DNA of 64,000 bases, from positions 1 through 64,000 of the forward strand of contig NZ_JAKFZN010000005.1 of NCBI RefSeq assembly GCF_021654165.1. The letters run 5' to 3'. The DNA comes from Nereida sp. MMG025 (GTDB lineage Bacteria > Pseudomonadota > Alphaproteobacteria > Rhodobacterales > Rhodobacteraceae). The position numbers and the translations under genes were made by a program. The notes beneath the pieces were generated by a model that worked only from the letters and a program-made list of their open reading frames with translations, was not told the origin of the DNA and did no database searches. Below, piece after piece: positions 1 through 64,000 of the stretch (positions within the stretch are counted from its first letter, which is position 1; every line of letters starts with the position of its first letter).

Positions 1-1947
1 GTTGCGGCTGGACCGCGAATTTTGAACAGCTACAATCTATGAGAAACAGACCACAGAGGATGTGGTGTTGCGGCTGGACCGCGAATTTTGAACAGCTACA
101 ATTGCGCGGGTCTCACTTCCTTGGATTGGTAAGTTGCGGCTGGACCGCGAATTTTGAACAGCTACAATCCGACACCGATCCTTTATGTCGGCCCGTCCGT
201 TGCGGCTGGACCGCGAATTTTGAACAGCTACAATCGCACTCGCCACATGCGGTCCGCATAATCAGTTGCGGCTGGACCGCGAATTTTGAACAGCTACAAT
301 CAATACAACACATCGCCGACTGCCCAAACTGTTGCGGCTGGACCGCGAATTTTGAACAGCTACAATTTTAGGGGACGTCGTTAGTCAAGTCCTTCAGTTG
401 CGGCTGGACCGCGAATTTTGAACAGCTACAATGGTGAAAAATATTGGGGCGTTGCTCACATTGTTGCGGCTGGACCGCGAATTTTGAACAGCTACAATTT
501 CAAGCGCATCAACCCCATCCGGCACGCCGTTGCGGCTGGACCGCGAATTTTGAACAGCTACAATGCCGCGCTTCAGTCGGCACTTGCCGCGTTGTTGCGG
601 CTGGACCGCGAATTTTGAACAGCTACAATACGTGAACAATACACACCCCCGTCAAGCCGTTGCGGCTGGACCGCGAATTTTGAACAGCTACAATATTCAC
701 CAACAAAACGTCGACGTCGGTTGGGTTGCGGCTGGACCGCGAATTTTGAACAGCTACAATTGGCGCAAGCTATCAGCAATGTCCTGCGCAGTTGCGGCTG
801 GACCGCGAATTTTGAACAGCTACAATCGACCCACAGTGTACGTAGCGCCATGCACAGTTGCGGCTGGACCGCGAATTTTGAACAGCTACAATACGGAAAT
901 AATGCCATTGAATTTCGCGCCTGTTGCGGCTGGACCGCGAATTTTGAACAGCTACAATACTGGCACGTTGGGCGTGCAAGACGTATTGTTGCGGCTGGAC
1001 CGCGAATTTTGAACAGCTACAATCCCCTCGACAAACGCAGTGCGCACCAACACGTTGCGGCTGGACCGCGAATTTTGAACAGCTACAATAGCGCCCATTG
1101 GCGGGCTGTGCTTTCGTCTGTTGCGGCTGGACCGCGAATTTTGAACAGCTACAATAAACAGTAGATTACAAAGGTTTAGTTGCTTGTTGCGGCTGGACCG
1201 CGAATTTTGAACAGCTACAATTGGCTGCAATTTTGAAAACCTATACATGCTGTTGCGGCTGGACCGCGAATTTTGAACAGCTACAATCCACCCACCGCAT
1301 TTCATCCCATGCGTTAGGTTGCGGCTGGACCGCGAATTTTGAACAGCTACAATGATCCTAGAAGCGTTCTGGACTACGGCTACGTTGCGGCTGGACCGCG
1401 AATTTTGAACAGCTACAATAAGACGAAAGCGGGTTCGTCGTTGGGATGGGTTGCGGCTGGACCGCGAATTTTGAACAGCTACAATCATCGAACGGCTCGG
1501 CGCTCGGGGTCTTGCGTTGCGGCTGGACCGCGAATTTTGAACAGCTACAATCATCGCCAGAATTGGACCTGCCAAATGAGTGTTGCGGCTGGACCGCGAA
1601 TTTTGAACAGCTACAATTCACGGTGTCAAAGGTCCGCGATAAGACGAGTTGCGGCTGGACCGCGAATTTTGAACAGCTACAATGGATTGCAGGTGGTAGT
1701 GTCAAGGGCTGGAGTTGCGGCTGGACCGCGAATTTTGAACAGCTACAATCACTAGCTTTAATTGTGCATAGCGCCCGTTGTTGCGGCTGGACCGCGAATT
1801 TTGAACAGCTACAATATAAGGCGCGCAACGCTGGACCATTGGCGTGTTGCGGCTGGACCGCGAATTTTGAACAGCTACAATCAGCTGGCGCAAATGCTGC
1901 GGCCGCCTTGAGTTGCGGCTGGACCGCGAATTTTGAACAGCTACAAT
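1..1947 (+). CRISPR. Type II-C CRISPR array, 30 repeats, 29 spacers, open at left edge
   Basis: Thirty apparently identical 36-base repeats start at 1, 67, 133 and so on to 1912. Each begins GTTGCGGCTGG and ends GAACAGCTACAAT. The unique spacers are 30 bases, except three of 29 (565-593, 630-658, 959-987). Base 1 is the first base of a repeat, so the array probably continues outside the window and the leader is not seen. The plus strand is the crRNA sense strand, because the reverse complement of the repeat recurs as the anti-repeat of a tracrRNA at 6700-6729. Array and cas genes therefore converge, the usual type II-C arrangement. The repeat ends in TACAAT, a -10-like hexamer, so each repeat may carry its own promoter as reported for Neisseria. 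The last repeat shows no decay. Confidence 0.98.
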
Positions 1948-2020
1948 GGATCTCCAGTTAAGCCTTTGCTAACACACAGGTTTAACTGGGGCCAATTCAC
2001 ATTTTCCAAGCCGAATCGCA

Positions 2021-2365
2021 TCAAAACATCACCAATTGCTCGGGATTCTTTCGGGCGCGTTTGCGGCCTTGATCCGAGAAGTGAACAATATCGCGATATT
2101 GTCGGTCGGTGAAGTTTAGGATCTGGATATCCCCCGAATCAGGCAAATGCCGCTCGATTCGGTTCACCCGCGTTGCAAAGGCCTCCTTGCCATTGATGAA
2201 CCGAGCATAGACGGAAAACTGGCTTCGCTCAAAGCCTTCGTCCAGCAAGAAATTGCGGAATGCGGTTGCGGCTTTGCGCTGGGGTTTTGTGTCGGTCGGC
2301 AAATCGAACATTACAAGTATCCACATCAATCTGTATCCTGACAAATAGGCAACGGTATGCGTCAT
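2021..2365 (-). CDS. cas2: CRISPR-associated endonuclease Cas2
   Basis: The 114-residue protein is the Cas2 subunit of the spacer-integration complex, which holds two Cas1 dimers together. The segment MWILVMFDLPTDT (residues 14-26) is the conserved first beta strand with the Asp of the ferredoxin-like fold, and SQFSVYAR follows at about 48-55. The 13-residue N-terminal extension is common in type II Cas2. I chose the ATG at 2365 because it overlaps the cas1 stop in an ATGA arrangement, implying translational coupling. The gene ends 73 bases from the array. Presence of cas1 and cas2 without csn2 or cas4 supports type II-C. Confidence 0.96.
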   Translation of the reverse strand: MTHTVAYLSGYRLMWILVMFDLPTDTKPQRKAATAFRNFLLDEGFERSQFSVYARFINGKEAFATRVNRIERHLPDSGDIQILNFTDRQYRDIVHFSDQGRKRARKNPEQLVMF

Positions 2366-3273
2366 GCGCCCAGCCCTGCAAGGGTCAACGCATCGGGCGG
2401 CCGCGGCAGGGCAAGGGACAGCTTGCCGACTTCAAAACTCTGCCCGAGGGACGTGGCCAGTTTCATCAAAGCCACCGATACCGGAGTAACGCCGTCCCCC
2501 AGAGGCAGGTCTGTCGCGATCAGGCGGGCCAAGTTTTGCTTGGCCTTGGTGTCGACCTGAACACCGGACCGGGCGACGAGCGTTCTGACGGCGCAATCGA
2601 CCAGCGGGCGGAACGGCTCCATTAGATCGTCGACAAGCGCGAAGGCATTGCCGCGGTTGGAGTGGAATAGCCCAATGGAGGGGTGCAGGCCGGCGGCCAC
2701 GACAGCCCGCGCGGTGGCCGCCCGCAAGACCGTGTAACCATAGTTTAGAAGCGCGTTTTCCTCCCCTTTCCCTGCATCGCGGCGAAAGTCCGGACCCATC
2801 ATGCGAGGCCAATAATATCGCGCAGCCTGGGCTTCGATGTTGGTGCTGTCGCCAGATGTGATCTTGCGGATCATCTTAGACAGAGGCGCGGTCGGCTCGC
2901 CATTTGCATCCAAAGCAGCGGCCTGCATGGCGACCTTGGCGGAAACGACCTGCTTCCAGGCCTGTTTGATAAGTGGCGCTTTCGCCTGCCACTGTGCGCG
3001 CATACGGGCGCCTTGAGCATGATGTCCTTCCAGCGGCATGAGCACGGATTTCGGCGCGTGGTTGGCAGCACACAGAACGACCGGAGCCCCTCGCTCGGCC
3101 AATTCCGTCAACAGGGATGTCGACCAGGTGGTGCCGTGGGCGTGGACGATCACGCCCGCAATCTGATCCAGAGGCGTCCGGCCGATTTCAACCCCGTCTT
3201 CGGAAACTTTCAAGAATCCGCGATCACGCGACAAATACCGTCCGTCGGTTGCAATATCAATAATCTGGTCCAC
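2362..3273 (-). CDS. cas1: CRISPR-associated endonuclease Cas1 (type II)
   Basis: The 303-residue protein is the metal-dependent integrase that inserts new spacers into the array. The N-terminal beta domain contains GVEIGRTPLDQIAGVIVHAHG (about 26-46), and the C-terminal helical domain carries the active-site region, with SIGLFHSNRGNAFALVDDLMEPFRP near residues 200-225. There the His and Asp/Glu of the Cas1 metal site are expected; an upstream Glu lies in the NALLNYGYTVLRAAT helix. Length is normal for type II Cas1. The start is a GTG at 3273 preceded by GAGGGG. The stop overlaps cas2, and cas9 ends 79 bases upstream, so cas9-cas1-cas2 look like one operon. Confidence 0.97.
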   Translation of the reverse strand: MDQIIDIATDGRYLSRDRGFLKVSEDGVEIGRTPLDQIAGVIVHAHGTTWSTSLLTELAERGAPVVLCAANHAPKSVLMPLEGHHAQGARMRAQWQAKAPLIKQAWKQVVSAKVAMQAAALDANGEPTAPLSKMIRKITSGDSTNIEAQAARYYWPRMMGPDFRRDAGKGEENALLNYGYTVLRAATARAVVAAGLHPSIGLFHSNRGNAFALVDDLMEPFRPLVDCAVRTLVARSGVQVDTKAKQNLARLIATDLPLGDGVTPVSVALMKLATSLGQSFEVGKLSLALPRPPDALTLAGLGA

Positions 3274-3352
3274 ACGTTACCCCTCACGCCCCACGCGAAT
3301 CGTTAACGTGTTGAGTATATTGCCACTCTTCTATTTCACCAAATTCGAGCGT

Positions 3353-6300
3353 CTATGAAGGGGGGCCGGGATCGCGCAGGCGGCCCATCTCATCCACAAA
3401 AACCCGGCGAGCTTTGGCCTTGACGAGGGGGCCTGCTCCCATCTGAATCAGTTTAAAATCATCTTTTGGGTCTCGGTCGCGCGCATCGGCGTTTGCTTCG
3501 CAATGCGGCGCAACGAAGATACTCCCGTTTTGTTTCATTTTTTGCACATATCCAACAACTGTTTCACCATCCCGCTCCAGCATCACCATGTCCCGCTTGA
3601 ATATCCGCATCAGCCGTTTCGCGGCCGGATGAGGTTTCTTTTCGACACCCGACTGATGTGCCTCAAAGGTCGTAACGACCTGCGGCTTGATCTTACCATC
3701 GGGCAAACGCCAGATTTCATAGCAATGGTTGCTGTCACCCTTGTAGGCCTTGAAGGGCTTTCCGTCCTTATCGGAGACCTCGACCCGCGCACTTTTCTGC
3801 AAGGTTTCTTCAAGCCTGACCCGACGCAGGCCGAAATAGGGGCTGTCGGAATTGTCCGGCAATTTCGGTGAGTCCGCGAAGGCCCGCAGCGCAGCTTCGA
3901 ACGCCTTGCCATCCAGCCCACGCGTCACACGCGCAAGGTGCTTTTGCAAATCGAGATCGCGGATATTTGCGCCGCGTTTGGTGATGGCAATATCGTTCGG
4001 GCTGAGCGACGCGAGCGGCTTGCGGCTTACGACTGTGCCGTCCTGTCCGATCCCGTAAGCGGTATCGTTGTGAAGCTGGCCACTTGTGCTGTCGCGTCCC
4101 GATTTACGTGCGCCCGGGTCGATGCGCCCGTGATCGGCGCGGTGGCTCACGATTATCTGCGCGACCTGCTCGCCGATGTCGTCGCGAAACCCCTGCCACG
4201 GGGGCGGCACAGAACGTGCGACCTCTTCGGCACCGTTCATCTCGTCCCGTTTTGCCATGTCGGCGATCCTTTTGATCAGCCCACGGTCGGTGGCGGCGAC
4301 CACTGCGGCATCAATCGCATGGTGGCGGTGATCGGTGCGGTTCTTAGCCTTGACGGTTTGCGCGTCGCTATCCGTCAGCGCGGTCAATCCGTTCAGCCCC
4401 CAGTGCCGCCGCAACATTTCCGTCAGTCGGCCTGAGACGACCCAGACGTGGTTCTTGCCGTCACCCCCGTCATAAAGCGCGTCCAAATAGGCCCGCGCGA
4501 TACGTGACAGATATTGCGTGTCTTTCAACGCCCGCGCACTGAAATCATTTTCATCCTCGAACCGTTTCATCGCATCAGGTGCGAACCGCCAGGCCTTGTT
4601 GGCGGGCAGGTTCTTGAGGTTGCCAGCAATCGCCTCCCATTGGTCTGTATCACCCCATGCTTCCCACGGGGTCTTGTTAGTTTTCTGGCGGTTCGCCTCT
4701 TTCAGACAGAGCGTGCGGTTGGCGAACCCGTCATCCAGCGTGCGCGAAAACGGCAGAATGTGATCCACGTCGCAGGAGCCGTCAAACAGCATTCCCGCGC
4801 TGATCCGTTTGCCGGTGTAAGGGCAATTGCGGGTCATGACGTCATCACCAAGGTCTTCCCAAAGGCGCAACACCATCCGGTTAGCACCCGTATTCGGCAC
4901 CCCCATCTCTTCAAGCTTCTTACCCCGCGCAATCGCCGCTTCGGTGTTCTTCTTGATATCGCGTTGGACGTCCTTCTTTTGATCCTCGGACAGTTTCAGA
5001 TCACGGGCCAGTTCCACGACGATTTCATCCGGCTTGCCGTAAACCGCAATGATCTTGTTCACCAAACGGCGCAGCTGGTTCAGCCCGATATGTACCGTCG
5101 GGTTGGTGATCCGGCCATAACGCGTGATATCATCGTCCTTCGGATCGTAGGTGCCAGGGATTACATGGCGTTCGAGTATTTCACCGTAATAGGGAAGGTT
5201 CTCCAACACCTCGCCCGTGCGGCCGTCCGAATGATGCCATCCGCAAGCCGCCACCGCCGCGCTGTAGGTCAACACATCCGACTCCAGCGCTGCCAGGATT
5301 CGAGTGGTCGCCGTCAGCCCCAAACGACCGTAGCCTTCTGGCAGGGGTGCGTTTGCGGTCGCCTCTGCATGGTCACGATCCAACCCGTGAACCTCCATCA
5401 ACCATCTGACAAGCTCCGCATATTCCTCGTCACTCTGCACGGAGCGAATGCGCTGCACCACATCCCATTGCCCATCCCAATCCAGCATTGACCAGCGCAC
5501 CCCGAGCCTGTCAGGAAGGGACAGGCTCGCACGCACGGGGTCACAGGCAATCGCATCTCGGTTCGCGGTTTCCAACGTAAAACTCTGCTCGGGCCGCAGT
5601 TTGATCACCTTGCCAAGCGCCTTCAATTTCATCGTCATACCGGACAGCGACTTCGTATGCCCCTTGTTGTCCAAGGCATGCACGATCTGATCCCGCTCTT
5701 CGCGTGTCAGCGGCCGAGAAGGCGCACCCCGCGCCGCGACTTTCAAATTGTTGACCGTTTCTAGCAGAATCCGCCGCTGGTTCAGCGGATGTGCACTGGG
5801 AATACGTCGCTCGTCTGTGAACAGGCACAAGCCCACCTCTGGCGTCTTTAAGGGACGTTGGTGAAAGATGATCGTCGCAATCTCATCGCGCAGATCGTCC
5901 GTCAGGATATCGGGCGCGTGACGAGCTTGCGCCACCCATAGCTTGTCGAACTCCTCAGACAGATGCTTGCGGTCGGGATAGAAGTCATATCCCGCCTCTT
6001 CCTTCTCCACGTTACCCCGCCGCGCCACGGTCAGCCGTGTGCGCACGCTCGGCACGCTCTTGGGGTCCGGGGCCGCAGCGCGACGCTTATGTAGGAACTC
6101 ACCGTATGTGCGCGCGCCCTTCGTTATCATCGCCTGATCCAGCCGCGCCGTCGCATCCTTGATCTTGCCGCTTTCGTTGTCACCGCGATCAGTCTTACGG
6201 TTGGATTTGAAGCCCCGCCGTTGGTTAAGGTGAAACAGTGCCCGTCCGAAATGGGTCAGCGGCAAAGCCTTGTCCAACCCCTCGGCCCGCAGTGCATACG

Positions 6301-6598
6301 GATCCAAAACCTCAAGCGCCTTTGCCTCGGCCGGATCGGCTGGCATCAACCCTACTTGCGCCATTCGCTTCATCAAGGCGGCCTTGCGACGCAAATACCT
6401 GTCGCGCCTTTTTCGTTGGGAACGTGCTTCGCGACGTTTCACTGCAAGGGATTTACCAACCTTAAACGCTGGCGCCGGTTCTCGCCCATCCGAAAAGATG
6501 CGCACACCACCGTCGATTACCTCGGTGATCCGGCTATTTTCGGTGCCATATAGCCACCACCCGATAGAATTTGTGCCAATATCCAAGCCAAGACGCAT
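3353..6598 (-). CDS. cas9: CRISPR-associated endonuclease Cas9 (type II-C)
   Basis: This is the RNA-guided DNA endonuclease that uses crRNA and tracrRNA to cut both strands of a target. The 1081-residue length is typical of compact type II-C Cas9. RuvC-I is DIGTNSIGW (catalytic D6), the Arg-rich bridge helix is about residues 50-79, RuvC-II is VVELARD (E529), HNH is CDVDHILPFSRT (H613, with N627), and RuvC-III is HHAIDAAVVAAT (H760, D763). The C-terminal part should recognise the PAM, which cannot be read from sequence. All catalytic residues are intact. The start at 6598 is chosen because AAGGGGA lies just upstream and translation opens with MRLGLDIGTNS; a 15-residue upstream extension has no Cas9 similarity. 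A tracrRNA lies divergently upstream. Confidence 0.98.
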   Translation of the reverse strand: MRLGLDIGTNSIGWWLYGTENSRITEVIDGGVRIFSDGREPAPAFKVGKSLAVKRREARSQRKRRDRYLRRKAALMKRMAQVGLMPADPAEAKALEVLDPYALRAEGLDKALPLTHFGRALFHLNQRRGFKSNRKTDRGDNESGKIKDATARLDQAMITKGARTYGEFLHKRRAAAPDPKSVPSVRTRLTVARRGNVEKEEAGYDFYPDRKHLSEEFDKLWVAQARHAPDILTDDLRDEIATIIFHQRPLKTPEVGLCLFTDERRIPSAHPLNQRRILLETVNNLKVAARGAPSRPLTREERDQIVHALDNKGHTKSLSGMTMKLKALGKVIKLRPEQSFTLETANRDAIACDPVRASLSLPDRLGVRWSMLDWDGQWDVVQRIRSVQSDEEYAELVRWLMEVHGLDRDHAEATANAPLPEGYGRLGLTATTRILAALESDVLTYSAAVAACGWHHSDGRTGEVLENLPYYGEILERHVIPGTYDPKDDDITRYGRITNPTVHIGLNQLRRLVNKIIAVYGKPDEIVVELARDLKLSEDQKKDVQRDIKKNTEAAIARGKKLEEMGVPNTGANRMVLRLWEDLGDDVMTRNCPYTGKRISAGMLFDGSCDVDHILPFSRTLDDGFANRTLCLKEANRQKTNKTPWEAWGDTDQWEAIAGNLKNLPANKAWRFAPDAMKRFEDENDFSARALKDTQYLSRIARAYLDALYDGGDGKNHVWVVSGRLTEMLRRHWGLNGLTALTDSDAQTVKAKNRTDHRHHAIDAAVVAATDRGLIKRIADMAKRDEMNGAEEVARSVPPPWQGFRDDIGEQVAQIIVSHRADHGRIDPGARKSGRDSTSGQLHNDTAYGIGQDGTVVSRKPLASLSPNDIAITKRGANIRDLDLQKHLARVTRGLDGKAFEAALRAFADSPKLPDNSDSPYFGLRRVRLEETLQKSARVEVSDKDGKPFKAYKGDSNHCYEIWRLPDGKIKPQVVTTFEAHQSGVEKKPHPAAKRLMRIFKRDMVMLERDGETVVGYVQKMKQNGSIFVAPHCEANADARDRDPKDDFKLIQMGAGPLVKAKARRVFVDEMGRLRDPGPPS

Positions 6599-6625
6599 AT
6601 CTTTCCCCTTAAAAATACAGAGAAA

Positions 6626-6672
6626 ATAATGCACTTGGCACATGAATACTCAATCTAAAAGTGTGCTTGACG
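6626..6672. promoter_or_regulatory. Divergent cas9 / tracrRNA promoter candidates
   Basis: On the minus strand, TTGAGT (6653-6648) and CATTAT (6631-6626), 16 bases apart, sit about 30 bases upstream of the cas9 start. On the plus strand, TTGACG (6667-6672) is a good -35 for the tracrRNA, but the -10 around 6690 (AAGACT) is weak. These are pattern matches only. The rest of the 340-base gap between cas9 and the next gene holds the tracrRNA; beyond 6790 I see nothing else. Confidence 0.35.
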
Positions 6673-6697
6673 TCTCTGGCAAAACTGGGAAGACTGA

Positions 6698-6785
6698 CAT
6701 TGTTCAAAATTCGCGGTCGAGCCGTTAACAAGCATTCGATTGCACCACATTGAAGCGCAGGCCACGGCCTGCGTTTCTTCATTTT
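6698..6785 (+). ncRNA. tracrRNA for the type II-C system
   Basis: Positions 6700-6729 are a near-perfect reverse complement of the first 30 bases of the CRISPR repeat, including an uninterrupted TGTTCAAAATTCGCGGTC. It differs near the end, where GCCGTTAAC stands for GCCGCAAC and one C is G. This anti-repeat pairs with the repeat part of pre-crRNA. It is followed by a short linker with a possible nexus hairpin and then a strong stem, CGCAGGCC (6756-6763) with GGCCTGCG (6766-6773), and the T-rich TTTCTTCATTTT, which looks like a Rho-independent terminator. Orientation is opposite to cas9 and the same as the array. The exact 5' end is not determined. Confidence 0.92.
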
Positions 6786-6938
6786 GGACAAGACCACATT
6801 ACGAGTGCATTAAAATTCACTCACCAAAAGGTAATTAATAGAATGTCCGCTTTGCTCTCTTTGTCTTCATTGCTTCGCAATGGCAGCGAGCTTCCGCTTT
6901 CCGCCGTCTCTGACCGACAAAGCATGCCCACCGCACTA

Positions 6939-8948
6939 CTAATGAATAGGTTTTTCGCCATCCCCCTCTCGCAGTATCGCTTCCATTTCTTCTAAGCCAT
7001 CGACTGCAGAACGCATCTGCGCCTCATCATCCACGCCCACTGACTCGGCATCCGCGACTTGGCCTCCAAAATCCATTTCCATCTGGCGCTGTTCCTCGGC
7101 GATCACAGCTTGAACGACGGGCGCAGTCCTCTTTGGTGCGACATCGGTTTGCCCTGACGATTGGTCATCAGCAGCCTGACTTGCCCTCTCCTCATCGGCT
7201 TCACCTCCACTGGCCCCCTCTGGTGGCGGCGTCATCGGCATGGCGCGCAGACTCAGTGGCAGATCGCCGTTCGGACCCCCTCCCCCCGGCTCCGGAAACG
7301 GCAACTTCCCCTTCTGCGCCGCATGGATCGCCTTGAACAGCCGGTCATTAAAATACTGAATCCGCTTCGCCCGGACCGGCATCTGGGCATCGATGACCAT
7401 GACGATCTCGTCAAGCGGCAGGCGACGCGCCTCATCTTCGGGCAACAAAGAGCTTTCTTCGGTCCGTGTGGATTGGCTGCGGCCCTCGAAGGGGTTCTTG
7501 CCGATCGACTGCGACCTCGTGACCACAGTTTTCGTGGTCTTCCCAACCGCCTTGCTCAGCTCCTCGACGGTCTTTTCATCCGACGGCGTGAGGTAAAGCT
7601 TCACGCCCGCGTTGCCCTGCAGGGCGCGGCGGGTGTTCTCGCCATAGATTTCATCGAGGGCGGGGATGGTTTGGGTGACCACGGCCAGGTGACCTCGATA
7701 GGTGCGCAGAGTCTCGATGCTCTCGACCACAATGGGCATCTTACCGAGGCGATTGAACTCGTCCAGCATGATCATCACCGGCCACGGCTCATCCGGCCCG
7801 GGGTCTTTTTCCTGCATGGCGGAGAGCAGGTCGGAAAAGAAGAGCCGGATCAGCGGCGCCAGCGGCTTCACCATGAGGGGCTGGACCACGAGATAGACCG
7901 AAAAGGGCTTCTTGCGGATCGTCCGGAAATCAAAATCCGACACCGCCGTCGCCTCGTCGATGGCCGGGTTCTGCCATTGATCGAGCCCCGATGTCATCAG
8001 GAGCGAGACATAGGAGGTCAGAGTATCGTTGTTGGTGGACGCCAGCCGCGTGAAGATCAGCTTGGCCGCCCTGTTGTCGACTTCATGGCCCCGCGCGAAA
8101 TACTCCTTCTGCTTGTTCCCGCCCGAGGCGGCGATGCGGTAGATCTCGCCCAAGGTCGGGCGCTTGCGCTGGAACGCCAACAGGCCTGCCGCCACGAAGA
8201 GATCGATCCCGCCCTTGAGGAGGCCCTGCACCCGGTCATTGTCGCTTTGCAGGAAGAGCGTCGCCAGGAGCTGCAATTCCATCTGCTGGCGCGCGGGGTC
8301 TTTCAGTTGATAGATGCGCAGGAGCGGGTTGTAGCGATGCGTGCGCTTGCCCTCCCAATCGGTGGGGGCAAAGCGATAGACCTTGTCGCCCTGGGCTGCG
8401 CGGTGCCGGGCCGTGGCCTCAAAACACTCGCCCTTCACATCGAGCGTCACGACGGAGCCTTGCCAAGTCAACAGGTTTGGAATGACGAAACCCGTGGTCT
8501 TGCCGCGACCCGTGGGCGCCACGATCAGCGCATGCGGAAAAACCTTTGAGCAAATGTAATTGGCGCGGGAGCCCGGGGGCCCCAGCTTGCCGAGGATGAA
8601 CCCGGTCCCGGGCGCTCCGAAAAACTCGTTGGCCTTCATCTCGCGCGCAGACTGCCAATGGGTCTGACCAAAGCGTGTAAGGGCGGAGCCCGAGAGTGCG
8701 AGGCTCAGCATCAAGCCGGCGGCGGCAAAGCTGCCGATCATGAGGTGAATAAGTTGCGCGTCCTCAGGTCGGCGATCGCGGATCGTCAGATAGTTCTGCG
8801 CGATATAGGCAAAGTCGATCTCAGCCCCGAAGCCCAGATCCTGATAAGTCAGCACGGCCGAGGCGATGGTATAGCCCATGGCGGCGGTCACCAGCGTCAC
8901 CAACAGGACCCCTGTTGCGATTCGCGCCTTTCCAATGGAGGCGCTCAA
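6939..8948 (-). CDS. virD4: Type IV coupling protein, VirD4/TraG family
   Basis: The 669-residue membrane ATPase would connect the relaxosome to a type IV secretion channel during DNA transfer. Two hydrophobic segments (about 10-32 and 66-90) form the membrane anchor. Walker A is APTGRGKTT (144-152) and Walker B is VMIMLDEF (391-398). The tail beyond about 560 is rich in Pro, Gly and acidic residues and looks disordered. The gene overlaps the relaxase stop by four bases (ATGA), so the two are translationally coupled. No virB/mating-pair genes are in the window, so it may serve a channel encoded elsewhere on the replicon or in the cell. Confidence 0.93.
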   Translation of the reverse strand: MSASIGKARIATGVLLVTLVTAAMGYTIASAVLTYQDLGFGAEIDFAYIAQNYLTIRDRRPEDAQLIHLMIGSFAAAGLMLSLALSGSALTRFGQTHWQSAREMKANEFFGAPGTGFILGKLGPPGSRANYICSKVFPHALIVAPTGRGKTTGFVIPNLLTWQGSVVTLDVKGECFEATARHRAAQGDKVYRFAPTDWEGKRTHRYNPLLRIYQLKDPARQQMELQLLATLFLQSDNDRVQGLLKGGIDLFVAAGLLAFQRKRPTLGEIYRIAASGGNKQKEYFARGHEVDNRAAKLIFTRLASTNNDTLTSYVSLLMTSGLDQWQNPAIDEATAVSDFDFRTIRKKPFSVYLVVQPLMVKPLAPLIRLFFSDLLSAMQEKDPGPDEPWPVMIMLDEFNRLGKMPIVVESIETLRTYRGHLAVVTQTIPALDEIYGENTRRALQGNAGVKLYLTPSDEKTVEELSKAVGKTTKTVVTRSQSIGKNPFEGRSQSTRTEESSLLPEDEARRLPLDEIVMVIDAQMPVRAKRIQYFNDRLFKAIHAAQKGKLPFPEPGGGGPNGDLPLSLRAMPMTPPPEGASGGEADEERASQAADDQSSGQTDVAPKRTAPVVQAVIAEEQRQMEMDFGGQVADAESVGVDDEAQMRSAVDGLEEMEAILREGDGEKPIH

Positions 8949-11284
8949 TGGACCTGGCCCCGCTCGGTTTCGCCATCCACGTCGGTCGCGCGGTGTTTTT
9001 CATACTCGGCGTCGGCGAGATCATGGACCACCTGGCGCAAGGCCTCCGTGTTGGCCGTCGCGGCATCGGATTGCAGATAGACCTTGGCGACATAGAGCCT
9101 ATCGAGGCGGTCCTCGAGAACCTTGTCCAGCGCATCTGCATCGCCGGATGTGAGACGGTCGAGTTGGCGGTCATCCAGCACCCGCGCGATCTCCTCGCGG
9201 AAGGCCTCACGATCGGCTTCCGTCTCGAAGGGCGCGGACAACTCCCCCGCCCGCTCATGGTCCAGAACACGCGCAATCTCGTCTGCGAGGCGGTCGGCAC
9301 GATCAGACTGCGGCGCAGTTTCATCGCGGGTCGCTAGACGTTCGTCACGCGTGCCAACCCCGAGCCCGTCGCGCATCTCGGTTTCGCGGCGTACCTGATT
9401 GATGGCCTCCGTGTCGCGTATCTCGACGACGGCCGCATAGGTCGCGCCGAGCCCACGGGCGAGGTGGGACGGCATGTCCGGATAGCGAGCGCGCAAGTCA
9501 TCCGTGACAGCATCTGCAACGGGCGTGCGGACATCGCGCCCCTCCATGATCCGGTCGACATCGCGGGCGATTTCGCTGGCGCGGGCCGCATCGGTGATGG
9601 TCTCCCTGTAGGGCTCAGACCGGTCGATCACATCGCCGGGACGTGCGAGCAAGTCCGGGTGTGCCTCGAGATACGCGCGCTGCTCCGTCTCGATCCGACG
9701 CTCCGCCCGCGAGACCACCTCCCAGTCCCGGTCTTCAACCTGCTGCGCTGTCAGGCCCTCTACGCGCATCTCCTGACGGATTGTCCCTTCCATCGCCCGG
9801 ACCGCGCCCTCATGACAATGGAACCGCTCGCTGACCGCTTCCTGCTCCACGACACCATCCCTGCGCAGCACCTGTTCGCGTTCCAGCAGCGTGCCGAGCG
9901 CGACATGCACATCGTTGAGAATGTCGCGCGCCTGGTCCAGATCGGCGCGACGTTCGAGGTTCAGGTCCCGCGCCTCGGCCACCTTGGAGAGATCATCAGC
10001 GATCCATTGATGTTCGAGCGCTGCATTTGAGGCGCCCGTCTCGATCCGGGCGACCACTTCCACTGTGCTGATCCCGGTGCCGCGCAGCGCGGTGTCTATG
10101 CGTGATCTCAAGTCGGGCGTGGCCAGACGCGCGAGCTGGCTGTTGTCGATATTGGCTTCGGAATAGATCCCGCCCTCCGATGGGGCCTCTGACAGCGTGG
10201 ATGATCGCAGCCCCAAGGGCTGCATGTGCTGGACCTGCGTCTGGATCTCGATGAGGCGTTGTTCCAGCAGGGGACGTTCCGCGTCAGACTTCTCGGCGAT
10301 CATGCCCTGCACCCGCGCGAGCTTTTCCGCATAGAGGCTTCTCAGATCCTCGAAGCTTTGATCGTCGGCCATATACACATCTCCTGTTCGGTCCACCTGT
10401 CCGCCATGCGTGAGCACCTCGCCCGCGCGGAAGAGTGCCGCCGCGATATCCTCGCGGGCCTCGCGCGAAGCCTCCGCAGCAAGCGAGTGGTAGACAGTTC
10501 TGGTATTGGCGATCTCCGCCAGAGTCCGCGCCAGGTCCTGCCCCACTCGTTCGCGCTCGCGGGGCGCGCGACCCTCTTCCTTGGCGGCATAGACCTCGCG
10601 GGTCCGAGCGGGGTAATGCACAACCCCGCGATCGACCCGGCGCGTGGCTTCCAGGCGCACGCCATACTTTTCCGCCTCCTCGACCATGGCGAGGCGGAAG
10701 TCTTCATAGTTGAAGCGGTGGTTCCGCCCGAGGAAAAAGAACTCGCCTTCCTGCGAGCGGCGGTTCAGCACCAGATGCGCATGCGGGTGATCGCGGTCCT
10801 CATGCACCGCGATGATGTAATCGAAATGCCCCGCGTCACTCTGGAAGAACCGCTCGGCCACATCCGTCGCGATGTCGCGCACATCCTCGCCGCGCGTGCC
10901 GATGGGAAACGACATGAGCATATGGGTGGTCTGGCCAAGCTTGGGTTTGAAGCCTACATCCCACCGCTTGGCAAAGCGCTCGGTCAGATCCTTGATGTCC
11001 TTTGCCTCAAGCTTCGCCTTGCCATCCAGGAACCCACTACTGTCCACGATATGGGTGGACTTGGTGGCGAGGTACTCGAGCTGGTTTGCGAGCTGTGATT
11101 TGGTATGCGTGCCCCCGCCCCGGATCGCCTTGAAGACCGCTGGGCGATGCCCTGCCGCCGCGCGCACAAGCTGGCTCTGCTTGGCGACATGCAGCCCCTG
11201 CATCGAGCCCCGAACGCGGCTCCAGCCATCCCGGAAGACCTCGCCCGTGACCGCATCAACCGCATCATTCAGCCGCATGGGCAA
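8945..11284 (-). CDS. virD2: VirD2-like relaxase/mobilisation nuclease
   Basis: The 779-residue protein should nick oriT and stay covalently bound to the 5' end of the transferred strand. The relaxase domain occupies about the first 220 residues. A candidate nucleophile is Y71 in NQLEYLATKS, and the metal-binding three-His motif is HEDRDHPHAHLVLN (H161, H168, H170). The remaining 550 residues are charged and helix-rich (many Arg/Glu/Asp runs) without a recognisable domain; this part may bind DNA or the secretion channel. The start at 11284 lies 20 bases inside the upstream mobC-like gene. Together with the coupling protein it forms a mob operon. Confidence 0.92.
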   Translation of the reverse strand: MPMRLNDAVDAVTGEVFRDGWSRVRGSMQGLHVAKQSQLVRAAAGHRPAVFKAIRGGGTHTKSQLANQLEYLATKSTHIVDSSGFLDGKAKLEAKDIKDLTERFAKRWDVGFKPKLGQTTHMLMSFPIGTRGEDVRDIATDVAERFFQSDAGHFDYIIAVHEDRDHPHAHLVLNRRSQEGEFFFLGRNHRFNYEDFRLAMVEEAEKYGVRLEATRRVDRGVVHYPARTREVYAAKEEGRAPRERERVGQDLARTLAEIANTRTVYHSLAAEASREAREDIAAALFRAGEVLTHGGQVDRTGDVYMADDQSFEDLRSLYAEKLARVQGMIAEKSDAERPLLEQRLIEIQTQVQHMQPLGLRSSTLSEAPSEGGIYSEANIDNSQLARLATPDLRSRIDTALRGTGISTVEVVARIETGASNAALEHQWIADDLSKVAEARDLNLERRADLDQARDILNDVHVALGTLLEREQVLRRDGVVEQEAVSERFHCHEGAVRAMEGTIRQEMRVEGLTAQQVEDRDWEVVSRAERRIETEQRAYLEAHPDLLARPGDVIDRSEPYRETITDAARASEIARDVDRIMEGRDVRTPVADAVTDDLRARYPDMPSHLARGLGATYAAVVEIRDTEAINQVRRETEMRDGLGVGTRDERLATRDETAPQSDRADRLADEIARVLDHERAGELSAPFETEADREAFREEIARVLDDRQLDRLTSGDADALDKVLEDRLDRLYVAKVYLQSDAATANTEALRQVVHDLADAEYEKHRATDVDGETERGQVH

Positions 11285-11858
11285 ACTCCCTCAGCGCGGC
11301 TGTGGCCTCGAGCTGCATCGCGTCACGTCGGCGGCGCAGGAGCAGGTCGATCTCGTCAGCGGAATCCAGGATGAACCGCGCCAGCCCGCGCATCTGCGCA
11401 AGGCGCAATTCGGAGAACTCGGCACGCGTGCCACCGTCAGCCCCCTGCCCCATCCGATTGGCCCGCGTCATCTGCTTGGCGATCTGTGCGACCCCATTGC
11501 CAACCTCATGCAAAGAGGACCTGTATCGCGCCATCTCTGCTGCCATCTGCGCGTCCGGAACGAACACCCCGCCCGCCGCCTGAATGAGCCGCCGCAGGCC
11601 CTCGGCCCGGCTCTCGATCCCCGCCTTCGCCAACACCGCGTCGAGCGCCGCAAGCTCCGCAGCCGTAACCTTCACACTGACCGCTGAGACCGGGATCGCG
11701 GCATCCGTCTGGCGCTCCGCATCGGCTTTGAGCGTGTACTGGATCGCCCGCACCGACACGCCAAACCGCTCCGCCAACACGGATGTCGACAGACCTTCCG
11801 CAGCCTCGCGAACGATCTCCATGCGATCCGCATCTGTGAGCCGTTTTGAACGAGACAT
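11265..11858 (-). CDS. MobC-like relaxosome accessory protein with N-terminal HTH
   Basis: The 197-residue protein heads the mobilisation operon and overlaps the relaxase by 20 bases. Residues about 8-45 (DADRMEIVREAAEGLSTSVL then AERFGVSVRAIQYTLKA) form a helix-turn-helix. Residues about 65-160 resemble the MobC/ribbon-helix-helix mobilisation accessory family, with SVKVTAAELAALDAVLAKAG and a Gly-rich HEVGNGVAQIAKQMTRANR segment. Such proteins bind oriT and help the relaxase open the DNA. The first gene position next to a hairpin-rich gap suggests it also autoregulates the operon. Confidence is good for the role, lower for the exact family. Confidence 0.78.
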   Translation of the reverse strand: MSRSKRLTDADRMEIVREAAEGLSTSVLAERFGVSVRAIQYTLKADAERQTDAAIPVSAVSVKVTAAELAALDAVLAKAGIESRAEGLRRLIQAAGGVFVPDAQMAAEMARYRSSLHEVGNGVAQIAKQMTRANRMGQGADGGTRAEFSELRLAQMRGLARFILDSADEIDLLLRRRRDAMQLEATAALREFAHAAE

Positions 11859-12376
11859 GCGAAGAAAGACCCCCTATTTCCTGCCACCTTCAACCAAGGC
11901 TGCCCCCACCATACGAAAATATACCTACCTGTCAATTATATACTTACGTCGCATTCAGTCTCAGGCAGCCTTGGTGTCCGCTTCCCCCGCGCCCCACAGG
12001 GGCGCGGCTTTGCCGCCCTCACCACCAGGCGACCCACCTGTCCAATGGGTCCCCTTCCCAAGCACCGCCCGAGGGTCTGGCCGAACACGCACGTGTTCGG
12101 ACGGAACCGCGGGCGGGCGCACACCCCACCGACAGGGCGGACAGGCAGGGTCAAGGAGGGCCAGATTTGGCTTTGCCAAATCTCTGCCGCAAAAACTTGG
12201 AGGCCCTGGCCGATAGGTTTTTGTGGATGGCCCCCTTGAGGCTGACTGGCCGGTCTGTCGCGGCCTGGTCATTCCGGGCGGAGTGCGTCCGTTGAACGCG
12301 CAAGGACCAGCATACCTGGAACAGGGATCGGGCCGCCCCAACATCGTCCTGGGGCGGCCCATCCTCGTCAGAGGAT
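11859..12376. other. Hairpin-dense intergenic region, candidate oriT
   Basis: This 518-base gap in front of the mob operon has no convincing gene but several exact inverted repeats. They are 12-base arms at 11893-11904 and 11964-11975 flanking an AT-rich stretch; 9-base arms at 11987-11995/11999-12007; 6-base arms at 12031-12036/12046-12051; 9-base arms at 12081-12089/12092-12100; and 9-base arms at 12163-12171/12175-12183. Clustered inverted repeats next to relaxase genes are typical of oriT. I do not see an unmistakable nic consensus, so the nick position is unknown. The AT-rich part nearest the operon probably holds its promoter. Confidence 0.5.
12330..12360 (-). terminator. Strong GC hairpin downstream of the small conserved gene
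   Basis: Exact 10-base arms GGGCCGCCCC (12330-12339) and GGGGCGGCCC (12351-12360) with an 11-base loop lie 17 bases past the stop of the gene at 12377-12583. No T-run follows on the minus strand, so it may act as an mRNA-end stabiliser or be another oriT-region structure rather than a classic terminator. Confidence 0.45.
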
Positions 12377-12583
12377 TCAGTGCTGGGGATCCTTCGCGCT
12401 CGGCGGGAACATCACCAGCTCCGAGATCGCGACGGGGAAGTCGAGCTTGAGGCTGAAGAACTCCGAGCCATCCCCGGTGCGGGTGTTGCGGAACATGGCG
12501 CCCACGCGTTGGAAGCGGGTGCGCTCCTGACCATCGGTGTCGGTGAACTTGACGGGGACGGTGGCGACGTAGTGGTTGGTCAT
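12377..12583 (-). CDS. Small conserved plasmid protein, unknown function
   Basis: The 68-residue protein begins MTNHYVATVPVKFTDTDG and contains FQRVGAMFRNTRTG. I do not know a named domain. The ATG at 12583 is chosen because AAGGAGT lies just upstream; a longer frame reading into 12745 lacks a ribosome site and looks like shadow. The protein is mostly beta-strand-like with no signal peptide or membrane segment. It sits between the mob operon and the DUF2493 gene and is followed by a strong hairpin. A decayed second copy seems to lie about 250 bases away in the opposite orientation. Its retention beside mobilisation genes suggests a plasmid role, but this is inference. Confidence 0.72.
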   Translation of the reverse strand: MTNHYVATVPVKFTDTDGQERTRFQRVGAMFRNTRTGDGSEFFSLKLDFPVAISELVMFPPSAKDPQH

Positions 12584-12789
12584 TTGGGTTACTCCTTGTT
12601 GCGATGGGGATCTGCCAGCACGGGGGCAAGAGGCCCGGTCGCAAGCGCAAATGCGGAGGGTCCGCGGCCCCGTCGTGGAAGCCGTATTTGTGCTTGCCGG
12701 AGCGAAGCGCAGGGCACGACTGGGCCGACCCCGTGCGATCCACATCTATGAGCAAAAAGGAGTGATCCGGATGACCCCTGCCATCACGC

Positions 12790-12930
12790 CGGCGCCACCA
12801 TCCGCGTCCCGCCAAGCCTGGCCGGGGTGCTGACGGAGCCCGCCCGCGTGGATGCGATGTTCCGAAACACACCTGCGGGATGTGCAGGTCTTCAGCCTCT
12901 TGTGCGACATCTCGACCTCTCGGTCTTGCG
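12790..12930 (+). pseudogene. Decayed inverted copy of the small conserved gene
   Basis: The 527 bases between 12584 and 13110 contain no convincing intact gene. Within them, the plus strand around 12849-12920 (including ATGTTCCGAAACAC and GTCTTCAGCCTC) aligns base by base with the coding strand of the neighbouring small gene (ATGTTCCGCAACAC and TTCTTCAGCCTC). Upstream there is weaker similarity (GCCACCATCCGCGTC against GCCACCGTCCCCGTC). Frames are broken and no start or SD fits. I read this as a remnant of an inverted duplication. The match was made by eye over about 70 bases. Confidence 0.42.
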
Positions 12931-13110
12931 CTGCTGACGATATGCGAGGTGCGCTCATCCCCAGCCCGAACCGATGCGGATGGGCCGTACTGTGACGGGC
13001 TGGGTAGAGCAATGACGGTGCTGGACGCCATGAGCTGCCGATCAAGTGTGACCGATCGCACGCGCCATGAGACATGACGAATGGGCCGCGCCAAGCGCGA
13101 CCCCCTCTCT

Positions 13111-14040
13111 TCAATCCTGCGACGCCGTCTTCTCCGGGTCCGCAACCCGCATGACCGTCAGGCCTTTCGCTTCGGCCTTCTGCCCGAGGTTCAGCGCGAC
13201 CCCGTTGCCACCGAAGAGCACCACCCCCGTCGCCGCGAACTTGTCGTCCAGCATCTCGTCGTTACATTTGAACGGAGCCGCCCGCCCATGTGCGGACCAG
13301 CGCGGATCGAACCGCGCCTGTGCGATCCCACGCGCCCGCGCCCAGCGAGCCGCGATCATCTCGGCTCCGTGTTTGCCACCTTTGTGGCAGAGGAAGATCT
13401 CCTGGTTGCGGTTCTGCTTGATCCGTTCGCGAACCTTGTCGAGCGTGTTGAAGATCACATCGACATCGGTCCAGTCGGTGGCGCCTGAGACGATCAGGGG
13501 CACCCCCTCGACTTTCGACTTCTCGGCGGTTTCACGGTCATGCTGTTCCAGGAGCTGCCGCGCCTCGAAAACCGCCCCGGTCTCTTGTGCCCGCGCGCTG
13601 GCGCGTGACCCTGCCGCCGGGATGAAGGCATGGCCCGTCTCGATCTCGTAGCATTCCGCCGCCGCTTCGCTCATCACCTCGATGGCGCTGACAATCTCGC
13701 GCAGCTGCAGAAAGCGCGCCTGCGCTTCTTCGAGCGCGGTCTCGGCGATCTCCGATCCGTCGTGAGATTTTGCCAGCGCGCCGATCTTGTCGACGGTGCG
13801 GTCGACCTCCTTGCCGAGTGCCACCTTGCGGCGCTGCAGGATCGTCGCGAGCCCATGGGCCAGCGGTTCGATTTCTGCTTCAAGCCCGGTCCCGCGCAAC
13901 TGACCAAGCAAAGCCTCGAAGCTCTCGCGCATGATGTGGTCGGTCAGGATGTTGTCCTCGGGGATCGGCAGCTGCACGTCCTTCTCGGTCAGCCCAAAAA
14001 GCTCGATGGTCTCGTAGGTGTTCGCTTGATCATAAGCCAT
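13111..14040 (-). CDS. DUF2493 (SLOG-fold) protein with alpha-helical N-terminus
   Basis: The 309-residue protein has a helical N-terminal half (to about 180) and a C-terminal DUF2493 domain of the SLOG nucleotide-binding superfamily. The latter is marked by VPLIVSGATDWTDVDVIF, the HKGGKHGAEMIAARWARARG loop and a FKCNDEMLD segment. SLOG domains bind nucleotides or nucleotide-derived signals, and this version is frequent on alphaproteobacterial plasmids, but its substrate is unknown. I chose the ATG at 14040 because GGAG sits 8 bases upstream. A 7-base-arm hairpin (14067-14086) lies in its leader. It is a single-gene unit transcribed toward the mob region. Confidence 0.8.
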   Translation of the reverse strand: MAYDQANTYETIELFGLTEKDVQLPIPEDNILTDHIMRESFEALLGQLRGTGLEAEIEPLAHGLATILQRRKVALGKEVDRTVDKIGALAKSHDGSEIAETALEEAQARFLQLREIVSAIEVMSEAAAECYEIETGHAFIPAAGSRASARAQETGAVFEARQLLEQHDRETAEKSKVEGVPLIVSGATDWTDVDVIFNTLDKVRERIKQNRNQEIFLCHKGGKHGAEMIAARWARARGIAQARFDPRWSAHGRAAPFKCNDEMLDDKFAATGVVLFGGNGVALNLGQKAEAKGLTVMRVADPEKTASQD

Positions 14041-14663
14041 GTTCATTCTCCAGATATTGGGTTCGACCACCACGTGAGTGTGGTGGCATGGCCGAATGTC
14101 TGGTTTCCGAATCTGCCCGGGTCAGGGACGGCGCAGCCGCCGGCTTGCCGGGCGCAAAAGTTTTCCGTGCGCAGCACCCGACACATGCGCGCCCTCACGC
14201 ACGGGACCGCCCCTTGCCACAAACCCCTCTCTCGCCGAAAAGTTTTGCGATCCTTGACGCGGGCTGATTTGGGGGCCATCCGGAGGATATACTTCCGCAC
14301 TCATGTGTGTGTGTTTAGACGGTAGGTTTGCCCGACCAGAGCAGGCAAACGGACCGACCGGACGCGGGAGACGGATGAAGTGGCGGGATCGTTTTGCCCC
14401 GCAAAACAGACCAGAGCGCAATCCGGCGGAGCGGCCGGGGAGGGACGTGCTCGCGAGGCGGGCAAACCGGGATGCCGGGTGCTGCGCCGCGGTGAGGCCG
14501 CATGGCCGAATGCGCGACGGACCAAAGGGCCGTTCTTCCCTGCGACACGCGAAGCCGAGCTGGGGAGGCCGCAAGGCTATCGACGCACTACGCCTTGTCG
14601 GCCTGCACGGCTTGCCAGACATTCCAATACTTGGTAGTCTATTGGAGCACCAAGGAGTCTGCC
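14041..14663. other. Intergenic region with several inverted repeats
   Basis: No gene is supported in these 620 bases. Exact inverted repeats occur at 14067-14073/14080-14086 (CCACCAC/GTGGTGG), 14326-14332/14344-14350 (GTTTGCC/GGCAAAC) and 14391-14397/14401-14407 (GTTTTGC/GCAAAAC). A pair CCAATA/TATTGG at 14624-14645 overlaps the promoter side of the toxin-antitoxin operon and could be its operator. The GC-rich central part could be a transfer, iteron or recombination region; I cannot assign it. Confidence 0.4.
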
Positions 14664-14939
14664 ATGAGCGTTCAAAAGCAATCTGTCAGTTTTACCGACA
14701 CGGCCTACACTTTCGCCAAGGAACTGGTCGAAGCGGGCGAGTACCCGAACATGAGCGCGGCAGTCTCGGGTGAATTGGCGAAGGCCAAGGCAGAGCGGGA
14801 TCGTGAACGGTCTTTGTTTGAGGCAGAATTGGAACGCCGCCTGTCTCTGCCACTCGACCAATGGGAACCCGTCGGCGAAGCCTCAGACGTCACAGAAGGC
14901 GCGCGGGCCCATCTTGCGGCGATGGCTCAGAAGACCTGA
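14664..14939 (+). CDS. parD: ParD-like antitoxin
   Basis: The 91-residue protein starts MSVQKQSVSFTDTAYTFAKE, a ribbon-helix-helix N-terminus (SVSFTDTAYTFAKELVEAGEY, PNMSAAVSGEL), followed by an acidic C-terminal tail that would wrap the toxin. It should neutralise the ParE-like toxin and repress the operon by binding DNA; the CCAATA/TATTGG inverted repeat just upstream is a candidate operator. AAGGAGT precedes the ATG. The stop overlaps the toxin start (TGATG), the usual antitoxin-first arrangement for plasmid addiction modules. Confidence 0.88.
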   Translation: MSVQKQSVSFTDTAYTFAKELVEAGEYPNMSAAVSGELAKAKAERDRERSLFEAELERRLSLPLDQWEPVGEASDVTEGARAHLAAMAQKT

Positions 14940-15271
14940 TGCGTTTTGTCAGGCATCCGTTCTTTGAACGGGACCTTATCGGTATCGCTGATCATATTGT
15001 CGATGTGACAGGCGGTGACGTTGCTGCAGCAAGCCGCAGGCTCGATGAAATCGATACCCTTGTCCAGAAGATTGCCGAAAACCCAAAATCCGGTGCTCGC
15101 CTCAGCGGCAAGCTGGACGGATGGCTCGTGCGCCATGGCGGCGCAGGTCACCGACTGACCATCGTATTCAAACCGGATTTAGATACCGGAGTTGTTTATC
15201 TCGCTCTCGTCGCATTCGGCGGTCGGGACTGGATGAGGCTCGCGTCGGCAAGACATGTGTTCGCAGACTAA
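14939..15271 (+). CDS. parE: ParE/RelE-family toxin
   Basis: The 110-residue protein belongs to the RelE/ParE superfamily; MRFVRHPFFERDLIGIADHI is the typical opening (first strand plus helix) and SGWLV/YLALVAFGGRDW-like strands follow. ParE members inhibit DNA gyrase whereas RelE members cut mRNA; pairing with a ParD-type antitoxin favours the ParE type. It overlaps the antitoxin by one base, giving coupled translation. The frame is intact, so the module could stabilise the plasmid. Confidence 0.85.
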   Translation: MRFVRHPFFERDLIGIADHIVDVTGGDVAAASRRLDEIDTLVQKIAENPKSGARLSGKLDGWLVRHGGAGHRLTIVFKPDLDTGVVYLALVAFGGRDWMRLASARHVFAD

Positions 15272-15513
15272 CTTCAAAGCCATCTACTGCGAAAAATCTC
15301 AAGACCGGATCTTCGCTACGCTCGAGCTGAAGAGGAAAGATGCGGGACGGAACGGACATTCGCTGCGCTGTGAGCGAAAGTCTGCTTCAATCGGGCATAC
15401 CTCGTAAGACGTTCATCGATCTCATAGAACGAACAGTCGGGAGATCCGGTCGTTTACATAGGCTTGCTTTGGCAGTATTCACTGTACAGGTCGAGTATCT
15501 AGAGGACCGATCA

Positions 15514-15912
15514 GTGATTGAACGGCTGAACCCACCCGCGCTTCAGGACCCGTCGGAATACGGTTACGTTCAGGCAACGCTACTTCCACCGAACGCGCGT
15601 CTCAGCTTCATATCGGGTCAGTTGGGGGACGGCCCCGATGGCGAACGGCTACACGGGTTCGAGGCGCAAGTCGAACGCGCCTTTGCAAACCTGGGGCATG
15701 CGTTGGAGGCGATGCAAGCTGCCCCCGCTGACGTCGCGAAGATCACGCTGCTGGTTGTCGATCACACGCAGGAACGATTGGCGATCGTGTCTCGTTACCG
15801 TCAGAGCTTCTTTGGCGAAGCGAGACCGGCGAGTACGCTCATTCCCGTCCCTTGCTTGGCCAGCGATTGGATGCAGTTCGAGATTGACGCAAACGTAGTG
15901 GTCCTAAGCTGA
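15514..15912 (+). CDS. RidA (YjgF/YER057c) family protein
   Basis: The 132-residue protein resembles RidA-type imine/enamine deaminases. The family shows in the central LSFISGQLG strand, the GFEAQVERAFANLGHALEAM helix, and the C-terminal ARPASTLIPVPCLASDWMQFEIDANVV, which corresponds to the conserved RPARS/TxVxVxxL...VEIEA signature. The Arg that contacts substrate carboxylates corresponds to the Arg of EARPAST. The GTG at 15514 is chosen over an upstream ATG because AGAGGA precedes it and the length then matches the family (about 130). Its neighbours are unrelated, so the substrate cannot be inferred. Confidence 0.72.
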   Translation: MIERLNPPALQDPSEYGYVQATLLPPNARLSFISGQLGDGPDGERLHGFEAQVERAFANLGHALEAMQAAPADVAKITLLVVDHTQERLAIVSRYRQSFFGEARPASTLIPVPCLASDWMQFEIDANVVVLS

Positions 15913-16254
15913 CAGAGCCAAACTGTCTGGCGATTCACACCAACTTTGTTCTCGGTCTCGTAGAGAACCGTCATGTGAACGAAGCTGATAAGTTGCGTTG
16001 GGTTGCACCTTCTCGCGACGGCCCAGAAAAACGGTTCCACTATTTCACATCGGTTGGTTACGGCATCTGGAACGGCAGAAGTTTCGGGGCTGAATGCGAA
16101 TGGAACGCCAAACGGCGGTCGCATTATGATCCGGCGAAGCCGAGGTTCAAGCGTGGAGCAACATCGGTGGAAAAGGGCTCTTCGGTTGCATTAGCCGCGG
16201 GTGACACGAACGTCCGCAATGTACGCCGGGTCCATTCAACTACAACATCACACC
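15913..16254. other. Intergenic region without a supported gene
   Basis: An open frame (15975-16295) exists here, but it has no ribosome site, no family resemblance, and runs through the terminator hairpin at 16255-16287. I see no RNA gene or repeat in this stretch. Confidence 0.5.
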
Positions 16255-16287
16255 AAAAGGGGAACCGTGATCCCACGGCTCCCCTTT
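16255..16287 (-). terminator. Rho-independent terminator of the DUF736 gene
   Basis: Arms at 16256-16269 and 16274-16287 pair over 14 positions with one mismatch around a 4-base loop. On the minus strand the stem ends in CCCCTTTT, about 30 bases beyond the stop codon of the gene at 16318. Confidence 0.85.
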
Positions 16288-16317
16288 CGGTTTAGATCGT
16301 CTATTCTCGCCCGGTGA

Positions 16318-17046
16318 TCACGCGACCAGCGACAGCCCCGCGCCCGCGTCCTGCGGCTGCTCACCGCTGTCGATGAACGGGATGATCGAAAAGGTCTGCC
16401 CACCGCGCTGTTCTTCGTTCTGCACGGCGTTGACGCGCAAATCGCCATCGGGCGTGTTGATCAGCAGCGACAGATAGTCATTGCCCGTGCGGCTGCTTTT
16501 GGCCATCCAGGCCGAGCCAACGCGGATCGGCGTACCACGCGGCGAGCTGACCTCGATCCGATAGTCGGGGTGGGTCTCCTCGGATTTATAGCCGTTCTCG
16601 ATCAGCATGAACTCCAGATCGAACATCATGTTGGCAATGTAGCCGGTGAAGGCGTTGTCGGCGTCCATGGCGGTGAGCTCGCCCGAGATCGAACCGGATT
16701 TCATCAGGCCGTTCGAGACCAGCGGGATGATCTCGAACTCCCCGCTTTGGGTCGCGCGCGCTTCTTTCGTCTGCACCGCGTTGACCCGGAACGGACCCAA
16801 GCCGACATCGATCTGCATCGAGATGTAGGGGTTACCGCTGGTAGTGCCGGTCTCGTTCCAGGCCGTGCCGATGCGCACCTTGCGGCCTGTTTTGTTGACC
16901 GCGGTCACGTCGTAATCTGGGCTCCGTTCGGACATCTTCGGGCGGTTTTCAAGCTGGATGGCGATATCGAAACGCGTCGAGTGGATCATGCCGGTGTATT
17001 CGGCGGCTGCGGTCTCGACGTTGCGGGTGAGGGTTCCTGCGAACAT
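16318..17046 (-). CDS. Tandem DUF736 domain protein
   Basis: The 242-residue protein has two DUF736-type units. Each carries a PDYxV/PDYRI strand, a GxxxRIGxAW signature (RKVRIGTAWNE and TPIRVGSAWMAKS), a serine/glycine loop with YISMQID or YLSLLIN, and a closing FRVNAVQ or LRVNAVQ. DUF736 proteins are abundant on alphaproteobacterial plasmids and integrative elements; their function is not established. Standard members are about 100 residues, so this is a duplication-fusion. The ATG at 17046 follows AAGGAA at suitable spacing; the longer frame to 17097 is not needed. A shared leader motif lies about 90 bases upstream and a strong terminator follows. Confidence 0.88.
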   Translation of the reverse strand: MFAGTLTRNVETAAAEYTGMIHSTRFDIAIQLENRPKMSERSPDYDVTAVNKTGRKVRIGTAWNETGTTSGNPYISMQIDVGLGPFRVNAVQTKEARATQSGEFEIIPLVSNGLMKSGSISGELTAMDADNAFTGYIANMMFDLEFMLIENGYKSEETHPDYRIEVSSPRGTPIRVGSAWMAKSSRTGNDYLSLLINTPDGDLRVNAVQNEEQRGGQTFSIIPFIDSGEQPQDAGAGLSLVA

Positions 17047-17135
17047 GGGATAGTTCCTTCTTGGATTGGCCGGTGCCTGACGTTCTTGCCAGCGCATCCG
17101 GGATTGCTTTCTCGACCCCTTGAGGGATCACAAAT

Positions 17136-17155
17136 CAAAAAGCCTGCTTTCCTTT
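17136..17155 (-). promoter_or_regulatory. Shared leader motif, copy 1 (DUF736 gene)
   Basis: On the minus strand AAAGGAAAGCAGGCTTTTTG. Related sequences occur in front of five other genes between 18 and 29 kb (around 18493, 22813, 27039, 27532 and 28600), always 35-95 bases ahead of the start codon. Two copies can also form terminator-like hairpins. The role is unknown. Confidence 0.45.
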
Positions 17156-17171
17156 CAGCCCCGCCCACGAG

Positions 17172-17473
17172 TCAGAGCTGCCCTCCGAGTGGGAATGCCC
17201 CCGCGCCTCCGGGTGCTGTACCCCTTCCCTGCCCGTCTGGTCTTGATTGGCGGCCCGTATTTTCCGAGCCGCCCTCCGGTCGCGCGATGAAGAACTCTGC
17301 CTCTTTTCCGTTCAACCATTGCCCGCTCCGGTCTGTCAGGCCGATGCAGCTGCCGTTCGGCACATAGGTGATCAGGTACTGACCGAGTCGGTCCTTGTGG
17401 ACAACGTAGCCGGTATGGCCCAGTGCACGGTCTGCCCGGCAACGACGGCGGCCTTGATTTCATCGCGTGTCAT
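17172..17473 (-). pseudogene. Small plasmid protein gene broken by a one-base frameshift
   Basis: Translation from the ATG at 17473 (GGAGG upstream) gives MTRDEIKAAVVAGQTVHWA. The homologous continuation, HTGYVVHKDRLGQYLITYVP then NGSCIGLTDRSGQWLNGKEA, lies in the next frame. The two parts meet inside TGGGCCATACC near 17416, consistent with loss of one base. I recall similar intact proteins in alphaproteobacteria (AGQTVHW...LGQYL...GLTDRSGQWLNGKE), but the function is unknown. After the shift the product would stop at about 34 residues past the junction. It may be a genuine pseudogene, an assembly error, or, less likely, a programmed shift. Confidence 0.7.
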
Positions 17474-17572
17474 GCGATCCTCCAGAAAATGAATGGTGGG
17501 GAAACGACGCAAGAATCCCGGTCGTCCAACCGGGCTTCCGCGCAGCATCCTTTGGCAAGGAGCCAAGACCTG

Positions 17573-18034
17573 TCAGACGCTCTGCGCCGCTTGCATCGCA
17601 CGCGCCGCCATCCAATCCTTCAGGCCAAGAACCGTTCTGCCGGCCACGACCTCGGAGGCCCAGGCGGCCCTTGGGTTACCGCAAGGCTCATCGCCGACAT
17701 GCCGGTCGATATGGCCAGTGGCCATCCATGGCTCAGGCTGGATCCGACGCAGCCAGTCCGCCATGCTTGGGATACGGCCCTGGCAGTCTTCGCGGACATG
17801 CTGCTCGCCGATCCAGCGCACGGGGATGTGGCGACTCGCGCTATTGGTCAGGGACACACCGAAGACACGTTCAGCCTCAAAAATGCCTTGGGCATGGTGA
17901 CGCAAGGCGCGGTGTGTGAAGAGCGCGAGGTGCTCTTTCGAGGCGTCGAACCAGTCATGGATGGCCTGGTAGTCAGATGGCACCCCGCCGAATTTCCGGG
18001 CAGAGCTCTCAGCATGATGAAGCGGATGGGCCAT
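17573..18034 (-). CDS. DUF6915 family protein
   Basis: The 153-residue protein begins MAHPLHHAESSARKFGGVPS, which matches the plasmid-borne DUF6915 family as I remember it. It is His- and Trp-rich with HRALRHHAQGIFEAERVFG and IPVRWIGEQHVREDCQGRIP in the middle; the function is unknown. The ATG at 18034 sits one base after the stop of the upstream gene, with GAGG in the end of that gene, so the two are translationally coupled. No membrane or secretion signal is seen. Confidence 0.72.
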   Translation of the reverse strand: MAHPLHHAESSARKFGGVPSDYQAIHDWFDASKEHLALFTHRALRHHAQGIFEAERVFGVSLTNSASRHIPVRWIGEQHVREDCQGRIPSMADWLRRIQPEPWMATGHIDRHVGDEPCGNPRAAWASEVVAGRTVLGLKDWMAARAMQAAQSV

Positions 18035-18035
18035 C

Positions 18036-18422
18036 TCACAGTCCCTCGTCATAGCTGTGCGCGCATTCGACATAGCGGTCCGCATGATCGAGCGTGATGC
18101 TGTCTTGTGCTATGTCCCAGGTCAGCGTGCCATAGCCGCCCTCGTTGTTCTCGAACCCCGGGTGATGGTGATAGGCGAGCGACCAGGCGAAATCGCCCAC
18201 CTCGGTGGCAAGCTGCTGAGGCAGTTGGACCTCTGCAGGCTGCACGATCACATCCTCGACATTGCCGGAATCGCCATAGCCTTCGTATTCGGCAGTGACC
18301 TCGCTGATGCCACGCGCACGTAGTTGCGCGAGCAGCTCCGCTCGGGATGCCTTCAAGGTGATTTCGCGCTCGGCGCGCCACTGAGCCGCCATTGCGGAAA
18401 AATCGATCTGGAGATTGGTCAT
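18036..18422 (-). CDS. DUF6878 family protein
   Basis: The 128-residue acidic protein contains LRARGISEVTAEYEGYGDSG and a C-terminal TWDIAQDSITLDHADRYVEC. It fits the DUF6878 family found on alphaproteobacterial plasmids; the function is unknown. It is first in a two-gene unit with the DUF6915 gene, one base apart. Copy 2 of the shared leader motif (about 18493-18513) lies 70 bases upstream, directly after the stop of the helicase gene. Confidence 0.72.
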   Translation of the reverse strand: MTNLQIDFSAMAAQWRAEREITLKASRAELLAQLRARGISEVTAEYEGYGDSGNVEDVIVQPAEVQLPQQLATEVGDFAWSLAYHHHPGFENNEGGYGTLTWDIAQDSITLDHADRYVECAHSYDEGL

Positions 18423-18510
18423 GGGTCTGTCCTCTTGTCTGCAATTGGGGGGCGCGCAGACCGGTCAAATCCAGATCCGCGACGCCTGACCGGAAGCCCG
18501 CTTTGACTTT

Positions 18511-21500
18511 TCAGGCGGCTTGGTCCGCCGTTATGGCAGGCCCCTGCCCCACAATCCGAGCCAGAATGGTCCCCGTGTCGATCTCGTCCCCATGCGGCAG
18601 GAATACCCGTAGCTGGAAAGCGATGATCTCGGTGAAGCAGCCGAGGGCCTTGAGACCCTCAATCATGCCCCTATCCGCACCAGAGAGCTCGAGGCGCATC
18701 TCGCCTGCGACCCGGCGACGGGTCAGGATCAGACCCCGGCCCAGATCGACAGGTACGGTGGTGCCGAGGGCGGCAGTCAGCATCTCCTCCGGCGTTTGCG
18801 GGTTGGAGACGAGGAAGCGTGCGCGGAGGGCCGCTGCCCCTTCCTCGCTCAGCGTGCGCCCGATCATGGCGGTCGCCCCATCCGGCGTGACCCGGTAGAT
18901 GCGTTCATTGGTGGTCGGAATGTCCTTCCAGATCGGCAGCAGCAGCCCAGTCAACAGGTAGAGCTTGGTTGTGGTGGTTTTTGGCAGGGACGCAGCCTCG
19001 GCATCCCAAAGGCGGGTGAACTCAGGCTTGCCGATCTCTTCCCAGGCAGAAGACCCGAACCGCGTCTCTTCGAGATAGCTCGACCCGTTTGGCCGCACCA
19101 CCTTGCGCATCAGCGTGACGATGTCCTCGTCGTACATCTGCATGGGCCGTGCCGAGATGAGCGCCGCGCGACCCGAAGCGCGGTTGACCATGGGGAGCTT
19201 GTCGGGATCGCGAGACAGGGCGTCATCCGCTGACAGCACACGGACCGGGTCGGTGACCTCGAGCCCGATGATCCGCGTCACCGCGCCGGATTTCGGGCAG
19301 GTCCAGAGATCCTCTGTGGAGACCTGTTCGATCTTTTCGCCGCGCAGGGTTTCCACCCCGAGATCGAGCATGCCCGCCGCGCGCGCCCGATCGGTCTGAT
19401 CGGCGATCCGGCGCATGAACTCGGCAAAGAGCGCGTTCTGCATGTGGATGGGCAGCGCCAGCACCCGGTTGAGAAACCGCTGGATCGGCGGAAGCTCCTC
19501 AAGCAGCACCCCGTCCTTGTCGATCAGCCGCAGGGCTGTCGAGTCGGTGAAACTCTCGTAGCTCATCGCCTCGGCGCGCCCGGCGGCAAGATCGGCGAAA
19601 TACCCGCGCAGCGCGGCCCGTGCGATCGGACTTTCGAGATTGTCCTCGTCGCGGAACATACCTTGGGAGCCGGTCTCGCGCTGGCCCTTGGTCAGGGCCC
19701 CCAGCTGGTCGAGGCGTTTGGCGATCGTCGACGTGAAGCGTTTCTCGCCATGCACATCGGAGGTGCAGACCCGGAAGAAGGGCGCGCTGACCTGGGCCGA
19801 GCGATGCGTGCGGCCCAGCCCCTGGATGGCCGCATCGGCGCGCCAGCCGGGCTCCAGCAGGTAGTGCCGCCGCCGTTTCTGGTTCTTTGCCGTTTGCGCC
19901 GCATGATAGGATCGGCCCGTGCCGCCTGCATCGGAGAAGATCAGGACATCCTTTTCGCCGTCCATGAAGGCTTGGGTCTCGGAGGAATTGCTACTGGCGC
20001 TGCGCTTCTCGATGGAGAGATGGCCGTCCTCAGCCTTCAAAGGGCGAATGGACCGCCCCGTGACTTCTGCGACGGCCTCGTCGCCAAAGGCCCAGAGGAT
20101 CTGATCGAGCGCCGAGGGGATCGGCGCCAGCGTCATCAACTCCATCATGGCCGCGTCACGCAAAGCGAGCGCCTCACGCGAGACGACCAGCGCGCCGGTC
20201 TCATCGCGGAGCGGCTCAGCCACCATGTTGCCGTCGATTTCCACGAGCTTTTGCGCGTGGATCGGAAATGCCTGTTCGAGGTAGCCCAGCACGTAGTCGC
20301 GCGGCGTCAAGGCACCCTCGACGAGTTCATCCTCCGAGTCCATCGTCTCAAGCCGCCGCTTCAGCAGGCTCTCACCCGTCGAGACCACCTGGATGACGCA
20401 AGCCTCGCCCGCCGCCAGATCGTCCTCGATGGCACGGATTATGGTCGGGGCTTTCATGCCCATAAGGAGGTGGTTGAAGAAGCGCTGCTTCGTGCTCTCG
20501 AAGCGGGACTTGGCCGAGGCGCGTGCGGCTGAGGCATTGGGCTGGCCCGAGGCGTCATTGACGCCAGTGGCAGTCAGCGCAGCTTCGAGATTGTGGTGGA
20601 TCGTACGAAACGCACCCGCATAGGCGTCGTAGATCTCGATCTGCGCCGGGGTCAGCGCGTGTTCGAGCACGTCATACTCCACCCCATCAAAGCTGAGGGC
20701 GCGGGCTGTGTAAAGCCCGAGCGTCTTGAGATCGCGCGCGACCACCTCCATGGCCGCGACACCGCCTGCCTCCATCGCCGACACGAAGCTCTCGCGGCTT
20801 GGGAAGGGGTATTCCGGCCCCTGCCCCCAGAGACCGAGACGCGCGGCATAGGCGAGGTTGTGCACGCTCGTGGCCCCCGTGGCCGAGATGTAGAAGACAC
20901 GAGCGCGGGGTGCTGCCAGTTGCAGCCGGAGGCCTGCAAGACCCTGCTGCGAGGGTTTGACCCCCCTGCCCTGCTCGGAGCCGGCCGCGTTCTGCATGGC
21001 ATGGGCTTCATCAAAAGCGAGGACGCCGTCGAAATCTTCGCCCATCCAGTCGAGGATCTGGCTCAGCCGCGTGGTGCCGCATTTGCCGGCCGAGCGCAGC
21101 GTGGCGTAGGTGACGAAGAGGATACCGTCACCTATCGGGATGGGCTGGTCCGGTTTCCATTTGGTGAGCGGCTGGATGTCGGCTGGCGAGCCGCCGAGAT
21201 CGGTCCAGTCGCGGATGGCATCCTCGATCAGCGTGGCGGATTTGGAGACCCAGATCGCCTTCCTGCGCCCGGCCAGCCAGTTGACAAGGATAAGACCCGC
21301 GCACTCGCGCCCCTTGCCGCAGCCAGTGCCGTCCCCGAGGAAATAGCCGAGGCGATAGGCACGCGCATGCGGGTTATCATCTGCGCGCGTCAGCTTGGTC
21401 TGGTCATCATCGATTGTGAACCGCCCCGGCAGGTCGCGCCCGTGGGCATCATGCGCCATGATGATGGTCTCGAGCTGCGCCTCGGAGAGATCTCCCTCCT

Positions 21501-22773
21501 CGATCAACCGTGCGGGCAGGCGCAAGTCATCACTGCCCGCGCCTGAGGGCATGGGCGGCGCGACCGAGGCCATTGCGATGCTTTCGACCAGCGGCGTGGG
21601 ATGTTCCTGCGCGCCTGCGATCTCGATCCGCTGCGGACGGTAGCGCGCATAGATGTCCGAGATGGGTGTGTTGTCGCGCGGGACATCGAAGCTTGTGAAG
21701 CTGAGCGGACGGACGGCATTGGCCCGTGGTTTGGAGGCGGCAAAAGGCACAGCGGCGGTCTTGCGCGGGGCAGATGATGGAACGGTCGGCCGCCCGTGAG
21801 GGATCACCGCCGCCTGTTGTACGTGGCGCATCTCGGTCCGAGTCGCGGCCACGGCGTCGACAAAAGGAAGGGCCTCATCCAGATCCCGCACAGAGACGCG
21901 GATCATCTCGCCGTCCTCCTTCACCTTGTCGAAGACCATCAGCTGGGTTTCCACAGAGGTGCCGAGCTTGCGGTAGACCTGCCCCGGCATCGTGAGCGCC
22001 AAGCGCGGCGTCAGGCGACCGCAGGCACGGGACCAATGCGCGGCATCACGTTCGGGGCTGAACCGCGGCGGCATGATCGCCACCAGCCGCCCACCGGGTG
22101 CCAGGCGCTTTGCTGCCGCGATGAGATGTTTGGCAGCGATGTGCTTGTCGCGGGAGCGATCGATCGAAGAGGCGAAGGGCGGGTTCATCACCACCGCGTC
22201 GGGCAAATCCGGCGTCTGCAGCAGATCGTCGATATGCTCGCCGTCATGGCCCGTCACCTCGCCGCCGAAGACCGCGCGCAGGAGGCGCTGGCGAAAGGGG
22301 TCGATTTCATTGAGCAAAAGCGTGGCACCGGCCCGAGTAGCGAAAGCAGCCAGGGCACCGGTGCCGGCAGATGGTTCGAGCACGGTCTCGCCCTTGCGGA
22401 CCGCAGCCGCCCGCACGGCCAAGGCGGAAAATGGCAGTGGCGTGGAAAACTGCTGCAGCCGGATCTGCTGTTCCGACCGGCGGGTTTCCGTCAGGAGCCG
22501 GGACGCGAGGAGTTTCGCAGCGGCAATGTCACCTGCTGCGCCGTCCCCACGCAGCAGCACCTGGATGGCAGCGGCCTGCATCAGGTCATAGGCCATGCGC
22601 CAGTCCCAGGCACCGCCGGTATCGCTGCCATGAAAGGTCTCTCGCATGATGCGTGCGAGCGCTGAGCTGCGCAGGGGTTGGTGGTCGATCTCCGTGCCGA
22701 TCTGCTCGAGGGCAGAGACGAAGTGAGCTTTGGATTCAATAGGATCGGGGAGCGTTGAGCAGGGCTTGGACAT
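18511..22773 (-). CDS. Methyltransferase/strawberry-notch helicase fusion protein
   Basis: The 1420-residue protein joins a DNA-methyltransferase-like domain to a strawberry-notch (SBNO) type SF2 helicase. The N-terminal part has QFSTPLPFS (108-116), the SAM motif VLEPSAGTGAL (131-141) and the catalytic-type NPPF (197-200). The helicase part has GDGTGCGKG (480-488) as Walker A and DEAH (588-591). Its C-terminal helicase lobe has SDAGGTGRSYH and QGLGRTHRSAQ, a motif VI-like segment. Such proteins are widespread on alphaproteobacterial plasmids and phages. They are thought to protect or remodel incoming DNA, but the exact role is untested here. AAAGGA precedes the ATG at 22773. No break is seen in the long frame. 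Confidence 0.9.
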   Translation of the reverse strand: MSKPCSTLPDPIESKAHFVSALEQIGTEIDHQPLRSSALARIMRETFHGSDTGGAWDWRMAYDLMQAAAIQVLLRGDGAAGDIAAAKLLASRLLTETRRSEQQIRLQQFSTPLPFSALAVRAAAVRKGETVLEPSAGTGALAAFATRAGATLLLNEIDPFRQRLLRAVFGGEVTGHDGEHIDDLLQTPDLPDAVVMNPPFASSIDRSRDKHIAAKHLIAAAKRLAPGGRLVAIMPPRFSPERDAAHWSRACGRLTPRLALTMPGQVYRKLGTSVETQLMVFDKVKEDGEMIRVSVRDLDEALPFVDAVAATRTEMRHVQQAAVIPHGRPTVPSSAPRKTAAVPFAASKPRANAVRPLSFTSFDVPRDNTPISDIYARYRPQRIEIAGAQEHPTPLVESIAMASVAPPMPSGAGSDDLRLPARLIEEGDLSEAQLETIIMAHDAHGRDLPGRFTIDDDQTKLTRADDNPHARAYRLGYFLGDGTGCGKGRECAGLILVNWLAGRRKAIWVSKSATLIEDAIRDWTDLGGSPADIQPLTKWKPDQPIPIGDGILFVTYATLRSAGKCGTTRLSQILDWMGEDFDGVLAFDEAHAMQNAAGSEQGRGVKPSQQGLAGLRLQLAAPRARVFYISATGATSVHNLAYAARLGLWGQGPEYPFPSRESFVSAMEAGGVAAMEVVARDLKTLGLYTARALSFDGVEYDVLEHALTPAQIEIYDAYAGAFRTIHHNLEAALTATGVNDASGQPNASAARASAKSRFESTKQRFFNHLLMGMKAPTIIRAIEDDLAAGEACVIQVVSTGESLLKRRLETMDSEDELVEGALTPRDYVLGYLEQAFPIHAQKLVEIDGNMVAEPLRDETGALVVSREALALRDAAMMELMTLAPIPSALDQILWAFGDEAVAEVTGRSIRPLKAEDGHLSIEKRSASSNSSETQAFMDGEKDVLIFSDAGGTGRSYHAAQTAKNQKRRRHYLLEPGWRADAAIQGLGRTHRSAQVSAPFFRVCTSDVHGEKRFTSTIAKRLDQLGALTKGQRETGSQGMFRDEDNLESPIARAALRGYFADLAAGRAEAMSYESFTDSTALRLIDKDGVLLEELPPIQRFLNRVLALPIHMQNALFAEFMRRIADQTDRARAAGMLDLGVETLRGEKIEQVSTEDLWTCPKSGAVTRIIGLEVTDPVRVLSADDALSRDPDKLPMVNRASGRAALISARPMQMYDEDIVTLMRKVVRPNGSSYLEETRFGSSAWEEIGKPEFTRLWDAEAASLPKTTTTKLYLLTGLLLPIWKDIPTTNERIYRVTPDGATAMIGRTLSEEGAAALRARFLVSNPQTPEEMLTAALGTTVPVDLGRGLILTRRRVAGEMRLELSGADRGMIEGLKALGCFTEIIAFQLRVFLPHGDEIDTGTILARIVGQGPAITADQAA

Positions 22774-22817
22774 GGGGAATTCCTTTGGATCAGGGTCTGA
22801 GTTCCAAAGGACAAAAA

Positions 22818-22850
22818 GCCCGCTCTACACTTTGAAGGCGTAGAGCGGGC
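22818..22850 (-). terminator. Rho-independent terminator after the RelBE pair
   Basis: Exact 11-base arms at 22818-22828 and 22840-22850 are followed on the minus strand by TTTTTG. It ends the toxin-antitoxin transcript and lies 45 bases ahead of the helicase start, so it also belongs to that gene's leader (shared motif copy 3). Confidence 0.85.
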
Positions 22851-22879
22851 AATTTCTTAGCGGGGGGCCTGCACCCCCA

Positions 22880-23170
22880 TCATGGCCACTGCTGCGCAGC
22901 ATGAAGAACGCGTAAAATGGTCACCATCTCAGGGCTTTCAGCATAAACCACGATGTAGTTCGGCCGAATAACCATCTCCCTAGTCCCGTCCACACGGCCC
23001 GCGCGGTACATCTGAGGGCGTTCTGGAAGGAGGGACGTCTTGTGTTCAATCTCGTCTTTAAGAACTTGGGCGGCATCCGGGTTGTCGTCAGAGATGTAGT
23101 CAATGATTGCCAGCAAGTCGGCGATGGCCGTCGCTTTCCATTCAAGATTTGGCAAGGCGCTTCCCGTCAA
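22880..23170 (-). CDS. RelE/ParE-family toxin
   Basis: The 96-residue protein is a RelE/ParE superfamily toxin. It has LEWKATAIADLLAIIDYISD (strand and first helices), LPERPQMYRAGRVDGTREMV and IRPNYIVVYAESPEMVTILR, the last two holding the basic residues typical of the family. The start at 23170 overlaps the antitoxin gene by 29 bases, giving coupled translation. It belongs to a different subgroup from the ParE-like toxin at 14939-15271. The target (ribosome-bound mRNA or gyrase) cannot be decided from sequence alone. Confidence 0.87.
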   Translation of the reverse strand: MTGSALPNLEWKATAIADLLAIIDYISDDNPDAAQVLKDEIEHKTSLLPERPQMYRAGRVDGTREMVIRPNYIVVYAESPEMVTILRVLHAAQQWP

Positions 23171-23441
23171 TCAATGCCTGAGCGTCTTGCATCGCCTTGG
23201 CATGGGGCGTTGTGGGCCTTGGATCGTCTAGCGCTTCCTGTACCTTCGCCCGGAACCAGGCGTCATAGGCATCCGGATCAGCGGTCAATCCGGCAGGCAA
23301 GCCGCCTTCTGCGGCCACGCGGGTCAGAAGAATACGCACCGCGTCGGAGAGCGTCAGACCGACGCCCGCAAGCGCGTCCGAAGCCTGTGCTTTCAGCTGA
23401 TCGTCAACACGGACATGAAGCATGGACGTTTGGGCAGGCAT
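23142..23441 (-). CDS. relB: RelB/DinJ-family antitoxin
   Basis: The 99-residue protein begins MPAQTSMLHVRVDDQLKAQA and continues with a RelB/DinJ-like GLTLSDAVRILLTRVAAEGG, the ribbon-helix-helix signature. The C-terminal half is expected to wrap and neutralise the downstream RelE-like toxin. GGAGG lies just upstream of the ATG at 23441. A perfect 8-base palindrome 29 bases upstream (23470-23487) is the probable autoregulatory operator. Antitoxin-first order and overlap with the toxin are canonical. Confidence 0.88.
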   Translation of the reverse strand: MPAQTSMLHVRVDDQLKAQASDALAGVGLTLSDAVRILLTRVAAEGGLPAGLTADPDAYDAWFRAKVQEALDDPRPTTPHAKAMQDAQALIDGKRLAKS

Positions 23442-23469
23442 GGATGGTCCTCCAGTTGATGGGAGTGAT

Positions 23470-23487
23470 GTATCTCATTTGAGATAC
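23470..23487. promoter_or_regulatory. Operator palindrome of the RelBE module
   Basis: GTATCTCATTTGAGATAC is a perfect inverted repeat with a 2-base centre. It sits between the RelB-like start and its upstream neighbour, where a ribbon-helix-helix repressor would bind. Confidence 0.7.
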
Positions 23488-23545
23488 GATTTCAAGTCGG
23501 CAGTATGTGCGCGCGTGGTCCCGTGGTGTTGTCTCAGCGGGAAAC

Positions 23546-24202
23546 TCAGCCACCCTGCCCCGCGAGATACTCCGCCAGCACCTGGCTAGCAGCACCTTTC
23601 GCGGAGCTGAGCAGCTCCGAGCCGGAAAGCGTCGCTTTCGACAGGCGTACGAGCCCGCCAGTTTCCTCGATGCGGTAGCAGCGGCGTTTTTGCCGCCCGC
23701 GTCTGTAGTGCATCGCGGTGACGATCTGGCAGGTGCTGCCATCGGTGAGCGTCACCGGTTTTGCGAGCTTGATCTTGTCGCCTTCCTCGTAGTTCGGGAT
23801 CGAAGCCCATTCCCGGCAGCGCTGGCGCCAGTCCCGGGCGTAGCTGTCCGGGTCTTTCAGGTCGGAGAGAAGTTCGATCAGCGCAAGGGGCGCGCGCGAC
23901 GCGTTCGGGCCAGCGCTTTCCTCCATATCCTTGTAGCCCCAACACCCATCGTCGTAGGCGGTGAGGAAGACAGCGGCGAAAGTGATCGAACCGTCAGGAT
24001 CGGTGACATAGGTCGCGTCCTCGACAGGGGTGCCATCGCGATTGGTAACCCTAGCCGCCGCATACCAGGTGGAGCCGACCTTACAGGCCTTGACCAGTTC
24101 GGTTCTGCGCCTGTCTCCCTCGAAGGTGCAAAGCCGGGTGATCTCCGCTTTCTCATCCGCATAGGTCTGGACGCGGCCGTCGGTGTAGAAGAGCCAACCC
24201 AT
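23546..24202 (-). CDS. DUF6927-like plasmid protein
   Basis: The 218-residue protein opens MGWLFYTDGRVQTYADEKAE, a start I associate with the DUF6927 family of plasmid proteins. It has beta-rich segments (VGSTWYAAARVTNRDG, ITFAAVFLTAYDDGCWGYKD) and a basic C-terminal half ending in GSELLSSAKGAASQVLAEYL. The function is unknown. The ATG at 24202 follows AAAGGA; the ORF extension to 24325 overlaps the next gene and lacks a ribosome site. It lies in the same direction as the surrounding plasmid establishment genes. Confidence 0.72.
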   Translation of the reverse strand: MGWLFYTDGRVQTYADEKAEITRLCTFEGDRRRTELVKACKVGSTWYAAARVTNRDGTPVEDATYVTDPDGSITFAAVFLTAYDDGCWGYKDMEESAGPNASRAPLALIELLSDLKDPDSYARDWRQRCREWASIPNYEEGDKIKLAKPVTLTDGSTCQIVTAMHYRRGRQKRRCYRIEETGGLVRLSKATLSGSELLSSAKGAASQVLAEYLAGQGG

Positions 24203-24305
24203 TTCAGAGTCCTTTCTGTCGTTGGGGAAAATTGTTGTCGCCAATGTCCCGAGAGGGCCGCAGGCCCGGCAGGGTATTGGCGATGCTTGTTTGAGAAAGG
24301 GCGTG

Positions 24306-24899
24306 TTACGCTGCCCTCCGGTCATCGATTTCCATCAGCGCATCGAGCGGCACGCGGTAGGGCTGCATGGCGTCGAAATCCTCGCAATTGCCGCAGTTGT
24401 GCACGATCGCGAAGGTGTCGCAGGCATCCTTGAGGATGACCCGGAAGGTGCCGCCAAGACCCGAAGGCACTTCGTAGGTCCCGCCAATGAGATAATCCGA
24501 GGCCCGGCGCACGAAGACGCGGATACTGTGGCCATCAGTGGCGAGCCGGATCGCCCCCTGCCCCCGGTCGATGAGCACCTGCACATCGTTGAGGATGTCG
24601 GTGTAAAACTGGCCCGTCAGATCGCGAAACGCCATGCGGCGCTGCGCCATCCAGTCGGTGTCGCGAAACGGGTTCATGCCATCTGCGAAAGCAAAGGAAG
24701 GATCGGCCTGCTCTGTCGCGACGATGCGAGTGGTCGTGCCATCGATGCCGTTCGAGCGCAGATGCACGCCATTGCCGACGATGAGGATGAGTGCGGGCCT
24801 GTCCACGGGGCCGTTCCAATTGGGCAGGAAGGTCTTGCATGCGCGCGCATGGGCGATCTGCGCTGCGAGAGCGGAGGCGGAGAACTTGAGAATAGCCAT
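24306..24899 (-). CDS. Conserved plasmid protein, unknown function
   Basis: The 197-residue soluble protein starts MAILKFSASALAAQIAHARA and has ILIVGNGVHLRSNGIDGTTT, ILNDVQVLIDRGQGAIRLAT and IHNCGNCEDFDAM-like regions; two cysteines (CGNC) near residue 167 could bind metal. I do not recognise a named domain. It sits between the DUF6927-like and ParB-like genes, an order I have the impression is conserved on related plasmids. Only a weak GAAAGA precedes the ATG at 24899. An 11-base-arm hairpin separates it from the ParB-like gene. Confidence 0.7.
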   Translation of the reverse strand: MAILKFSASALAAQIAHARACKTFLPNWNGPVDRPALILIVGNGVHLRSNGIDGTTTRIVATEQADPSFAFADGMNPFRDTDWMAQRRMAFRDLTGQFYTDILNDVQVLIDRGQGAIRLATDGHSIRVFVRRASDYLIGGTYEVPSGLGGTFRVILKDACDTFAIVHNCGNCEDFDAMQPYRVPLDALMEIDDRRAA

Positions 24900-24932
24900 G
24901 GGGATGTCTTTCGGTTGGGTGTGGGAAAGGTT

Positions 24933-24968
24933 CGACCCGCGCGGGCGGCATGGTCCTCGCGCGGGTCG
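24933..24968 (-). terminator. Hairpin after the ParB-like gene
   Basis: Exact arms CGACCCGCGCG (24933-24943) and CGCGCGGGTCG (24958-24968) lie 10 bases past the ParB-like stop. No T-run follows, so termination is uncertain; it may instead stabilise the upstream mRNA or be a leader structure of the next gene. Confidence 0.5.
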
Positions 24969-24977
24969 TATGATGGC

Positions 24978-26960
24978 TCAGGCTGCTTGCGCGACCTCGC
25001 CGTCAGGTTCCGGGGTTTCCGCAGCGGGCTCCGCCTCATCAAAGGCGAGACCGGCCGTCTGCATCATGGGCGGACACCAGGCGGCCACGGCAGCGCGCTG
25101 CGCGTCCGTGAGTGTGGCGAAGGGTTCGGCGAAGAGCTTGTCGCAGAAGGCGACGATCTCCTTCTTGCTTGAGGAGGCCAGCGTCACCGCCTCCTGGGCC
25201 AGACCCAGATCCTCGCCCAGAATCTTCAGGAGCCAGGCCTTCTTGAAACGATTGAACAGCGCCGCATTCGGCGTCCAGTGGGCGCGAATGTCGGGCATGA
25301 CCTCGATCTCGAAGTCATGCATCAGGCTGTCGCGCAGCTGGTCCCGCGCGAAGCAAGACTGCGTGGTGCTGGCGGTCGCATAGGCCACGACCTTGGCCTT
25401 TTCCCCTGCTTCCAGCGCGCGAAACGCCGCGAACTGATCGGCGGGCGAGCGGCTGTCATCGAGCCACGAGAGGTCCAGCAAATCATGCGCCGCCGCCACC
25501 TGCTCGAGCGAGGTCTCGTCGATCTCGTCCATCTTGGCGTGGGTGCGGTATTCCATGCGGGCCTCGACCTTGATCGCCTGCGTGACACTCATGCCGTTGG
25601 CCAGAACGTCACTGACCAGCTTGAAGAGCGTCAGATCGAGTGTGGCCTCGGGATGCAGCGCCATCGCGGCCCCCAATGCCATGGCTCGCTCGGTCTTGAG
25701 GTCCTCTGCCAGCGAGGCCGGGTAGCTGATTTCGCCGGCGTCAGAGGTCTCCTCCCCCGTTGGGTTGCTTGAAGAGCCACGCGCGCCCTCCTCTTTCACA
25801 ACGTCCTCCGAGCGCACGAGGCCCACATGGAGCGTGATCTTACCGCTCGACCACGAGGCAATCACACCGGCGCGGGCCAGGTCCTCGGCGCTATAAGCCT
25901 CCTGCAGGTCGCGGGCTTCCTCTTCCAGAGCGTCCACGCGCTCGTAAAGGGCATTGTAGGCACTGTCCTCGAGCCCTTCATCCTCCATCTCGAGCTGCAA
26001 TTTCTCAAGCTCGGCGGTGATCTCATCCACGCGCTTTTGGGCGGCCTCATCCGGATCGATCGGGCCGGGATAGACGCGGCCGTAGTCGGCCATGGTCGCG
26101 TAATCATAGCGCACCATCGCATCGGCCCAGGCAAAGCCCAGCCTCACACGGGCCTCCTCGGCGGCGGCCCTGAGCTTTTCGAGCAGAATGGTCTCGACCA
26201 GCGCCGCATCCTCGAGCACGGAATGCTCTTCCAGAAGGTCAGCCGCGATCGCGCCGCCGCGTGCCTCATAGTCCGCGCGCACGAAAGCCCCGATATCGTC
26301 GCTGACCTGCACGCCGCGGGATTTGAGAGCCTGTCGGACGGTATAGGCCTGCAGATAGCCGTCGTCTTTCGTGAGCGCCTCGAAGACCTCGCGCTGCACC
26401 CCCTGGCTCGGGTGCTCTGCAAAGGCCTTCATCGTGTCGAGGGTGATCGACTTGGCCCGGGCCGCCGCGCGGATATCGGGGTGGATCAGCCCGTAGCGCA
26501 GACGGCCTTTCACAGCGGCGACGGTTGTGCCGAAGGTCTTTGCGATCGTCTCGGGCGTCTGGCCGTCGACCTCCATCATCTGGGCAAAGGCCTCGAACTC
26601 GTCGAGCGCATTCATCGGTGCCTGGGTGATGTTCTCGGCGAGCGACAGCGCCGTGGTGACGTCGCAGTCGTCAGGGACAAGGCGGCAGTCGGCCTTGGTT
26701 TTCGCGGTGAACCCCTTGGTGGACTTGTCGGCGATCAGTTCCTTCAGCGCGGCATGGCGTCGGCCACCGGCCAGCACGGCGTATTTGCCCTCGAGCTTCT
26801 GGACCAGGAGCGGCTGGAGCAGGCCCAGCACAGAGATGCTGGCCTTCAGATTGGCGATGTTCTCGGCATCATAGGTTTCCGGGGAGTTGCTGCGCACATT
26901 GGCGGGATGCGGGACCAGATCGCTGATCGCGACGGTGAGAGGGGCAAAGCTTGTGGTCAT
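24978..26960 (-). CDS. ParB-like nuclease-domain protein (not the partition ParB)
   Basis: The 660-residue protein has an N-terminal ParB/Spo0J domain: LVPHPANVRSNSP, then SVLGLLQPLLVQKLEGKYAV and LAGGRRHAALKEL (CTP-binding GRRH box, about 65-75), then an ENITQAPMNALDEFEAF helix-turn-helix region. After residue 300 it is long, acidic and coiled-coil-like (EKLQLEMEDEGLEDSAYNAL). The plasmid's own partition protein is RepB at 31669-32640, so this is a second ParB-fold protein, a type common next to antirestriction genes. Function is unknown; some relatives are proposed to silence or protect plasmid DNA. Copy 4 of the leader motif is 80 bases upstream. Confidence 0.87.
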   Translation of the reverse strand: MTTSFAPLTVAISDLVPHPANVRSNSPETYDAENIANLKASISVLGLLQPLLVQKLEGKYAVLAGGRRHAALKELIADKSTKGFTAKTKADCRLVPDDCDVTTALSLAENITQAPMNALDEFEAFAQMMEVDGQTPETIAKTFGTTVAAVKGRLRYGLIHPDIRAAARAKSITLDTMKAFAEHPSQGVQREVFEALTKDDGYLQAYTVRQALKSRGVQVSDDIGAFVRADYEARGGAIAADLLEEHSVLEDAALVETILLEKLRAAAEEARVRLGFAWADAMVRYDYATMADYGRVYPGPIDPDEAAQKRVDEITAELEKLQLEMEDEGLEDSAYNALYERVDALEEEARDLQEAYSAEDLARAGVIASWSSGKITLHVGLVRSEDVVKEEGARGSSSNPTGEETSDAGEISYPASLAEDLKTERAMALGAAMALHPEATLDLTLFKLVSDVLANGMSVTQAIKVEARMEYRTHAKMDEIDETSLEQVAAAHDLLDLSWLDDSRSPADQFAAFRALEAGEKAKVVAYATASTTQSCFARDQLRDSLMHDFEIEVMPDIRAHWTPNAALFNRFKKAWLLKILGEDLGLAQEAVTLASSSKKEIVAFCDKLFAEPFATLTDAQRAAVAAWCPPMMQTAGLAFDEAEPAAETPEPDGEVAQAA

Positions 26961-27037
26961 GGGATATCCTTCCAGGTGGGTGAGATGCGGCCCGCGCGCT
27001 TGCGCGTGACCAATCCCCGGCTTCAGGGATCACCATG

Positions 27038-27075
27038 ACAAAAGGCCCACTTTCCCTTTGAGGGGTCAGTGGGCC
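27038..27075 (-). terminator. Terminator between the DUF3768 and ParB-like genes, shared motif copy 4
   Basis: Arms GGCCCACT (27044-27051) and AGTGGGCC (27068-27075) form an 8-base stem. On the minus strand it is followed by TTTTG. It ends the upstream transcript and is also the best example of the recurring leader motif. Confidence 0.75.
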
Positions 27076-27113
27076 TTCATCGCCTCGGGTTTCAGGAGGG
27101 GGTGTCCCCTGCC

Positions 27114-27497
27114 CTACCAGTCGAGCGCCAACATGATGGTCAGCACGCGCATGGTGGTGGCGGGGTTGTCCGGGGTCTCAGCCCCGTAGCGGAAATCTGA
27201 GTCTGCTTCATAGAGATCGATTTTCCAGAACACGGTCTCGCCGCGGATCTCGACCGCCCCGAAATCATGCCAGCCTTCGGGATCATTCTCGGGCTCGAAC
27301 GTGGCAAACTCACCGGTGGCCTTGACCGCCTCGGCCATGAAGCCATCACCGGCCTCCATGAGCGAGCGGGTGACATGCATGCGACCCTGGATGGGCTGCG
27401 CGGGCGGCACTCCAAGGCACGCGAGCTTGCGAAACGCGTCGTTCTGCGCGGCGATCACACTCGGATCCGGGCGGTCTGGCTGGGGTTGAACGGTCAT
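27114..27497 (-). CDS. DUF3768 domain protein
   Basis: The 127-residue protein fits DUF3768: an N-terminal IAAQNDAFRKLACLG helix, then FATFEPENDPEGWHDFGAVE and VFWKIDLYEADSD, and the C-terminal NPATTMRVLTIMLALDW signature. Proteins of this family are found on alphaproteobacterial plasmids; no activity is known to me. The ATG at 27497 follows AAAGGAGAG. It lies between ArdC and the ParB-like protein in the same direction, with leader motif copy 5 about 35 bases upstream. Confidence 0.85.
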   Translation of the reverse strand: MTVQPQPDRPDPSVIAAQNDAFRKLACLGVPPAQPIQGRMHVTRSLMEAGDGFMAEAVKATGEFATFEPENDPEGWHDFGAVEIRGETVFWKIDLYEADSDFRYGAETPDNPATTMRVLTIMLALDW

Positions 27498-27566
27498 GGG
27501 GCTCTCCTTTGAAAAGTTGAAACACCCTTCCCAAAGCCTTCTTTCCCTTTTGCCGACGCACAATCC

Positions 27567-28505
27567 TCAAGCGGCCTCGGCGGCCTCACCTGCCCTGCCC
27601 GCCTCCGATCTGGCAATCAGGTAATCGCAGGCACGTTGCGCATCAGCGGCGTGGCGGAAGATGGCGCCCTTGTCCGAGCGCAGAACGCGCAACCAATTGT
27701 AGAGATACGCCACGTTCATCTCGAGCGTATGCGCGGTGAAACCGAGCGTCTGGCCAAGGAAAACCGAGGTCAGCTCGGCGACGATTTCTTCGCGGGCATA
27801 GGCCGTGTTGCCGAAGCGTGACAAACCGTAGTCCCGGTTCAGCCGATGGCGCGCCTTGGTGGCATGGGCCAGCTCATGCGCCCAGACCCCGTAGAAATTG
27901 CGCGGATCGTGGAACCGCGCAATCGACGGCATGAAGACCTTATCCACGGGCGGCAGATAGTAGGCATCCGTCCCCGTGAAGATGGTCGTGATGTCGATGG
28001 CGTCGAAAAACGCCTGCATATGCGGGATAGGCTTGGACGGCGGATGCTCGGGCGCTGGCTCGGGGTCCGGATAGAAGCTGTCCGGCAGGCCCTCGATCTG
28101 GCAGGCATTGAACACGCGGTAGGATTTCTGGAAGCGGAAAACGCGACCCTCTTCGGAGCGATCATCGGTCTCCCCCTGATCATCCTCACTGCCGGCGTCT
28201 TTCCGGCTTTGACCGTAATAGACAACGACAGAAGATTTTTCGCCCCTGCAAACCTTTGCATCCAAAGCATTGGCCTGCGGAAGCGTCATCCAGAAGGGCG
28301 AGCTGTGGCCCGCCAGCACGGTCCTCAAGGTCAACAGAAAGTTGTTTACGCCCTGATAGGGCTCACCGCCCACGCGCAGGGGACGAGAGCTGCCACCAGC
28401 GGTCCAGGGCTTGCGCCATGGCAGAACGCCGCGCTCGATGATGCGGATGATTTCGTTCGTGATGACCTCGGAGGCATCGAACTTGGGCGTGCGGGATCGG
28501 GCCAT
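27567..28505 (-). CDS. ardC: ArdC-like antirestriction protein
   Basis: The 312-residue protein resembles ArdC, which binds single-stranded DNA and protects incoming plasmid DNA from host restriction. The N-terminal ssDNA-binding part has VLPWRKPWTAGGSSRP (about 28-42) and PYQGVNNFLL. The C-terminal metallopeptidase-like part has WAHELAHATKARHRLNRD (H210, E211, H214) followed by YAREEIVAELTSVFLG (third ligand Glu about 240-244). The ATG at 28505 is chosen because AAAGGA is well spaced for it; two upstream ATGs are too close to that site or lack one. It sits at the head of the DUF3768/ParB-like gene run and fits a role in early plasmid establishment. Confidence 0.92.
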   Translation of the reverse strand: MARSRTPKFDASEVITNEIIRIIERGVLPWRKPWTAGGSSRPLRVGGEPYQGVNNFLLTLRTVLAGHSSPFWMTLPQANALDAKVCRGEKSSVVVYYGQSRKDAGSEDDQGETDDRSEEGRVFRFQKSYRVFNACQIEGLPDSFYPDPEPAPEHPPSKPIPHMQAFFDAIDITTIFTGTDAYYLPPVDKVFMPSIARFHDPRNFYGVWAHELAHATKARHRLNRDYGLSRFGNTAYAREEIVAELTSVFLGQTLGFTAHTLEMNVAYLYNWLRVLRSDKGAIFRHAADAQRACDYLIARSEAGRAGEAAEAA

Positions 28506-28860
28506 GGCTGGCATCCTTTCGAGTTTTGGTGAGAAAGACAGACCGGAACCCGGCCCGGACCCATCTGAGGGACCCCCAAGGCCCCTCATCCGTCAGTCAC
28601 AAAACCCGAAGAACACTTTCCTTTTCCGCCAGCCCGGAGGCACAGGCCGAGGACTTCCGAGGCCGACAAACCGATGTTCATCTTCATTGCACTCAGCACC
28701 TCAAGATCGGCAACGCACATCGGCAAAGACGTGTTTACACCTGCTGATTATCGCTTTTTTTCAATCCTTTAGGTTTATTTACAGACTGGCAAGCCTCACC
28801 GACGCTTGTCTGATACTTGCTTGGAGTCGGCGTCTGGGGCTTCGCCTGTGACAAGCCTCT
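28506..28860 (-). promoter_or_regulatory. Long leader/promoter region of ardC, shared motif copy 6
   Basis: This 355-base gap has no supported gene. It contains the sixth leader-motif copy (about 28600-28625) and an AT-rich stretch around 28740-28790 (TTGAAA-like element on the minus strand) that could be the ardC promoter. A long leader of this size suggests post-transcriptional control, but no fold is certain by eye. Confidence 0.35.
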
Positions 28861-29955
28861 TTATGTCGCTGTCAGAGAATAACTGGTGCTACGTCCACCG
28901 GCTTCATCTTTCTCAAGAGCTCCCAAGTCGATTAGATCGAGGATGTCGCGATATGCCGTGTCTTGTGAGCACTTTTCGATCTTCGCATATTTCGACGTCG
29001 TTAGCTTTCCTTCGAACCCATCCAAAAGGCGGTTGAGCATGTCCCGTTGGCGATCGTTTATGTTGGCTGTTCCGTGTTGCTCCCAGAACCGTGCCTTCTG
29101 GAACACGGCCTCAAGAATGATTTCTGCGCCATCGAATGCACGATCCAGGCAATCCAGGAACCAAACGAGCCACGCCGTGACATCAAGCCCCCCTTTTTGG
29201 GTCGTCTCGAGCATATCGTAATAAGCGCTGCGCTCTTGCCGGATCTGGGTCGACATGCTGTAGAACCGCTGTGAGCTGCGTTCGGATCGCGCCAACGCCA
29301 TATCCGCGATCGCGCGCGCAATGCGCCCATTGCCATCATCGAACGGGTGGATGGTGACAAACCACAGATGGGCGATGGCGGCATGAATGACGGGATCCGT
29401 TTTGGGTGTCTGGTTAAACCAGGACAGAAACCGAGTCATCTCCGCGTGGAGCCGCGCGGCTTCAGGCGCCTCAAAGTGCACCCGTTCGCGGCCATAGGGT
29501 CCTGATACAACCTCCATGGGGCCATCACGCCACTTTCCTACCCTGATCCGGGTCATTCCGCTTCGCCCAGTCGGAAAGAGGGCCGCATGCCAGCCGAACA
29601 GACGCTCAGCATCCAGTTGCTGGTCAAACGCCTGGGTCGCGTCCAACATCATCTCGACGACCCCGTCAACATGGCGATCAGACGGGATCAGCCCGCCAAT
29701 TTCGAGACCCAAGCGCTTTGCGATTGACGATCGAACCTGATCCTTGTCGAGCGTCTCCCCCTCAATCTCGCTGCTCTTGACGACATCACTGGTGAGTGTT
29801 CTAAGCATTGCCTCGTTGCGAAGATCGAAGCCAAGACCCTCCATGCGCCCCAAGAGCTTGCCTTGACGGTGACGGACCGCAGCAAGTTGTGAAGACAGTA
29901 TGGCCTTGTCCCAGGTAAACTTCGGCCAATCAGGGATCTCGTGAATGTAGGTCAT
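28861..29955 (-). CDS. Fic-domain protein with DUF4172-like N-terminus
   Basis: The 364-residue protein is a Fic-family nucleotidyltransferase, normally an AMP-transferase that modifies target hydroxyls. The N-terminus MTYIHEIPDWPKFTWD is DUF4172-like. The inhibitory helix is SSEIEGE (61-67), whose Glu blocks ATP in class II Fic proteins. The catalytic motif is HPFDDGNGRIAR (203-214). A winged-helix-like C-terminus (YAKIEKCSQDTAYRDILDLI) may bind DNA. All key residues are present. AAGGAA precedes the ATG. Divergent arms CCTTGCGGA/TCCGCAAGG just upstream (29968-30002) suggest autoregulation. Confidence 0.93.
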   Translation of the reverse strand: MTYIHEIPDWPKFTWDKAILSSQLAAVRHRQGKLLGRMEGLGFDLRNEAMLRTLTSDVVKSSEIEGETLDKDQVRSSIAKRLGLEIGGLIPSDRHVDGVVEMMLDATQAFDQQLDAERLFGWHAALFPTGRSGMTRIRVGKWRDGPMEVVSGPYGRERVHFEAPEAARLHAEMTRFLSWFNQTPKTDPVIHAAIAHLWFVTIHPFDDGNGRIARAIADMALARSERSSQRFYSMSTQIRQERSAYYDMLETTQKGGLDVTAWLVWFLDCLDRAFDGAEIILEAVFQKARFWEQHGTANINDRQRDMLNRLLDGFEGKLTTSKYAKIEKCSQDTAYRDILDLIDLGALEKDEAGGRSTSYSLTAT

Positions 29956-29967
29956 ATTTTACGCATT

Positions 29968-30002
29968 CCTTGCGGAGATTATACCGCTTTATATCCGCAA
30001 GG
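29968..30002. promoter_or_regulatory. Inverted repeat in the fic leader, candidate operator
   Basis: Exact 9-base arms CCTTGCGGA (29968-29976) and TCCGCAAGG (29994-30002). A second related unit, TTGCGGAGAATACAGGCGGT, lies at 30026-30045. The spacing and repetition near the start codon fit an autoregulator such as the Fic C-terminal winged helix, or an unseen repressor. Confidence 0.5.
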
Positions 30003-30100
30003 CAACAATATGCACCGCAAAAATTGCGGAGAATACAGGCGGTAATCTCCCCATGCCCCACCTGGAACTTGGACCGCGGGACAACTGCTTGCGCATTGCT

Positions 30101-31396
30101 TCACGCCGCCTGTCCGCCCAGCCGGCCATAGAAACTGCGCTCGAGATGCAGCTCCCCTGCCCCGGCCTTCTCGACCATACCGCGCAGATATCCGCCCGGA
30201 GACGCCACTTCTCCGGCGCAATGCTTGTCAAACGTGAGAACCAACGCCGCGGTCGCGATCTGAGGCCCAAGCCGGTCCTGAGCGAGGTTCCAAGCGTGCT
30301 CTGAGACGCCGATCATCGGCCTCAACTGCCCAGCAACCCGGTGCAGATCGCCCCAATCCTTCAGAAACCCGCCCATATTGCGTGCCCAGGACGCGAATTC
30401 AGGACAAGCTTGCATCACAGTCGGCAAATCAAGCGCCGTACCACGTTTTTTACGTGTTTCAGCCACCCAATCTTCGAGCTCCCTATCCACCTTCTCTTCC
30501 GGTGGCGCATTTGGCACCACGGCCGCCACTTGCTCAGTTTCTGAGCGATTACAGGTTACAGGATTTAGTTGAGTTGTAGTTAGTATATGGGGTTCAGAAA
30601 TGACCTCCCTGGGGTCCAATTCTTGAGTCACTTTAGGCCTTTGTTCGGTCGTTACGGGCGTGTTTTCCACAACCTCATCCGCGCGAACCGCTTTGAGATA
30701 GGCTGCCTCGACGCGCTCCTGGAGTTCCCTGAACCACTCCAGAAGCCGCGCAAGCATCCCAGAGGCCGTGTTCCGGCGTGGCAGGCGGCCCAAGAGATCC
30801 TCAAATAGGCCTGTGAGCTGCGTCCAGGGACCTCTCAGAGCGCCGCTGAGGGCCGCGTCGATCCTCGCGCGGATCATCCGGCGCGCAACTGTGATCTGGC
30901 GCTTCAGGCGCTGGCAGAGTTCACGCTCGGCCTGCAGTTCAGCATGTAGCTGCCCAAACTCTTCGGCACGAGCCGACAGCGGCGACAAATCAAAGCCATA
31001 GGCCTCAATGATACGACCGTCAGCGTCTCTGTGGCCCCACCTCTTGCCATTTGGGCTGTCCTTGAAGGCAATCACGCCGATCTCGGCCAGACGCCGCGCA
31101 TGGCGCTTGAGCGCGGAGAGCGAAAAGCCTGTGTGCTCCATCAGATAGGCGTTGGACGCCCAGACGATCGGACGCTGTCCCTCCTCCCAGTCCTGGGCCT
31201 GTGTGAAGGCTCCAAGCGTGTCGAGAAGCAGCATGTCGCCAGCCTTGAGGCCAATATGTGCGCCAACGCGTTTCACGGCGACAAAGGCCTGTGACTTGGG
31301 AACGGCTGCTCTTTCACCAGCCTGTGCGTGCTGTTCAGCGACCGCGAGTCCGGCCGTCGCTTTGCGCCACCCCGAGGGTTGGCTGATATTGGACAT
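30101..31396 (-). CDS. repC: Replication initiator RepC (repABC)
   Basis: The protein (431 residues from 31396) is the RepC initiator of repABC plasmids, which binds and opens oriV inside its own gene. Family features are GWRKATAGLAVAEQ, the winged-helix start KRVGAHIGLKAGDMLLLDTL, the ALKRHARRLAEIGVIAFKD segment (helix-turn-helix) and ASWARNMGGFLKDWGDLHRV near the end. I prefer the ATG at 31396 (AGAAGGGTGGAGG upstream); starts at 31417 and 31462 are possible. Around 30520-30670 the gene is more AT-rich, matching the usual oriV position. Upstream lies an antisense RNA gene, and repA/repB precede it. Confidence 0.92.
   Translation of the reverse strand: MSNISQPSGWRKATAGLAVAEQHAQAGERAAVPKSQAFVAVKRVGAHIGLKAGDMLLLDTLGAFTQAQDWEEGQRPIVWASNAYLMEHTGFSLSALKRHARRLAEIGVIAFKDSPNGKRWGHRDADGRIIEAYGFDLSPLSARAEEFGQLHAELQAERELCQRLKRQITVARRMIRARIDAALSGALRGPWTQLTGLFEDLLGRLPRRNTASGMLARLLEWFRELQERVEAAYLKAVRADEVVENTPVTTEQRPKVTQELDPREVISEPHILTTTQLNPVTCNRSETEQVAAVVPNAPPEEKVDRELEDWVAETRKKRGTALDLPTVMQACPEFASWARNMGGFLKDWGDLHRVAGQLRPMIGVSEHAWNLAQDRLGPQIATAALVLTFDKHCAGEVASPGGYLRGMVEKAGAGELHLERSFYGRLGGQAA
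30520..30670. other. AT-rich segment inside repC, probable oriV
   Basis: repABC plasmids replicate from within repC. This stretch is visibly more AT-rich than the rest of the gene (for example GATTACAGGTTACAGGATTT at 30548). This is positional inference; no iterons are obvious. Confidence 0.35.
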
Positions 31397-31542
31397 ACCT
31401 CCACCCTTCTGAGGCATGACTGTCCCAGTCGCTCCGTGCGGAGCATCATTGAATTTCTTCATTTTTTATCTAGGCACAGAAAACCTGTTCGCCCGAAGAC
31501 GTTTTTCGTTGTTTAGCGATTCGCGGGCTGCTAGGATTGTAG

Positions 31543-31608
31543 TGTCAAAACAAATCGCGCCTTGTGCGCAGCAGCCCTCGGGACTTCGGTTTCGAGGGTT
31601 TTTCTTTT
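31543..31608 (+). ncRNA. repABC antisense counter-transcribed RNA (incompatibility RNA)
   Basis: In the repB-repC gap, on the strand opposite to repC, a promoter TTGTTT (31509-31514)/TAGGAT (31532-31537; 17-base spacer) is followed by a short transcript region. It ends in the hairpin CCCTCG (31575-31580)/CGAGGG (31593-31598) and TTTTTTCTTTT, a clean terminator. This fits the ctRNA of repABC plasmids, which base-pairs with the repC leader and limits RepC. The 5' end is inferred from promoter spacing. Confidence 0.75.
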
Positions 31609-31647
31609 GTGCCGTCCTCCTTTCTGCTCAGTGCCTCCGTCTTGACG

Positions 31648-31663
31648 GTTAACAGTTGTTAAC
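31648..31663. promoter_or_regulatory. parS-like site 1 (one-base variant)
   Basis: GTTAACAGTTGTTAAC differs from the repABC parS consensus GTTNNNNGCNNNNAAC at one central base. It lies 5 bases past the repB stop. The two exact sites are at 32422-32437 and 33967-33982. Confidence 0.65.
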
Positions 31664-31668
31664 CGCCG

Positions 31669-32640
31669 CTATCCTTCGTGGCTCTCTGATTGGAACCGAT
31701 CGAAGGATTCTTGAATGAGCTGGTCCAGGTTCTGATCCAGCCAATTCGCGAATCTTGTGTTCTCCCCTACCCGCTTTACGGTCACTGAGAGCCCCGATTT
31801 TCCACTCTTGATCTGCACACCGGGAACGGGCGAGCGCTCTTCGACAGATCGCTCCTGCTTGCCTCGTTTGCCAATTTCTTTGAGGACGAGGTCCAGCCGC
31901 CCGTCGGAATCAAGGGCACCAGATTGACCAAGCACATCCAACACACGCTCCTCCGAAAGTTGGTCCTTCTCGAACGCTGTAGCGAGGGTCGTCCATTTGG
32001 GACGCCCTGCGCCCGGGGCCGCGCCGATGCCTTCACCAACCGCAACGGGCACAAGCCGATTGATGCGTTCAAGCTGTGAAAGAGTGTTCTTACTGATCGC
32101 CAAAGCTTGGCATGCTTCCGCGCGCGAGTATCCCTGCTCGAGGATCGCCTGTGCGAACCGAACACGTTCATAGTAGCTTAGCTCCGCACGGCCGGCATTC
32201 TCGAGCCCCTTCGCCATGAGGGCATCGGTATCATCGAGCGTGCGGATCAGAGCCCGCACCGGCATGCCTAGATGGCGGCACGCAAGTATGCGTCGCTGGC
32301 CATAGATGACTTCAAAATGACCGTCACGATCCTTTGAGGGACGCAGAAGCACTGGAACTTGCTGTCCCGACTCAGCGATACTGTTGGCGAGGTCCTGAAT
32401 GGATTCATTTGGCGCATCACTGTTAACAGCTGTTAACTCGATATCCATCCGATCCTTCGGGCCCCAGGCGAGAATCAAGTTGGTGTCGATTTCCTGAATG
32501 CCCCCGAGGCCTGCACGAACCGAACCGATAGTCCCCTTCGGCAAGGTCCGATGGGCCCGGTCGGACGCACCCTCCTTCGATGCTTCGCTTGCCGCTGTGA
32601 TCGCCGCCATGATACCGGTCTTATTTTTCCCCATTGCCAT
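31669..32640 (-). CDS. repB: Plasmid partition protein RepB (ParB family)
   Basis: The 323-residue protein is the centromere-binding partner of RepA. It has the ParB nuclease-like/CTP-binding segment GHFEVIYGQRRILACRHLGM and VPVLLRPSKD, then the RAEACQALAISKNTLSQLER helix-turn-helix for parS binding. I start it at 32640 (MAMGKNKTG), three bases after the repA stop with GGGGACG as its ribosome site; a start at 32655 would overlap repA. A perfect parS palindrome lies inside this gene and a variant one just after it. Confidence 0.93.
   Translation of the reverse strand: MAMGKNKTGIMAAITAASEASKEGASDRAHRTLPKGTIGSVRAGLGGIQEIDTNLILAWGPKDRMDIELTAVNSDAPNESIQDLANSIAESGQQVPVLLRPSKDRDGHFEVIYGQRRILACRHLGMPVRALIRTLDDTDALMAKGLENAGRAELSYYERVRFAQAILEQGYSRAEACQALAISKNTLSQLERINRLVPVAVGEGIGAAPGAGRPKWTTLATAFEKDQLSEERVLDVLGQSGALDSDGRLDLVLKEIGKRGKQERSVEERSPVPGVQIKSGKSGLSVTVKRVGENTRFANWLDQNLDQLIQESFDRFQSESHEG
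32422..32437. promoter_or_regulatory. parS site 2, inside repB
   Basis: GTTAACAGCTGTTAAC, a perfect palindrome matching the repABC parS consensus GTTNNNNGCNNNNAAC. It lies in the repB coding sequence. Confidence 0.8.
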
Positions 32641-32642
32641 GA

Positions 32643-33824
32643 CTAACGTCCCCATGCCTGTTGAAGCATCCCTGCGATTTCCGCACCTACTGCATCCATG
32701 CTGTTCTTTGCCCGATCATAGGTCGACCGCGTCATCTCGGATCGTGCAACCTCATAGATCGACATCTTCAGCATCGACGCATCGCCAATTGCCGTACTGC
32801 GCAGTCCCGTCGCCCCAACGACACGATCTTGGAACAAGGCACGCATCAAGCTCACAATCTGCTGACTGGGAATGTCGCTCGGATCGTCCCGAGTAATGAG
32901 AAAAGAGAAGAAATCATGATCGAGTTTGACGCCCGTGTCCTCGATCACCCCGAGATATGCGGACGTCATCTCGACAAACTGCTGTGTAGAGGCGAGGTCG
33001 AGCATGCTTGGCGTCATCGGCACGATGACAGAGGTCGCAGCATAAAGGCCGGTCAAAGTCAAAAACCCCAGAGCTGGCGGACTGTCGATCACCACAACAT
33101 CGTAGTCGCTCTCAACGGACTGGATCGCTAGACTGAGCTTCTCAAAAAATGCGACGCCGCGCCCAGCGTTGACCGCTGTTTCAGTCTCAAACTCGCTCAG
33201 CACGAGGCGGGCAGGCGCCAAATGCAAGCCTGGGAAATAGGTTTCCACGACAGCTTCAGACATCGGTACTGGATCGTCATAACGCAGTGCGTCGTAAATC
33301 GAGGCTCCCTCAAACTCCAGTTCAGTTTGAATCCCGCAAAAGCCTGTGAGGCTCCCTTGTGGGTCCAAGTCAATCGCCAACACCCGGTAGCCACTCAAAG
33401 CAAGGTAGTGACACAGATGGATCGCGGAGGTGGACTTTGCAGATCCACCTTTGAAGTTCATCAGCTGAATGACCTGAAGCTTGTCACCCTCGCGACGCCC
33501 AGGAAGATACTTGCCCGGCTTTCGAGAGCTTGCCTCTAGGAAATGGCGCGCTTGCAGGATTTCTTCCCCGGAATAAAAGCGCCGTCCGTTCTTGATGACT
33601 TCCGGCTCCGGCAACGACCCATCGCTATGGCACTTGCGCAAGAATTGTCCGGTTACGCCGAGTAGGTCAGCAGTCTCTGTTGCGCTGAATAGTCTCAAAT
33701 TTTTTCGCTGATCGGGCGCGTAGGCCTGTTGAAGATGCGTCGTGAGCGCCGTGTGTAGACGCGCGGCCATCTGGCTTGTAAGCTCGGATTGGGACGCCGC
33801 TTCGATGGGTGCCGTCTGAAACAT
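32643..33824 (-). CDS. repA: Plasmid partition ATPase RepA (ParA family)
   Basis: The 393-residue protein is the ParA-type ATPase that moves plasmid copies and represses the rep operon. An N-terminal helix-turn-helix (TETADLLGVTGQFLRKCHSD, about 49-68) precedes the deviant Walker A FKGGSAKST (124-132) and IDLDPQGS (151-158); VVVIDSPPALGFLTLTGLYA is the Walker B region. Length is typical. The start at 33824 has only a weak ribosome site (AGAGAAA). A TTGACT-type -35 is present upstream near 33895. The operon order repA-repB-repC is intact. Confidence 0.95.
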   Translation of the reverse strand: MFQTAPIEAASQSELTSQMAARLHTALTTHLQQAYAPDQRKNLRLFSATETADLLGVTGQFLRKCHSDGSLPEPEVIKNGRRFYSGEEILQARHFLEASSRKPGKYLPGRREGDKLQVIQLMNFKGGSAKSTSAIHLCHYLALSGYRVLAIDLDPQGSLTGFCGIQTELEFEGASIYDALRYDDPVPMSEAVVETYFPGLHLAPARLVLSEFETETAVNAGRGVAFFEKLSLAIQSVESDYDVVVIDSPPALGFLTLTGLYAATSVIVPMTPSMLDLASTQQFVEMTSAYLGVIEDTGVKLDHDFFSFLITRDDPSDIPSQQIVSLMRALFQDRVVGATGLRSTAIGDASMLKMSIYEVARSEMTRSTYDRAKNSMDAVGAEIAGMLQQAWGR

Positions 33825-34420
33825 AGTTGCAATTTCTCTGCTCGAACGCGCTTATTTGCGCAACTTGACTCTAATGGCCGTGATTCACCCTGTTAAGTCA
33901 AGGATTTTATCCACAAATTGTGCTGTTGAACCAAAGCGCTACTAGGGAAGCCACGCACCTTCCCGAGTTAACAGCTGTTAACAGCACTCACAAACTGGTG
34001 GTTCACAAGTGCATCTTGCGCCGACTAGATATCGCTGAGGCCCGGTTTCACATAGGTGTCTCGACCAAAATCCGGCTAGCGAGAGATACCGTGAACCCAG
34101 ATCGGATCAGACAACGCGCCTACAGACCGACGGCAAATCCATGACCCTATCGGATCAAATTCATAGTTGTATTGATACTAAAGTCCTGAGGCCAGACGAT
34201 CAGATAGCGGCGCTGCCTTGGAACCTATGGTCAAAGCACTGTCATCTCTGAAGCGTCAATGATCCTCGGCAGGGTAGGGGGCATCGCGATAGCTCGCTTC
34301 GCGGAAGCAGTATCCGGCACAAAGCACGGCGTAGACAGGACAATGCCTTAAACGAAGCAAAGCTTACTTATTGATAGTTTTAAGCATACACGGATGTTTA
34401 TCCATACCTGAGAGGACACC
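33825..34420. other. repA upstream region with parS site 3
   Basis: These 596 bases hold the rep promoter, a third palindrome GTTAACAGCTGTTAAC at 33967-33982 (perfect parS consensus), and otherwise no supported gene. Small open frames here have no ribosome site or family resemblance. The region beyond 34150 looks featureless until the AbrB-type antitoxin. Confidence 0.6.
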
Positions 34421-34648
34421 ATGCGAGTTGCCATATGGGGAAGCTCCCTTGCCGTCCGGCTACCCACGGGTCTTGTGCGGGAACTGGGCCTAAAGGCCGG
34501 CGACCATATCGACCTGGTAAAGGGAGACGGAACCATTCTGGTCAGGCGCCAACCTAGCGCCGATGAAGTCCTGCCAGGGTTAAGGCGATTTCGCGGGAAA
34601 CTGCCCAAGGACGTGCGTCTAAGCCGCGACGCCGCGCATGAACGCTGA
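34421..34648 (+). CDS. AbrB/MazE-family antitoxin
   Basis: The 75-residue protein has an AbrB/MazE swapped-hairpin DNA-binding fold: MRVAIWGSSLAVRLPTGLVR, then LGLKAGDHIDLVKGDGTILV. Such proteins are antitoxins of PIN-domain (VapC) toxins. AGAGGA precedes the ATG at 34421. Its last 11 bases overlap the start of a PIN toxin frame at 34638, but that toxin is interrupted by three stop codons, so the antitoxin may now be an orphan. Confidence 0.85.
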   Translation: MRVAIWGSSLAVRLPTGLVRELGLKAGDHIDLVKGDGTILVRRQPSADEVLPGLRRFRGKLPKDVRLSRDAAHER

Positions 34649-35033
34649 CTTCGCAGACACAAATATCGTGCTCTACGTGTTTGACGATGGTCAAAAGGCT
34701 GAGAGAGCAGTGGAAATTCTGGGGCAGGGACCTCGGACAAGCGCCCAGATCCTCAACGAAGCGATGGTCAGTTGTCGGCGGAAAACTCGGCTCAGCTAGG
34801 AAGATACCGGAGCGCTTCTTGAGGGTATGAAGTCCTAGTGGCCTTTCGTGGACATAACGGCTCAAACCCATCAAGTGGGTCGCGAGCTGGCAGAAAATTA
34901 AGAGAAATCGGTCTATGACACGATGATCATATCTGCCGCACTGATCGCCGGCTGCACGATCCTGTGGAGCGAGGACTTGTACGACGTGTTGCTTATCGAA
35001 AGCCGGCTGTGCGTCGTCAATCCACTTACCTGA
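34638..35033 (+). pseudogene. VapC-type PIN toxin gene with three in-frame stops
   Basis: Reading from the ATG at 34638 gives MNADFADTNIVLYVFDDGQK then LNEAMVSCRRKTRLS. The same frame continues past TAG at 34797, TAG at 34836 and TAA at 34899 to a natural stop at 35031-35033. The downstream part (EKSVYDTMIISAALIAGCTI, LWSEDLYD) is clearly PIN-domain sequence with the conserved acidic residues. No frameshift is needed across all 131 codons. Three separate nonsense changes in an otherwise intact frame indicate recent loss of the toxin, leaving only the antitoxin. The first stop cuts the product at 53 residues. Confidence 0.85.
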
Positions 35034-35913
35034 CCAGCAAACCAAGTCGCTCCGCTCGTTCGAGCAACATCTTGACGGAGGATGGTTGCCAGCTTGTTCT
35101 TCCACGTGGTGTACGCTCACGCATCGACTCCAGTCGATCACAGATCGCCTGAAGCGTGATGTCTGGGTCCGCGCCCTTGATGCCGGCCACGATGGCAGGC
35201 AGGCGATCGTCGGTTTCGCGGCGTCCGGCCCGGCCTAGCACCTCGGCAGGAAGGAACCCGTCGCGCACATATGCCTTCACAGCGCGGAGCAGTCGGCTTC
35301 GTGTCCAATAGCGATCTGGGGGCAGGGGGCCATTGATGATCCGCAGCAGGTCTTCCCAGGCCATATCCGGCCGCAAGCGGCGCACATGGGGCACCCAATC
35401 CTGCGCGGTCTCGTTGAGGCGCTCCATGTAGCCGTCCTGTCGCGCCAGCCGTACCTTGCGCAGCGCAGCGGGATCCTTGGCGCGTAGCCCAGGATTGCCA
35501 CCAACGCGCCCTTTGGCGCGCGCAGAGGCAAGCCCGGCCTGAGTGCGCTCACGTATCAGCGCGCGTTCGAACTCGGCTGCGGCGCCCAGAACCTGCAACG
35601 TGAACTTGCCCTGCGGGGATGCGGTGTCGATGGGGTCCTGCAGGGAGCGGAAGAAGGCGCCCTTGGCCTCCAGCCGTTCGATCACCTCGAGAAGGTGCGA
35701 CAAAGACCGTGCGAGCCGGTCGATCCGTACGACGACCAGCGTGTCGCCTTGGCCGATGCGCTCCAACACTCGCGCAAGCACTGGCCGGGCACGATTGCCG
35801 CCTGAGGCGTGCTCTTCGAAGATCTCAACGCATCCCGCAGTTTGCAGGGCCTCAGACTGGGGCAGAGGGGTCTGATCCTCTGTCGACACGCGGGCGTAGC
35901 CTATAAGGGGCAT
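35026..35913 (-). CDS. Serine recombinase (resolvase/invertase family)
   Basis: The 295-residue protein is a small serine recombinase with an unusually long C-terminus. The N-terminal catalytic domain has MPLIGYARVSTEDQ (S10 nucleophile), VVRIDRLARSLSHLLEVIER and EFERALIRERTQAG. Residues after about 150 are not a simple Hin-type helix-turn-helix but a longer helical region (up to 295) that may bind DNA. It may resolve plasmid multimers or invert a segment. Its end overlaps the PIN pseudogene by 8 bases, tail to tail. An AT-rich palindrome at 35933-35952 just upstream is a candidate res subsite. Confidence 0.88.
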   Translation of the reverse strand: MPLIGYARVSTEDQTPLPQSEALQTAGCVEIFEEHASGGNRARPVLARVLERIGQGDTLVVVRIDRLARSLSHLLEVIERLEAKGAFFRSLQDPIDTASPQGKFTLQVLGAAAEFERALIRERTQAGLASARAKGRVGGNPGLRAKDPAALRKVRLARQDGYMERLNETAQDWVPHVRRLRPDMAWEDLLRIINGPLPPDRYWTRSRLLRAVKAYVRDGFLPAEVLGRAGRRETDDRLPAIVAGIKGADPDITLQAICDRLESMRERTPRGRTSWQPSSVKMLLERAERLGLLVR

Positions 35914-35932
35914 GAAAATGGGCCGTTTGCAA

Positions 35933-35952
35933 TTTAATGTATCGCTATTAAA
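35933..35952. promoter_or_regulatory. Palindrome upstream of the serine recombinase, possible res subsite
   Basis: TTTAATGTATCGCTATTAAA has 6-base arms around an 8-base centre, 20 bases ahead of the recombinase start and 20 bases past the stop of the tyrosine recombinase. Small serine recombinases act at such AT-rich dyads. Confidence 0.35.
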
Positions 35953-35971
35953 CGACCGATTGATGGCGCAT

Positions 35972-37072
35972 TCACAGACCCGCGGCCTTGGTCAAGTTCA
36001 CCCGGAATCGATCACGGCGACGTTGGTAACGGCGAGTCATCTCGGCAGATGCGTGGCCGAGGTGTTTCTGAACGTAGCGCTCATCTACTTCGGCGTTACT
36101 GGCCAGGCCAGCGCGCAGCGAATGGCCAGAGAACAATGCGAGACGTTCCTTTTCGGGCAAGTCTGATCGGATGCCAGCATCCAGTACCGTCTGCTTGATC
36201 AAACGGGCGACGTGCTTGTCACTTAGCCGCGCCTCCAAGGCCTTCGTACCGTCACGGGACGTACGGACGAACACCGGCCCAAAATCGATCTTGGCAAAAT
36301 GCAGCCATTGTTCCAGCGCCTGTACAGGACAGGTTTGATCATTTGAGCCCCTACCGATTTCCACTTCGCGCCAGCCTGTTTTGGCGTTGAGCGTGAGGAG
36401 GACGCCCTCTTCGAGAATCTCGATCCAACCGCCGCTGTCCGGTGTATCATCCTTGCAGACGTCCAGGCTTACAATCTCGGAGCGTCTAAGCCCGCCAGCA
36501 TAGCCCAGAAGCAGGATCGCCCGGTCGCGCAGACCGCGCAGATCGAAGGGCAGGGTGGCCACCATCGCCAGGATGTCCTCGGCCAGGATCGCCTCCTTCT
36601 GCACCGGCGGGCGCGCATGTTTGCGTTTGACCCCCGCCAGCACAGTGGCGATGTGGCGGTTTTTGCGATCCAGCGTGAAGCTCCGCTGGGCAAAGTTCCA
36701 GGCGAGACCGGAAAGGCGTCTGTCGATTGTACTGACGGAAAATGAGGTTGCCTGATCGGCCAGATAGAGACCAATCATCTCAGGCGAGGGGGGCAAAGGC
36801 TCTGTCCCTTTCAGCCGGCACCAGCGCGTGAAGTGTTTCCAATCGGCGGCATAGGCACGGCTGGTGTTCTCGGCAGTCGACGCCCTGGCATAATCGCGCG
36901 CGGTGTCGACCAGCCGATCAAGTGCGCCGGAGCCCGCCACCTGAGCGGGCACGGCGATTGCGCCGTCTCTTTCGTTGAGCTCGTCCTCAACGGGCGTGCT
37001 GCGGGGCGCTGAGCGCGATTTCTCGGGGTCTGCAGGGCTGTTTTTGGGTGATTTGGCCATATTCAGGAACAT
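35972..37072 (-). CDS. Tyrosine recombinase/integrase
   Basis: The 366-residue protein is a phage-integrase-type recombinase. A SAM-like N-terminal domain (AENTSRAYAADWKHFTRWCR) precedes the catalytic domain, which has R196 (GLRRSEIVSL), H317 and R320 (SGHSLRAGLA), H340 (KHLGHAS) and Y349 (RRYQRR). The catalytic set is complete. The N-terminal 60 residues are basic and probably disordered. It stands head to head with DUF1403 and ScpB. This trio recurs on roseobacter plasmids, I believe, with unknown purpose. An inverted repeat (37083-37109) separates the two directions. Confidence 0.92.
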   Translation of the reverse strand: MFLNMAKSPKNSPADPEKSRSAPRSTPVEDELNERDGAIAVPAQVAGSGALDRLVDTARDYARASTAENTSRAYAADWKHFTRWCRLKGTEPLPPSPEMIGLYLADQATSFSVSTIDRRLSGLAWNFAQRSFTLDRKNRHIATVLAGVKRKHARPPVQKEAILAEDILAMVATLPFDLRGLRDRAILLLGYAGGLRRSEIVSLDVCKDDTPDSGGWIEILEEGVLLTLNAKTGWREVEIGRGSNDQTCPVQALEQWLHFAKIDFGPVFVRTSRDGTKALEARLSDKHVARLIKQTVLDAGIRSDLPEKERLALFSGHSLRAGLASNAEVDERYVQKHLGHASAEMTRRYQRRRDRFRVNLTKAAGL

Positions 37073-37082
37073 ATCTCTATTA

Positions 37083-37109
37083 TGTCCGATAATGCAAACT
37101 TATTGGACA
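37083..37109. promoter_or_regulatory. Inverted repeat between the integrase and DUF1403 genes
   Basis: TGTCCGATAA (37083-37092) and TTATTGGACA (37100-37109) are inverted repeats with one mismatch, 7 bases apart, in the divergent promoter gap. They could be the binding site of the recombinase or a repressor. Confidence 0.55.
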
Positions 37110-37186
37110 TAGAAATGTGCACCAGGGTGGGGCGGTTTGTACACTATCTGGTAGCGGAAAGCGCCGTCGCGAGATAGGGTTGTGGC

Positions 37187-38083
37187 ATGACCTATGCCTC
37201 TGACAGCTTTGATACACTACCGCGCATGCCCGCCTGGGTCATGGCCAGACGCGCTGAAACCCTTGAAGATGTGGCGTTTTTGTCAGGCGCAGCGCTCAGC
37301 CACCTGCATATTGTGTTGAACCAACAAAGCGTCCCCCAAGCCTTGTTGCGGCAGCGTCTAGCGTTGCGCGCGGCGGAGGCCTGTGTGACGCATCAGGGAC
37401 GTCCAGAACGGTCTGCCGAAATGCGCGATGCGATGGCGTTCCTGCAACCGGGCGACAACCCCGGACCGGCGGGGGAGATCTATCTCTCCTGGCACCGAGC
37501 GGTGGAACGTCCAGTCATGGTCAAGGTGCTTCATCGAGCCTTGCCTGAGGCGACGGCGGAGCAGATCGCAATGTGGCTCGACGGGTGCGACCCGCGCGCT
37601 GGCGGGCAGGGGGAACCGATTGCGCGCGCGGCGGCGATCTTGGAGGCTGTCCTTGCGGATCGGCCGCGCGGTTATGCGACCGCCTTGGTGCTGGCCGACG
37701 CGGCTTTGGCACAGGCGCTTGGCTGGACCCATGTAACGCCGCTCTTAGGCCCCGGTGTAAAGCGGACCGATTTGCGGAAGACGGGCGAAGAGCTGCGGTT
37801 CGCCTGTCATTGGGCAATTCGGACGGCAGCGACCGAAGCGACGCGAGGGGCCACTGATCTGTCACGCCGGGCCGCGCGGCTGCGAACGGTTGCGCCGAAG
37901 CTAAGAGCAAAGGGCGCGGACGAGGCGGTTTCGAGGTTTCTGAACTGCGATGCGGTGGCACCAACGGTGCTGACCTCGCTGCGATCTGATCGCGCGGCGC
38001 GGCGGTTCTGCGACCGGCTGGTCGCGCTTGGCGCCGTGCGCGAGCTGACCGGGCGCGACACCTTTCGGCTCTATGGCGTCTGA
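37187..38083 (+). CDS. DUF1403 family protein
   Basis: The 298-residue protein fits DUF1403 in length and composition: PRMPAWVMARRAETLEDVAF at the N-terminus, LRLALRAAEACV-like helices, and a long Ala/Arg-rich C-terminal half ending in GAVRELTGRDTFRLYGV. It is largely helical with no membrane segment. The stop is two bases before the scpB start, so the two are cotranscribed. Function is unknown. In my recollection DUF1403 appears next to a tyrosine recombinase and ScpB on alphaproteobacterial plasmids, which hints at recombination or chromosome-condensation-related work. Confidence 0.85.
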   Translation: MTYASDSFDTLPRMPAWVMARRAETLEDVAFLSGAALSHLHIVLNQQSVPQALLRQRLALRAAEACVTHQGRPERSAEMRDAMAFLQPGDNPGPAGEIYLSWHRAVERPVMVKVLHRALPEATAEQIAMWLDGCDPRAGGQGEPIARAAAILEAVLADRPRGYATALVLADAALAQALGWTHVTPLLGPGVKRTDLRKTGEELRFACHWAIRTAATEATRGATDLSRRAARLRTVAPKLRAKGADEAVSRFLNCDAVAPTVLTSLRSDRAARRFCDRLVALGAVRELTGRDTFRLYGV

Positions 38084-38085
38084 CG

Positions 38086-38685
38086 ATGGCCAAGGATCAG
38101 ACTGATCAGGCGCTGGACCGGGAGCTGGCCGACCTGCCTGCGGAGCTGCGTTGGCGCGAGTGGATGCGCCGGATCGAGGCTGTGTTGTTTGCTTCTGCGT
38201 CGCCGGTGGCGCGTGAGGATCTAGCGAAGGTCGTGGGGCAGGGGGCTTCGGTCGAGATACTGATCGACGATCTGGCCGCCGATCTGGAAGGCCGGTCCTT
38301 CGAAGTAGCACATGTCGCTGGTGGCTGGATCATGCGCACGCGGGGCGCCTACGCGCCGACCATTCGAACGGCAGCCGACATTGGCGCGCAAGAGCTGGAC
38401 CTGCGCGAGTTCGAGGTCGCCGTGCTGGCCGCCATCGCCTACCACCAACCGATCACCCGAGATGGGCTTAAGGACATCTTCGGCAAGGAGATCAGCCGCG
38501 ATCTGATCGGCAGATTACATTCGCAGGGACTGATCGGGACAGGCCCACGATCCCCGCGACGTGGAGCGCCTTACACCTATGTCACCACCGAAAAGTTTCT
38601 GATCGCGTTCGATCTGGAAAGCCTGGCTGAACTCCCCGACAAAGAACAACTTGAGGACGCCGGGTTTGTGGAGATGGCACAATGA
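38086..38685 (+). CDS. scpB: ScpB-like segregation/condensation protein
   Basis: The 199-residue protein resembles ScpB, which forms the condensin-type complex with SMC and ScpA. Two winged-helix modules are visible: RRIEAVLFASASPVAREDLA (about 29-48) and LREFEVAVLAAIAYHQPITR followed by RLHSQGLIGTGPRSPRRGAP. No scpA or smc is in the window, so it could act with host proteins. The plasmid copy overlaps DUF1403 in an operon. Length is normal for ScpB. Confidence 0.85.
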   Translation: MAKDQTDQALDRELADLPAELRWREWMRRIEAVLFASASPVAREDLAKVVGQGASVEILIDDLAADLEGRSFEVAHVAGGWIMRTRGAYAPTIRTAADIGAQELDLREFEVAVLAAIAYHQPITRDGLKDIFGKEISRDLIGRLHSQGLIGTGPRSPRRGAPYTYVTTEKFLIAFDLESLAELPDKEQLEDAGFVEMAQ

Positions 38686-38769
38686 CGTGTTGTCCCAGCC
38701 GAAAGTCGGTCTCGCACCTAGCCAAATCACTCGGTTCAGTTCTATTGTGAAAGCCATTGAGGTCGAAAA

Positions 38770-39765
38770 ATGTCCAACGCAAAGCAAATTCTGTCTCTGC
38801 TACGTTCTCATGCCGAAGGTGACGAAGAACAATTTTTGTCGATCGCTTTGCAGGTCGCGGCTGCAGAAGCGCGCCAAGGTCACCGCAGCACTGCTGAAGA
38901 AATCCGCACTGCCGTAGAGACTGTGAGAGGACAACGGGGTGATCGACCGACCGTTCCGATTGCCTTTGCAAAGCCGAGAGGCGATCTCTCGTCGATCCTC
39001 GACATGCGCGATCCGCAGATCCGTGTTGATGATGTGATCCTTTCGGAGGCATTGCGGAGCCGGCTTGATGCGATCATCCGCCAACAGCAAAAGCGCACAT
39101 GGTTGCGCGAACACAATCGTACGCCATCACGTAAGCTACTGCTGGCTGGCCCACCAGGTTCTGGGAAAACAATGACCTCAGAAGCCCTTGCCGGGACATT
39201 GCGCCTACCGCTGTATGTTGTTCGTCTCGAAAGCTTGATAACGCGTTTCATGGGCGAGACGGTAGCAAAACTTCGGCTTGTCTTTGACGAGACCTTGCAG
39301 CGTCGCGGTGTCTACTTATTCGATGAATTCGATGCTGTCGGTGGACATCGCGCAGCAACTAATGACGTCGCCGAAATGAGGCGAGTTCTAAACAGCTTCC
39401 TTCAATTTATGGAGGAGCCGTCAACCACCGACAGTTTGATTGTTGCTGCGACCAACCACCCGGAGCTACTCGATCGTGCCCTACAGAGGCGATTTGACGG
39501 CGTTCTTGAATTTGGGATGCCATCTGACGAACAAGTTCGTGACATTGTGCGGCGTCATATCCGACCCTTAAAATATCCGCGGATTGCTTGGAAGTCAGTT
39601 TCCAAATCGGCCAGGGGCCTCAGCCAAAGTGAAATTGCACGCGCAGCCGAAGAAGCTGTTAAAGAAGCCATTCTTTCCGAAAAAGACACCTTGAAAACAG
39701 AAAATTTGATAACGCAGATCGAAGCTCGCCAGGGCATGCGAACGGTTTTTGCAAAAGAGGGATAA
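38770..39765 (+). CDS. ietA: AAA+ ATPase of an IetAS-like defence pair
   Basis: The 331-residue AAA+ ATPase is the first gene of a two-gene unit with a subtilisin-like protease, the arrangement reported as the IetAS anti-phage system. It has a helical N-terminus (1-90), Walker A AGPPGSGKT (126-134), Walker B VYLFDEFDAVGG (181-192), a sensor-like AATNHPELLDRALQRRFDGV (residues 224-243) and a C-terminal helical lid. No membrane part is seen. GAGG lies before the ATG. Three bases separate it from the protease start. It would control the protease, possibly in response to phage, but the trigger is unknown. Assignment rests on gene pair and motifs. Confidence 0.85.
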   Translation: MSNAKQILSLLRSHAEGDEEQFLSIALQVAAAEARQGHRSTAEEIRTAVETVRGQRGDRPTVPIAFAKPRGDLSSILDMRDPQIRVDDVILSEALRSRLDAIIRQQQKRTWLREHNRTPSRKLLLAGPPGSGKTMTSEALAGTLRLPLYVVRLESLITRFMGETVAKLRLVFDETLQRRGVYLFDEFDAVGGHRAATNDVAEMRRVLNSFLQFMEEPSTTDSLIVAATNHPELLDRALQRRFDGVLEFGMPSDEQVRDIVRRHIRPLKYPRIAWKSVSKSARGLSQSEIARAAEEAVKEAILSEKDTLKTENLITQIEARQGMRTVFAKEG

Positions 39766-39768
39766 CCA

Positions 39769-42255
39769 ATGCCGGATTATGATCTCCGGCACGTTGATAT
39801 TTCTCATCTAGTCAGTGCCGAACGTTATAAGTCAAGAAGTTCAGGTCCACGGACCAGTTATCAGCGGGAACGCGATGCGCACGCTGATCGATTACGTGCC
39901 GAGCTGGATACCGCCTTTGGCGCTGCTGATGCGCTTCGCCCGGAAATAGCTGACCTTCCAGTAGACCAACCTCCAGGTGAAGGCGCTTACCTAGTTGTCG
40001 ACTTGCATGCGTCAGGTTCCAAAACTGCCGTTGAAAGGAAGACAGAAGGAACCCGCGAGGGCACCCAAAAAGAACTGCCGACTGGAGAGCGGCAAATTGT
40101 TTTGCATGTTCCAGACAACAGCCGAGCTGTATTGCGAGCAGTTTTGGAAGACTACGGTCATGGCGACCTGACCGATAAAGGTAACCCGCCAAAAATGAGT
40201 CGTGTCGCGCCAATCGAGCGGATACGTCATGCCCAGCTACTCGATTTGTGGCGCGATGATCCAAGTGCCTTACCCTTGGAACCACAAACTCGGATGTGGT
40301 GGGGCGTTTGGTGCTGGCCTGATTGCATCGATGACGTGCGAACGTTTGCTGGCAGGCTCGGCGCAACAGTTGCGCCAGAGGACCGCTGGGTGGAGTTTCC
40401 CGAAGCGGTCGTCCTGCCAATATTTGCGCGGCGTGCGGAGATTGAACTGCTTATCTATGGAGGAGACGGCGGGATTGCTGAAATTGGCTTAGTTACAGAC
40501 AACCCGTCCATCATCATGGATGATCTTGCCGACTTTCAAGATGACATGGTTGAGAATTTGGCGGCGCGCACAACTTGGCCAGGCCAGGATGCGGTCGCAG
40601 TCTGCGTGCTCGACACCGGAGCGAACCGCGCCCATCCCTTGCTCGAACCAGCACTTGTACCTGAAGACCAGCACACGATTGATCCTGCTTGGGGCGTAAG
40701 CGACCATCATTTCCAAGGCCACGGGTCTGGCATGGCAGGACTCAGCTTACACGGCGATCTAACAGTTCCACTCTCAGACTCTTCCGAGCCGGTGCTGACA
40801 CATCGCTTGGAAACCGTAAATGTCATGCCTCCTGCGGAATTTCCTGCGAATGATCCCGCGAACTATGGCGCAATTACGAGCTCCGCAATTTCGCTAGCTG
40901 AGATTGAAAAGCCAGACCGATCCCGCATCATTTGCATGGCTATCACAAATGAAGATCGCCCTGGGGACCGCCCCACGCAGTGGAGCGCGTCTTTGGACAA
41001 GCTTGCGTCGGGAGCGGATCAGGCAAATGAAGAAGAAGAACCGATCAGGCGGCTGTTGATTCAGTCCATTGGCAATGTCCCGCCTTCCCCGAACTGGGCG
41101 GACATCTCTGATGCGGATCTGTTTCCGGGCGAAGACCCGTCGCAAGCGTGGAATGTGCTCAGCCTCGGCGGCATCACTTATCTCGACCAAATCCAAGATA
41201 CAGGGTTTGAAGATTGGACTGTCGCAGCGTCCGTGGGGGAACCAAGTCCTTACGGTCGAAATTCAGTTGCGTGGCCTGATACTTCTGCGCCAATCAAGCC
41301 TGATATTGTGTTTGAGGCCGGTAATCGTGCGCTAAGTGAACACGAGCCTGTTATGGACGGATTGCCGTCTCTTTCTGTTTTAACGACAGGCAAAGGTGGT
41401 GTTGAGGGACCTTTGTCCCCTTTTTGGGCGACGAGCGCTGCCACAGCACAATCTGCGCGTATGGCCGCACGCTTGTCTGCGTATTATCCCGAATATTGGC
41501 CTGAAACTGTTCGCGCCTTAGTGGCCCATAGCGCCAGATGGTCACCGCATATGTTGGCGGGACTGGAAGGTGCCGAAAACCTTACAGCGCGTAAACCACT
41601 TCGGCGGAAGTACGGATACGGCGCACCGGAATTGGCGTGGGCATTAAATTCAGCGCAAAGTGATCTGGCCTTTGTCGCCCAAGCCCATATCCAACCGTTT
41701 CAAAGAGCAAATGGGCAAGTGAGTTTTGGGCAGGCGCACTATTATGATCTTCCCTGGCCACGCGATACCCTTGAAGTCTTGGAAAATACGACAGTCAAAT
41801 TACGCGTCGCATTGTCTTATTTCATTGAGCCCAATCCAACTTCAGCGGCGACCATTGATCCTGCTCGATATCGCTCGTTCGGACTACGCTTTGATCTCAA
41901 GCGTTCTCGAGAGGGTGACGCTCGGTTCCGGGCACGTACCAATGCTGCACTTGGCGCGGGAGGAGCTGGTGGCGATCCGAACGACAAATGGCTTTTTGGC
42001 CCAAAGTCGATTGCAGCTGGGTCGCTACATGTAGACGTTTGGGAGGGCCCAGCGATTGAATTGGCTGCACGTGACCAGATTTGCATATTTCCAGTTACGG
42101 GGTGGTGGCGTGAACGGCCGTCTCTTGGAATGGTCAACCGCAAGACACGATACGCATTGGTGCTAAGTCTTGAGTCCCCAGACGTCGAGGTTGATCTATA
42201 CACCGAAGTTGAACAGGTCTTGGCGATTCAGACCGGAGTGGAAGTTGGGGTGTAG
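39769..42255 (+). CDS. ietS: Subtilisin-like (S8) peptidase of an IetAS-like defence pair
   Basis: The 828-residue protein is an S8-family serine protease. The catalytic triad is AVCVLDTGANRAHPLL (D282), GHGSGMAG (H318) and FWATSAATAQSARMAARL (S556). The usual GTSFAAP is replaced by ATSAATA, but the Ser is kept. The N-terminal 250 residues are an accessory part with no recognised domain; the C-terminal part after about 650 is beta-rich. There is no signal peptide, so it acts in the cytoplasm. It is coupled to the ATPase gene. Expected role: target cleavage that aborts infection. Confidence 0.88.
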   Translation: MPDYDLRHVDISHLVSAERYKSRSSGPRTSYQRERDAHADRLRAELDTAFGAADALRPEIADLPVDQPPGEGAYLVVDLHASGSKTAVERKTEGTREGTQKELPTGERQIVLHVPDNSRAVLRAVLEDYGHGDLTDKGNPPKMSRVAPIERIRHAQLLDLWRDDPSALPLEPQTRMWWGVWCWPDCIDDVRTFAGRLGATVAPEDRWVEFPEAVVLPIFARRAEIELLIYGGDGGIAEIGLVTDNPSIIMDDLADFQDDMVENLAARTTWPGQDAVAVCVLDTGANRAHPLLEPALVPEDQHTIDPAWGVSDHHFQGHGSGMAGLSLHGDLTVPLSDSSEPVLTHRLETVNVMPPAEFPANDPANYGAITSSAISLAEIEKPDRSRIICMAITNEDRPGDRPTQWSASLDKLASGADQANEEEEPIRRLLIQSIGNVPPSPNWADISDADLFPGEDPSQAWNVLSLGGITYLDQIQDTGFEDWTVAASVGEPSPYGRNSVAWPDTSAPIKPDIVFEAGNRALSEHEPVMDGLPSLSVLTTGKGGVEGPLSPFWATSAATAQSARMAARLSAYYPEYWPETVRALVAHSARWSPHMLAGLEGAENLTARKPLRRKYGYGAPELAWALNSAQSDLAFVAQAHIQPFQRANGQVSFGQAHYYDLPWPRDTLEVLENTTVKLRVALSYFIEPNPTSAATIDPARYRSFGLRFDLKRSREGDARFRARTNAALGAGGAGGDPNDKWLFGPKSIAAGSLHVDVWEGPAIELAARDQICIFPVTGWWRERPSLGMVNRKTRYALVLSLESPDVEVDLYTEVEQVLAIQTGVEVGV

Positions 42256-42335
42256 CGCCTAGTTGATCATTGCTTTCTCATTCGACTCGAGCTCGCTTGT
42301 CGTATGGAAAAACCTGACTCAACCACTCGCTGCCA

Positions 42336-42896
42336 TTAGTACCTACGACGGAATTGCCGATCGATACCCGTCATCCGAAGCCTCCAGGTTGCGAGCTGAC
42401 CGCTTATGCCAAAGGCCTCAGCAATTTGGTCATCATCAAGTCCCCGCTTTCGCAAGGCGATCAAACCGTCGCGGGGTGCTAACATTGCGCCAGACAACCA
42501 ATCAGCTTCGTCTTCAAGTTCTTTTGGATAGTCACTCAGAAGCAAAAGGCCATTTTCAAATTCGTCGACGCGACTTGGTCTATGCTTCAACTCAAGATGC
42601 GCCCATTCATGCATGATAGTGTTTGCTTGTCTGGCAGCAGAGCGAGTGTTGTTGATGACAATGACCGTGCAGTCACCTTCCTTAATCGTAACAGCATCCC
42701 AGCTATCTGGATCAGAGACGGTTAATTGGGTAAGGTGCGAGACGTCCAATTCTGGTACATCTTGAGGTGTCCACACAAGACATCCCTTAGACTGAACAAG
42801 GGCGATGGGATCGATAGCGGTGTCACTACGGACGCCTAGCCGATCTCGTGTCTCAAGCGACAGTCGCTCGGCATGCGCCTTAAAACCTCTGCGCAT
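42336..42896 (-). CDS. ImmA/IrrE-family metallopeptidase
   Basis: The 186-residue protein is a zinc metallopeptidase of the ImmA/IrrE type: the active-site helix is IMHEWAHLELKHRPSRVD (H96, E97, H100), with ELEDEADWLSGAMLAP as the following Glu/Asp helix. In phage and integrative elements such peptidases cleave an XRE-type repressor to induce genes. The XRE protein gene ends four bases upstream, so the two form one operon. No secretion signal is seen. Whether it induces the neighbouring IetAS genes is a guess. Confidence 0.9.
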   Translation of the reverse strand: MRRGFKAHAERLSLETRDRLGVRSDTAIDPIALVQSKGCLVWTPQDVPELDVSHLTQLTVSDPDSWDAVTIKEGDCTVIVINNTRSAARQANTIMHEWAHLELKHRPSRVDEFENGLLLLSDYPKELEDEADWLSGAMLAPRDGLIALRKRGLDDDQIAEAFGISGQLATWRLRMTGIDRQFRRRY

Positions 42897-42900
42897 TTAT

Positions 42901-43236
42901 TCAAAGTTCTTCCCGAGTGATGATGGCATTTTGGACGGCGACTATCATGGCGCCAAGCGCAGTTGCTGTTTCAACTGACGTCGTATTTTTTTTGCGCATA
43001 TGCACCGTTGGGGGCGGCCTAACGGAACGATTTGCTTCGATACCCAAGAACACGGCAGGATCTTCTCCTAGCCAAGCACAGATTTTTGCAAAAGTTCCCA
43101 GATCCGGGACATGCCCATTTTCTATCCGTGATAAGGTAGCTGAACTCACACCTATTTCTGCTGCTGCTGCTCGGACGCCACTAGGGCCACGGTGCTCCAC
43201 TATGCGAGCGCCGAGTTTTTGAATCTGAAGACTCAT
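42901..43236 (-). CDS. XRE-family transcriptional regulator
   Basis: The 111-residue protein has an XRE/Cro helix-turn-helix: RIVEHRGPSGVRAAAAEIGV then SSATLSRIENGHVPDLGTFA, followed by a short C-terminus. It should repress its own operon and probably be cleaved by the ImmA-like peptidase. The ATG at 43236 follows GGGAGAA; a TTG four codons upstream is possible. Two palindromic boxes at 43284-43301 and 43324-43339 are likely its operators. Confidence 0.9.
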   Translation of the reverse strand: MSLQIQKLGARIVEHRGPSGVRAAAAEIGVSSATLSRIENGHVPDLGTFAKICAWLGEDPAVFLGIEANRSVRPPPTVHMRKKNTTSVETATALGAMIVAVQNAIITREEL

Positions 43237-43283
43237 ACTTTCTCCCAAGAGATGCGTTGACTCTATGATTAATTCGCCGTAAC

Positions 43284-43339
43284 TGTCTTACAAGTGAGAC
43301 AGTTTGCGTTTCTATTTTGGTACGTCTCTCATGTAAGAC
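43284..43339. promoter_or_regulatory. Two palindromic operator boxes upstream of the XRE gene
   Basis: TGTCTTACAAGTGAGACA (43284-43301, one mismatch) and GTCTCTCATGTAAGAC (43324-43339, an imperfect dyad). Both share TCTTAC/GTAAGA and GTGAGA/TCTCAC-like half sites. They lie about 50-100 bases ahead of the XRE start and could cover its promoter, and possibly also influence the divergent small gene at 43444. Confidence 0.6.
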
Positions 43340-43443
43340 AGTGAATCATGTGCATGCTTGTGCGTCAAGTCTGACGTCGGGTTTCGATGATCTTAGGCAA
43401 GAAAATAAGCTCAAACACTTGAGCGGCAGTCAGAACGAGGAAT

Positions 43444-43719
43444 ATGAAAGTGGCTACGAAACGAAACACAGAAGTTACTGGGAAGCGCGCCGCATCCGCA
43501 GCATCAAAGGTCTTGCGAAGCCGCACGGCCAGCAAAGCGGCCAAAAGCGCGGCTGGCTCCGCATTGACGCAAGTACGCAGCAAGAGTGGGGCCAATGAAG
43601 TCACCAGCAAAAGGGCTGCGAGCGCTGCTTCTAAGACGCTTCGGAACCCCCATGCATCGAAAGCGGCAAAGTCCGCTGCTGGATCGGCGCTGACACAACG
43701 TCCTGGCCGCAAGCGATAA
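43444..43719 (+). CDS. Small Ala/Ser/Lys-rich repeat protein
   Basis: The 91-residue basic protein consists of two similar units, each reading roughly TGKRAASAASKVLRSRTASK then AAKSAAGSALTQ (second unit TSKRAASAASKTLRNPHASK then AAKSAAGSALTQ). It is low-complexity, helical and basic with no membrane segment, reminiscent of histone-H1-like small proteins, but I do not know the family. Similar short proteins occur in defence neighbourhoods in my recollection. GAGGA precedes the ATG at 43444. It ends 47 bases before the TIR gene and may be cotranscribed with it. Confidence 0.7.
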   Translation: MKVATKRNTEVTGKRAASAASKVLRSRTASKAAKSAAGSALTQVRSKSGANEVTSKRAASAASKTLRNPHASKAAKSAAGSALTQRPGRKR

Positions 43720-43766
43720 GCGCACACGGGAGGCTCCAAATCCCTTGAGAAGATGAGAGATATGAA

Positions 43767-44468
43767 ATGGCAAGATGCACAGCACCAGTAAATGGACACC
43801 GAACTGCGAGTGGCGCAGCAAACTGTCCGGCATGTCGGGGTGGGTACCGAGGCTTTAGATCGTACTCTTCGCCGTATTCGTCTCCGTCCTATCCCAGCTC
43901 AGGATATATCAGTGGTGGCCGCAGCAGCGGGGGAGGTTCCAGTTCTGGCCGCAGTAGACCAAGTTGGTCTCCCTCAGGATCTACTGTGACATACACCACA
44001 GCTGAGGTGCGAGCACTTACGCCGGTCCGCCGCAGTGTCGAGACGCGAACGCCTCCGCCGGATCCGCGTGACGTGTTCCTTTGCCACGCGTGGGATGATC
44101 GGGCAGGGGCCGCTAAGCAATTGCACGATTTGCTTGAATCGCTGGATGTCTCGGTCTGGTTTAGCGAGAAAGACGTCCTTCTTGGTTCAACATTGCTCCG
44201 CGAAATCGACAAAGGCTTAGCGAAATCGCGGGTTGGGGTCGTGCTTGTGACACCGGCGCTGTTGGAGCGTCTGCGCGGGGAAGGGATTGCTGACAAGGAA
44301 TTGTCTGTTCTTCTGGCCACCGACTTGCTCGTGCCGGTTGTGCACGACACCACCTATGAAGCGCTTCGCAATGTCAGCCCTATGCTTGCTTCTAGAAGCG
44401 GTCTGAGCACCGCGGAAGGGGCCATGACGGACGTGGCTGCTAAGCTCGCCGAATTAGTCAGTCTCTAG
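43767..44468 (+). CDS. TIR-domain protein with zinc-finger-like N-terminus
   Basis: The 233-residue protein has a TIR domain at about 101-205: RDVFLCHAWDDRAGAAKQLH, then SVWFSEKDVLLGSTLLREID and SRVGVVLVTPALLERLRGEG, with the likely catalytic Glu at 178 (ADKELS). TIR domains of this kind hydrolyse NAD+ in bacterial defence. The N-terminus has C4, H11, C20 and C23 (CxA...HxxA...CPAC), a possible metal knuckle, and a Ser/Gly-rich linker (35-75). Weak ribosome site. It lies 84 bases ahead of the Argonaute operon and could feed it or be separate. Confidence 0.82.
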   Translation: MARCTAPVNGHRTASGAANCPACRGGYRGFRSYSSPYSSPSYPSSGYISGGRSSGGGSSSGRSRPSWSPSGSTVTYTTAEVRALTPVRRSVETRTPPPDPRDVFLCHAWDDRAGAAKQLHDLLESLDVSVWFSEKDVLLGSTLLREIDKGLAKSRVGVVLVTPALLERLRGEGIADKELSVLLATDLLVPVVHDTTYEALRNVSPMLASRSGLSTAEGAMTDVAAKLAELVSL

Positions 44469-44552
44469 TGTAGGTTTGGCTCACTTGAGATGTTCGTGTT
44501 GTGTTCTTACGTTGTGCTTAACAAAATTTGACAACTTGGCGGTGAGGCGACC

Positions 44553-45968
44553 ATGAAACAACTGGAGATTGAAAACCAACTGCGCGATGTCGTCAGTCGC
44601 CTGATTGCTCAGGTTGAGTTAGCGACATCTCAAGGACGGACGGATATCAACTTGGCACTTGAAGATGCGTTCATACCCATCTTGAAGTCCGTTTTTAACT
44701 TACCCCATCTGATCAATCTTAACCGCAAGAGAAAGAACTACCCAGGCATCGACCTTGGAGATGATCATGATCGAGTAGCATTCCAGATCACATCCACAGT
44801 GACGTTGGACAAGGTAAAGGGCACGCTTGAACAGTTCATGGAGCGTCAATACTTCAACACCTTTGACGAGGTGTTCGTAATGATGCTTGTGAAGAAACAA
44901 GCTTCCTACAGTCAAACGTCCGTCAATTCTGTCTTGGACGAACGGTTCGCTTTTAACGTAAAAAAGCACGTTATCGATCTCGGCGATGTCCTCGGCATGG
45001 TGACAGGACTTCGCTTGGCGGCACAAGAACGTGTCCTCGCCGATTTCAAGCAAATCTTGGGTGACGTGGACGCTTACTTGAGCTTCAATGAAGAGAACGT
45101 GGAGGCACCGGCAACACTTACCTCCAACTTGCAGGAAATTGAACTCCCAACGGACGTGTATATTGGGGAGTTGTCGATAGATGAAAAGGTAGTCACCGCG
45201 CGAGCAAAGAAAGAGCTGGGTTACCGTGGGCGTGCCAGATCCACCAAAGCAATCGTTAAGATGGCGCTATTGCTAGAAGGGATGGATACCGACTCTTGGG
45301 TTTTTCATGATGGGAGGCTGTTCTCGTTCCGCGATCCGGACACTTCCGGTCTTTCAAGCATACTTGACGAAGGCACTATCGAAACGCTTTCTGCAGGCGA
45401 TTTGATCGATTCAGGTCAAATAGACAACATCAACATAATGAAGCAGTTGTTGTTTGCTGAGACGCACGAGCGTCTTAGTTCATGCAATGTGAAACTACAT
45501 CCTAAGGACCGGTTTTTCTATTTCTGTTCAAATAGCGAGGAACCCACTACCCGATATGAGTCATGGGTTGGGAAAAAGACCGCAACGCGCCGAGTCTATG
45601 AAGTCAAGTACCAGAAGAAAGACCCTTCGAAGGTCGCGCATCACAAGCACTTTTCGTTTGAGTTGAGTTTTGTGGATATTAGCGGCACCTGGTTCGCTCA
45701 AATCCGGCCGAGCTGGTACTTTTCGTACAATGGGCACACGCGGTCGAATTGGCATGATGACTTACTATCACAGCAGAAAAGGTTGGAATTAAACGCCTCC
45801 GTTCGGAACATGGTCCGCTTCACCGCTTTCTACCTGGCAAATCTACCGGATGAGGCGAGCGTAGGCCTCGACTTTAGATCTCTTATTGTCTTCAGCAATG
45901 ACGACGATGAGCCAAATGAAGATGAAGCGGAATTGTTCGAAGATACCGAAGAGGAGACGGCAGCATGA
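44553..45968 (+). CDS. SMEK-domain/APAZ protein, partner of a short Argonaute
   Basis: The 471-residue protein pairs with the short Argonaute, which it overlaps by 4 bases. The N-terminal ~170 residues resemble the SMEK domain: RTDINLALEDAFIPILKSVF, NYPGIDLGDDHDR (62-74) and VAFQITS (75-81). A restriction-nuclease-like reading is possible, but the usual ExK is absent (QIT instead), so activity is open. The C-terminal part fits APAZ: WVFHDGRLFSF, HPKDRFFYF, KHFSFELSFVDISGTWFAQ and the ending in which RLELNASVRNMVRFTAFYLA resembles the Arg-Leu-Glu-x-Asn pattern. APAZ regions bind short Argonautes. No clear membrane segment. An acidic tail ends the protein. Confidence 0.8.
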   Translation: MKQLEIENQLRDVVSRLIAQVELATSQGRTDINLALEDAFIPILKSVFNLPHLINLNRKRKNYPGIDLGDDHDRVAFQITSTVTLDKVKGTLEQFMERQYFNTFDEVFVMMLVKKQASYSQTSVNSVLDERFAFNVKKHVIDLGDVLGMVTGLRLAAQERVLADFKQILGDVDAYLSFNEENVEAPATLTSNLQEIELPTDVYIGELSIDEKVVTARAKKELGYRGRARSTKAIVKMALLLEGMDTDSWVFHDGRLFSFRDPDTSGLSSILDEGTIETLSAGDLIDSGQIDNINIMKQLLFAETHERLSSCNVKLHPKDRFFYFCSNSEEPTTRYESWVGKKTATRRVYEVKYQKKDPSKVAHHKHFSFELSFVDISGTWFAQIRPSWYFSYNGHTRSNWHDDLLSQQKRLELNASVRNMVRFTAFYLANLPDEASVGLDFRSLIVFSNDDDEPNEDEAELFEDTEEETAA

Positions 45969-47377
45969 AGCTCATCACATTGAAAGAGCCGCTGCTTGAG
46001 TTCGGCACCGGAACGCACATCTGTCCTCGGACGGGAATCGAACACATGGGTGTCTACGACACGCGTGACGAGCTTAGGAGAACAGAACTGCGGATTGGTG
46101 TTGTCGGTCGGGGTGAAGGAGTCGACCTTCTCGACGACTGGCTGGTCAAATGCAGAAGTGGGATCGAACGCAAGACAAAGTCCAATCTACTGAATCTGTT
46201 TCGCGGTTTCGGCGGGATTAATCAGGATTATGGCTTCTTAACCCGATTGATTAATTCACCCCAGTACACCAGGACACTAAAGAAATCGGACGTAAGCGAA
46301 ATCGTGAAGTTGCCTTCACGTGAAGAGCGCGTCGATAGGTCTGTCGAACTCTACTATGAGCAAGTGCGGTTCCTCGCTGAAAACCGCTCAGTTGATGTGA
46401 TCGTATGCGTCGTTCCTAACGAGATGTTCGATTCGATCACCAGCGCAGCGCAAACGGACAAGAAAGATACAGACGATGACCTTGAGCACAACTTCCGGCG
46501 GCAACTTAAAGCTCGATGCATGCATCTTGGCACTCCGCTTCAGCTTGTTCGAGAAAAGACGATTCTGATCACCAAGCAGTCGGGTGAGCAGCAAGATCCT
46601 GCAACGAAGGCTTGGAATTTCTGCACTGCCCTTTACTACAAAGGCAACAAGACTATTCCTTGGCGGCTGGTTGAAGATACTGCTAAACCACGGACCTGCT
46701 ACATTGGTATCGGGTTCTATCGTAGCCGTGACGGTGAGACTATTTCATCAAGTTTAGCCCAGGTCTTCGATGAATTTGGCCACGGTATTATCCTACGCGG
46801 CACACCGGTATCTATCGACAAGTCGGACCGCCGTCCGTATCTCAACGAAGACCAAGCTTACGATCTTTTGAGCGAGGCACTCGAGGAATATGATCGCGCC
46901 CTTGAGCACATGCCAGCTCGAATTGTCGTCCACAAGTCCAGCCATTTTCGAGATGGCGAACGAAGTGGGTTCCTTCGGGCGATCGACGACAAGGGCATAA
47001 GGTCGAAAGACTTCGTTACCATAACTGGAACAGATATTCGCTTATTCGGGGATGGCGACTACCCTCCCAAACGAGGAACACTGCTTACGGTAGCGGAGAA
47101 CGAAGGCATCCTCTACACACGCGGAACCATCGACTATTACAAGACCTATCCCGGCTCCTACGTACCAAACCCGTTAAAGATCACCGTTTACGAACAGGAC
47201 GCGTCGCTTGAGGCGCTTTGCGAAGAAATCTTAGGCCTCACGAAAATGAACTGGAACAACACCCAGATGGATGGCCGGTTGCCGATCACATTGGAGTGCG
47301 CCAGCAAGATCGGTGATATCATGAAGTACGTTGGCGAGCGGGAAAAGCCTCAGGTCAGCTATAGCTACTACATGTAA
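45965..47377 (+). CDS. Short prokaryotic Argonaute (MID-PIWI), predicted inactive
   Basis: The 470-residue protein fits a short Argonaute lacking N and PAZ domains. The MID domain has HNFRRQLKARCMHLGTPLQL (about 175-194), which should bind the guide 5' end. The PIWI domain starts near TCYIGIGFYRSRDG (244-257) and includes ARIVVHKSSHFRDGE (318-332); the C-terminus is YSYYM. The first catalytic Asp is Gly (IGIG) and the HxxD-like position has Ser, so the tetrad is lost, as in other short Argonautes. It would sense foreign nucleic acid and activate the SMEK-APAZ partner. The 4-base overlap (ATGA) gives coupled expression. Confidence 0.88.
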   Translation: MKLITLKEPLLEFGTGTHICPRTGIEHMGVYDTRDELRRTELRIGVVGRGEGVDLLDDWLVKCRSGIERKTKSNLLNLFRGFGGINQDYGFLTRLINSPQYTRTLKKSDVSEIVKLPSREERVDRSVELYYEQVRFLAENRSVDVIVCVVPNEMFDSITSAAQTDKKDTDDDLEHNFRRQLKARCMHLGTPLQLVREKTILITKQSGEQQDPATKAWNFCTALYYKGNKTIPWRLVEDTAKPRTCYIGIGFYRSRDGETISSSLAQVFDEFGHGIILRGTPVSIDKSDRRPYLNEDQAYDLLSEALEEYDRALEHMPARIVVHKSSHFRDGERSGFLRAIDDKGIRSKDFVTITGTDIRLFGDGDYPPKRGTLLTVAENEGILYTRGTIDYYKTYPGSYVPNPLKITVYEQDASLEALCEEILGLTKMNWNNTQMDGRLPITLECASKIGDIMKYVGEREKPQVSYSYYM

Positions 47378-47412
47378 GAAAAGCAGACACTTCTGCATCT
47401 TTGAGGACATCC

Positions 47413-48804
47413 ATGCCGACGCGCATAAGCAAAGCCAGATTTGACGAGTTTACGTTTGGATTTCGTGGCTCAGGTGAACAAGATAGTTGGAATGAAGTGG
47501 CATATTGGTCGACCCACGAAGGCGACGCAATTGCTGCCCTTTTCTATGTTGAAAAAGCGGATTCCTATTTGGGTTTGCTGTGCCTCCGGAACGATCAGCA
47601 ACGATTTCTCCCACATGGGCCACTGGTCCCGTTTCGAACTCTGCGAGAGGGCGAAGTGTCGATTTGCCAGAAGCTGAAGGAAATAGAAGATCGAGAGACT
47701 GAACTAACTTGCCCGGCCGGTGACGGTAAACCAGGTGTTGATCTCTTTGCTTCTGATCATGACGGCAAATTAAGTCCAGTTTTCGTAAACATTCGAGACA
47801 CGCTACACTCACAGGCAGCTCGACAACAACTGCAGGAAATCGCGCATTGGTTTATTGACGGAGACGGTAATTTTGTCCGTGACTTTCAAACTGCGGGTAC
47901 TGACGCCCGGCTTTGGGAGTTGTACTTGTTCCGTGTGTTTCATGCTCTGGATATGAAGGTTGATCAGAGTATAGCGATCCCCGACTTCGCGTTGGAGCTG
48001 CACGATCAGAAGGTTTTTGTCGAAGCTGTGACCGCAAACGCCAGTGGCAACGAAGCTGTTGACTTGATGGCTGGTCCAACTCCACCACCGGATGACTTCT
48101 GGAAGTTTGTTGAAAATGATATGCCCATCATTTTTGGATCCCCGCTCTATTCAAAGATGAAGAAGCAGTACTGGGAGAAGGACGCAGTCAGGGGCCATCC
48201 GTTCGCTATTGCAATAGCCGATTTTCATGCTCCCGGTTCTATGACTTGGTCTCATACAGCGCTATCCATCTATCTTTTTGGAACTAGCGTTGAGAGGGTA
48301 TTGGGCCCTGACGGGCAAGCCGTTGCAATACCGAAGCCACTTCAAACTCATACAAGGGATGAAAAATCAATTCCTTCAAATTTTTTTGCGCAGCCTGAAG
48401 CTGAAAATGTCTCGGCAGTAATTTTCTCAAACGCTGGTACCAAGGCAAAGTTTTCTAGAATGGGCACGCTTGCTGGATTTGGAGACCCAACAGTGGCAGT
48501 TAGGCGCATTGGCACCCTTTCAAATCCGGAGCCAGGAGCACTTGAGGGAATTCCGTTCGATGTGAACATTGAAAACGGAGAGTACTTTGAGAATTGGGCC
48601 GATGAACTTGAGATCTACCACAACCCCAATGCTCTCATCTCATGGCCTGGCGAAGATTTACTCCCGGCGGCAACTCATTTCCGACAAGAAGGCGATGATC
48701 TAGTTTGGAGAGGGGCACCGTTTCGAGTTTTAAATTCCATCACGCAGGTTAAGTCAGAGCCCCCTTTTCCAACTTCGGACAAAATCTCGGCGGGGAGCAA
48801 GTAA
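47413..48804 (+). CDS. Unknown protein, possible PD-(D/E)XK-type nuclease
   Basis: The 463-residue protein follows the short Argonaute after 35 bases. I do not recognise a family. A stretch WELYLFRVFHALDMKVDQSI, then AIPDFALELHDQKVFVEAVTAN has the look of a restriction-endonuclease fold (PDF, then a ExV variant), but no clean ExK is present. There is a later AVIFSNAGTKAKFSRMGTLA region that may bind nucleotide or be structural. No membrane segment. GAGGACAT precedes the ATG at 47413. Position suggests a link to the Argonaute operon but it may be independent. Confidence 0.6.
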   Translation: MPTRISKARFDEFTFGFRGSGEQDSWNEVAYWSTHEGDAIAALFYVEKADSYLGLLCLRNDQQRFLPHGPLVPFRTLREGEVSICQKLKEIEDRETELTCPAGDGKPGVDLFASDHDGKLSPVFVNIRDTLHSQAARQQLQEIAHWFIDGDGNFVRDFQTAGTDARLWELYLFRVFHALDMKVDQSIAIPDFALELHDQKVFVEAVTANASGNEAVDLMAGPTPPPDDFWKFVENDMPIIFGSPLYSKMKKQYWEKDAVRGHPFAIAIADFHAPGSMTWSHTALSIYLFGTSVERVLGPDGQAVAIPKPLQTHTRDEKSIPSNFFAQPEAENVSAVIFSNAGTKAKFSRMGTLAGFGDPTVAVRRIGTLSNPEPGALEGIPFDVNIENGEYFENWADELEIYHNPNALISWPGEDLLPAATHFRQEGDDLVWRGAPFRVLNSITQVKSEPPFPTSDKISAGSK

Positions 48805-48873
48805 TGGTAAAATCAGTGGTCTAAACCCTCATGGCATGGGATCATCAATCAAGCGATCAAAAAGCGAGATCTT

Positions 48874-50379
48874 ATGACACGGAGCAAAGGTACAAAGATC
48901 TCGATCGTAGTCCCCAGCATTGAGCAATTGGACGATGAGGGCATGCGTGCGATTGCGCCGCTAAGAGATGGTCGGTGGAGCGAACAGACTAAGTCGATCC
49001 TGGCCAAGTTTGGTACTCAGATGCTCAGTCTTAATCGAAGTTGGGCGGCAACTTGGACTGGTTGGACCTGCCCGTGTTGTGGACGGAGCAAGCCTCAGAT
49101 TGCTCGTTTAGCATCGAGCGGAACAGTACTGTGTCATCTTGAGCAACGTCATGATCATCTCGAAGAATTTCTCAAACGTCGATTTTCGGCGGTGGACCTT
49201 CAAGGTGATGAACGCGACCATCGGATTCAAATCAGTCACGCCGAAGCTGCCTTGCGGCCATTGGTTGAACGGTTTGAGCGGACTTTGATCTGTGTGGACT
49301 GTAACTTGTCCGATGGGCGAGTTAAGCTGGCCTTGCGTGACGAGGTCGATAGCCATTTCACGTTTACCCCGAGCGAGATCGCAGAATTCATCACCGTGAG
49401 CGATAATCACCTCCATGAAGTGAATATTACCACAGCACACTCGCTATGGGTCGATGCACAAGAGGATTTTTACGACCGAATAGATTTCGTCAAACGGATG
49501 GCGAAAAGAATTGCGAAGGGTCGCCACAAGCGAGAAATTGCACTTGGACAGAAACTCCACCGCCAAGTCCAAACAAGAGATGTGGTCTATCAACTATGTG
49601 CGGAGCAACTACCCAGCATTCATAGCTTACATCTTGGCGAGATAATTGACTCACGTTCTGTTGCGAGAGGCGGTTTAGGCGAAACGCTTCAGCGTTCCAA
49701 AAAGCACGGAGGAGGACCCCCGACAGACGCAGAATTTGCAGCAATCAATGCAGCGCAAGCGTCTACGAACAGGCACTGGCGGGAAGCAGGGGAAGCGTGG
49801 GCTTGTCCTTGTTGTGAAAGAGCAAAGCGCGAGATTTGCCGTCGGTCCAATCGCGGGGCATGGACTGCCAGAATCCATTCGTTTGAAGAACTGGAATTTG
49901 AAACTGACACTGAACAGCTCTCGATGCGAAGGCAAAACGGTGCAGGAGATATCGTCATTTCTGCTCCAAGACGCGAACTCATTTGCCAGGACTGTCGGGG
50001 CATCGTTAGCCAGTTTCGCCAGCGAAGCGCAGATTTAGATGCACGGGTCTTGAGTTTAGAGGATCTGCGCATCCTCGTAGCGTGTTCCACCAAGAACGCG
50101 GCTCACGACATCGACTCTGAACGTGTCGAAGAGATGATTGTAGATAGGTCTGCATTCTTGGATGCGATTGACGAGTTTGAAGCACACCAGCGTCTGGTGA
50201 CTGCTACGTGGATTGAATACTTGAAACTGACGAAGTCAGGTCTCTCCGATGCGCAAGCGCGCGATTTGATTGGCTTTGAACTGGCAAAAGCCCGCGACTG
50301 GGATGTCGACGATGGTGAAGATTTTGTGGATTGGTTGCTGGACGAAGCCGAACGTCTGAGTGCAAAAAGGAGGAAGTGA
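48874..50379 (+). CDS. Protein with two Zn-ribbon/HNH-like modules, unknown function
   Basis: The 501-residue protein carries two similar modules. The first has WTCPCCGRSK (C66, C68, C69), LCHLEQRHDHL (H88, H93, H95) and LICVDCNLSDGR (C140, C143, N144), an order reminiscent of HNH nucleases. The second has AWACPCCERAK (about 311-314) and ELICQDCRG (371-374) but no matching His cluster, so only the first could be catalytic. The remainder is helical and acidic. No membrane part or signal is seen. It lies 69 bases after the unknown 463-residue protein and may belong to the same defence set. This would be worth a structure prediction. Confidence 0.6.
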   Translation: MTRSKGTKISIVVPSIEQLDDEGMRAIAPLRDGRWSEQTKSILAKFGTQMLSLNRSWAATWTGWTCPCCGRSKPQIARLASSGTVLCHLEQRHDHLEEFLKRRFSAVDLQGDERDHRIQISHAEAALRPLVERFERTLICVDCNLSDGRVKLALRDEVDSHFTFTPSEIAEFITVSDNHLHEVNITTAHSLWVDAQEDFYDRIDFVKRMAKRIAKGRHKREIALGQKLHRQVQTRDVVYQLCAEQLPSIHSLHLGEIIDSRSVARGGLGETLQRSKKHGGGPPTDAEFAAINAAQASTNRHWREAGEAWACPCCERAKREICRRSNRGAWTARIHSFEELEFETDTEQLSMRRQNGAGDIVISAPRRELICQDCRGIVSQFRQRSADLDARVLSLEDLRILVACSTKNAAHDIDSERVEEMIVDRSAFLDAIDEFEAHQRLVTATWIEYLKLTKSGLSDAQARDLIGFELAKARDWDVDDGEDFVDWLLDEAERLSAKRRK

Positions 50380-50479
50380 AAGAGGCGGGCTCGTGGGTAT
50401 CTGTCCACTTCTATAGGATCGAAATATTCGAACATATGGATAAAAACTGAGCATACGGGATCAGAGAGAGAAAAGCCAA

Positions 50480-51151
50480 ATGACAAAGCAGGGCATCGAG
50501 GTTTTCCGGGATTTGACGATCCACTCGGATCAGGTCCCACTAAGTGCAATTCGGATGGCTATGCTTGACGTCCAAGATAAAGCTTGGTCGCACGGTGAAG
50601 AACAGGAAGAAACCTTGCGAAAGTATGCTGTTGGAACGGATCGTGAAGATGTTCTTGTATTCATCTACGAAGGGGAAGAATTGCCAAAGGCCGCAATTAC
50701 CTTGTGGGAGCGAAATCAAGCTTATTGTGCAACGAATATTGTTCCCGCTGAGTCTGGTCAGCTGACAGTCCGGGAGTATAACGCTCTACTTTGTAACTTC
50801 GTCAATTCCGTTGTTGATCGCAGCAATGTGCGTGATGCACTGAAACTCGATCTCACGGATGAAGTTCGGGGCCTCAGTATCTGGACTAGCGAACAGGCAG
50901 CACTCGCTCTAGGCCGTTTCTCAAGCCTCGCGAATAAGAGCACAACGAACTCTCATCCAAATGACCTGCAAAGATGGGAAGAGTTCGTAATTTTTGCACA
51001 TCAAAGCGCTAAGAACTTGCCTGTTGATATACTGATGCAATGGTTGATTGAAATTGATGGATGGGATGAGCGCTCAGCAAACAAACTGGCTATCAACTAC
51101 GAGCAGGGTATTTCCTTGCTGGCGACTTACGATGCGGCCTTGAGAGGCTGA
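50480..51151 (+). CDS. Unknown protein coupled to a PIN-domain protein
   Basis: The 223-residue protein is soluble, acidic and helical (KLDLTDEVRGLSIWTSEQAA, LQRWEEFVIFAHQSAK), with no recognised domain. Four bases separate its stop from the PIN gene, so the two form an operon. That order, a smaller acidic protein followed by a PIN nuclease, recalls an antitoxin-toxin or sensor-effector pair, though the size is large for an antitoxin. GAGAGAG lies upstream of the ATG. I cannot name a function. Confidence 0.6.
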   Translation: MTKQGIEVFRDLTIHSDQVPLSAIRMAMLDVQDKAWSHGEEQEETLRKYAVGTDREDVLVFIYEGEELPKAAITLWERNQAYCATNIVPAESGQLTVREYNALLCNFVNSVVDRSNVRDALKLDLTDEVRGLSIWTSEQAALALGRFSSLANKSTTNSHPNDLQRWEEFVIFAHQSAKNLPVDILMQWLIEIDGWDERSANKLAINYEQGISLLATYDAALRG

Positions 51152-51155
51152 ACTG

Positions 51156-51854
51156 TTGATATTCGACAGCCTCGAGGAACTTGCCGAAGGCGGTGTACCG
51201 GTGTTCTTCCCTGATACCTGCATCCTATTGGATATTTTGCGATCTCCTAGACGAGAAAATGTGGATGCAGCCGCGATATTGGCGGCGACAGCAATTCGCA
51301 ATGCTGTTGTACAGGATGGTACTGTTGGATGTGTGGTGCCGGAACAAGTGAGATTAGAACTGGCTGAAAACCTTCCAAAGGTGCGCGACGATACAGATTC
51401 TGCACTAAGGAAACTGGTTACGGAAATGAAGCGCATCGACGCCTGGTCTGTGGCGCTTGGTCAGCCAAGCCAAACCGTCGTCGACCATTTCAGGGCAGGT
51501 GTCCCGACAGCCGAACAAATTATGTCAGATATCGTACAAGCCTCTCTTTCGCATGCGACCACACCAGATATTACAAACCGTGGGTTCACTCGGATGATGC
51601 AAAAGCGAACACCGGCAAAGTTAGGCAAAGACTCTACCAAGGACTGTGTCGTCGTCGAAAGCTATCTTGAAGTCGCAGGCTCGTTGCGCGCCCTCGGGCA
51701 CACATCTGATATTGTGTTTGCCTCATCGAATGTAAGTGACTTTGTTTCTGGTGCACCTAAGAAACTGAACACCGACATTTCAACTGAGTTCAACGCATTG
51801 GGTGTTCGCTATGGCCGCGCCCTACACGAGGCAAAACATCTACTCAATCTGTGA
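51156..51854 (+). CDS. PIN-domain ribonuclease-like protein
   Basis: The 232-residue protein fits a PIN-domain (DUF4935-like) fold: VFFPDTCILLDILRSPRREN near residue 20 (D20), KDSTKDCVVVESYLEVAG (acidic residues of the centre) and IVFASSNVSDFVSG toward the end. PIN proteins are metal-dependent RNases used in toxin-antitoxin and other defence pairs. The start is a TTG at 51156 with GAGAGG upstream; no ATG fits. It directly follows the 223-residue protein. Larger than a VapC toxin (about 130), so likely a longer PIN subfamily. Confidence 0.75.
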   Translation: MIFDSLEELAEGGVPVFFPDTCILLDILRSPRRENVDAAAILAATAIRNAVVQDGTVGCVVPEQVRLELAENLPKVRDDTDSALRKLVTEMKRIDAWSVALGQPSQTVVDHFRAGVPTAEQIMSDIVQASLSHATTPDITNRGFTRMMQKRTPAKLGKDSTKDCVVVESYLEVAGSLRALGHTSDIVFASSNVSDFVSGAPKKLNTDISTEFNALGVRYGRALHEAKHLLNL

Positions 51855-51956
51855 CCACGTATAGCAAACTCCGCGCTCTAAGCGGCGCAAGTTGATGAAT
51901 GCTGTGTGATCAAGATGTTGCATGAAGGACTTCTGTTGAGGTGTCCTGCCGGTCCA

Positions 51957-52232
51957 TCACGGCATTCGAACCAGCAAAATCCAGCCCGATGAGCGGTAAC
52001 GATAATGGGACCCATTATCGCCAAGGCGTCTGTCGAGCCCCTGAAGCCTTATGTCTGTTGTGGGTGACAAGGCCACGGGGAACACCAAGCAGACTTTCTG
52101 ACCTATTCTTGCCTGCTCGATGGCAAACTTGACCTCTTCGATGGTGAAGGAGGGCTGCCTTCTGTGCACAATACGGTGGCATGTCGCGCACAAATGGACC
52201 AAATCCCTGATTGTGTCGACTATCGCCACCAA
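51957..52232 (-). pseudogene. Remnant of an HNH endonuclease gene
   Basis: On the minus strand, DLVHLCATCHRIVHRRQPSF then TIEEVKFAIEQARIG is typical of the C-terminal half of an HNH endonuclease (CATCHR, the second Cys pair and His), but the upstream half with the DH motif is missing. The frame runs into unrelated sequence after about 30 residues (past 52080). The rest of the 476-base gap (51855-52330) holds no supported gene. I read it as a truncated copy left by a past rearrangement. Confidence 0.55.
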
Positions 52233-52330
52233 TCTGCGTGGTTATCTTTAATTTGGCCAATCAAAGAACTCATGCAATTATTGAACGCAGATTTCAAAGT
52301 ATTGATTGCCATAAAGAGGGATTGAATTTC

Positions 52331-54285
52331 ATGGCTAGCCCCAAACCGAAGACTTCTAACCCAAAAAAATCCATTGATCCCGCCAAAACACTTGAAGCAG
52401 CACCCCGTCTTGGGGATCGCGTTCTCAATGTCCATGAAGATCCAACCGATCTGCGCGACCGAATATATGAACCAGCACTCCTCGATCTTGACCTGAAACT
52501 CGACCCACCGAGCACTGAAATCAGTCCAATCCGAGATCAGAAGAAAGAAGGAGCTTGCACTGGCTTTGCTTTGGCAAGTGCCATCACTTTGATGAACCGG
52601 CAACGCCATAAAAAGAAAGATGCCGAAGCAATCGCTCCCCTCGCCAGTCCACGCATGCTTTACGAAATGGCCAAAATCAACGACCCATGGCCCGGTAGTG
52701 ACTATGAAGGCTCAACCATTCGAGCAGCACTTAAGGGCTTCTATCACAACGGCGTCTGCAGGGAAGATCTTGCCCCCACAAAGATGGCGAGAAGAACTGG
52801 TTCCTAAACATCGACCAAGCCAAAGATGCGCGATCAACCGGTCTCGGTGCCTATTTCCGACTCCGGCCCGAAATCATCGACTACCACGCCGCTCTCAATG
52901 AAACCGGCGTCATCTATGTCTCAGCCAGAATTCACCGGGGATGGCAAAAACCCAAAACGGGCAGCACTAAAGGCGATATCAAACCGTCCCATATCAATAT
53001 GGGCGGCCACGCTTTCATCATCGTCGGTTATGACGATAAAGGCTTCCTCATTCAAAACTCTTGGGGCGAAGACTGGGGACAATTTAATGGGATGCCGGGG
53101 ATAGCCCGCTGGCGCTACGAAGACTGGGCCGCCACTGTCATGGATGCGTGGGTTCTGCGCCTATCAGTGCCAACACCACAAGCCTTTGACCTGACAATCG
53201 CACAGCTTACAGAAGCAACCGAAAGCCTTTTCGGGGAAGCGGTTGTCAGCGCACCTCGCCAAGAGGAGATCATCGGCCATGTCATCCACCTCGATGATGG
53301 TGAGCTGGTCGAAACTGGGAAATACCCAACGCCTCTTGCCTCCATCAAGGCAACAGCGGACTTCCTCGCCAACGAGAATGCGACCGCTGCTCGCGACTAT
53401 CAGCATCTGGTCTTATACGCTCATGGCGGTTTGAATAACGCAGCCGCCTCAGCAAACCGCATCCGAAAAATGAAAAAGGTCTTCAAACGCAATAAGATCT
53501 ATCCAATTCATTTCATGTGGGAGACAGGTTTCTTTGAATCGCTGTCAGATGTGATCTTCAATTCACGCGACAAAGCCCAAGCGCGCGTCAGCGGCGTCTC
53601 TGATATCTGGGACAGAGCCCTTGAAGCCATTGCTCGTGGTCCTGGACGTGCGGTCTGGCGTGATATGAAATGGGATGCCGATCAGAGTTTCAAAGCCAGC
53701 GGCGGCGGGCGCAAAGCCGTCAAAACCCTGCTGGAAGGCAATGCCAAGCGATCAAAGCCGCTCAAAGTCCATTTCGTCGGCCACAGCGCAGGGTCCATTC
53801 TCATCGCCCATGCCCTAGATGCCATGGACGCAATGAATCCACTCAAAACGCCGGTCCAGTCATGCTCTCTTATGGCGCCGGCTTGCACAGTCGATCTCTT
53901 CAAAAAGAGCTATCACCCAAGAATTGGCACATCAAACGCGGCCAGTGGCATCACGAAACTGTGGCAGTACAATCTCATCGATCAGCGCGAACGCGAAGAC
54001 ACTGTCGGACCCTACCGGAAATCACTGCTCTATTTCGTCTCAAATGCCTTTGAAGAAACACGAGAGATGCCGCTCCTCGGAATGGAGATCTTCAAGTCGC
54101 AAGTGCCGACAAAGGCCGGCTACAAAATCCATTATTCAGGCCGCGCACCCAGCATCACCGACAGCGACACCCATGGCGGTTTCGACAACGACCAAAAAAC
54201 GATGAACGACATCCTCAAGAACATCCTCGGGAAAAAGCCATCAGTAGCAGATGGTTTTCAGCCTGAAGATGTGGTGGGGTACTAG
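52331..54285 (+). pseudogene. Papain-like (C1) peptidase fused to an alpha/beta hydrolase, one frameshift
   Basis: Two frames read as one protein of about 650 residues. The first (52331-52807) contains ISPIRDQKKEGACTGFALAS (Q70, C76), the papain-type active-site Cys. The second (to 54285) carries HINMGGHAFIIVGYDDKGFL, GGHAF with the catalytic His, and QNSWGEDWGQ with the Asn, then an alpha/beta-hydrolase-like HFVGHSAGSILIAHAL (GHSAG nucleophile elbow). The frames meet near GCCCCCACAAAG at about 52780, a run of five Cs where one base seems to be missing. Either it is a true frameshift, or an assembly or sequencing error; polymerase slippage could also restore it. The next gene, a KAP NTPase, starts five bases on. 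Confidence 0.75.
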
Positions 54286-54290
54286 TCAGG

Positions 54291-57200
54291 ATGGAAACAT
54301 CGCTCAGTTTTTGGATTTTTCAGTACACCAATGGTGATCGAACAGGGCGCCTCTTAGAAGAAAGCCGCAACAACAAATCATCGCCTGTCACAAATTGGTT
54401 GTGGAGTAGCAACCGAAAACAACAACCTGTTCCTGGGGATTTTGTCTTCTTTTTGCGATCCGGCGCCAGGCCCAACACTTATCCTTCAGCTCAGCCATGG
54501 AGAGGTATTGTTGGGTTCGGTGTTGTGGCTGGCCAACCAGTATCTCTTGAAAATGCACAGTCGGCAGAAGGCATACCCGTCGAAACGCTTGCCTATTTCC
54601 CTGATGAAGTTCTACCTGACTACCTCATTTGGCATGATCATCGCATTGCTAGCGCAGCCTCGATCTATGGGCAGCAGGGTGCAAACTTCCTGATTGATCG
54701 CGACGCTGCCGTGGGATTGGTTGATGAACTCGAAAAACCTGAGGACGGAGTACACCGTGCAGATGTTCATGAGCATCCTGCCTTAAGCGCGCTGTTGGAA
54801 GACAGACACCGAATAGATGTTGTCACACGCGAAATGGACAAACAGCGATACTGGGTCGATAGAGACGCAGCTCTTGCGCTCCAGTTTGCCAGAGCGATCA
54901 GCGCCAAATCAAATCACAGGTCGGGTGAACTGACTTGGACACATTTATTCTTGGGAATTCTACTGCGCGCCAAAGGACTGCAGAACAAAGCACGTGCAAA
55001 TGTCGCTTCTAAGGCGCTCTTCGAGTTAGCCGCGCCCAATGGTGATCTAACTGCCATCGAAAGCTATTGGGAGAAAAGGGGCACTCCCATTGCCAGGCTT
55101 CAACGCAGCGATGCCGATCCAATTGAGAAAATGAGCACCAGTGCAAGGGGCGCTTTCACTCAGGCAAAAAAGACTACCGAAAGCTCAAACGCAAACCTTA
55201 TTTCAATGGATGCTCTGTTGTCCGGTCTCGTCAATGAGCACGCACAAGACGATGTCTATCGCGAACTCTTTCAGGCCGACAGAGATAGTCTCATTGAACG
55301 TATCAGCAAACAGGTCGCTGCGAATTCTAGATCAACGGAACTGGAGCCATTCCTAAGCTGGGTGGGGCGCCAAGAACTCATTGGCTTGGAAAACATTGAG
55401 TCGAAGACAACTGGTAGTCCCGAGGGCGAAGAAGGGGGCAATCAAAGGGAAACATACGAAGCCGAGAAAGAGGCTGAGGACATAACAGACCGCGTTCCTA
55501 CCGGCCCTCAGATTGCAAATGCACTCAACGATTCCGCTGACCGTGGACAGGATTTGCTTGATGTCGAAGAAGAAGCGAAAGCCTTCGCTCGCCTTATTGC
55601 ATCAAAGAGCTTTGAACCGCCGCTTGCGATCGGCGTCTTCGGTCCTTGGGGGAGTGGCAAAACCTTCTTCATGAACCAAATCGAGAAGGCGATATCGGAC
55701 CTTGTGAACCCCGATTTCACGGGTTTAAAGGGTCAGCCATTGCAAGAAAAATCCTCGTTTCACGGTAAGATTGTAAGGATCCCCTTCAATGCTTGGCATT
55801 ATATGGAATCCAATGTCTGGGCAAGCCTGGTCGATGTCATCTTCAACGACCTTGATGCATGGCTGAGGGCCAAAAATGGCGGCTCCAAAGAAGGCCAAGA
55901 AATTGACGCGCTCTTTGACAGCCTGTCCACGGCCCAAGAAGAGAGATTGAACGCGATCGAAGTGCTAGCAGAAAGGGTGAAAGCTCGTGAACGAGCGCGC
56001 AATGACCTTTCTGATGTCGAACAGCGAACAAACGACTACTGGAATGCTGTGTTAGCTGAACTTCGCAATCACGCATTCAGCGATGACAAAATCAACGATG
56101 CCCTGAACACGCTGGGCCTCCAGAAACTCAGTGATGAAGCAGCCAATCTTCAGAACGCGATTGCCGAAGCCCGGAAAACTGCTTCCAACGCAGACCTGCT
56201 CACAAAGTCGGTGCGCGTACGAGTCTCGACGCCAATAAATTTGGTGGGATTGGGTGCGGCGATTTTGTTGGGACCGTTCCTGATCGGGTGGGGTATTAGC
56301 TTTGCAGAGACGAATAACTGGTTCGGGCTTTCGACTACTTTCAAACTTGATAACACAATCACAACGATCACGGGTCTGGCAACCAGTGGGACAGCTTGGC
56401 TCGGTGCGGTAACAAAGCGAGCTCAAATCGGAGTGGGCGCGCTGCGCAAGCTGCAGACAAAGTTCGATGAAATCGACGCTCAACGCGAGACGCCCCTAGC
56501 AGAGCTCAAAACAGATATTGATGATGCTAAAGCGGTCATCGCTCAGACAGAAGAAGCCGTGGCGGAAGCTCAAGCCAGACTGATGGAGCAAACGACTGCG
56601 GGGCGTGTCGCGGCCTTCATTCGCGAGCGAGCAGAGAGTGATGTGTATTCCAAACACTTGGGTATCATTGACACTATACGCCGCGACTTCGAGCAGCTGT
56701 CAGCATTGATAGAAAACTCGAAGTCTGGTCGTGATGAGAAAGAAATATTGGAGCAACACAAAAATCACGTTGCTGCTCAGGTAGATGCAATTGAATCACG
56801 ATATGACTTAAGAAGCGAAGCCTATGCTCCGGTCAAAGAGGCCCTTAAGAAACTAGAAAAGACCAATGAAACCGGCGTTAAGCTCGGAACGACTTTTGAC
56901 CGGATTGTGCTTTACATCGACGACCTAGATCGTTGTCCTCCAGACAAAGTTTATGAGGTCCTTCAGGCTGTTCACCTGTTCCTGACCTTTCCGTTGTTCG
57001 TCGTTGTAGTTGGTGTTGATACGAGATGGATGGAGGTGTCGCTCGTGGAAGAGCTTGGTGAACTGGTTGACGGAACAAGTGGAGCCAATCCAAAGAACTA
57101 CCTTGAGAAAACTTTCCAAATTCCTTATTGGACACGCCGCATGGATGGTGGGGTTGCCAAGACGTTCGTCAATGGAATTTTGCCGGACCCTCTTCCATCC

Positions 57201-57953
57201 TCGTTGTCTGATGGAGAAGACGTTGCTGACAACTCCGATCTAAGGGTGGTTGCGCCAGAAACTGGCAGTGAAGCACCTTCCACTTCGTTCTCTATGAACT
57301 TCACAGAGGAGCTACCGCATGAAAATGATGATGCCAGTCCTGCTGTTGAAGCAGGAGATCCCGATTTAGATGACTTGCAACCACTCCATGATGACGATTT
57401 GGCATCGGCAGGAGCCTCGCTGATATCGACGCGACCTGTCATTATCTCGCCAACGGAGAGGACACTCTTGGCGGACTTTGCGCCCTATGCCGGTCGCTCT
57501 CCAAGAAAATTGCTACGGTTTGTAAATGTCTATGGTTTGATAAAATCGGTCGATAAAAAAGATGGCTCTCCACTCATCGATCTCGAGGATGATCTGTTCG
57601 CGAGTCGCGCACTTATTGCCCAACTGGCGCTAGCGACCGGGGCGCCGGAAGCTGCTGTTCATCACTTCGAACTGATCGAAAAGAGTGTAGATTATACCGG
57701 CTACTACATAAAATCAGATCATTCCGACCCGGACAAACGACCAGATGTGCCCCCTGACATTTCCGAGTTGATTTGGGAGCCTTTGAAGAAGGCACTCCCG
57801 CCTGGTCGAGACCTTAAGACAGACTTTGATGACCTATACAAAATGCTCAAGCTCACAGCACCAGTTGCAAGACGCTATACTTTTGCGTCTTCAGATGCGG
57901 TCCTGGCCATGGAGCCCGAAGACAAAACTAAGCCGTCTCATTTGAGAGAATGA
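54291..57953 (+). CDS. KAP-family NTPase with EVE-like and Clp-N-like N-terminal parts
   Basis: The 1220-residue protein is a KAP-type P-loop NTPase. Walker A is GPWGSGKTFF (451-460) and Walker B is IVLYIDDLDRC (872-882), followed by VVVVGVDTRW. Two hydrophobic segments (about 649-670 and 686-705) between them anchor it in the membrane, as in other KAP NTPases. The first ~110 residues (FWIFQYTNGDRTGR...RGIVGFGVVAGQ) look EVE/PUA-like. Residues about 185-345 have two HLFLGILL/ALLSGLV-type helices resembling Clp-N repeats, but this is by eye. A coiled coil follows (710-860). It is probably coexpressed with the upstream protease/hydrolase, and a strong terminator overlaps its stop. Confidence 0.85.
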   Translation: METSLSFWIFQYTNGDRTGRLLEESRNNKSSPVTNWLWSSNRKQQPVPGDFVFFLRSGARPNTYPSAQPWRGIVGFGVVAGQPVSLENAQSAEGIPVETLAYFPDEVLPDYLIWHDHRIASAASIYGQQGANFLIDRDAAVGLVDELEKPEDGVHRADVHEHPALSALLEDRHRIDVVTREMDKQRYWVDRDAALALQFARAISAKSNHRSGELTWTHLFLGILLRAKGLQNKARANVASKALFELAAPNGDLTAIESYWEKRGTPIARLQRSDADPIEKMSTSARGAFTQAKKTTESSNANLISMDALLSGLVNEHAQDDVYRELFQADRDSLIERISKQVAANSRSTELEPFLSWVGRQELIGLENIESKTTGSPEGEEGGNQRETYEAEKEAEDITDRVPTGPQIANALNDSADRGQDLLDVEEEAKAFARLIASKSFEPPLAIGVFGPWGSGKTFFMNQIEKAISDLVNPDFTGLKGQPLQEKSSFHGKIVRIPFNAWHYMESNVWASLVDVIFNDLDAWLRAKNGGSKEGQEIDALFDSLSTAQEERLNAIEVLAERVKARERARNDLSDVEQRTNDYWNAVLAELRNHAFSDDKINDALNTLGLQKLSDEAANLQNAIAEARKTASNADLLTKSVRVRVSTPINLVGLGAAILLGPFLIGWGISFAETNNWFGLSTTFKLDNTITTITGLATSGTAWLGAVTKRAQIGVGALRKLQTKFDEIDAQRETPLAELKTDIDDAKAVIAQTEEAVAEAQARLMEQTTAGRVAAFIRERAESDVYSKHLGIIDTIRRDFEQLSALIENSKSGRDEKEILEQHKNHVAAQVDAIESRYDLRSEAYAPVKEALKKLEKTNETGVKLGTTFDRIVLYIDDLDRCPPDKVYEVLQAVHLFLTFPLFVVVVGVDTRWMEVSLVEELGELVDGTSGANPKNYLEKTFQIPYWTRRMDGGVAKTFVNGILPDPLPSSLSDGEDVADNSDLRVVAPETGSEAPSTSFSMNFTEELPHENDDASPAVEAGDPDLDDLQPLHDDDLASAGASLISTRPVIISPTERTLLADFAPYAGRSPRKLLRFVNVYGLIKSVDKKDGSPLIDLEDDLFASRALIAQLALATGAPEAAVHHFELIEKSVDYTGYYIKSDHSDPDKRPDVPPDISELIWEPLKKALPPGRDLKTDFDDLYKMLKLTAPVARRYTFASSDAVLAMEPEDKTKPSHLRE

Positions 57954-57962
57954 GACGGCCTT
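57932..57962 (+). terminator. Rho-independent terminator after the KAP NTPase gene
   Basis: Arms GCCGTCTCATT (57932-57942) and AATGAGACGGC (57949-57959) are exact, with a 6-base loop and CTTT after. The stem overlaps the stop codon. Confidence 0.85.
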
Positions 57963-58096
57963 TCCAGTAGGGTAAGTGTATATGTGCACATTCACAGAGA
58001 ACGCCCTAAGCGATGCGCTAACAGCCTTAAAACTAGCTGCTGTCGCTGTATACGTAATCTGTAGGACTGGCTCATATCTACAGCGGCAAAAACTGG

Positions 58097-59185
58097 TTAC
58101 CTTTGATTTTCTGACAGATCTTTCATGCGCAGCTCCATACGTTTATCGAGCTGGTCTTGAAAATGTCTGAAACCTGCGAGGCGGTTGTTCATAAGTTCGA
58201 GGGCGATTTCTTCATCGCTCGGGTTCACCCACGTACCTTTCGGGATCGCTAGGTCTTGGCAGGTTTCCTCTAAATCAATCCAAATCTGCGAGACATAACC
58301 AGCTTCCTCATCGTCATCGAGTTCCCCACGCTTTGTATAGTAGTGTTGAACTGCATCGCAGGCGATAATCGCCCGATGCAGCAACGGTGGGTAAGGCCCT
58401 TGATAGTTCACTCGTGTTCGTCGGCTCTGGTCTTCCAACGCCAGAAAAACACTGACCAATGCCACGCACTGAATCACGATTTCACTAGACCAGTATTCTT
58501 TCAGATCATGGTCTGCTGGCCGTCTTTCTTCGCCGTGCAGTGCAGCTAGCTGAGAAAGGCGCAAGGCAAAGGTATCCGCATCTATTTCGCAGTGATGCCT
58601 GAGTTTCTGTGCCCTTTGATCATTTACTTCGTTCAACCAAAGCACCTCTTCAAATAGAAAGCTGTCGTCATGATTTCTGAGTGACGATGCATGATCGCGA
58701 AGATGGTGAGAAAGCTCATGAAGAGTGACGAATTCGAGGGCTCGACCGAGACAGTTTAGAAAGTATCTCTGTTCTCTCTCATTGCTCGATGACATGAACG
58801 TAGACGGATCTTCGGCCCATAAAAACGCTGCGCTCCTCGGTTCTCGGCCAAAGTTCTGACAGAGAAGGCTTGAGCCACAAATCAGCCGCCTGACGATTTC
58901 TGAGACAGCGCTCACAAGTCCGCTCGAGAGCACAACCGCGCATTTATCATCTTGGCCAAGGGCTGCAGCGTTGCGAACGCCGGAATCAATGATTAGGAAG
59001 TCAAAGCTTCCCAATATGGACCTTGCTGGATGCACCCTGAGAAGATGCTGACAACCGGCACAGACCTCGATCAAAAGCTGTTCATGAGGATCGTTAAGCG
59101 TCTTGTCGAGGAAACGTACCTTACCGCCCATCCGCTTAACGGAAGGATGGCTATGCCAGAATGCTATGTCTGCTTTGTCAGTCAA
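58097..59185 (-). CDS. HExxH metallopeptidase-like protein A, unknown family
   Basis: The 362-residue cytoplasmic protein has HELSHHLRDHA (zinc-binding HExxH) followed by a third ligand helix CEIDADTFALRLSQLAAL about 45 residues later (E/D-x-x-A-D pattern). This spacing recalls M48-type or Lit-like peptidases. I cannot name a family. The start is a TTG at 59185 with GGAAGG upstream. It stands head to head with another HExxH protein (59314-60378). No secretion signal or membrane segment. Confidence 0.75.
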   Translation of the reverse strand: MTDKADIAFWHSHPSVKRMGGKVRFLDKTLNDPHEQLLIEVCAGCQHLLRVHPARSILGSFDFLIIDSGVRNAAALGQDDKCAVVLSSGLVSAVSEIVRRLICGSSLLCQNFGREPRSAAFLWAEDPSTFMSSSNEREQRYFLNCLGRALEFVTLHELSHHLRDHASSLRNHDDSFLFEEVLWLNEVNDQRAQKLRHHCEIDADTFALRLSQLAALHGEERRPADHDLKEYWSSEIVIQCVALVSVFLALEDQSRRTRVNYQGPYPPLLHRAIIACDAVQHYYTKRGELDDDEEAGYVSQIWIDLEETCQDLAIPKGTWVNPSDEEIALELMNNRLAGFRHFQDQLDKRMELRMKDLSENQR

Positions 59186-59313
59186 AGTAAGAACCTTCCG
59201 GCGCAGAAGCCGCGACTAAAGAAACCATAGGTGAAGTACTATCCGACATCGTAAGTATTCGTGCATATTGGCATTCAACATCAACTCCGGACCCTAATGG
59301 AAAATCCAGATCA

Positions 59314-60378
59314 GTGACCAATAACCAACTAAATGAATACGATATCGACGCAATCCAGGACGACGGAATTCGTGCGCAGTATCAGACGATTCAGAAGCGG
59401 TTTGGATCGTTGGCTCTCCAAATCCAATCTATCTATGGTCTAGATAACAAATCAATCGATGTCGTCTTTGTGGCAGATGGCGCTTTCAACGCCTCGGTTG
59501 AAATGAACGAAGATCGATATCTCATACAGTTATCAAATGCAGTCCCGGTCCTTTTGATGGTTTTCTTCGACAAGCTTCTTAGTGATCCCGGTAATTTGCC
59601 TTGGCTTAGCAGCGAAGGCACAGGAGACGTCAGCTACGACATCCCTTTTGCCGTAAAGGCCAAAGATCTGTCTGATACCAGAAACTGGCTCATAAAGACC
59701 AACAAAATCCGGGCTTTTGCGTCCTACACATTGGCCGATATAGCGACGTCATTCATGTTCCTTCACGAGCTTGGCCACATACTCGGTGGGCATCTGAAAG
59801 ATCTAGAAAAACGTGGGCAACGCGCTGCCCATGCTGAGTTTCGCATGTTGAAAGATGCTGAAACCGGAGACACTGATCTCCAACAACTGCAGGAGTATCA
59901 GGCGGACTCCGTCGGTGCGTATCTCACAACCCACATCATCGAGGAGTTGATAGAGGACGCCAAAGTCAATGAACGCACGCGCGCCGTCTTTGGACCAGAA
60001 GATATAGTCGCCGAGAACACTATATCGCTCGCTGTTACAGCACTCTACGGTCTGTTCGCTTATGTTCGCGGACAAGAAGTGCGTCTGCGCTTGCACGCGT
60101 CACATCCCGATCCTTTAGTGCGTGCGTTATATACGAGAGACTTCATCTACCAAATCATGCAGCAAAACCGCTCTTTCGATGTCGAGTTGTCTCAGGACAT
60201 GCTTCAGGCGCGATTTGATGAGATGAATGCGGTCTTGTTATCGCTTGATCTCATTTCGTCGAGCTCCATCACCGATGAAGGTATTGAGATGGCGAACGAC
60301 CATTCCCGAACCTTAAAGAGCTATCAATACGAGCGTGGAAAAGAGGCATCCAAGTATGCTTTTATTGAGTGGGGTTAG
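59314..60378 (+). CDS. HExxH metallopeptidase-like protein B, unknown family
   Basis: The 354-residue protein has SFMFLHELGHILGGHLKDLE (HExxH) and, about 45 residues later, LQEYQADSVGAYLTTHIIEE (E-x-x-A-D), the same layout as its divergent neighbour. The remainder has no recognisable domain; there is no signal peptide. The start is a GTG at 59314 with weak upstream GGAAAA. Its last 17 bases overlap the tail of an oppositely oriented regulator gene. Together with two similar proteins in the region it suggests several peptidases acting in parallel. Confidence 0.75.
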   Translation: MTNNQLNEYDIDAIQDDGIRAQYQTIQKRFGSLALQIQSIYGLDNKSIDVVFVADGAFNASVEMNEDRYLIQLSNAVPVLLMVFFDKLLSDPGNLPWLSSEGTGDVSYDIPFAVKAKDLSDTRNWLIKTNKIRAFASYTLADIATSFMFLHELGHILGGHLKDLEKRGQRAAHAEFRMLKDAETGDTDLQQLQEYQADSVGAYLTTHIIEELIEDAKVNERTRAVFGPEDIVAENTISLAVTALYGLFAYVRGQEVRLRLHASHPDPLVRALYTRDFIYQIMQQNRSFDVELSQDMLQARFDEMNAVLLSLDLISSSSITDEGIEMANDHSRTLKSYQYERGKEASKYAFIEWG

Positions 60379-61195
60379 TCATCTTTTCGGCCTCTTCTGC
60401 AAAGAATGCCGCTTCACCCCAACGCCACTTACGGCCGCTGCGCAGTTCCTCTTCCAAAAGCCTTTCCATATGGTCTCGCATTGTGGGTGGCGTGTTGCGG
60501 TCGCGTAAATAGGGTGTTGCCTGCCCCTCAAGCTCGATTGCGATGATCGTGTAGGGACCTCGCGTCTCAAGTCCGAGGCCAACTCCCGGAGGGATAAACT
60601 CCACACCACCGATTGTCGGTCCCGCATGATGCTTACTTGGAGACAGCCACACCCATGCCTTTGGAGCTCGGGAGAGTATCACGAGGCAGTTATCTTCTCG
60701 TGTCTCGATCTCAATACGAATTCTTTCACCAACTTCAATGATGCGTTCCTCCGGCAACGGCTCATAGTTTTCTTCGAACATGTTTAAATCCATCGTGGCA
60801 GGCGCCTCGGTGATGTTGACTTCAATCGCCGGCGTTTGTTCCATCAAAGCGGCCATTATACCTGTCGGTGGCTTGTTTCGGAGGTGATACTCAAACCCTG
60901 ATACGGATGCATAACGCCACGTATCCATGGCCTCGCTACGGCTTAGCCTGCCTTCTGTAGCCATCATCAATTGATCAACTAACCAATCCAGATGTTTTGG
61001 TGGAAGACGCTCCTCTCTTCCGTCTTTGCGGCCATTGAGGTGATTTGACAGAGCGCCCGTATCGATTTCGAGTTCCTCGGCAAGGTGCGCGTTATTCTTC
61101 AGTGGTGTCAGGCCAACCACTTCCGGAAAATCGTGTTGATAGTAGACCTGAAGCTTCTGACGAAGCATAAGGCAATGGATCTTTCGTTCGGCCAT
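60362..61195 (-). CDS. HTH regulator-like protein, unknown C-terminus
   Basis: The 277-residue protein begins with a DNA-binding-like segment (LKNNAHLAEELEIDTGALSN followed by HLNGRKDGREERLPPKHL), a lambda-repressor-like or analogous helix-turn-helix. The C-terminal part (about 145-240: VGERIRIEIETREDNCLVIL, then WVWLSPSKHHAGPTIGGVEF) is beta-rich and recalls DUF4384-type folds. It could be a repressor of neighbouring genes. A palindrome at 61210-61230 between it and the divergent dioxygenase gene is a fitting operator. Weak ribosome site at 61195. Confidence 0.6.
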   Translation of the reverse strand: MAERKIHCLMLRQKLQVYYQHDFPEVVGLTPLKNNAHLAEELEIDTGALSNHLNGRKDGREERLPPKHLDWLVDQLMMATEGRLSRSEAMDTWRYASVSGFEYHLRNKPPTGIMAALMEQTPAIEVNITEAPATMDLNMFEENYEPLPEERIIEVGERIRIEIETREDNCLVILSRAPKAWVWLSPSKHHAGPTIGGVEFIPPGVGLGLETRGPYTIIAIELEGQATPYLRDRNTPPTMRDHMERLLEEELRSGRKWRWGEAAFFAEEAEKMTNPTQ

Positions 61196-61209
61196 GATGA
61201 TGTTTTCTG

Positions 61210-61230
61210 AATGACAGTTTTGCTGTCATT
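61210..61230. promoter_or_regulatory. Palindrome in the divergent promoter region
   Basis: AATGACAG (61210-61217) and CTGTCATT (61223-61230) are exact arms with a 5-base centre. It lies between the HTH-like gene start (61195) and the dioxygenase start (61303), where an autoregulator would bind. Confidence 0.65.
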
Positions 61231-61302
61231 TACTCTCATTATTTGAATGATTTCAATTCGCTATCTCTTCCTCATCCGAAACAAGAAAGAGGAAAAGACA
61301 AC

Positions 61303-62109
61303 ATGACGACCTTATTGAACAGTACAGCAAACACAGCGGCGAACAAGTCTTGTGCAGCCTGCAAAGGCTGCGTTAGCCAAGCTGCGATCTTGGCGGCGAG
61401 CGACACGCCGGTGCGTCTGCTGAAGCCCGTTGGGTTGGCTCAGGATGGCTTTCAAGTAGCCCGCTTCGATCCCATCTGTGCAGATGAGTTCCAGAGCGTG
61501 CAGCAGGCGGAATACGCATCCTGCAAACGAGGCAAGAATGCCAAAAACAAGCTTGCCCGGAAGACCCGTTGGGGTGCTTATATCCGTGACACGTTCTCAT
61601 GGCAGGACCGCACTACCTACTCGCTGCCAAAGGAGCTCAACCCGGAAGAGGGAGGTGCGATCCGCGAGTTCGAGCAGCTGGATGACGCGTTCTTGCATAA
61701 TCCGGTGACGGAGAAACTACTTCGCGCGGTGTTCCATGCCTGGGGTTTTGAGAAGTCCTCTGAGGAACAGCTCTACCAAGTTCAGTTGTCAGCGATCCGC
61801 TACGAGCCGACGATTGAGACGCCAGCCTGGCCGAGCCCTGTGGCACCGCATCAAGACCTTGTTGATGGCGCGATTGCGGTTCTGCATCGCACCGAAAACA
61901 TCGTCGGTGGATTGTCCCGGATCTACGATCTCGACAGACGTCCTCTGGTCCAAATGGATCTGCGTGTCGGTGACATTCTGTTCGTCCGCGACGCCGAGGT
62001 TCTTCACCAGGTGACACCGCTGATGTTGGAGCCCGGCGAGAATTGGAGCGCAGGAAAGCCCGCATATCGCGACGTTCTCCTGATCCGCTTCCAGCCCGTC
62101 GGTCGGTAA
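61303..62109 (+). CDS. 2OG-Fe(II) dioxygenase-like protein
   Basis: The 268-residue protein belongs by motif to the 2-oxoglutarate/Fe(II)-dependent family typified by small-molecule (amino-acid) hydroxylases. It has YQVQLSAIRYEPT, then SPVAPHQDLVDGAIAVLH (H-x-D ligands), GLSRIYDLDRRPLVQMDL, VLHQVTPL (second His) and YRDVLLIRFQP (Arg for oxoglutarate). The N-terminus has a CAACKGC cysteine cluster. The ATG at 61303 follows AGAGGA; an upstream ATG (61243) has no ribosome site and overlaps the palindrome region. Substrate unknown. It is followed by a strong terminator. Confidence 0.85.
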   Translation: MTTLLNSTANTAANKSCAACKGCVSQAAILAASDTPVRLLKPVGLAQDGFQVARFDPICADEFQSVQQAEYASCKRGKNAKNKLARKTRWGAYIRDTFSWQDRTTYSLPKELNPEEGGAIREFEQLDDAFLHNPVTEKLLRAVFHAWGFEKSSEEQLYQVQLSAIRYEPTIETPAWPSPVAPHQDLVDGAIAVLHRTENIVGGLSRIYDLDRRPLVQMDLRVGDILFVRDAEVLHQVTPLMLEPGENWSAGKPAYRDVLLIRFQPVGR

Positions 62110-62131
62110 CAGCCAACCCACATCAACCCAA

Positions 62132-62161
62132 AGCCCGGCACCCAAGGTGACCGGGCTTTTT
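62132..62161 (+). terminator. Rho-independent terminator after the dioxygenase
   Basis: Arms AGCCCGG (62132-62138) and CCGGGCT (62151-62157) are followed by TTTTT on the plus strand. The convergent gene on the minus strand ends two bases on, so it may stop both transcripts. Confidence 0.85.
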
Positions 62162-62163
62162 GG

Positions 62164-63240
62164 TTACACCTCAGACTTTTGCGGCGGAAACACCAACTTC
62201 CTGAGATCCTCTTGCACATCTTCGAAGTCAGTAATCACAGCTTCGCTCTCACTGCGTAAAGCGACAAGCGCCTCAGGACGGTTAAACAACCGAAAATGGT
62301 CGATGACAGGGAAGATTGCCTCATGCACAGACAACATGCCCATTGATTTCTGCAGCACTTCTTCTTCAAAGCCGTCCTCGCCAAACCGGTCAATGTGAGC
62401 CCGTTTCATTTGCGATACAGCTGTTGAATAGCGCAACATTGGTGACGGATAGATAGATTTGACTTGCCGGTTCTGCGTCTGCGTTTCGTACACGGCGGCA
62501 TTGAATAAAGCGTTAGCGAACAACACCACCGATAGGTTTTCCGTTGGCGTGTTGCGGCACCATCTCTCGAGAATGTCTGGTGGATCGTTTGCCAGTTCGA
62601 AGAGCAGTCCCGCGGCGAACCGATCCGCATCATATTCATACGCGCGGATACGCCCTTGTTGCAATGGGGCTGTGTCCGAAGTCATCATCAGCTCGTCTAA
62701 GAAGGATTGTACTCCGCCAGACCTGTCGTGAAGATCGTCCACGTGGCCGCGAACAATGTGTGCTAGCTCATGCGCGAACACTGTGAGTAAGATCAGCTGA
62801 AACAGCGTTTCAGCATATCCATCTTGCAGCTGATCAAGTTCTGCATCGGCTCTCGCCAGTTGTTCTTCGACATACCTGGAAGAGGAATGATGACGATACT
62901 TAGAGAGCGTGATTGTCCGCTCACCTGACGTGTCAAACTCACTCTCATACATGGCCGTAGCGGCTGCTGATATCCCATATGCCCATACAAAAAGACCGAT
63001 ATGCAGGCGAATGACATAAGCTGATTGGTCAGGTGAAATGGCCGCAGATGCATTTACATCGCGTTTGTTGAGGATCTCAACTGTTAAGCCTCTACCCTTA
63101 GGAAATTGAAACTCTCCCTTCAAAGTCCGACTGTAAGCTGTCAACTCTTGTAGTGCTCTCTTCGTAAAGCGCTCGAACCTGTGTGACTTTAGACCAAACA
63201 TCGCACTGCCAATACTGCTAGACCCAAAACGCGGCACCAA
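62164..63240 (-). CDS. HExxH metallopeptidase-like protein C, unknown family
   Basis: The 358-residue protein has VFAHELAHIVRGHVDDLHDR (HExxH) and, about 45 residues on, IRAYEYDADRFAAGLLFELA (E-x-x-A-D pattern), the layout seen in proteins A and B. The first codon is TTG at 63240 (or GTG at 63237), with AAGGGCG just ahead inside the upstream gene, which it overlaps by 23 bases. An ATG at 63201 is possible. No signal peptide. Overlap with the upstream gene suggests a shared operon. Confidence 0.75.
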   Translation of the reverse strand: MVPRFGSSSIGSAMFGLKSHRFERFTKRALQELTAYSRTLKGEFQFPKGRGLTVEILNKRDVNASAAISPDQSAYVIRLHIGLFVWAYGISAAATAMYESEFDTSGERTITLSKYRHHSSSRYVEEQLARADAELDQLQDGYAETLFQLILLTVFAHELAHIVRGHVDDLHDRSGGVQSFLDELMMTSDTAPLQQGRIRAYEYDADRFAAGLLFELANDPPDILERWCRNTPTENLSVVLFANALFNAAVYETQTQNRQVKSIYPSPMLRYSTAVSQMKRAHIDRFGEDGFEEEVLQKSMGMLSVHEAIFPVIDHFRLFNRPEALVALRSESEAVITDFEDVQEDLRKLVFPPQKSEV

Positions 63241-64000
63241 ATCGCCCTTCTTCTTGGAGAAGGTTAAAGAGTGTGTCAGCCAAGAACTTCTGGTCTGCTC
63301 CGCTTAGCTCTGTTTCAATCTTAAACGGAGCTCCGCGATCCGACGCGAGCTTCAGGATCGCGGTTCGCAATGAAGAGGTGCATGGGCTGAAATAAAGTCG
63401 GTCGGGCTCCTTTGCCGCTTTGAATGCAATGAGATCGAGAATGATGTTGCCCTGGTTTTGAACCGGCATGTTCATGCGGTAGCCAACCACGTGAACCCGA
63501 TCGCCTTCAACCGCCAAAATGTCCATCAAAGCTATTGGATCGTCATCAATGACTATCCCTACATGGCCTTTCAAAAAGCGAGCCGGCTCCTGCCAATCTG
63601 ACAGCCAGACGTCATCCCGAGTGGTTATGAGGGAGACCGTCTTGTAAATCGAGACATTCTGGATGTTCTCGACCAAGCGATGCGCCTCATCCTCGCTGAC
63701 CGCGAGCCACTCCACGCGAAACCCGCCCTCTGGCGCATGTGCCAATCGGCGAAACCCCGAAATATTTTCGTCGGACAGGCGTCTTAAGGCGGCGCAGTTT
63801 TCCGCGATCTGAAAGACCTTTGCCGCTTTATCCAAAGGCATGGATGCAAATTGCAGGTGGTTTCCCTGACTGCCCTTATGAATGAAAGCCTCGATGACCT
63901 TCGGGTCCTGTTCTTCAAGATCAGTCACAAACAGAGGCAGACCGACATCCCGTAGCGAGAGGATCTCGCGGCGAAAATCGCCAATGACGGCTTCATAGTC
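63218..64000 (-). CDS. Unknown protein, 5' end outside window
   Basis: The frame is open to the right edge of the window (no stop from 63218 to 64000), so the true start lies beyond 64000; a GTG at 63928 is only an internal candidate. The visible 260 residues are soluble, with no recognised domain; examples are GHVGIVIDDDPIALMDILAV and GYRMNMPVQNQGNIILDLIA. It overlaps the downstream HExxH gene by 23 bases, so it probably forms an operon with it. Function unknown. Confidence 0.7.
   Translation of the reverse strand, partial: DYEAVIGDFRREILSLRDVGLPLFVTDLEEQDPKVIEAFIHKGSQGNHLQFASMPLDKAAKVFQIAENCAALRRLSDENISGFRRLAHAPEGGFRVEWLAVSEDEAHRLVENIQNVSIYKTVSLITTRDDVWLSDWQEPARFLKGHVGIVIDDDPIALMDILAVEGDRVHVVGYRMNMPVQNQGNIILDLIAFKAAKEPDRLYFSPCTSSLRTAILKLASDRGAPFKIETELSGADQKFLADTLFNLLQEEGRFGAAFWV

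Follow-up and report, generated by a model that had tools for sequence, protein, structure and literature searches.

The 64,000 nucleotides from Nereida sp. MMG025 analysed here (the window) form part of a 77.9-kb contig in a 3.13-Mb genome and contain two neighbouring genes on the forward strand, encoding a papain-like (C1) peptidase/hydrolase and a KAP-type P-loop NTPase (Table 1). A sequence-only reading had proposed these two as an undescribed defence pair, which raises the question of whether the proteins belong together or whether one of them is of interest on its own. The spacing of five bases given there is correct (stop codon of the C1-hydrolase at 54283-54285, KAP start at 54291). 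Since C1-hydrolase and KAP genes are not usually found together in relatives, however, it is the EVE-KAP ATPase rather than the C1-KAP pair that is the part of interest, and the closeness of the two genes is probably due to chance or represents an optional add-on.

Table 1 Position of the C1-hydrolase and KAP genes, their predicted parts and other features of the surrounding island within the window
Feature	Position	Strand	Evidence or remark
Cas9	3353-6643		PADLOC
SoFic	28861-29955		PADLOC
IetA and IetS (IetAS-like)	38770-42255		PADLOC E 4e-68, 2e-27
ThsB-type TIR	43767-44468		PADLOC E 3.6e-114
REase-APAZ and short pAgo	44553-47377		PADLOC E 3.9e-175 and 4.5e-185
PD-T7-1	47401-48804		PADLOC E 4.7e-122
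C1-hydrolase, first-frame part	52331-52807	+	N-terminus with catalytic Cys (codon 52556-52558)
C1-hydrolase, second-frame part	52789-54285	+	Remaining C1 domain and alpha/beta hydrolase
Papain His	53008-53010	+	Second-frame part
Papain Asn	53056-53058	+	Second-frame part
Hydrolase GHSAG Ser	53785-53787	+	Second-frame part
Hydrolase Asp	53893-53895	+	Second-frame part
Hydrolase His	54172-54174	+	Second-frame part
KAP P-loop NTPase, 1220 aa, intact	54291-57953	+	KAP_NTPase PF07693
EVE/YTH-type (PUA-superfamily) domain, residues 7-141	54309-54713	+	Iterated HMM, AlphaFold, Foldseek
Clp-N-like helical repeat region, about residues 281-360	55131-55370	+	Weak; profile A8
Walker A K457	55659-55661	+	
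Hydrophobic segment, residues 651-669	56241-56297	+	Hydropathy
Walker B D878	56922-56924	+	
HExxH zincin-like protein	58097-59185	-	No Pfam match above cut-off
HExxH zincin-like protein	59314-60378	+	No Pfam match above cut-off
HExxH zincin-like protein	62164-63240	-	

The assumption of a defence island holds, as short pAgo/REase-APAZ, PD-T7-1, a ThsB-like TIR protein, IetAS-like proteins and Cas9 are all encoded in the window; no evident ThsA adjoins the ThsB-type TIR gene. It is by its context that the intact KAP NTPase can be assigned a putative immune role. The island stretch at 38770-51854 also contains genes for a capP-like peptidase and, after PD-T7-1, a PIN_12 gene preceded by a small gene. 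Cas9 is accompanied by CRISPR-like repeats and a Cas1-like ORF at the window's left end (950-6643). None of the three zincin-like proteins encoded beyond the KAP gene has an NCBIfam match.

The NTPase is encoded in a single open frame of the length originally described, and its assignment to the KAP family is borne out by a score of 90.9 bits against PF07693 (gathering cut-off 20; E 1.1e-25). The suggested membrane anchor corresponds to one strongly hydrophobic stretch flanked by K457 and D878, with no second segment of the protein above the hydropathy threshold used. A membrane insert at such a place is typical of KAP NTPases, as the title of Aravind et al. (2004) states.

The EVE-like part attributed to the N-terminus was recovered by iterated HMM searches and by fold, though the Pfam EVE model gave no match to the window protein at E ≤ 0.5. 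When an HMM was built up from the first 150 residues of this protein, it collected 13 of 77 KAP N-termini (those >100 aa); Pfam calls EVE in nine of the 77, that of the window not among them. Of six relatives from the HMM set tested singly, five carry a Pfam EVE domain (L130, L099, L125, L043 and L077); the N-terminus of L073, likewise tested singly, yielded none. The AlphaFold model (20 rows) has a pLDDT of mostly about 80 over residues 1-110, is uneven beyond and poor after about residue 240 (mean 61). Foldseek searches of the PDB returned 2ar1 (E 2.2e-4), 1zce (5.0e-4), 2p5d (8.6e-4), 1wmm, 2hd9 and 2gbs as the top six, each with a probability of 1.00, the first three of which we take to be EVE/PUA-like small proteins. 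EVE/YTH-type matches occupy ranks 1-6 and 9 onwards and include the McrB N-domain and YTH domains. A true EVE/YTH-type fold of the KAP N-terminus is confirmed. In case of the Clp-N-like part, a weak likeness stands, with a profile of eight rows (A8) retrieving an engineered protein first and then the N-domains of Hsp104, ClpB and ClpC (E 0.001-0.2), but no Clp-N Pfam match to the KAP protein was obtained; the AlphaFold model is of low confidence over this region.

Of 289 KAP relatives confirmed in a scan of species genomes, the best 80 yielded 79 loci. Together with plasmid and other loci, 82 KAP proteins were analysed, leaving aside matches with a summed core score <340 as well as loci that were duplicated or cut (L001, L024, L041, L044, L067, L068, L122 and L190); viral contigs contained no KAP relative. 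The nearest full-length relative among the matches listed (L073, 44 % identity) is flanked by transhydrogenase-like and glyoxalase-like genes (names read from translations) and has no partner. In a quick tree of the KAP cores, the window protein groups with L073 (support 97), then with L076 (99), inside a clade of 21 rows (100). Since the EVE label switches at least six times on this tree (among the matches listed), the sensors appear to be exchanged. Within the limits set by quick-tree support and several long branches, EVE appears to be one of several swapped N-termini on the KAP core; others among the 77 are TIR (4), peptidoglycan-binding (3), WD40 (2) and kinase (2) domains.

In six members of the 21-row clade, including that of the window, a neighbour of ≥150 aa lies within 60 nt on the same strand, and the other 15 lack one (an overlapping ORF at L074, -59, was counted as an artefact). 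Apart from the C1-hydrolase, these neighbours are SIR2 followed by a nucleoside deoxyribosyltransferase (L022, 4-base overlap), DUF2971 (L070, 4-base overlap), PLD (L081, 12 bases), a ClpX-like protein (L084, 22-base overlap) and a tight neighbour of no recognised kind (L091). The KAP, SIR2 and nucleoside deoxyribosyltransferase genes of L022 (5720-11468), located on a Rhizobium plasmid, follow each other with successive 4-base overlaps, and the N-terminus of this KAP protein is possibly Clp-N-like. Outside the clade, 10 tight neighbours were scanned and found to be of mixed kinds, including a transporter and an amidase; at L103, the tight neighbour is a NACHT-WD40 protein. In each of two Bacteroidota loci (L129, 6943-13453; L141, 7467-13437), the hsdM and hsdS genes of a type I restriction operon flank an inserted KAP gene, with gapless or overlapping junctions.

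The product of the first gene had been described as a C1-type peptidase with a GHSAG hydrolase-like C-terminus, and both domains score above their Pfam cut-offs (Peptidase_C1, 22.4 bits vs 20.7; DUF900 hydrolase, 22.6 bits vs 20.5). Papain Cys, His and Asn are all in place, distributed over two frame pieces, the first of which (ATG at 52331, 158 aa, stop at 52805-52807) shares up to 50 % identity with relatives (tblastn). The C1 profile retrieves papain-like chains, 3ois being the best (E 6.4e-8). Among 13 aligned C1-hydrolase proteins (window included), the papain His and Asn are invariant, and the GHSAG serine is kept in 11, being absent from L167 and L168. Fusions of a C1 peptidase with a DUF900-like hydrolase occur in rhizobia and others (about 30-47 % identity), and about 3-5 % of genomes carry a C1 gene (8 of 294 other genomes, 10 of 384 other genomes and 9 of 199 at E ≤ 1e-20). 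Viral contigs harbour C1 relatives at 11 loci, with most of the query covered only by L194; a structure model of this intact relative, with both window pieces as rows, reached a mean pLDDT of 34 and was set aside. Judged from its homologs, the C1-hydrolase is a real protein family, mostly intact and not tied to KAP.

Instead of KAP, caspase, S8, trypsin-like, haem-peroxidase and GDSL proteins adjoin C1 relatives at several loci, and caspase-GDSL-M15 fusions are among these neighbours. In a set of 52 neighbour proteins picked by eye from 97, favouring tight or large ones, GDSL (7), haem peroxidase (5), caspase (4) and M15 (3) were encountered, counts that do not represent rates. GDSL lipase proteins adjoin the C1-hydrolase relatives of L167, L173, L174, L176 and L181; they contain a caspase domain too in L167, L174 and L176, and M15 peptidase domains in two. 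The C1-hydrolase with GDSL, caspase and M15 neighbours possibly constitutes a multi-hydrolase conflict system.

Genome-neighbourhood searches did not reveal recurrent co-localisation of C1-hydrolase and KAP from either side, and the proposed two-gene defence pair is not upheld. No KAP gene was found beside C1-hydrolase relatives at 39 loci (29 plasmid/alphaproteobacterial, 8 planctomycete and 2 viral-contig loci with clear C1 matches; flanks of about 7-9 kb, shorter at contig ends); the flanks of L183, L184 and L186, missed by the C1 gene calls, were still searched for KAP. Conversely, when both C1 pieces served as tblastn queries, the C1-hydrolase was detected at two of the 82 KAP loci (among the matches listed), namely the window and the planctomycete locus L074. 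The latter contains a truncated C1-hydrolase remnant in two frames (13579-14479), with ArsR-like and AHSA1-like genes (names read from translations) between it and a KAP gene whose product falls in the same 21-row clade as that of the window. A rough estimate puts the number of such meetings expected at random among 81 loci at about 0.01, so that L074 offers a genuine hint, though no proof, of an older or occasional C1-KAP link.

The frame break in the C1-hydrolase gene is real in this assembly. It is not fixed in relatives, where the gene is in one frame and mostly intact, with open frames >600 aa, one planctomycete copy having an internal TGA. Decay is the simplest account of the break. If the break were due to erroneous sequencing or to programmed frameshifting, the whole C1-hydrolase would be made and the pair would be alive; the catalytic residues retained in both halves and a frame switch close to a short C-rich stretch are in line with this, but the single frame of the relatives is not, and neither the one other genome of the genus nor the plasmids provided a close copy of the locus for comparison, so that we regard this account as highly improbable. 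Alternatively, the C1-hydrolase might be a stray piece of another multi-hydrolase conflict or secreted-enzyme system (caspase/trypsin-GDSL, animal-type haem peroxidase, peptidoglycan peptidases). The neighbours of its relatives would agree with such an origin; however, ordinary metabolic genes stand beside C1 relatives at many other loci, and partners of the caspase/GDSL/haem-peroxidase type are absent beside the C1-hydrolase in the window, leaving this a distinctly unlikely source. Rather more deserving of attention, although still doubtful, is a two-gene system of sensor-NTPase and swapped effector, in which EVE-KAP would switch on the C1 protease/hydrolase to attack proteins or lipids at the membrane. 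The gap of five bases and the shared strand predict one transcript, clade mates fill the same slot with SIR2, PLD, DUF2971 or ClpX-like neighbours, and the remnant at L074 lies near a KAP gene; furthermore, PMC8195603 describes KAP as replacing STAND NTPases in exchangeable-effector systems, with alpha/beta hydrolases among the effectors. Against this stand the 39 C1 loci devoid of KAP, the solitary nearest KAP relative among the matches listed, the broken gene in the window and the plainly ordinary nature of some of the 10 tight neighbours outside the clade. An optional effector role of the C1-hydrolase for EVE-KAP is possible. Going one step further, one may speculate that the KAP core is an immune hub swapped at both ends, i.e., in its N-terminal sensor (EVE, TIR, WD40, kinase) and its neighbour effector (SIR2, PLD, DUF2971, ClpX-like, C1 protease-hydrolase). 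In the present case, the membrane ATPase would use its modified-base reader to license a protease-lipase, which would then kill the infected cell. We consider this reading, which would amount to an undescribed class of modification-sensing abortive infection, unlikely.

The reading preferred here, and held with moderate confidence, is that of a self-standing anti-phage EVE-KAP membrane NTPase, with the adjoining broken C1-hydrolase belonging to a separate family. It agrees with the solitary L073, the 15 of 21 clade members without a tight neighbour, the lack of KAP at all 39 C1 loci, the other partners of C1 relatives, the Foldseek matches to YTH domains and the McrB N-domain and the dense island; the predicted common transcript, the remnant at L074 and the tight, effector-looking partners of some clade members count against it. 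We infer from the fold that the EVE domain would bind a modified base of invading DNA or RNA. Relayed by the Clp-N-like linker, this signal would reach the P-loop core, where ATP would drive a change at the membrane that stops infection, presumably through damage to the host membrane or a block of phage growth. The C1-hydrolase would be a separate, frame-shifted enzyme, brought near KAP by gene traffic in the defence island.

Several known proteins resemble parts of this locus. The C1/DUF900-like fusions of rhizobia and others have the same two-domain architecture as the window gene, but in one intact frame and without KAP neighbours. PifA is responsible for T7 exclusion by the F plasmid; it shares the KAP-type P-loop (PADLOC E 3e-10), but the best-matching stretch is the P-loop only and the architecture is otherwise unlike. 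QatA of QatABCD shares the KAP P-loop core (PADLOC E 3.9e-19), whereas the best-matching stretch covers the Walker B part only, the NCBIfam score of 81 bits lies far below the equivalog cut-off of 600, and no QatB, QatC or QatD is evident beside the window KAP gene. EVE-McrB and other EVE-containing modification-dependent restriction proteins likewise fuse an EVE-type modified-base reader to an NTPase (PMC7641849), but the NTPase of the window is a membrane KAP rather than McrB and lacks a nuclease. KAP is absent from the main text of that article, a census of EVE contexts, and a KAP NTPase figures in a further predicted defence operon according to PMC10853773. Neither an EVE-KAP fusion nor a C1-KAP pair was met in the literature searched, mostly at listing level, and within these limits the EVE-KAP fusion may be undescribed.

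Among the closest known systems is Tmn, a phage-stopping KAP NTPase that has two transmembrane domains (PMC11846954). Both are single KAP NTPases, Tmn being anti-phage with transmembrane domains, but the window protein differs in its EVE and Clp-N-like N-terminus; none of the 12 PADLOC matches is to a Tmn family, a model of which the library may lack. The EVE-KAP fusion offers a modified base as a testable trigger for KAP NTPases such as Tmn, and such a trigger agrees with the mapping of Tmn escape to the phage nucleotide-modification gene nmad5, reported in the same article. If true, EVE-KAP would join modified-nucleic-acid sensing to membrane-acting immunity.
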